Positions 1 through 21,157 of a DNA stretch of 21,157 nucleotides are shown here, in pieces (positions within the stretch are counted from its first letter, which is position 1; every line of letters begins with the position of its first letter). Source of the DNA: Nitrospinae bacterium RIFCSPLOWO2_12_FULL_45_22 (lineage in GTDB: Bacteria; 2-12-FULL-45-22); the NCBI GenBank assembly GCA_001803565.1, contig MHDQ01000154.1:397-21553 (forward strand), given 5' to 3'. A program made the position numbers and the translations under genes. Under the pieces are notes generated by a model. That model saw nothing but the letters and a program-made list of their open reading frames with translations, was not told the origin of the DNA and searched no databases.

Positions 1-72
1 CCCTGCTAAAAACCATTTCCTCCCTTCCACAAATCCTTTATCAGTGAATTTAAAGCTGGTCTAATTAGCTAT

Positions 73-89
73 CTGGCATAAAATTTGCT
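73..89 (+). promoter_or_regulatory. Possible sigma-54 (-24/-12) promoter
   Basis: The sequence CTGGCAT, five bases, then TTGCT matches the sigma-54 pattern. The invariant GG (75-76) and GC (87-88) are separated by exactly ten bases. It lies about 120 bases upstream of the UDP-glucose dehydrogenase start. Sigma-54 often drives flagellar and surface-polysaccharide genes, so the context fits. A single match of this length can occur by chance, and no enhancer site for an activator was recognised in the few bases available upstream. Nothing else was recognised in bases 1-208; no gene end is visible there. Confidence 0.4.
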
Positions 90-211
90 CCCTCACTGAA
101 ACCAGGGATAATAAAAACACCTCTTCCGCCAATACTATAGTGAACAGCAAAATTTAGTATATTGGCTACAGATGAACACGGATAGGAAGCGAGTAATCAG
201 GAGAGAGCATG

Positions 212-1504
212 ATGGATATAGCTATTATTGGCTCTGGCTATGTAGGGTTGGTTACTGGGGCCTGCCTGGCGGATCTCGGCAACTATGTGATCTGTGTGGA
301 CAATGACCAGAGCAAAGTAGAGATGCTTAGGAGCGGTATTGTACCTATATATGAACCAGGCCTGGAAGAGCTGCTAGCAGTAAATATCAAGGAGGGGCGT
401 CTCTGCTTCAGTGATAGTATCCAGGCTGGGGTAGAGAATTCTGAAATCATATTCATAGCTGTAGGTACGCCCCCTAAAAGCAATGGTGAGGCAGACCTCT
501 CTGCTATCGAAAAGGTATCCAGAGAAGTGGCCCAGAACATGGCCAGTTACCGTTTAATAGTGGAGAAGAGCACTGTACCGGTAAAGACCGGAGAATGGGT
601 AGCCCGTACTATCACGGAAAACAATATACACCGGGCAGATTTTGATGTGGCCTCTAACCCAGAGTTCCTTAGGGAAGGGTCTGCCCTAGAAGACTTTATG
701 AACCCGGACCGGATTATATTGGGAGTATCCAGTGATCGGGCCGCCAATCTATTGGTTAAGTTATATGAACCCCTCAATGCCCCTATCTTGATAACGGATA
801 TAAACAGTGCTGAACTGATAAAACATGCCTCCAATGCCTTTTTGGCCATGAAGATATCTTTTGTCAATTCGGTAGCTAATATCTGCGAGAAAACCGGGGC
901 AGATATCCACAAGGTAGCTAAAGGTATAGGTCTGGACAAGAGGATTGGTGAGGCATTTCTCCAGGCAGGGATCGGCTATGGGGGCTCTTGCTTTCCTAAA
1001 GATGTCCTGGCCTTCATTCATCTGGCCGAAAGGATTGGTTATGACTTCAAGCTGTTAAAGGCAGTGAAAGAAGTCAACGATTACCAAAAGGGAAAGGTTG
1101 TTACTAAACTTAAGGAGATTAACGGTAACTTGAGAGGCAAGGTCGTTGGTATCCTTGGCCTGGCCTTTAAACCCAATACAGACGATATGCGTGGGGCACC
1201 ATCCCTGGATATAATCACTCTACTGAAGCAAGAAGGGGTCGTAGTTAAGGCTTATGACCCAGTAGCAGAAGCGGTGGCCAGAAGACTGATCCCGGATATT
1301 ATCTATTGCTCCAATCCCTATGAGGCCGCAGATGGTGCTGATGCCCTGGTAGTAGTGACCGAGTGGAAGGAATTCAAGAGACTGGATCTCTTGAAAATCA
1401 AATCCCTTATGAAATCGCCAGTAATAATAGATGGAAGAAATATCTATGATCCCGCAAAGATGAGGGCCCTAGGATTTGTTTATCGAGGAATAGGCCGGTG
1501 CTAA
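212..1504 (+). CDS. ugd: UDP-glucose 6-dehydrogenase
   Basis: Oxidises UDP-glucose to UDP-glucuronate with two NAD+ in the cytoplasm, providing uronic acid for surface glycans. The 430-residue protein opens with a Rossmann motif, GSGYVG at residues 7-12. It carries the catalytic cysteine in GGSCFPKD (Cys260) and the C-terminal GLAFKPNTDDMRG signature near residue 315, so all three expected domains are present at normal length. ATG codons stand at 209 and 212. I chose 212 because AGGAG at 199-203 is then eight bases away and the protein starts directly at the first beta strand; 209 adds only one Met. A closely related UDP-sugar dehydrogenase (for example UDP-ManNAc dehydrogenase) cannot be fully excluded, but the motifs favour the UDP-glucose enzyme. 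Base composition resembles the downstream glycosyltransferases rather than the genes immediately after it. Confidence 0.93.
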   Translation: MDIAIIGSGYVGLVTGACLADLGNYVICVDNDQSKVEMLRSGIVPIYEPGLEELLAVNIKEGRLCFSDSIQAGVENSEIIFIAVGTPPKSNGEADLSAIEKVSREVAQNMASYRLIVEKSTVPVKTGEWVARTITENNIHRADFDVASNPEFLREGSALEDFMNPDRIILGVSSDRAANLLVKLYEPLNAPILITDINSAELIKHASNAFLAMKISFVNSVANICEKTGADIHKVAKGIGLDKRIGEAFLQAGIGYGGSCFPKDVLAFIHLAERIGYDFKLLKAVKEVNDYQKGKVVTKLKEINGNLRGKVVGILGLAFKPNTDDMRGAPSLDIITLLKQEGVVVKAYDPVAEAVARRLIPDIIYCSNPYEAADGADALVVVTEWKEFKRLDLLKIKSLMKSPVIIDGRNIYDPAKMRALGFVYRGIGRC

Positions 1505-1515
1505 GGGGATAAAGG

Positions 1516-1584
1516 ATGCTGAATAACAGCAATCCGGTCATTATAGTAAATAATGATGAATTTTCTATGTACTGGCAAGATTAA
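1516..1584 (+). CDS. Possible 22-residue peptide or gene stub
   Basis: A short open frame fills the gap between the dehydrogenase and the asparagine-synthetase-like gene. It starts with ATG seven bases after AAGGGG (1503-1508) and ends with TAA. The product ends NPVIIVNNDEFSMYWQD. It has no recognised family, signal peptide or attenuator-like codon run. It could be a real peptide, chance, or the 5' remnant of an older gene cut where the next block of genes was inserted. The good ribosome binding site is the only positive support. Confidence 0.2.
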   Translation: MLNNSNPVIIVNNDEFSMYWQD

Positions 1585-1595
1585 GGGGTAAATCA

Positions 1596-2642
1596 ATGAG
1601 TTTTAACAAGTTTTGTATGAGTTCATATCTAGCTTTTCGATATGTCGCTAAAGAAGGAATTGCCTGGAAAGATGGCGTTATGCCTCTCTATCCACTGATT
1701 TCTCAACGGAAGCAAATAGGTGTTCGCGATGCAGGTCAGATTCTCGAAGTGCTGCGAAACTTGATGGGCCAGATCTGCAAGGATCAAAGTGTGGGAATTT
1801 TACTCAGCGGAGGGATTGACTCGGGTATATTGGCTGCACTTATGCCGCTTCATTCCCGCGCTTATACCATTCAGTTCCATGCTGAAAATGCGATTGATGA
1901 AAGTTTAAGGGCACGGGCCTATATAGAATGCTACAGTCTGAGACATAGCATCGTCCAGGTTACGTGGGAAGATTATCTTGAGTCAATGGACATTTTGATG
2001 CTTAATAAGAAATCTCCCTTACATCCAGTCGAAGTGGGCCTCTTCAAGGCGGCTTCTACTGCAGCCGCTGATGGTGTTCGAACACTTATTGTAGGCAATG
2101 GCGCTGACTCCACATTTGGCGGCATGGATAAATTGTTATCCCGTGATTGGACATTTGACGAGTTTGACAAACGGTACACCTTTGTAAAGCCTGCAACAGT
2201 GCTTAAAGAACCTGTTCCGATAAGTTCAGTTTATGAAGAATACCGAATAGATGGCGGTGTAGACATCTGTAAGTTTCTGAAAGTTGTGCATGGACGAGGA
2301 ATTATTCAAGCTTTTAACAATGCTATCAGTTCCGCAGGATGTGCAATTATTGAGCCGTATGAATACCTTTTTCTGGATGCCCCCCTGGATATAGCACGCA
2401 TTCGAAAAGGAGAGAGCAAATATCTCTTGCGAAGCATATTTCAGCAGCTTTATCCCGGTCTAGATGTGTGCCTAAAGATTCCTTTTGCCCGGCCAATGGA
2501 TCAATGGATGAAAAATTGGAATGGTCCCTCAAGGTCGGAATTTTTGGATAACTTAGATGCGAGCGAGTTCACTGGAGAACAGAAATGGCTTATATACTGT
2601 TTGGAAAGGTTCATGAATTTATTTGACGGGAAATGGGCATGA
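1596..2642 (+). CDS. Asparagine synthetase-like ATP-dependent amidotransferase/ligase without glutaminase domain
   Basis: The 348-residue protein matches only the C-terminal synthetase domain of AsnB-type enzymes. The PP-loop SGGIDS is at residues 71-76 and a second conserved patch, GNGADSTFGG, at 167-176. The N-terminal Ntn glutaminase domain with its Cys2 is absent: full AsnB is roughly 500-600 residues and this one starts about 70 residues before the PP-loop. Known relatives in polysaccharide clusters adenylate a carboxylate and amidate it, for example uronic acids of O-antigens. With the UDP-glucuronate enzyme immediately upstream, uronamide formation is a reasonable inference, but free ammonia or a separate glutaminase would have to supply nitrogen. 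The start follows AAGGGG at 1583-1588. The 3' end overlaps the next gene, so the two are probably translationally coupled. Confidence 0.75.
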   Translation: MSFNKFCMSSYLAFRYVAKEGIAWKDGVMPLYPLISQRKQIGVRDAGQILEVLRNLMGQICKDQSVGILLSGGIDSGILAALMPLHSRAYTIQFHAENAIDESLRARAYIECYSLRHSIVQVTWEDYLESMDILMLNKKSPLHPVEVGLFKAASTAAADGVRTLIVGNGADSTFGGMDKLLSRDWTFDEFDKRYTFVKPATVLKEPVPISSVYEEYRIDGGVDICKFLKVVHGRGIIQAFNNAISSAGCAIIEPYEYLFLDAPLDIARIRKGESKYLLRSIFQQLYPGLDVCLKIPFARPMDQWMKNWNGPSRSEFLDNLDASEFTGEQKWLIYCLERFMNLFDGKWA

Positions 2643-4135
2643 TTAGTCGCGATAGTTTCACACCAGTTGCTATCACTAAGGTTGCTGGCCAATATCCGGA
2701 CGTTTTTCCATTTAACCCTGACGAAGCGTATCCGGAGTACTCAGGAAGAAATCTCTCAAATGAGCCCAACTATGTATATCGTGCGGTGCGAGAAAGTCTC
2801 CGATTGCTTGGCTGTGACACGGAAAAAGTCGGTAGCAAAGAATGGAACCCCCTCGGTTTTCTTATCGAACCAGGCGATAGGGTATTCATAAAACCAAATC
2901 TCCTCACACATGAGTACAGGAACTCCTTTGGACACAACGGAGACATCTATTCAGTGATAACACATCCATCCATAGTTCGGGCGGTAGCTGACTATGCGGC
3001 AATAGCACTTAAAGGCCAAGGGGAAATCATTATCGGTGACAACCCCTGTATTGATGCCGATTTCAACCGGCTATTAGAGATTACACAGCTTCATTTATTT
3101 GAATCTTTTTACCGTGATAATTTTGGGGTCAATTGTCGCGTCCTGGATCTCAGGCCAATGAGGACAGATAACCTGTACTACTATGGCTTTAAGTCCAAGA
3201 CGAAACAATTGGAAGGTGATCCTGAGTCGAGCTCGATTATCAATCTCGGTGAAAAATCATATTTCTATGGAATGAACCCATTACTTTTTCGAGGAGTATA
3301 TACAAAGCGTTGGGAAACAATAAAACACCATCATGGAAAGGTGCATGAATATTGCATTTCGAATACAGTTCTGAACTCAGACGTTTACATTTCTATTCCA
3401 AAGCTCAAGACCCATCATAAGGTAGGAGTATCACTTAACATCAAGGGTTTAGTCGGCATAAATGCCAACAAGAATTTTCTTATTCATTGGCGTTTGGGGT
3501 TTCCTAAGATGGGGGGAGATGAGTTTCCCCCGCCGCATCGGTTGACCGACTACTTCATCTTAGCCTTGAGGCATCTCTTTCTAGACCTCATCCCGGAAGA
3601 AAAATATTTGTGGTTGAGACAACAGCTAAAAGGCACCAAATTAGACATTCTATTTCAGGATACAAAGTGTCTTTCATTTAAACATTATCGAGGGGCCTGG
3701 GATGGTAATGATACGTGTTGGCGTATGGCGGCTGACCTCTACAACGTATTCGTAAAAGATATAACGGGTTGGAGGCAAAGGAACGGAAAGAACAGGGGGG
3801 TGAAGACATTTTCAGTCCTTGATGGAGTGGTAGCAGGAGAAGGCGAGGGTCCTTTCTGCCCAACGGCCAAACCGGCTCAGTTTATCATAGCTGGAGAGGA
3901 TTTGCTGCTTGTCGATTGTATTGGAGTGCGATTGATGGACTTCAAGCTTGAAGAGGTCAAGTATATCGATCACCTTATCCGAGACAATCAGGTAAATCTG
4001 AATAAGGTAAGCTTGATTTCTGAAGATTTGGATACGGCAAATTTTTTTGACCAAAATAAGAACTACCTCCAGTTTGTGCCTCCTGTTGACTGGAAAAACT
4101 TAACCATCGGCAATCATAGAGGAAACAAACAATGA
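2639..4135 (+). CDS. DUF362 domain-containing protein
   Basis: A 498-residue protein with the DUF362 hallmarks. KPNLL is at residues 85-89, the PKLKTHHKVGVSLNIKG block at about 254-270, and a C-terminal segment with GEGEGPFCPTAKPAQF followed by GEDLLLVDCIGVRLM. The function of the family is not established; some members are fused to ferredoxin domains. Here no ferredoxin CxxCxxC cluster is visible, so an iron-sulfur role is not supported. ATG at 2639 gives a four-base ATGA overlap with the preceding gene and leaves GACGGG eight bases upstream. ATG at 2633 is possible but places that GACGGG only two bases away. The gene also overlaps the next one by four bases, making a coupled operon. A part in making or modifying a glycan building block is suggested only by position. 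Confidence 0.75.
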   Translation: MISRDSFTPVAITKVAGQYPDVFPFNPDEAYPEYSGRNLSNEPNYVYRAVRESLRLLGCDTEKVGSKEWNPLGFLIEPGDRVFIKPNLLTHEYRNSFGHNGDIYSVITHPSIVRAVADYAAIALKGQGEIIIGDNPCIDADFNRLLEITQLHLFESFYRDNFGVNCRVLDLRPMRTDNLYYYGFKSKTKQLEGDPESSSIINLGEKSYFYGMNPLLFRGVYTKRWETIKHHHGKVHEYCISNTVLNSDVYISIPKLKTHHKVGVSLNIKGLVGINANKNFLIHWRLGFPKMGGDEFPPPHRLTDYFILALRHLFLDLIPEEKYLWLRQQLKGTKLDILFQDTKCLSFKHYRGAWDGNDTCWRMAADLYNVFVKDITGWRQRNGKNRGVKTFSVLDGVVAGEGEGPFCPTAKPAQFIIAGEDLLLVDCIGVRLMDFKLEEVKYIDHLIRDNQVNLNKVSLISEDLDTANFFDQNKNYLQFVPPVDWKNLTIGNHRGNKQ

Positions 4136-4932
4136 AAATAATTATACTCGCTGCTGGTAAAGGAGAGAGGCTGATGCCCCTCACCAGAAACACACCGAAG
4201 CCTTTGCTGGATATGGGAAATGGAAGTACCTTGCTGGAAGAGCAAATCAGCAACATACAAGAGTCGGGGGTTATTGATGAGATCGTTTTGGTGATTGGCT
4301 ATTTGGCGGAGCAAGTGGAGGCAAAGATCAAGTTGCATCTTATCAATGGCATTAATATCAAGACAGTTTTCAATCCATTTTATGAAGTATCAAATAACTT
4401 AATGTCATTGTGGTTGACCAAACATGAAATGGATGATGACTTCATGGTTACAAACGGGGACAACTTGTTCAGTCCCGAAGTTTTTAAAGGTTTAGTAGAA
4501 GAGAATAGCGAGGGAATATTTTTATCGGTCAGTATTAAAGACAAGTACGATTACGACGACATGAAAGTCACCCTTCAAGACAATCTAGTAGCCCGGGTAA
4601 ATAAGAGGATTGAAATAGAACAAACCCATGGCGAATCCCCAGGTTTGGCTATGCTCAGAGGCGCCAGGGCTAGAAATCTATTTAAAGATCATTTGGAGAT
4701 TCTTGCGAGAAACAAGAGGTATATCAACACCTTCTGGCTCGAAGTGTTTAATCTGCTCTATGAAAGGGGTATCCCCGTGAATCCGTGGATGTTTGATGGA
4801 ACAACCCAGTGGCAAGAGGTTGATTTCCATGTTGACGTGGAGAAAGTAAAATCTGTTTTGCAACCAAAGATGAAGCTATTTTTCTCCATAAGAGACCCCG
4901 AAGCTAAATGCGAAAAAATAGCTACGAGGTAG
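4132..4932 (+). CDS. LicC-like nucleotidyltransferase (sugar- or headgroup-phosphate)
   Basis: A 266-residue GT-A-fold nucleotidyltransferase that should couple NTP to a phosphorylated sugar or small alcohol, releasing pyrophosphate. The nucleotide-binding loop AAGKGERLMPLT is at residues 7-18 and KPLL at 23-26. The metal/nucleotide motif NGDN is at 108-111 and a second probable metal ligand is Asp231 in QEVDF. The block NPFYEVSNNLMSLW resembles LicC-type CTP:phosphocholine cytidylyltransferases and related headgroup enzymes more than glucose-1-phosphate thymidylyltransferases. Substrate cannot be fixed from sequence alone. The start overlaps the DUF362 stop as ATGA. A nearby gene begins with a CDP-glycerol-transferase-like domain, which makes a CDP-activated product an attractive inference. 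Alternatives are sugar-1-phosphate uridylyl- or guanylyltransferase. Confidence 0.8.
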   Translation: MKIIILAAGKGERLMPLTRNTPKPLLDMGNGSTLLEEQISNIQESGVIDEIVLVIGYLAEQVEAKIKLHLINGINIKTVFNPFYEVSNNLMSLWLTKHEMDDDFMVTNGDNLFSPEVFKGLVEENSEGIFLSVSIKDKYDYDDMKVTLQDNLVARVNKRIEIEQTHGESPGLAMLRGARARNLFKDHLEILARNKRYINTFWLEVFNLLYERGIPVNPWMFDGTTQWQEVDFHVDVEKVKSVLQPKMKLFFSIRDPEAKCEKIATR

Positions 4933-4936
4933 AATG

Positions 4937-5746
4937 ATGGCCCTCCTCGAAGCACCGCACACAATGTACCAATGCGAAGACCCAATGCTAGAAACAGAGG
5001 GGTACTTTTGGAGATCATCTACAGAACGCCTTGCGAAATATATTACCGACAAATACCAGTTGAATCCCACGTCAAGTTGTATAGTTTTTGATGCCTTGAA
5101 CGTCATCGAACAATTCTATAGAACTAGGAAGTCGATAACTTGCAGTGGTCATACTATTGATGTGACATCAAGCCCAATCCTTGCAGAAGAAGGGCGGGTT
5201 TTATTGCGACTGGCGATAAATGAAAGAGTTCAACATACGCTTGAAGTCGGATTTGGATTTGGCATGTCTACCTGTCATCTGCTCACCGCTCACGAGGTTA
5301 CCGGAGGGTTAGAGCATTTGGCTATCGATCCCTTAGAGCAAAGTAAATACTATCAAGGCTGTGGGTTGATGAATGTTTTCCAAGCCAGATTGGGATCACG
5401 CTTCTTGTGGATTAAAGAGCCCTCAAATATTGCCTTGCCAAGGTTGCTTTCCTCGAGGAATCAATTTGATTTCTGCTTTATTGATGGGAGCCATATATTC
5501 GGAGATATATTTGTTGACTCCTATTATATCAATTTTCTACTTGGATACGGAAGGGTGCTGGTTCTGCATGATGCATGGCTTTCTGCAACGCAGACAGTTC
5601 GCAACATTCTTATTACCAATTTTGGATTCAGAGAAGAGCCAGATTCTTCTGTACCTAACTTAGTGATATTGAGAAAAGTTGGGGAAGGCAAACTCGACTG
5701 GAAAGAGTTCTCTACTCAATTTGAGCCATTTAAGGTGTCAGGGTAG
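4937..5746 (+). CDS. Class I SAM-dependent methyltransferase
   Basis: A 269-residue protein with a Rossmann methyltransferase core. Motif I is EVGFGFGMST, with Glu103-Gly109. The FIDGSH motif (Asp183-His186) and the following VLHD strand are typical of the Methyltransf_24 group, which O-methylates sugars and small molecules in many glycan clusters. The first ~100 residues have no recognised domain. ATG codons stand at 4934 and 4937; 4937 is seven bases after GAGGT (4925-4929) and is preferred. The preceding gene ends five bases upstream and the next starts 20 bases downstream, so it belongs to the same operon. A role in methylating the glycan or its precursor is inferred from context; the acceptor is unknown. 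Confidence 0.8.
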   Translation: MALLEAPHTMYQCEDPMLETEGYFWRSSTERLAKYITDKYQLNPTSSCIVFDALNVIEQFYRTRKSITCSGHTIDVTSSPILAEEGRVLLRLAINERVQHTLEVGFGFGMSTCHLLTAHEVTGGLEHLAIDPLEQSKYYQGCGLMNVFQARLGSRFLWIKEPSNIALPRLLSSRNQFDFCFIDGSHIFGDIFVDSYYINFLLGYGRVLVLHDAWLSATQTVRNILITNFGFREEPDSSVPNLVILRKVGEGKLDWKEFSTQFEPFKVSG

Positions 5747-5766
5747 AAACTTCTGAGGTAAATATT

Positions 5767-8700
5767 ATGTTAATTGATTTCTATACCTACAGTATCCACG
5801 AGATTATTGTTTGGGCGTATATCTGGAAAGCATTGTTACGTCGTGGCGTAGAAGCTCACTTCATCGTTGAACCACCAGGGCTAAACACCACTTATGGCTC
5901 GAAACCCGATAAGACGCGAGGATACCTCGACATAAAAACCGAAAACTTAGTTCCCCTGATGACGCCTGATGCCTATAAAGATATTATTGGTTTTCTTCAA
6001 GAGAGTGGTTATCCATACGAAACCCGTGGTCACTACAATGCCGATGCGGTTGTCACAGCACTTGGAATATACCATTTATATAGATACCGGGGTCTCAAAC
6101 TTAGAACGCTCTATGGGTCCCCTGCACACAAAGACGCGTTTGGATATCATGAAATCAATAAGGGTTTGGATGCAGTATTTGTACACGGTGACTTCACCCG
6201 GGAGTGCATTCAAAAGTGGCTCCCAGCAGAAGATGTAATTATTACGGGTTATCCAAAGTACAGCCTTTTTTTTCGTGGGGAGGTTGATACCAATTCTTGG
6301 TCTAAGCGATTTAGGTTGGATCCCAACAAAAAAACGGTCGTATACTTTTCTACATGGGCACACAACAGCTCCCTGGACAGCTTTGCGGAGGAGATTGCAC
6401 AACTGGGAAAAACTTACAATGTGCTATACAAACCCCATCACAATAATTTACACTTCGAGTATGAACGTTATGATTTACTTCGAAAAGTTACTGGAGTGAT
6501 AGTTGAGGAGAGAGTGCGCACCATTGTCCCGTTCTATGCAGTAGCTGATATTGTTCTGGCGGACGCACGGAGTGGAAGCTTTACGGAGGCATTCTTAACT
6601 AATCGCCCAGTTATCGGCTTATCGCCCTATGACGATCCGGAAAAAGACTATCTGATTGATGGTATTTATGAAGCGGCACCTGTATGTCGTAATCCACATG
6701 AATTACCTGAACTAGTGGCAGAATTGATCGCCCATGATACCTATATCCAAGACCGGCAAAAACTTGCGCGTTATCTTTTCACTAGCTTCGATGGAAGGGA
6801 CGATGAAGTTACCGCTGACGGAATAATAAAAGTTGTAAGGCGGAAAACTGCTAAACCAGCAGTTACCGGAGATCATTTCGTCTCTCATACTAGCGATGGG
6901 AGCAATAGCAGGGCAGCTCCCACAACCTCAAACGGTCCCACATTCAGCATCATCATCCCTACGCACAACCGTTCGGCGATTCTGCGAAAATGCCTCGATG
7001 CCTTAGCGGTTCAGACATTCTCATCCAATGGATTCGAGGTCTTTGTCTGCGATGATGGTTCTACAGATGATACAGAAGAGATTATTAAGGGTTACTCGTC
7101 CCCTTACAAGCTTACTTATCTCCGTCAGAATAATCAGGGACCAGCATCGGCACGTAATAGGGGAATACGCAAAGCAAGAGGGGAATACCTATTATTTTTA
7201 AATGATGATGCAATTGTCGAACCTGGCACTCTCTCCATACATCACGAAACACTCAATGCCCATAAACGAGAGAAGATTGCAGTGCTTGGAAGGTTTTCGA
7301 TGCTGCCTGAGTATACAAAGTCGCCATTCGGTTATCTTTTAGAGAATTTAGGTGTGTTGTTCAGGTACACCATCATGCAGTCTGGGCAACTCTACATCAT
7401 GCAGTCTGGACAACTCTATGATTACAACTTTTTTTATACCTGTAACCTTAGTATTTTGCGTCAAATCGTCCTTGATGTCGGGATGTTCGATGAAGACTTC
7501 ACAAGCCCGGCTGGAGAAGACCTTGAGCTGGGATACCGACTTCAGAAATATGGATATCGAGTATTTTATGAGCCTAAAGCTGTCACCTGGCACGATCACC
7601 TCATCTCTCCTGAAGGTTTTTGCAATATCCATAAAGTTCGTGGTGACGGGTCAGTAACATTGAACGTTAAGCACCCAGGGCTAAACTGGTACAAAGGGCT
7701 CAACCATACCGTCGTTGATCAATGGAGGCAAAGTATTAATGAACTATCTCAGAAAATCCCCAAGATATTAACCGAAATCAATAAAATAACTAGATCAACA
7801 CCATACAATTGTAATCCGCATACTCTTCACAAAATTGCCGAACAAATCTCTCCAGAAGTGGAACTTCTGCAACAGTACTATAGTACGCAAGGGTCTATAT
7901 CAAGCCCGTTGCTGGAGCGTTTGATTGAGATATGTTCAGGTAGTACACGCTCACATAAAAACCATAATTCCCTGGACCCTTCTAAACTTATAGTGGAAGC
8001 AGGGCGTGGACTCATTAAAGAGCCCATCAGAAAAGACCTTTCTGGTTATCCCCTGGTAGTTGGGAAAAAGGCCAAAGAAAAATCGCATAAACCCATGCTA
8101 TCTGTAATTATCCCCACAAGGGAGCGGGCAGATGTCCTTAAAGTTTCCCTGGAGGCGTTAGATAAGCAAACCATTCCAAGGGAATTATATGCAGTCGTTA
8201 TAATTGATGATGGATCGGGAAATACCGGCTATGACTGGATAAAAGGATGCGGATACGGGTATCAGATAAAGGTGCTTAACCAAGATAAGAAAGGGCCAGC
8301 GGCGGCGCGGAATCTGGGTATTAGAAATGCTGAAGGAGGCCTTCTCCTATTTATGAATGATGATGCGATTGCTGACCCAAGGCTGCTGGAAGAGCATCTG
8401 AAAGCCCATAATAAGAATGAAGATAGTAAAGTCGCGGTCTTGGGTGGTTTCCACCTAGCAGAGTATAAAGAATCCCTATTTATGAGCCTATTGGAGAATA
8501 CTGACTTACTAATGAGCTACCGAGACATGAAACCCGGCCAACTCTATGACTTTAATTATTTCTGGACCTGCAACATTAGTGTTCCCCGAGAGGATGTAAT
8601 AAGGGTAGGGCTCTTTGATGAAGATTTCACTGAACCTATGACAGAAGATGTAGAGTTCGGGTATCGGCTGGAAAAGATGGGCTATAAGGTGCTCTATTGG

Positions 8701-11289
8701 CCGGAGGCATACTGTGAGCACAAACACAGCTTTAGTTTTGCCAGCTTCTGCCAAAAACAACTTATGTGTGGTAGAAATTTTGTCAGACTGGTCACCAGGC
8801 ATCCTGAAATAATGGTCCAAGCCTATGGTGTTGACCATTTCACCCCGGAAATATTGGATATTTTCAGAAAAGATTTAGCAACTGATCGTCATAGAATTGA
8901 TTCGTTCGAGGGGCTATTCCATTCCATAGAAGGGCTAAGGATAAAAGACTATGCTAAAGTCTCAGAAATCTTTGCCCATACCTTCTCTTCTTTAGAAGAA
9001 TGCTTTCAGATATTGGGCCCTCTTATCTGGCAAATCCGGCACTATCACTGGAAGCGAGGTGTGCTACAAGCGATGGAAGCCAGGGATATCACGGTTGAGT
9101 CATCAACAAGACGGATCCAACAAAAAACTTCTCAGATACCTACTCAAACACCGAGGAAGGTCTTGCTCAGTAATCCACCCTGGTTTGCCGAGAATGGGGC
9201 AATATGGGGCATACGGGCCGGGAGCCGATGGCCTTTTACCACAGAAGTGGGATGCCCTTACTATCCTTACCCATTCCTCCTGGGATATGCCACCAGTTGC
9301 TTGCTGGAAAATGGGATAAATGCCTGGATGGTGGATTCTATCCTTAGCCGGGAGTCATTAGCTTCTTATTATCGGCGGATTCAAGAAATACAGTTCGATT
9401 ATGTAGTAATTGAGACCTCTACTCCGAGTAGTGATAAAGATCTGGTTATTGCCCAGGAAGTGGCCAGGTATAGTAAAGTCATCCTTACCGGACCGCATGC
9501 TACTGTCTTTGCTGATGAGCTGGCAACTAAGCCATACATTCATGCCGTCTTGAAGGGGGAGTATGAGAAGAATCTCCTTGAGGCCGTGCGCAGTGGTAAG
9601 CCGGGCATTTACGATTATGACCTGGTAGAAGATATAGATAGCCTCCCCTATCCATACCGTGATTCTACTATTTATCGTTATTGCGACCGCTTCCCGGTAA
9701 CTCCCGCCGGCCCAGCCCTCCAGATGTGGGGGAGCCGGGGTTGTCCTTACCGGTGTATATTCTGTCTCTGGCCCCCGGTTATGTATAAAGGCAAGTTCCG
9801 CATGAAGCGACCAGGAGCCATAATCAGGGAGATCGAAGAAGTACTGGCGGCTTACCCTCGCTTTACCAGTATCTACTTCGATGATGATACATTCAATATA
9901 GGCAAAGACAGAATATGGGAGATATGCGATGGACTAAAACAGATTGGTCTCCCCTGGGCAGCCATGTGCCGGGCAGATACGGTTGATGTGGAAACCTTTA
10001 GGATCATGAAAGACTCTGGATGCTATGCGGTAAAATTTGGTGTGGAGAGCGGCTGCCAGGAATTGGTAGACCGCTGCCAGAAGAAACTTGATCTGAAAAC
10101 CGTGGAAGAAAATATCAGAGAGGTACGGAAGATGGGCATCTTTGTCCATACTACCTTTACCTTTGGCCTGCCCGGGGAGAGTATTAAGTCCATCAAAGCC
10201 ACCCAGCGGTTTTATAGGCACACCCGGCCCGATAGTTATCAACAGAGTTGCTGTACGCCGTTCCCGGGCACACCTTTTTATGATATATGGGGAAAAGCCA
10301 ATATCAGCAATAGTGATAGTTTCAGGTGGGATAAGCTGGATGGTAATAAGGGTTGTGTGATGGGTGGCAATGGCCTTTCAGCCGAAGAAATCACCTCCCT
10401 GGGAAAGGTAGAGAGCCAATGTTTTGTCTGGGGGCGGATGCTAAGGAGGCATATGGGGCCCTGGCTGGTTAAGGCAGCCCAGGAGTTGGGCTATAGAGCC
10501 TTTGCCTTAGATAATATCGAGCCTCACCCGGTGGCTATTAGCCTGCTTCTAAAGGCCAGTCCCTTAGATATATTTATTGCCGATAGAGGTGTAGGGCTTA
10601 CACCAGACATTCTAAAACTCATCAAGGCCAAGAAGGTCCTCTATTATCCTGATATTCTACCTACCCTCTACGCCACTAATCTTCACGCTGGACTAAGGTA
10701 TGCAGAGTTCCGTAACATAGCCCCATATTTCGACTACATAGTTCTTCATGATGACGAAGCGCTGCCCTACTTGATAGAGAAGGGCCATAAAAATATTGTG
10801 GGCAAGATAGTTTTACCCTTTGAGGCAACCCTCCACAAAAAGATACCGCTGCCCAAGGAGTATGACCTTTTATTCTTCGGCACCCCCTCTGAATATCGGC
10901 AAAGCTGGTTGGCATATATCGAGGAGAAATATCCGGTTTTTTACCCCACGGTCTTTGAGGACGAATTAGTCCGGGTGATAAACCGCTCCAGGATTATCCT
11001 GAATCTTCACTATACACCCTTACCAAATACCGAGCACCGGGTTATTGAGGCTATGGCCTGCGGGGCCTTTGTCCTATCCGAACCCCTGGCTGATAGAGAC
11101 CTGTTTGAAGAAGGAAAAGAGCTCGTCTATTTCGATAAATCAGATGTCTTCGATAAGATAGGTTACTACCTTTACCACGAGGAAGAGCGGGAGGAAATAG
11201 CTAGCTGGGCCTGGCAAAAAGTAACCGCTCACTTCTCAGCAAAGGATCAGTTAAAAAACCTTCTGGAACTATGCGGGGAGGAGGTCTAG
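5767..11289 (+). CDS. Five-module glycosyltransferase / radical SAM fusion protein
   Basis: An 1840-residue cytoplasmic protein with no evident signal peptide. Residues 1-360 resemble the GT-B fold of CDP-glycerol glycerophosphotransferases (HGDFTRE, YKPHHNN, DARSGSFTEAFLTNRP). Residues 392-640 form a GT2 domain (CDDGST at 428-433, NDDA at 479-482, catalytic-base ED at 584-585). Residues 777-1020 form a second, homologous GT2 domain (DDGS from 814, NDDA at 864-867, ED at 960-961). Residues 1132-1310 resemble a B12-binding domain but lack an obvious DxHxxG. A radical SAM core follows with Cys1326, Cys1330 and Cys1333 (CX3CX2C) and GLPGES. Residues 1560-1840 are a CgeB-like GT-B (EAMACG at 1761-1766). 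GAGGT at 5755-5759 precedes the ATG. An in-frame eight-residue duplication lies in the first GT2. It likely builds and chemically modifies one glycan; acceptor and sugars are unknown. Base composition shifts near residue 777. Confidence 0.85.
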   Translation: MLIDFYTYSIHEIIVWAYIWKALLRRGVEAHFIVEPPGLNTTYGSKPDKTRGYLDIKTENLVPLMTPDAYKDIIGFLQESGYPYETRGHYNADAVVTALGIYHLYRYRGLKLRTLYGSPAHKDAFGYHEINKGLDAVFVHGDFTRECIQKWLPAEDVIITGYPKYSLFFRGEVDTNSWSKRFRLDPNKKTVVYFSTWAHNSSLDSFAEEIAQLGKTYNVLYKPHHNNLHFEYERYDLLRKVTGVIVEERVRTIVPFYAVADIVLADARSGSFTEAFLTNRPVIGLSPYDDPEKDYLIDGIYEAAPVCRNPHELPELVAELIAHDTYIQDRQKLARYLFTSFDGRDDEVTADGIIKVVRRKTAKPAVTGDHFVSHTSDGSNSRAAPTTSNGPTFSIIIPTHNRSAILRKCLDALAVQTFSSNGFEVFVCDDGSTDDTEEIIKGYSSPYKLTYLRQNNQGPASARNRGIRKARGEYLLFLNDDAIVEPGTLSIHHETLNAHKREKIAVLGRFSMLPEYTKSPFGYLLENLGVLFRYTIMQSGQLYIMQSGQLYDYNFFYTCNLSILRQIVLDVGMFDEDFTSPAGEDLELGYRLQKYGYRVFYEPKAVTWHDHLISPEGFCNIHKVRGDGSVTLNVKHPGLNWYKGLNHTVVDQWRQSINELSQKIPKILTEINKITRSTPYNCNPHTLHKIAEQISPEVELLQQYYSTQGSISSPLLERLIEICSGSTRSHKNHNSLDPSKLIVEAGRGLIKEPIRKDLSGYPLVVGKKAKEKSHKPMLSVIIPTRERADVLKVSLEALDKQTIPRELYAVVIIDDGSGNTGYDWIKGCGYGYQIKVLNQDKKGPAAARNLGIRNAEGGLLLFMNDDAIADPRLLEEHLKAHNKNEDSKVAVLGGFHLAEYKESLFMSLLENTDLLMSYRDMKPGQLYDFNYFWTCNISVPREDVIRVGLFDEDFTEPMTEDVEFGYRLEKMGYKVLYWPEAYCEHKHSFSFASFCQKQLMCGRNFVRLVTRHPEIMVQAYGVDHFTPEILDIFRKDLATDRHRIDSFEGLFHSIEGLRIKDYAKVSEIFAHTFSSLEECFQILGPLIWQIRHYHWKRGVLQAMEARDITVESSTRRIQQKTSQIPTQTPRKVLLSNPPWFAENGAIWGIRAGSRWPFTTEVGCPYYPYPFLLGYATSCLLENGINAWMVDSILSRESLASYYRRIQEIQFDYVVIETSTPSSDKDLVIAQEVARYSKVILTGPHATVFADELATKPYIHAVLKGEYEKNLLEAVRSGKPGIYDYDLVEDIDSLPYPYRDSTIYRYCDRFPVTPAGPALQMWGSRGCPYRCIFCLWPPVMYKGKFRMKRPGAIIREIEEVLAAYPRFTSIYFDDDTFNIGKDRIWEICDGLKQIGLPWAAMCRADTVDVETFRIMKDSGCYAVKFGVESGCQELVDRCQKKLDLKTVEENIREVRKMGIFVHTTFTFGLPGESIKSIKATQRFYRHTRPDSYQQSCCTPFPGTPFYDIWGKANISNSDSFRWDKLDGNKGCVMGGNGLSAEEITSLGKVESQCFVWGRMLRRHMGPWLVKAAQELGYRAFALDNIEPHPVAISLLLKASPLDIFIADRGVGLTPDILKLIKAKKVLYYPDILPTLYATNLHAGLRYAEFRNIAPYFDYIVLHDDEALPYLIEKGHKNIVGKIVLPFEATLHKKIPLPKEYDLLFFGTPSEYRQSWLAYIEEKYPVFYPTVFEDELVRVINRSRIILNLHYTPLPNTEHRVIEAMACGAFVLSEPLADRDLFEEGKELVYFDKSDVFDKIGYYLYHEEEREEIASWAWQKVTAHFSAKDQLKNLLELCGEEV
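7372..7419 (+). repeat. 24-base in-frame tandem duplication in the first GT2 domain
   Basis: Two adjacent 24-base units (7372-7395 and 7396-7419) differ at two positions. They encode IMQSGQLY twice, residues 536-551 of the large protein. The paralogous GT2 domain further down the same protein has a single DMKPGQLYD at the equivalent place, so the second copy is an insertion. It is near the acceptor-binding region of the GT2 fold, before the TCN motif. Confidence 0.9.
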
Positions 11290-11389
11290 TAGCGCTTAAT
11301 GGGGGCAGTTAATCCTTACCGATATTTTTGGTAAAGAAAGATTCAGATAAGATAAACAACGAACCATAGTATAGGGGGAAAGAGGTCCA

Positions 11390-14300
11390 TTGAAGATAGG
11401 GCTGCAACTGCCGGTAATCAATACCTTTAGGGCGGCGGTGTGGGGAGATGAAGTAATGGCTGTAGGTCTGGCAGATGCCTTATCCAGCCTGCCTGAGGCA
11501 GAGTTTGCTGAGGTTTATAGCCCGGTCACTATCCACGACAATCTGGATATAGTGATAAATTTTTATCCCTTCCCTGACGTGAGGCAGGTAGCAGGCCCGG
11601 CGCAATTCTGGTGGTACCAGGCCTCTATCTCACCCTGGGTGAGGAACCACCCCGATTTTACTAAGCTGCTTACTCTTTATAGGGGCTTTTTTGTGGCCAG
11701 CCCCAATCTGGCCACCGAATTGATAGAGCTAGGGGTACCGCAAGATAAAATCATGTTTTTGCCTATGTCAGCTAATAGCCGATTTTATCGGCCTGTAGCC
11801 CCACAAGCTAAGTATGCCCATAACCTGGTCTTCTGTGGTAATAACCACCCGGGTCGGACCAGAGAAACTATTGAGCGCTATCTATTGCCGATACGGGAGC
11901 TGGGCCTGGTGATCTATGGTAATGGTTGGGACGATATACCAGAATTAAAGGATTGCAGCCAGGGACCAATGCATCCCAAGGAGGTACCGGCCCTATACTC
12001 TTCAGCCAGGATCATCCTTTCTACCCATCCGCAATGGCACCGCCTCATGGATGTCCCTACCTCCAGGCTCTGGGAGGCCGCGGCCTGCTCGGCCTTTATC
12101 ATCTCCGATAAATTGCCCACTGCCCGCCAACTCTTCGGAGATACTATAGTCTGGACAGACGGTTGGGATGACCTGCGAGAAAAAGTCCGGTATTATTTAG
12201 AGCATGAGGAAGAGCGGAAGCAGGTTGCTCAGGAGGCCTACCAGCTTGTTCTTTCACAATATACCTTTGACCATTGGGCCAACAAAATTATGGGATTTGT
12301 CCAGGATAGACTTCAGGAAAAGGAGAGACCCTCCCCAGTCATAAATAAATCTTCTACTCAAGAAATACCTTTAGTTAGTGTCATTGTTCCTACTTATAAC
12401 CGGCCTGAGATGCTGGAAGGGGCTATAAGAAGCATTTTAAACCAGACTTATTCTGAGATAGAAATCCTGGTAGTCAACGATGGTGGAGAGGAAACAGAAC
12501 AGATCATAAACTCTCTGGATAAAGATCATAAGATTACTTACATTAAACACAGTCAGAACCATGAGCGCTCAGCCGCCAGGAATACAGCCTTGAAGCTGGC
12601 TCGAGGGAAATATATTGCCTATCTGGATGATGCCGATATTTTTTACCCGCATCACCTGGAAACCCTGGTCAATTTCCTGGAGAGCAACCCGTATAAAGTA
12701 GCTTATACCGATGCCCTTAGAGCGCATCAGGTGAAGGAGGAGGATGGGTATAAGATTATCAAAAAAGACCTGCCCTACAGTATGGATTTTTCAAAGGAAT
12801 TATTGCTTGTGCAAAACATCGCCCCCATCCTCTGTTTTATGCATGAAAAGTCCTGCTTAAATGAGGTTGGTCTATTTGATGAAACCCTTACTACCCATGA
12901 GGATTGGGACCTCTGGATTAGGATGTCCAGAAAATATGATTTTGCCCATATAGAGATGATAACGGCCGAGTTTAGGACGAGGGAAGATGGCTCCAGTACG
13001 ACCAGTGGGCGGCTGCCAGATTTTTTAAGAACCATGGAAATCATATTTAAAAGGTACGAAGAGCATACAAAAAACAAACCCCAGATTATAGAGTTGCAGA
13101 ATAAGCGATTGGAATGGTTAAAGGGAGAAATCCATAAGGCCGCCAATCTTGTAAAATCAGAAAAAAGTCCCGGCCACATCAAGACCAGCATCGTGATAGT
13201 AACCTACAATTCCCTGTCCGACATTAAATCCTGTCTGGATAGCATTGGGTCTAACACTGGACTCCCCTATGAAATTATCATTATTGATAATGCCTCTACC
13301 GATGGCACCCAGGAATATTTAAAAACCCTGTCCCAGGCGAAGATACTCCTCAACCGGACCAATAACGGTTTTTCTCGGGCCTGCAATCAGGGGATCAGAG
13401 AGGCTAAAGGGGAATACATTGTTTTGCTGAATCCAGATACCCTGATCACTCAAGGCTGGGACACCAGGATGATTGATCATTTTAAGGATGGCGTTGGTGC
13501 GGTTGGGCCAATATCTAATTATGTGGCTGGCGTACAGAAGTGCGACCTATACCTGAAAGGAAACCTTAATGGAGAAAGGGATATCGAGGGGCTGGCGGCT
13601 AGATTTTATCAATGGAACCGCGGTCAGGCAGTCGAGACCAAGCTCCTGATTGGTTTTTGCCTCGTTCTGAAGCGGGAGGTAATAGATAAGGTAGGGCTTT
13701 TGGATGAGGAGTTGTTCCTGGGTAATGATGACCTGGAATACTCGTTGAGACTGCGCCGCCACGGCTATAAACTGCTAGTAGCAACCGATACCTTTATCTA
13801 CCATAAAGGTCAGGCTAGCTTCCAATCGGAACTCCAATCGTATACCCAAAGATTGGTTCAGGAAAGCACCGATATCTTATATGAAAAATTGAAAAAGATT
13901 TATAAGGATGAAGAGGTACCTACCAGTCAGGAGCTATGGGGAATAGACTGGTTTCGTCCCTCCCCTACACTCTTAGACCATGCTCCGGAGTCCACAGGTA
14001 CAAGGCTGACTGCCGACTCTCATCAAGGCGATTATCGGACACGAACTACTGATTATAAATCTCGAATACCAGACCCTAATGAAACCCTCACCAGTATTGT
14101 TGTCCTTACTTATAACCAGCTCGAATATACCAGCCAATGTCTCGCCAGTATAGAACAATACACCTCAGGGTATCATGAACTGATCCTGGTAGATAATGGC
14201 TCTACAGACGGTACAGTGGCATACCTGGAGGGCCTGGTAAAAGCGGCTAATGGCCACCGGCATAAACTCATCTGTAATAAAGACAACCTGGGTTTTGCTA

Positions 14301-15175
14301 AGGGTAGCAATCAGGGGATTGAGCAGGCCTCAGGGGACTATATCCTCCTGTTGAATAATGACGTTATAGTCACAGCCGGCTGGTTAGAAAGGATGCTAGC
14401 CTGTTTTGAGCGGGATAGTTCGGCAGGTATAGTAGGGCCCTGCTCCAACCGTGTCAGTGGGCCCCAATTGGACCTAGAGGCAAACTACAATACTGTAGCA
14501 GAGATGCAGGAATATGCCCAGAAATTTAGTTGTAAAAATAAAGGAAGGGTCTTGGAATCACCCAAGCTAGTGGGATTCTGCCTCCTGATAAAGCGAGAGG
14601 TATTAGACAAGATAGGGCTGTTGGATGAGAGATTTGGCAGTGGTAATTTTGAGGATGATGACCTCTGCCTACGGGCCCGCCAAGCGGGCTACAAATGCCT
14701 CATTGCCCGGGATGTATTTATCCACCACTTTGGCGGACGGAGTTTTAAAGGGAATAGTATTGATCGGTGGGACCATTATGAGAAGAACTTGGGGCTCTTC
14801 GTTGAGAAATGGGGCTTGAAAGGCCCGGATAAAAAGGAATCCCTCGAAAAGCTCGGCATCCCACGCCGGGTCTATGCTAGCTATTATAATGACCTGGGAG
14901 AGAGATATTACGCTGATGCTGAGCTAGAAAAGGCCAAAGGACTATTTTTAGAGGCCATAGAGATAGATGCTAATTTTCCCCACGCTTATAACAATTTGGG
15001 AGTAATCGCCTGGCAGGAAGGCGATAAAGAAAGGGCCCTCCAGTTGTTCTTACGGGCCTATAGCCTGGATGGGCAGGATGGTGATGCTTTGGCTAATCTG
15101 GTATCGTGCAGCGGTGAATTGGGCCGTTATCAGGAGCTAGAAGACGCCTTAATAGAAGCCTCGCATAAAGGGTAA
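11390..15175 (+). CDS. Multi-domain glycosyltransferase (GT-B, three GT2, TPR)
   Basis: A 1261-residue protein probably assembling several residues of the same glycan. Residues 1-310 are a CgeB-like GT-B domain (Glu229 in RLWEAAACSAF) homologous to the C-terminus of the preceding protein. GT2-1 spans about 329-560 (VNDGG, LDDAD at 412-416, HEDWDLW). GT2-2 spans 599-830 (NPDT from 681, NDDLE from 779). GT2-3 spans 900-1150 (NNDV from 989, EDDDL from 1088). GT2-2 and GT2-3 are clear duplicates. Residues 1164-1250 hold two TPR-like units that may bind the protein acceptor. The start is TTG: upstream purine-rich AGAGG is at 11381-11385 and the first strand MKIGLQLPV fits a GT-B N-terminus; no ATG lies nearby in frame. 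The linker at 864-899 is hydrophilic and poorly conserved-looking. It follows the 1840-residue gene after 100 bases. Confidence 0.87.
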   Translation: MKIGLQLPVINTFRAAVWGDEVMAVGLADALSSLPEAEFAEVYSPVTIHDNLDIVINFYPFPDVRQVAGPAQFWWYQASISPWVRNHPDFTKLLTLYRGFFVASPNLATELIELGVPQDKIMFLPMSANSRFYRPVAPQAKYAHNLVFCGNNHPGRTRETIERYLLPIRELGLVIYGNGWDDIPELKDCSQGPMHPKEVPALYSSARIILSTHPQWHRLMDVPTSRLWEAAACSAFIISDKLPTARQLFGDTIVWTDGWDDLREKVRYYLEHEEERKQVAQEAYQLVLSQYTFDHWANKIMGFVQDRLQEKERPSPVINKSSTQEIPLVSVIVPTYNRPEMLEGAIRSILNQTYSEIEILVVNDGGEETEQIINSLDKDHKITYIKHSQNHERSAARNTALKLARGKYIAYLDDADIFYPHHLETLVNFLESNPYKVAYTDALRAHQVKEEDGYKIIKKDLPYSMDFSKELLLVQNIAPILCFMHEKSCLNEVGLFDETLTTHEDWDLWIRMSRKYDFAHIEMITAEFRTREDGSSTTSGRLPDFLRTMEIIFKRYEEHTKNKPQIIELQNKRLEWLKGEIHKAANLVKSEKSPGHIKTSIVIVTYNSLSDIKSCLDSIGSNTGLPYEIIIIDNASTDGTQEYLKTLSQAKILLNRTNNGFSRACNQGIREAKGEYIVLLNPDTLITQGWDTRMIDHFKDGVGAVGPISNYVAGVQKCDLYLKGNLNGERDIEGLAARFYQWNRGQAVETKLLIGFCLVLKREVIDKVGLLDEELFLGNDDLEYSLRLRRHGYKLLVATDTFIYHKGQASFQSELQSYTQRLVQESTDILYEKLKKIYKDEEVPTSQELWGIDWFRPSPTLLDHAPESTGTRLTADSHQGDYRTRTTDYKSRIPDPNETLTSIVVLTYNQLEYTSQCLASIEQYTSGYHELILVDNGSTDGTVAYLEGLVKAANGHRHKLICNKDNLGFAKGSNQGIEQASGDYILLLNNDVIVTAGWLERMLACFERDSSAGIVGPCSNRVSGPQLDLEANYNTVAEMQEYAQKFSCKNKGRVLESPKLVGFCLLIKREVLDKIGLLDERFGSGNFEDDDLCLRARQAGYKCLIARDVFIHHFGGRSFKGNSIDRWDHYEKNLGLFVEKWGLKGPDKKESLEKLGIPRRVYASYYNDLGERYYADAELEKAKGLFLEAIEIDANFPHAYNNLGVIAWQEGDKERALQLFLRAYSLDGQDGDALANLVSCSGELGRYQELEDALIEASHKG

Positions 15176-15192
15176 TTAAGGAGAATAAGGTT

Positions 15193-16863
15193 ATGAGAGA
15201 GGAAAGAGCAAAAAACTGTACTACCCCTAAGCTATCGCTCTGTATGATTGTTAAGGATGAGGAGAAGGACATCTCTGGTTGCTTAGAATCGGTTAAAGGA
15301 GTGGTGGATGAAACCATTGTAGTGGATACTGGCTCTACCGACCGGACCGTAGAGATTGCTAAGAGCCTTGGTGCCCGCGTCTATTCCTTTAGCTGGTGTG
15401 ATGACTTTGCGGCGGCCAGGAATGAATCCATCCGTCATGCTACTGGCGACTATATCATCTGGCTCGATGCCGATGATCGAATAGAAGGGGCAGAGGTTCA
15501 AAAACTCCGGGAATTAAAGCAGTGCTTCCCCCGGGCTAAGAACCGGGCTTATGCCCTCCAACTACAGAGCCCTAGAGGTGGTCTGGTAGAAGATTCTTCT
15601 TATCAAACCAGGATATTTCCTAACCTGCCCGGGGTCTGCTTTGAGGGGATCATCCACGAGCAGGTAGGTCATTCCCTCCAGAGATTACGGGTCCCTTTTG
15701 AATGTGTCCCCATCAAGGTGACCCATTATGGGTATAGCGATCCTAAACATTTGCCCGAAAAGGCCGAACGGAACCTGGGGCTACTCTTGAGGCAGGAAAA
15801 GAAAAACCCTTCTGATTATGTCAATCAATTCCACCTGGCAGAAACCTATGGGGCATTAGGAAACAAGGCTAAGGCCCTGGAGCATTTCAAAAAAGTCATC
15901 TACGAAACCAATTGCCAAAACGAAAACCACTATATACTCCTGGCCGCATATCTTGAAATAGCTAAGCTCTATAAAGAAATGTCTTTATACAACATAGCTA
16001 CGAATACTCTGCACGAGGCGGCCCAACTCTTCCCTGATAATTCGCTGATAAGATTCCATCAAGGGGAAGTCTATTTCTGCCTGAGGAGATACGAAGATGC
16101 CCTTAAAGAGCTTTTTCTGGTCAAAGAGGACGAACTGGACCTGTTTGTGATCCCGATACCCACAAGGGCCATCAGCTATCTGCTCCATTACTATAAGGCC
16201 AGATGCTATCAGGTATTAGCTGATCAAGCCGGGGCACAAGATACCCGGGGCAGTTTAGAAAAGGTCAGGGAAGAATATGAAAAGGCCTTGCAGTGGAACC
16301 CCAATGCTGTCGAGTGCCTAACTGATCTGGGTACTATCTATCTTAAAAGTGGTATGCTGGAAAAGGCCCGGGAACTATTAGAAAAGGCCCTGTCCCTGGG
16401 TAGGAAAGATTCGGCTCTTTATTCTAACCTGGCGCTGGTTTATGCCAGGCAGGGTGATGATATGCGGGCAGAACAATGGTATCAAGAGGCCCTTAAAATA
16501 GAGCCAGATTTGATCGAGGCCCTAACCAACCTGGGCCACCTCTATCTGCGAAATAACCGCTTAGAAGAGGCAGAAAGGACCTTTATGCAGGTAGTATCGA
16601 ATGGCCTGGAGAATGGTGGGCTGGTAGATGTGCATCTGGCCTTAGGTTATATCTATGCCCAGAGATTTGAAATAGAGTATTGCGTGAGGGAATGTGATCG
16701 GGCCCTGGCGTTGCTGGATATGCCCAGAGATATGGTACTGGAGAAATTAGAAGACCTGGTACAACTCTATAACGACATTGGGGTAAGATTAGAAAATGAT
16801 AATCGCCTCGCTGAAGCCCTTATGGGGTTCCGTACTGCGGTGCTATTAAGTCGTGCCGGTTGA
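15193..16863 (+). CDS. GT2 glycosyltransferase with TPR repeats
   Basis: A 556-residue protein. Residues 9-230 form a GT2 domain of the kind seen in SunS-like and TPR-linked glycosyltransferases: LCMIVKDEE, DTGST at 45-49, WCDDFAAARN and LDADD at 91-95. The rest is TPR: units start near 209 and 255, and three well-formed units lie at about 370-475 with the usual A-x-x-x-Y/G-x-x-A spacing. TPR arms on such enzymes commonly bind the polypeptide to be glycosylated. This makes it the best candidate in the window for putting the first sugar on flagellin. The ATG follows AAGGAG at 15178-15183. It starts 17 bases after the preceding stop, so it is in the same operon. No membrane segment is apparent. 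Confidence 0.88.
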   Translation: MREERAKNCTTPKLSLCMIVKDEEKDISGCLESVKGVVDETIVVDTGSTDRTVEIAKSLGARVYSFSWCDDFAAARNESIRHATGDYIIWLDADDRIEGAEVQKLRELKQCFPRAKNRAYALQLQSPRGGLVEDSSYQTRIFPNLPGVCFEGIIHEQVGHSLQRLRVPFECVPIKVTHYGYSDPKHLPEKAERNLGLLLRQEKKNPSDYVNQFHLAETYGALGNKAKALEHFKKVIYETNCQNENHYILLAAYLEIAKLYKEMSLYNIATNTLHEAAQLFPDNSLIRFHQGEVYFCLRRYEDALKELFLVKEDELDLFVIPIPTRAISYLLHYYKARCYQVLADQAGAQDTRGSLEKVREEYEKALQWNPNAVECLTDLGTIYLKSGMLEKARELLEKALSLGRKDSALYSNLALVYARQGDDMRAEQWYQEALKIEPDLIEALTNLGHLYLRNNRLEEAERTFMQVVSNGLENGGLVDVHLALGYIYAQRFEIEYCVRECDRALALLDMPRDMVLEKLEDLVQLYNDIGVRLENDNRLAEALMGFRTAVLLSRAG

Positions 16864-16876
16864 AGATACAACAGTT

Positions 16877-16975
16877 CACCGCAGGCGCAAAGACCCAGAG
16901 AAGACTACTGTAATTTAGGCTAAGGGCAATGGGCGATAGCCTCTTGCCTATTGCATCCTCAGTGTCTCTGTGGTA
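16877..16975. repeat. Composite palindromic element (imperfect outer arms, inner hairpin)
   Basis: The inner hairpin pairs GCAATGGGC (16926-16934) with GCCTATTGC (16946-16954): nine pairs with one G-U and an 11-base loop. Around it, CACCGCAGGCGCAAAGAC (from 16877) and the strand ending GTGTCTCTGTGGTA (to 16975) are imperfect inverted copies. The outer arms resemble the ACCACAGAGACACAGAG-type palindromic spacers I know from intergenic regions of many unrelated bacteria. It may be a non-autonomous repeat or act as a transcript end for the upstream operon. The outer arms are degenerate. Confidence 0.5.
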
Positions 16976-17067
16976 AATACTCCCCTGAATGCTTACAAAA
17001 AATGATATCCCCCTCTCCCCATAATCCCCAATTCCCCTTTCTTGCACAAGCTTTATTAAACACATCC

Positions 17068-17094
17068 TAAAGTTTTTTCCTGACATACCGATAA
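17068..17094 (+). promoter_or_regulatory. Sigma-28 (FliA/SigD) promoter of flagellin
   Basis: TAAAGTTT (17068-17075), exactly 11 bases, then ACCGATAA (17087-17094). This matches the flagellar sigma-28 consensus TAAAGTTT-N11-GCCGATAA at 15 of 16 positions. Transcription should start near 17101, giving a leader of about 140 bases before the flagellin start codon. It places flagellin under the late-class flagellar regulon, separate from the upstream glycosyltransferase operon. Confidence 0.9.
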
Positions 17095-17123
17095 GAAGGG
17101 ATGTAAGCAGAGCTGGATAAAGG

Positions 17124-17155
17124 AAGGAGGTGAAAAAGTGGGGGCTGCGGGTTGA
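17124..17155 (+). promoter_or_regulatory. Upstream Shine-Dalgarno-like sequence with five-codon frame
   Basis: AAGGAGGTGA (17124-17133) is a full-length match to the anti-Shine-Dalgarno region, stronger than the one used by flagellin itself. Four bases later GTG (17138) opens a frame of five codons ending in TGA (17153-17155). It sits about 25 bases into the predicted transcript. Known parallels are ribosome-binding sequences in 5' leaders that stabilise mRNA without making a useful protein. It might instead be a minimal upstream frame. Confidence 0.5.
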
Positions 17156-17202
17156 GGCCCTGATTTCAACCCATCCAATAACCAATAACCATTTACCAAT
17201 GT

Positions 17203-17231
17203 GGGCAAGGATGCCCCGATAATCAAGGAGG
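17203..17231 (+). promoter_or_regulatory. Putative CsrA binding region over the flagellin ribosome binding site
   Basis: GGGC (17203-17206) pairs with GCCC (17213-17216) and presents AAGGAT in a six-base loop. CAAGGATG contains the core of the CsrA recognition consensus with GGA in the loop. A second CAAGGA lies at 17224-17229, inside the flagellin Shine-Dalgarno AAGGAGG (17225-17231). The two GGA cores are 18 bases apart, a spacing one CsrA dimer can bridge. In Bacillus subtilis, CsrA represses flagellin translation through two such sites in the hag leader. Neither csrA nor fliW is in this window. Confidence 0.6.
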
Positions 17232-17239
17232 ATAGAACC

Positions 17240-18064
17240 ATGGGATTAAGAATCGCTAATAATATTGCAGCTATGACTACCCACCGCTGGCTAGCCAAGG
17301 CCGACAATGAGCTGGGTAAGTCACTGGAAAGGTTGTCTTCTGGCTACCGGATCAACCGGGCTGCGGATGATGCTGCGGGTCTTTCGATTAGCAGCAGGTT
17401 CCGGGCACAGATAGTTAGCTTGCAGGCAGCCTCTAGAAACACCTCTGAGGCCAATGCCCTGGTGCAAGTGGCTGAAGGGGCCATGAATGAGACCAATAGT
17501 ATCTTGACCCGATTAAAAGAGCTGGCTACTCAGGCCGCTTCCAGTAACGTTAGCACGGTTGACATAGGGAAGATCAATGAGGAGGCTAACGCACTTCTGC
17601 TGGAAATAGACCGGATTGCCAATTCTACTAAGTATGGTGGTACTGCCTTGCTCAATACCAGTTATGCCGGTACCTTCCAGGTTGGCTATGAGAACGATGT
17701 CCAAAGTCAGATCTCTTTTACTATCTCATCGGTAACTACCACTGGTATAGGTTTGGGCACGGTAGATATAATGAATAGCCAGGCAACGGCCCAGGCGGCC
17801 CTTACTACCATAGACAGCGCTATCAGTACCCTGGCTACCCGCCGTGGTAACCTGGGCGCTATCCAGAACCGACTAACCTATGCCTCAGCTAACCTGGCCA
17901 GTACCGTCGAGAACTACCAGGCTGCTGAATCGGTCATTCGCGATGTGGATATGGCCTGGGAGATGACGAGTTTTACCAAGAACCAGATCCTACTCCAGTC
18001 TGGTACGGCTATGTTAGCACAGGCAAATCAGTCCTCGCAGGTAGTGCTGCAGCTCTTTGCCTAG
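17240..18064 (+). CDS. fliC: Flagellin
   Basis: A 274-residue secreted filament subunit. The N-terminal D0/D1 helices (GLRIANNIAAMTTHRWL, SLERLSSGYRINRAADDAAGL) occupy about residues 1-140. The C-terminal ones (NRLTYASANLASTVENYQAAESVIRDVDMA to VLQLFA) occupy about 205-274. The middle is only ~65 residues, so D2/D3 outer domains are missing and the filament should be thin and smooth. A Ser/Thr cluster SSVTTTG (163-169) in the D1 linker is a likely exposed site for O-glycans. ATG at 17240 is set by AAGGAGG eight bases upstream and by the conserved N-terminus; GTG at 17201 would add 13 unrelated residues. Expression is probably set by the sigma-28 promoter and possibly CsrA. Export is by the flagellar type III system, so no signal peptide is expected. 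Confidence 0.96.
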   Translation: MGLRIANNIAAMTTHRWLAKADNELGKSLERLSSGYRINRAADDAAGLSISSRFRAQIVSLQAASRNTSEANALVQVAEGAMNETNSILTRLKELATQAASSNVSTVDIGKINEEANALLLEIDRIANSTKYGGTALLNTSYAGTFQVGYENDVQSQISFTISSVTTTGIGLGTVDIMNSQATAQAALTTIDSAISTLATRRGNLGAIQNRLTYASANLASTVENYQAAESVIRDVDMAWEMTSFTKNQILLQSGTAMLAQANQSSQVVLQLFA

Positions 18065-18082
18065 AGCTAGTATTACAGGGGT

Positions 18083-18117
18083 GGGGGTTAATATTCCCCC
18101 CCTCTGGGCTAATTTTT
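18083..18117 (+). terminator. Possible terminator after flagellin
   Basis: GGGGG (18083-18087) can pair with CCCCC (18096-18100) across an eight-base loop, followed by TTTTT at 18113-18117. The T run is about a dozen bases past the stem, farther than in a classical intrinsic terminator, so it may be only partial. A leaky stop here would explain high flagellin with lower flaG/fliD. Confidence 0.4.
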
Positions 18118-18119
18118 AG

Positions 18120-18169
18120 GGTCAGTGGTTAGGGGTCAAGGCTCTGATAGGTGATCCCTAATCCTGACC
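18120..18169. repeat. Imperfect inverted repeat between fliC and flaG
   Basis: GGTCAGTGGTTAGGGGTCA (18120-18138) and TGATCCCTAATCCTGACC (18152-18169) are imperfect inverted copies. They have one bulge, two G-U-type substitutions and a 13-base loop. There is no T run after it, so it looks more like a REP-type spacer palindrome or an mRNA-stabilising hairpin than a terminator. Confidence 0.5.
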
Positions 18170-18192
18170 ACCAATTTGGCAGGTGATATAAA

Positions 18193-18579
18193 ATGGACAT
18201 TGAAGGGGTAAAGCTCCAAATCGCAAATATTTTGGGCTCTGGCGACTGGTCCGGTAAAAAGTCTAGGGCTGAGCTCACAACTGCAAAAAAGCCGGTTAGA
18301 GCGGACGAGAAGGAAGAGACCCAGCCAAATCAAAAGGGCGAAAAGCAACGCCTCTCACCTGAAGAGATAAAGGAGGTTCAAGCGCGGATAAATGAGGCTT
18401 TACGTCATATGAATTACCAGATCAAGTTATATATTGATAAGCCTACGGGGCGTATTGCCGCGGAGATTATTGATAAAGAGACTAATGAGGTTATCCGCGA
18501 GATACCAGAAAAGGAGCTCCTGAAGCTGGCCGCTAAGATCCGGCAGATGACTGAGAACGTTTTTGAGCACTATGCATAA
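18193..18579 (+). CDS. flaG: FlaG family protein
   Basis: A 128-residue protein with a charged, disordered N-terminal half. Residues 50-128 carry the FlaG domain: SPEEIKEVQARINEALRHMNYQIKL, then a beta hairpin with DKPTGRIAAEIIDKETNEVIREIP, then a closing helix. FlaG is a small flagellar protein, not a filament subunit, that in several bacteria affects filament length; the mechanism is unsettled. AGGTGAT (18181-18187) lies five bases before the ATG. It sits in the usual place between flagellin and the cap gene. No separate promoter of sigma-28 type is visible, so read-through from fliC is likely. Confidence 0.9.
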   Translation: MDIEGVKLQIANILGSGDWSGKKSRAELTTAKKPVRADEKEETQPNQKGEKQRLSPEEIKEVQARINEALRHMNYQIKLYIDKPTGRIAAEIIDKETNEVIREIPEKELLKLAAKIRQMTENVFEHYA

Positions 18580-18600
18580 CCATAAGAAGAACAGTAAGCA

Positions 18601-18641
18601 GTGAACCGTGGGGAGTGAGTAGTTTACGGCTCACCAGTTTT
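18601..18641 (+). terminator. Possible intrinsic terminator after flaG
   Basis: GTGAACCGT (18601-18609) pairs with ACGGCTCAC (18626-18634) at eight of nine positions across a 16-base loop. It is followed by CAGTTTT. The loop is long and the T run short, so efficiency would be modest. Confidence 0.35.
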
Positions 18642-18702
18642 ATCTTCTGTGCGTCTCGGCGTGGTGTAATTTGGGTATTTTTTTAAGGGAAGATTGTGCT
18701 AG

Positions 18703-21157
18703 ATGGTAGGTGCTAGTTCTATTAGTGGGTTGGTTTCTGGCCTGGATTGGGCTGAAGTCATCAGTAAACTTATCGCAGTAGAGCGCCGCCCCATAAATAT
18801 CCTGGACCAGCGTCAGACCGAGTATGAAAATAAATTATCTGCCTGGCAGTCCCTTAATACTAAACTGCTATCTCTGAAGACCCAGGCGAGCCAACTAAAC
18901 CTCAATACCGCCTTTAACCTCTTCAAAAATACCCTGACCTCCTCTTCCTCCACCAAGCCGGAAGATATACTGGCCGTCACCACCAGCACTGATGCTACCC
19001 CTGGGGTTTATAGTGTAGAGGTATCCAGTCTGGCGGCAGCCCGGAAGCTCTCTTCTCAATCCTTTACCAGTAAGACCACCACCCTGGGTTATTCAGGCGA
19101 TATAGTAATCAATGGCCGGGCAATTAATATTGCCACTACTGACACCCTGGTAGATATTCAGGGCAAGATAAATAATGTCAACTCAGGCAGCAATGCCACC
19201 AAGATAACTGCTTCCATCGTATCCTATTCCAGCACCGATTATCGCCTTATCTTAACCAGCGATGATACCGGACAGAATGTCTTCCGGATAGCCGATGCCA
19301 GTGCCAGCAATGTCTTGCAGAGCCTGGGCTTTACCACTAGCTCAGTCAGCATCAATAACCCCACCAGTGATGGGGCAAAGTCTAATACCTTTACCAGTAG
19401 CACCACGGATATCCGCAGCCTCCTGGGCCTGAGTAGTACCCTGAGCAGTACTACAGTCCAGATAGGAAGTAACAATGTTTCGATAAATCTTGATACCGAT
19501 TCTCTACAGACCATTGCGGCAACTATTGATGCCCTCGCTGGTATATCAGCCAGTGTAGTTACCACCACAGTCAATGGTCAGACCCTTTATCAATTAGATA
19601 TCAGCGGAACTACCTCTTTTACTGATGCCAACAACATCCTGGAGACCCTGGGTGTCCTGAAAGGTACTAATGGTCAGGGGAACGAGGTCCATGCTGGCAG
19701 CAAGGCAAATACTACTGACGGGAGCACACCTATAACCGCAACCAATACTTTTGATCAGATTTTTGGGGCTAATGTTGGCACAACCGATACTATTACTATC
19801 CAGGGAACCAAGAATGATGGCACCGCTATAACTACTACCACTTACAATATCTATAGTGGTGGTAGCTATAAGAGCATAGGAGACCTTCTTACCACCATAG
19901 AGAGCCTTTATGGCGGAGCTTCCTATGTAGATGCCTATATCAGCGATGGGACGGATGGCAATACGGCGGGACAGGCAGTTATCAAAGACCTCACTGCCGG
20001 TAATAGCCGTATGACCCTGACCCTGGTCGCTAATAATGAGGGTGGCGGAACTCTCGATTTCGGAGACATCACGGCCCGTACCAAGGGCTATTCTATGCAG
20101 GTGACTGCCGGGGCCGATGCGGTCTTTGCAGTAGATGGTACCACGATGACCCGCACCAGCAATACCATCACTGATGTTATAACCGGAGTCACCCTGGACC
20201 TGAAAAAGGCCGAGGCCGGTACTTCTATCACTTTGAATATCTCCCGGGACCTGGATGCCGTGAAGGAGTTGATCTCGGATTTTGTGGAGACCTATAATGG
20301 GGTCATCGGCTATATTAATGAACAGTATTATTATGATGAAGAGAAGAAGACCGGTGGCGTGCTGATGGATGATGGGAGCCTCAGGTCAGTCCAGTCTGAT
20401 ATCCAAAGTATAATCCGCAATACTATAAACGGTCTCCCCACTACCCTTAACGCCCTGGCCTTTATTGGTATAAAAAGCGATTATAACCAGGGTGGTAAGC
20501 TGGCCATTGATGATACCAAGCTTACCAGTATGCTCCAGTCAGACTTTATGGGGGTAAGGAGATTATTTGCAGCCGAGGCTACTGCTTCTAACGCCCAGGT
20601 GAGCTATGTCTACCATACCGAAAATACCAAGGCGGGCGCTTTTGAAATCAGTATTACCCAGGCCGCAACCCAGGCCTCGATCACCGGCACTACCGACCTG
20701 AGTGGTGGCCTGGGTGGGGCTGAGACCCTGACTATTACCGATACTGCTTCTGGTAGGGTAGCTAACATCGGCCTTACTGCGGGCCAATCCCTTACCAGTA
20801 TCGTCAATGCCATAAACTCTAAATTAGCTACCGAATATACCGAGGTATTGACCGGTTCAGTGGCCAATACCAAGACTTCGGCCGCGGGTGGCGGTGCTAT
20901 TAGCAGCACTACAAAATGGTCTGAGATAAATACCGGGGGTGATAGTAACGATATTTCTAATGGCGGAACCATATCCTTTAGTGGTACTACTCGGACCGGG
21001 CAAGGAGTCTCCGGCACTTATACTATTACCGATAAGAATACCCAGACGGTAGCGGGCTTATTGTCCGCTATTGAATCGGCCTTCAATAACGAGGTCTATG
21101 CCACCATTGATACCAGTGGCCGGCTGGTCCTGACGGATAAGTATACCGGTGACAGCA
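18703..21157 (+). CDS. fliD: Flagellar filament cap protein FliD, 3' end outside the window
   Basis: The frame stays open for 818 codons to the window edge, so the product is longer than that; typical FliD is about 450-700 residues. FliD caps the growing filament and folds incoming flagellin. The N-terminal domain is clear: LVSGLDWAEVISKLIAVERRP then a heptad-rich helix with ENKLSAWQSLNTKLLSLK (residues 8-65). Flagellin_IN-like units lie near 147, 266, 389, 690 and 781. The FliD C-terminal domain opens at about 515 (FVETYNGVIGYINE, LMDDGSLRSVQSDIQSI). It is then interrupted from ~640 by more Ser/Thr/Gly-rich IN-type repeats, so a large insertion sits inside it. ATG 18703 is the first possible start because TAG (18700-18702) is immediately upstream in frame. 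AAGGGA at 18685-18690 is a somewhat distant ribosome binding site. Confidence 0.92.
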   Translation, partial: MVGASSISGLVSGLDWAEVISKLIAVERRPINILDQRQTEYENKLSAWQSLNTKLLSLKTQASQLNLNTAFNLFKNTLTSSSSTKPEDILAVTTSTDATPGVYSVEVSSLAAARKLSSQSFTSKTTTLGYSGDIVINGRAINIATTDTLVDIQGKINNVNSGSNATKITASIVSYSSTDYRLILTSDDTGQNVFRIADASASNVLQSLGFTTSSVSINNPTSDGAKSNTFTSSTTDIRSLLGLSSTLSSTTVQIGSNNVSINLDTDSLQTIAATIDALAGISASVVTTTVNGQTLYQLDISGTTSFTDANNILETLGVLKGTNGQGNEVHAGSKANTTDGSTPITATNTFDQIFGANVGTTDTITIQGTKNDGTAITTTTYNIYSGGSYKSIGDLLTTIESLYGGASYVDAYISDGTDGNTAGQAVIKDLTAGNSRMTLTLVANNEGGGTLDFGDITARTKGYSMQVTAGADAVFAVDGTTMTRTSNTITDVITGVTLDLKKAEAGTSITLNISRDLDAVKELISDFVETYNGVIGYINEQYYYDEEKKTGGVLMDDGSLRSVQSDIQSIIRNTINGLPTTLNALAFIGIKSDYNQGGKLAIDDTKLTSMLQSDFMGVRRLFAAEATASNAQVSYVYHTENTKAGAFEISITQAATQASITGTTDLSGGLGGAETLTITDTASGRVANIGLTAGQSLTSIVNAINSKLATEYTEVLTGSVANTKTSAAGGGAISSTTKWSEINTGGDSNDISNGGTISFSGTTRTGQGVSGTYTITDKNTQTVAGLLSAIESAFNNEVYATIDTSGRLVLTDKYTGDS

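Follow-up and report, generated by a model that had tools for sequence, protein, structure and literature searches.

A radical SAM unit inside a glycosyltransferase chain of a predicted flagellin glycosylation island from a Nitrospinae bacterium

Introduction

Radical chemistry on attached sugars is exemplified by HpnJ and AprD4. In hopanoid biosynthesis, HpnJ forms a cyclitol ether from lipid-linked glucosamine that was attached by the glycosyltransferase HpnI (PMC12583986). The hpnI, hpnJ and hpnK genes are adjacent. In apramycin biosynthesis, the radical SAM 1,2-diol dehydratase AprD4 deoxygenates the sugar of paromamine, a pseudodisaccharide, in concert with its reductase partner AprD3 (PMC5461906). 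For flagellin glycans, adding and tailoring on a single polypeptide has been proposed in Clostridium difficile type B, where the GT2-methyltransferase fusion CDR20291_0242 would add and methylate rhamnose (PMC5207246). The flagellin loci of C. difficile type A (CD0240-0244) and Pseudomonas aeruginosa PAO1 (PA1088-1090) carry methyltransferase and phosphate-linked cap genes (PMC4441256), and the TPR domain of FlmG binds flagellin in the cytoplasm (PMC7591256).

Here we analysed a 21,157-nucleotide stretch (the window) of Nitrospinae bacterium RIFCSPLOWO2_12_FULL_45_22. A sequence-only reading had singled out a chain of 1840 residues in which a radical SAM enzyme is embedded among glycosyltransferases, and had noted no described example of this domain order; our search of the open-access literature likewise found no published radical SAM unit inside a glycosyltransferase chain.

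Results

The chain lies in a predicted flagellin glycosylation island

All window genes discussed here are on the plus strand. Upstream of the chain are genes for a UDP-glucose 6-dehydrogenase-like nucleotide sugar dehydrogenase (209-1504; TIGR03026, 481 bits against a cut-off of 189.8), an asparagine-synthase-like, ATP-dependent amidotransferase protein (1596-2642; Pfam), a DUF362 protein (2633-4135; Pfam), a LicC-like NTP transferase whose closest solved structure is CTP:phosphocholine cytidylyltransferase (4132-4932; 1jyk, 4e-17), and a Methyltransf_24 class methyltransferase (4934-5746; Pfam). Downstream, a second chain combines a CgeB-type GT-B, three GT2 domains and TPR (11390-15175; Pfam), and is followed by a GT2 with TPR repeats (15193-16863; Pfam); these TPR-bearing transferases recall FlmG. 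Then come flagellin (17201-18064; PF00669 and PF00700), for which an alternative ATG 39 bases inside is a possible start, FlaG (18193-18579; PF03646) and FliD, truncated by the window end (18703-21157; PF02465 and PF07195). The best sigma28-like promoter match in the window, with one mismatch, lies 5′ of flagellin (17068-17094). The gene content, with glycosyltransferases and sugar enzymes encoded next to flagellin and fliD on a single strand and with flagellin, FlaG and FliD downstream of the chain, is that of a flagellin glycosylation-type island.

Domain architecture of the 1840-residue chain

The chain is encoded by one ATG-to-stop frame (5767-11289) of 1840 codons with zero internal stops. 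A Pfam domain search bore out the domain list and order of the sequence-only reading, namely a glycerophosphotransferase (GPT)-like domain, two GT2 domains (GT2a and GT2b), the radical SAM unit and a CgeB-type GT-B. The first of these, the CDP-glycerol glycerophosphotransferase-like (Glyphos_transf) domain at residues 1-345 (5767-6801), is a weak assignment: PF04464 matches residues 137-342 at 24.4 bits (1.7e-5), which places the domain with the TagF type just over the cut-off of 22.1. Its sequence found no PDB match below E 0.05, and relatives were absent from the viral contigs, plasmids and PDB entries searched.

GT2 was matched twice (Pfam, E 2.7e-51 for the whole protein). GT2a (residues 391-640; 6937-7686) carries DDG, NDDA and GED motifs in the alignment, and GT2b (residues 770-1020; 8074-8826) was delimited by Pfam and by alignment with GT2a; PF00535 scores over its cut-off and the DDG, DD and ED motifs assign them to the GT2 family. 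The two are 44-45% identical, which points to an internal duplication. A much smaller repeat was seen within GT2a, where a 24-base tandem duplication (7372-7419; residues 536-551) codes for IMQSGQLY twice; the copies differ by two synonymous changes, and GT2b has a single copy.

GT2b is joined to the radical SAM unit by residues 1021-1127 (8827-9147), predicted with low confidence to be a helical linker. The radical SAM unit, a B12-binding-like Rossmann domain plus a radical SAM barrel, spans residues 1128-1545 (9148-10401), and the CgeB-type GT-B spans residues 1575-1840 (10489-11286), with PF13524 (Glyco_trans_1_2/CgeB-like) matching residues 1726-1833 over its cut-off (1.1e-19). A predicted model of residues 746-1840 had a pLDDT of 58, mostly below 50 in GT2b and CgeB. 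It is poor outside the radical SAM unit, and we therefore make no claim on interfaces or geometry. We also considered whether the radical SAM unit could be made separately from a start inside the frame, and rejected this: judged by eye, the position of the ATG in the stand-alone relative is AAG here, and the sole nearby in-frame ATG has a badly spaced Shine-Dalgarno-like GAGG.

The radical SAM unit and its kinship to HpnJ and AprD4

Radical_SAM (PF04055) matches residues 1323-1482 at 59.1 bits against a cut-off of 29.5 (8e-16). The CX3CX2C iron-sulfur/SAM motif, which had been read as intact, is indeed so: Cys1326, Cys1330 and Cys1333 (9742-9765) are conserved in 30 of 30 relatives. Together with the TIM-barrel core of the fold, these matches put the unit in the radical SAM superfamily. 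N-x-P-W, G-x-R-A-G-S-R-W-P, CX3CX2C and YFDDDTFN are nearly invariant in the alignment; the conserved positions of the family signature, here GIRAGSRWP (residues 1148-1156; 9208-9234), are kept in 27-30 of the 30 relatives, among which is one paralogue from the same genome that lacks the AGSR part.

The AGSR core is also present in annotated HpnJ, and HpnJ (TIGR03471) ranks first among NCBIfam families. However, the score of 195 bits is under the cut-off of 577.6, and the window protein falls outside the HpnJ clade in the tree; we thus rejected a true HpnJ. AprD4 is the best PDB match both by sequence (8e-24) and by fold (Foldseek E 4.6e-18; VIA-align Z 31.5, rmsd 3.2 over 386), the latter with an AlphaFold2 model of the unit of pLDDT 79.7 and pTM 0.83. 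The AprD4 family (NF033070) scores 91.8 bits against a cut-off of 500, which leaves the unit outside that family as well. Taken together, the sequence comparisons assign it to a family close to HpnJ and AprD4, which we call GxRAGSRWP after its signature. A link to defence was dismissed, the sole PADLOC match being a weak one (PDC-M51A) to the radical SAM core.

The B12-binding-like part held up by fold, as a Rossmann domain, but not by motif: the window protein has no match to Pfam B12-binding (PF02310) and no DxHxxG in its translation, features that are not universal among cobalamin-dependent radical SAM enzymes. This bears on the possibility that the unit is a cobalamin-dependent C-methyltransferase making a branched-chain glycan sugar. 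Its Rossmann domain sits in the B12-binding position, the cobalamin enzymes MgmA (second in the fold list), OxsB, TsrM and CysS are among those ranked next after AprD4, and some family members (L072, L073) do reach Pfam B12-binding. Set against these are the missing motif and Pfam match in the window protein itself, the first rank of a dehydratase, AprD4, and NCBIfam methylase families that score far under cut-off. We consider such a methyltransferase quite unlikely.

In two genomes of one phylum, chains some 1500 residues long carry a member of the radical SAM family N-terminally (L073:758-5353 and L100:2619-7136); the remainder of the L073 chain holds two more radical SAM domains, with SPASM.

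Relatives occur in sugar cassettes

The nearest relative, L022, comes from Ca. Desantisbacteria, where it stands alone within a flagellar locus. It is 63-64% identical, begins where the linker of the window chain ends, and is preceded by the genes of FliW, of CsrA and of an SDR that most resembles CDP-tyvelose 2-epimerase. In the tree, the window protein and L022 are sisters (99/93) beside Azospirillum and SAR11; HpnJ is placed elsewhere, in a region of the tree into which a paralogue from the window's own genome also falls. Several SAR11 loci have the gene order radical SAM, GT2, SDR, SDR, and Azospirillum has SDR, SDR, radical SAM with glycosyltransferase genes on either side. In four further genomes (G236, G249, G413 and G418), GT2 and radical SAM are fused and both SDR types come next. 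Across the cassette genomes the SDRs correspond at 51-78% for one type and 35-63% for the other, and the best PDB match of the Azospirillum pair is CDP-tyvelose 2-epimerase. The window GT2 domains are just 20-23% identical to the cassette GT2s, and their substrates may thus differ.

No flagellin accompanies the sugar cassettes in which the SAR11 relatives are found. This speaks against a peptide target, in which the unit would modify flagellin itself or another peptide and only be housed in a glycosylation protein, as does the lack of a SPASM domain anywhere in the chain (Pfam). Protein-modifying radical SAM enzymes do exist, MgmA in the fold list being one, yet we regard a peptide target as most improbable.

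The SDRs raise a further possibility. The SDR families found next to other members usually work on nucleotide sugars, so that radical chemistry may come before transfer: the unit would take a nucleotide-activated sugar such as a CDP-sugar as its substrate, and the fusion would merely channel the product to GT2. SDRs most similar to CDP-tyvelose 2-epimerase occur with family members of several phyla as well as in the flagellar locus of Desantisbacteria, and the genome of the window encodes one. On the other hand, the nearest characterised relatives, HpnJ and AprD4, work on glycosides, and the window island has no SDR linked to the chain. We find this order of events rather doubtful. The SDR of the own genome is on contig C265 (L113:10330-11379), beside a second SDR and away from the flagellar island.

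Linkage to glycosyltransferases also extends to stand-alone members. In L081, from the wider clade of the window protein, 4 bases are common to the radical SAM gene and a CgeB-type glycosyltransferase gene. The 47 genes at most two places away from stand-alone members gave 8 GT-B and 4 GT2 matches, against 1 GT-B and 2 GT2 matches for the 29 genes at a distance of five to six places; the enrichment is suggestive, and the numbers are small.

The family and its kin were met in other settings too. In the cultured strain Azospirillum brasilense Sp7, the SDR, SDR, radical SAM cassette with its flanking glycosyltransferase genes is on plasmid ABSP7_p5 (L108:9735-13731). Plasmid pl03 of Lawsonia intracellularis has an HpnJ-like radical SAM gene (L110:6837-8300) in a sugar cluster that also encodes GT2 and GalE-like proteins and several methyltransferases. 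Viral contigs of IMG/VR (L115-L139) carry stand-alone genes of the GxRAGSRWP family at 36-44% identity, several adjoining a nucleotide-sugar SDR and two near tape-measure genes; the viral gene had zero matches in 50,697 GenBank phage records. In three viral copies (L136:2275-4596, L137:4998-6740 and L138:1245-3098), intein-like inserts lie directly before the second cysteine of CX3CX2C, that of L136 with an additional, apparently endonuclease-like stretch.

The fusion has arisen more than once

The sequence-only reading would have been undermined by relatives showing that the modules are separate genes here. The nearest relative, L022, is stand-alone, yet GT2-radical SAM fusions occur in four other genomes: in L072 (G236), where a GT-B follows, and in L074, L098 and L099 (G249, G413 and G418), which are from another phylum. 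These fused forms make up their own clade (98/92). One clade of the window protein and the other fused forms was rejected by the AU test (p = 0.0002; p = 0.016 with L022 added), which rules out a single fusion event. Thus, the GT2-radical SAM fusion arose at least twice. The exact five-domain order was seen in the window genome only, in a search of 386 genomes that were mostly of other phyla, with one further genome of the window's own.

These data also weigh on whether separate genes were joined into a chimaeric chain during assembly. The window lies on a contig of 21.5 kb; the draft genome, apparently assembled from a metagenome, amounts to 3.67 Mb in 321 contigs. The nearest relative of the radical SAM unit is stand-alone. 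Furthermore, GC3 rises from 0.43 to 0.54 near the GT2b/radical SAM part, with the best change point at residue 1259 (0 of 1000 permutations), a step that fits a mosaic origin and is by itself also compatible with a misjoin. Against a chimaera, the join is in frame and at a domain border, and the L022 match runs without a break across the change point. Moreover, GT2-radical SAM and GT2-radical SAM-GT-B fusions exist in unrelated genomes, in a separate clade, which makes a pure artefact of assembly very unlikely.

Discussion

We propose that the chain works in the cytoplasm as a multifunctional enzyme, both assembling and tailoring a portion of the flagellin O-glycan; we give this proposal an even chance. 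Its domains, the intact GT2 and radical SAM motifs, the family, the flagellar setting and the recurrent linkage to glycosyltransferases all support such a role. We infer that the substrate of the radical SAM unit is a flagellin-glycan sugar and that the radical step follows transfer, and the chemistry suggested below is of the same standing. The coupling of radical chemistry to sugar transfer, as first suggested from the sequence, is supported because HpnJ and AprD4 act on attached sugars, the family is linked to GT2 and nucleotide-sugar SDR genes, and the neighbourhood is flagellar. The chemistries then offered fared unevenly: methylation has the least support, and dehydration/deoxygenation (as in AprD4) or rearrangement (as in HpnJ) fits better. 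Our best reading is thus that a hexose is tailored by radical chemistry during flagellin-glycan assembly, more likely by dehydration/deoxygenation or rearrangement than by methylation.

In the proposed sequence of events, the TPR-bearing transferases (11390-16863) would bind flagellin and start the glycan, which GT2a and GT2b would lengthen. The 5′-deoxyadenosyl radical formed by the radical SAM unit would abstract a hydrogen atom from the hexose just attached, which would then undergo AprD4-like dehydration/deoxygenation or HpnJ-like rearrangement of its ring or skeleton; an SDR encoded elsewhere possibly finishes the product. CgeB would attach a further sugar. Finally, the GPT-like domain may cap the glycan with a phosphate-linked group that the LicC-like cytidylyltransferase activates and the neighbouring methyltransferase methylates. 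The LicC-like enzyme may provide the GPT-like domain with a CDP-activated group, and the presence of the two enzymes together with this domain suggests, by analogy, a phosphate-linked, methylated cap. This gene set, side by side in the window, resembles those of C. difficile type A and PAO1, in a comparison of how the systems work and not of orthology, but a phosphatase-type partner was not recognised in the window.

Several differences from the known systems should be noted. First, the unit shares with HpnJ, which works with the GT2 HpnI and with HpnK, the AGSR core and the Rossmann plus radical SAM layout, and HpnJ acts on a hexosamine once the glycosyltransferase encoded next to it has attached it. 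However, HpnJ belongs to another clade, the unit scores below its cut-off, and HpnJ is unfused and has a lipid target, whereas that of the chain is presumably flagellin. Second, AprD4 is the closest solved structure by sequence and fold, but the identity is 24%, the family score falls short, and AprD4 lacks fused transferases. Third, CDR20291_0242 is likewise a flagellin glycan enzyme for which adding and tailoring on one chain is proposed (PMC5207246), though with a classical methyltransferase instead of a radical SAM unit and with a single GT domain. Lastly, the fusions L072, L074, L098 and L099 have the same radical SAM family behind an N-terminal GT2, but form a separate clade, have one GT2 of the cassette type and lack the GPT-like domain; no flagellin was seen near them within the stretches examined.

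More broadly, and only tentatively, a single cytoplasmic polypeptide may polymerise a glycan and rebuild its sugars in place by radical chemistry, giving a carbocyclic, deoxy or otherwise novel flagellin sugar, with a stand-alone version doing likewise in SAR11, Azospirillum and tailed phages. A. brasilense Sp7, whose plasmid ABSP7_p5 encodes the radical SAM protein and both SDRs, offers a cultured organism. If the proposal is true, radical SAM chemistry would join the few known ways in which bacteria diversify protein-bound glycans, and the widespread, unnamed GxRAGSRWP family, with its GT2 and two SDRs, would gain a testable function.
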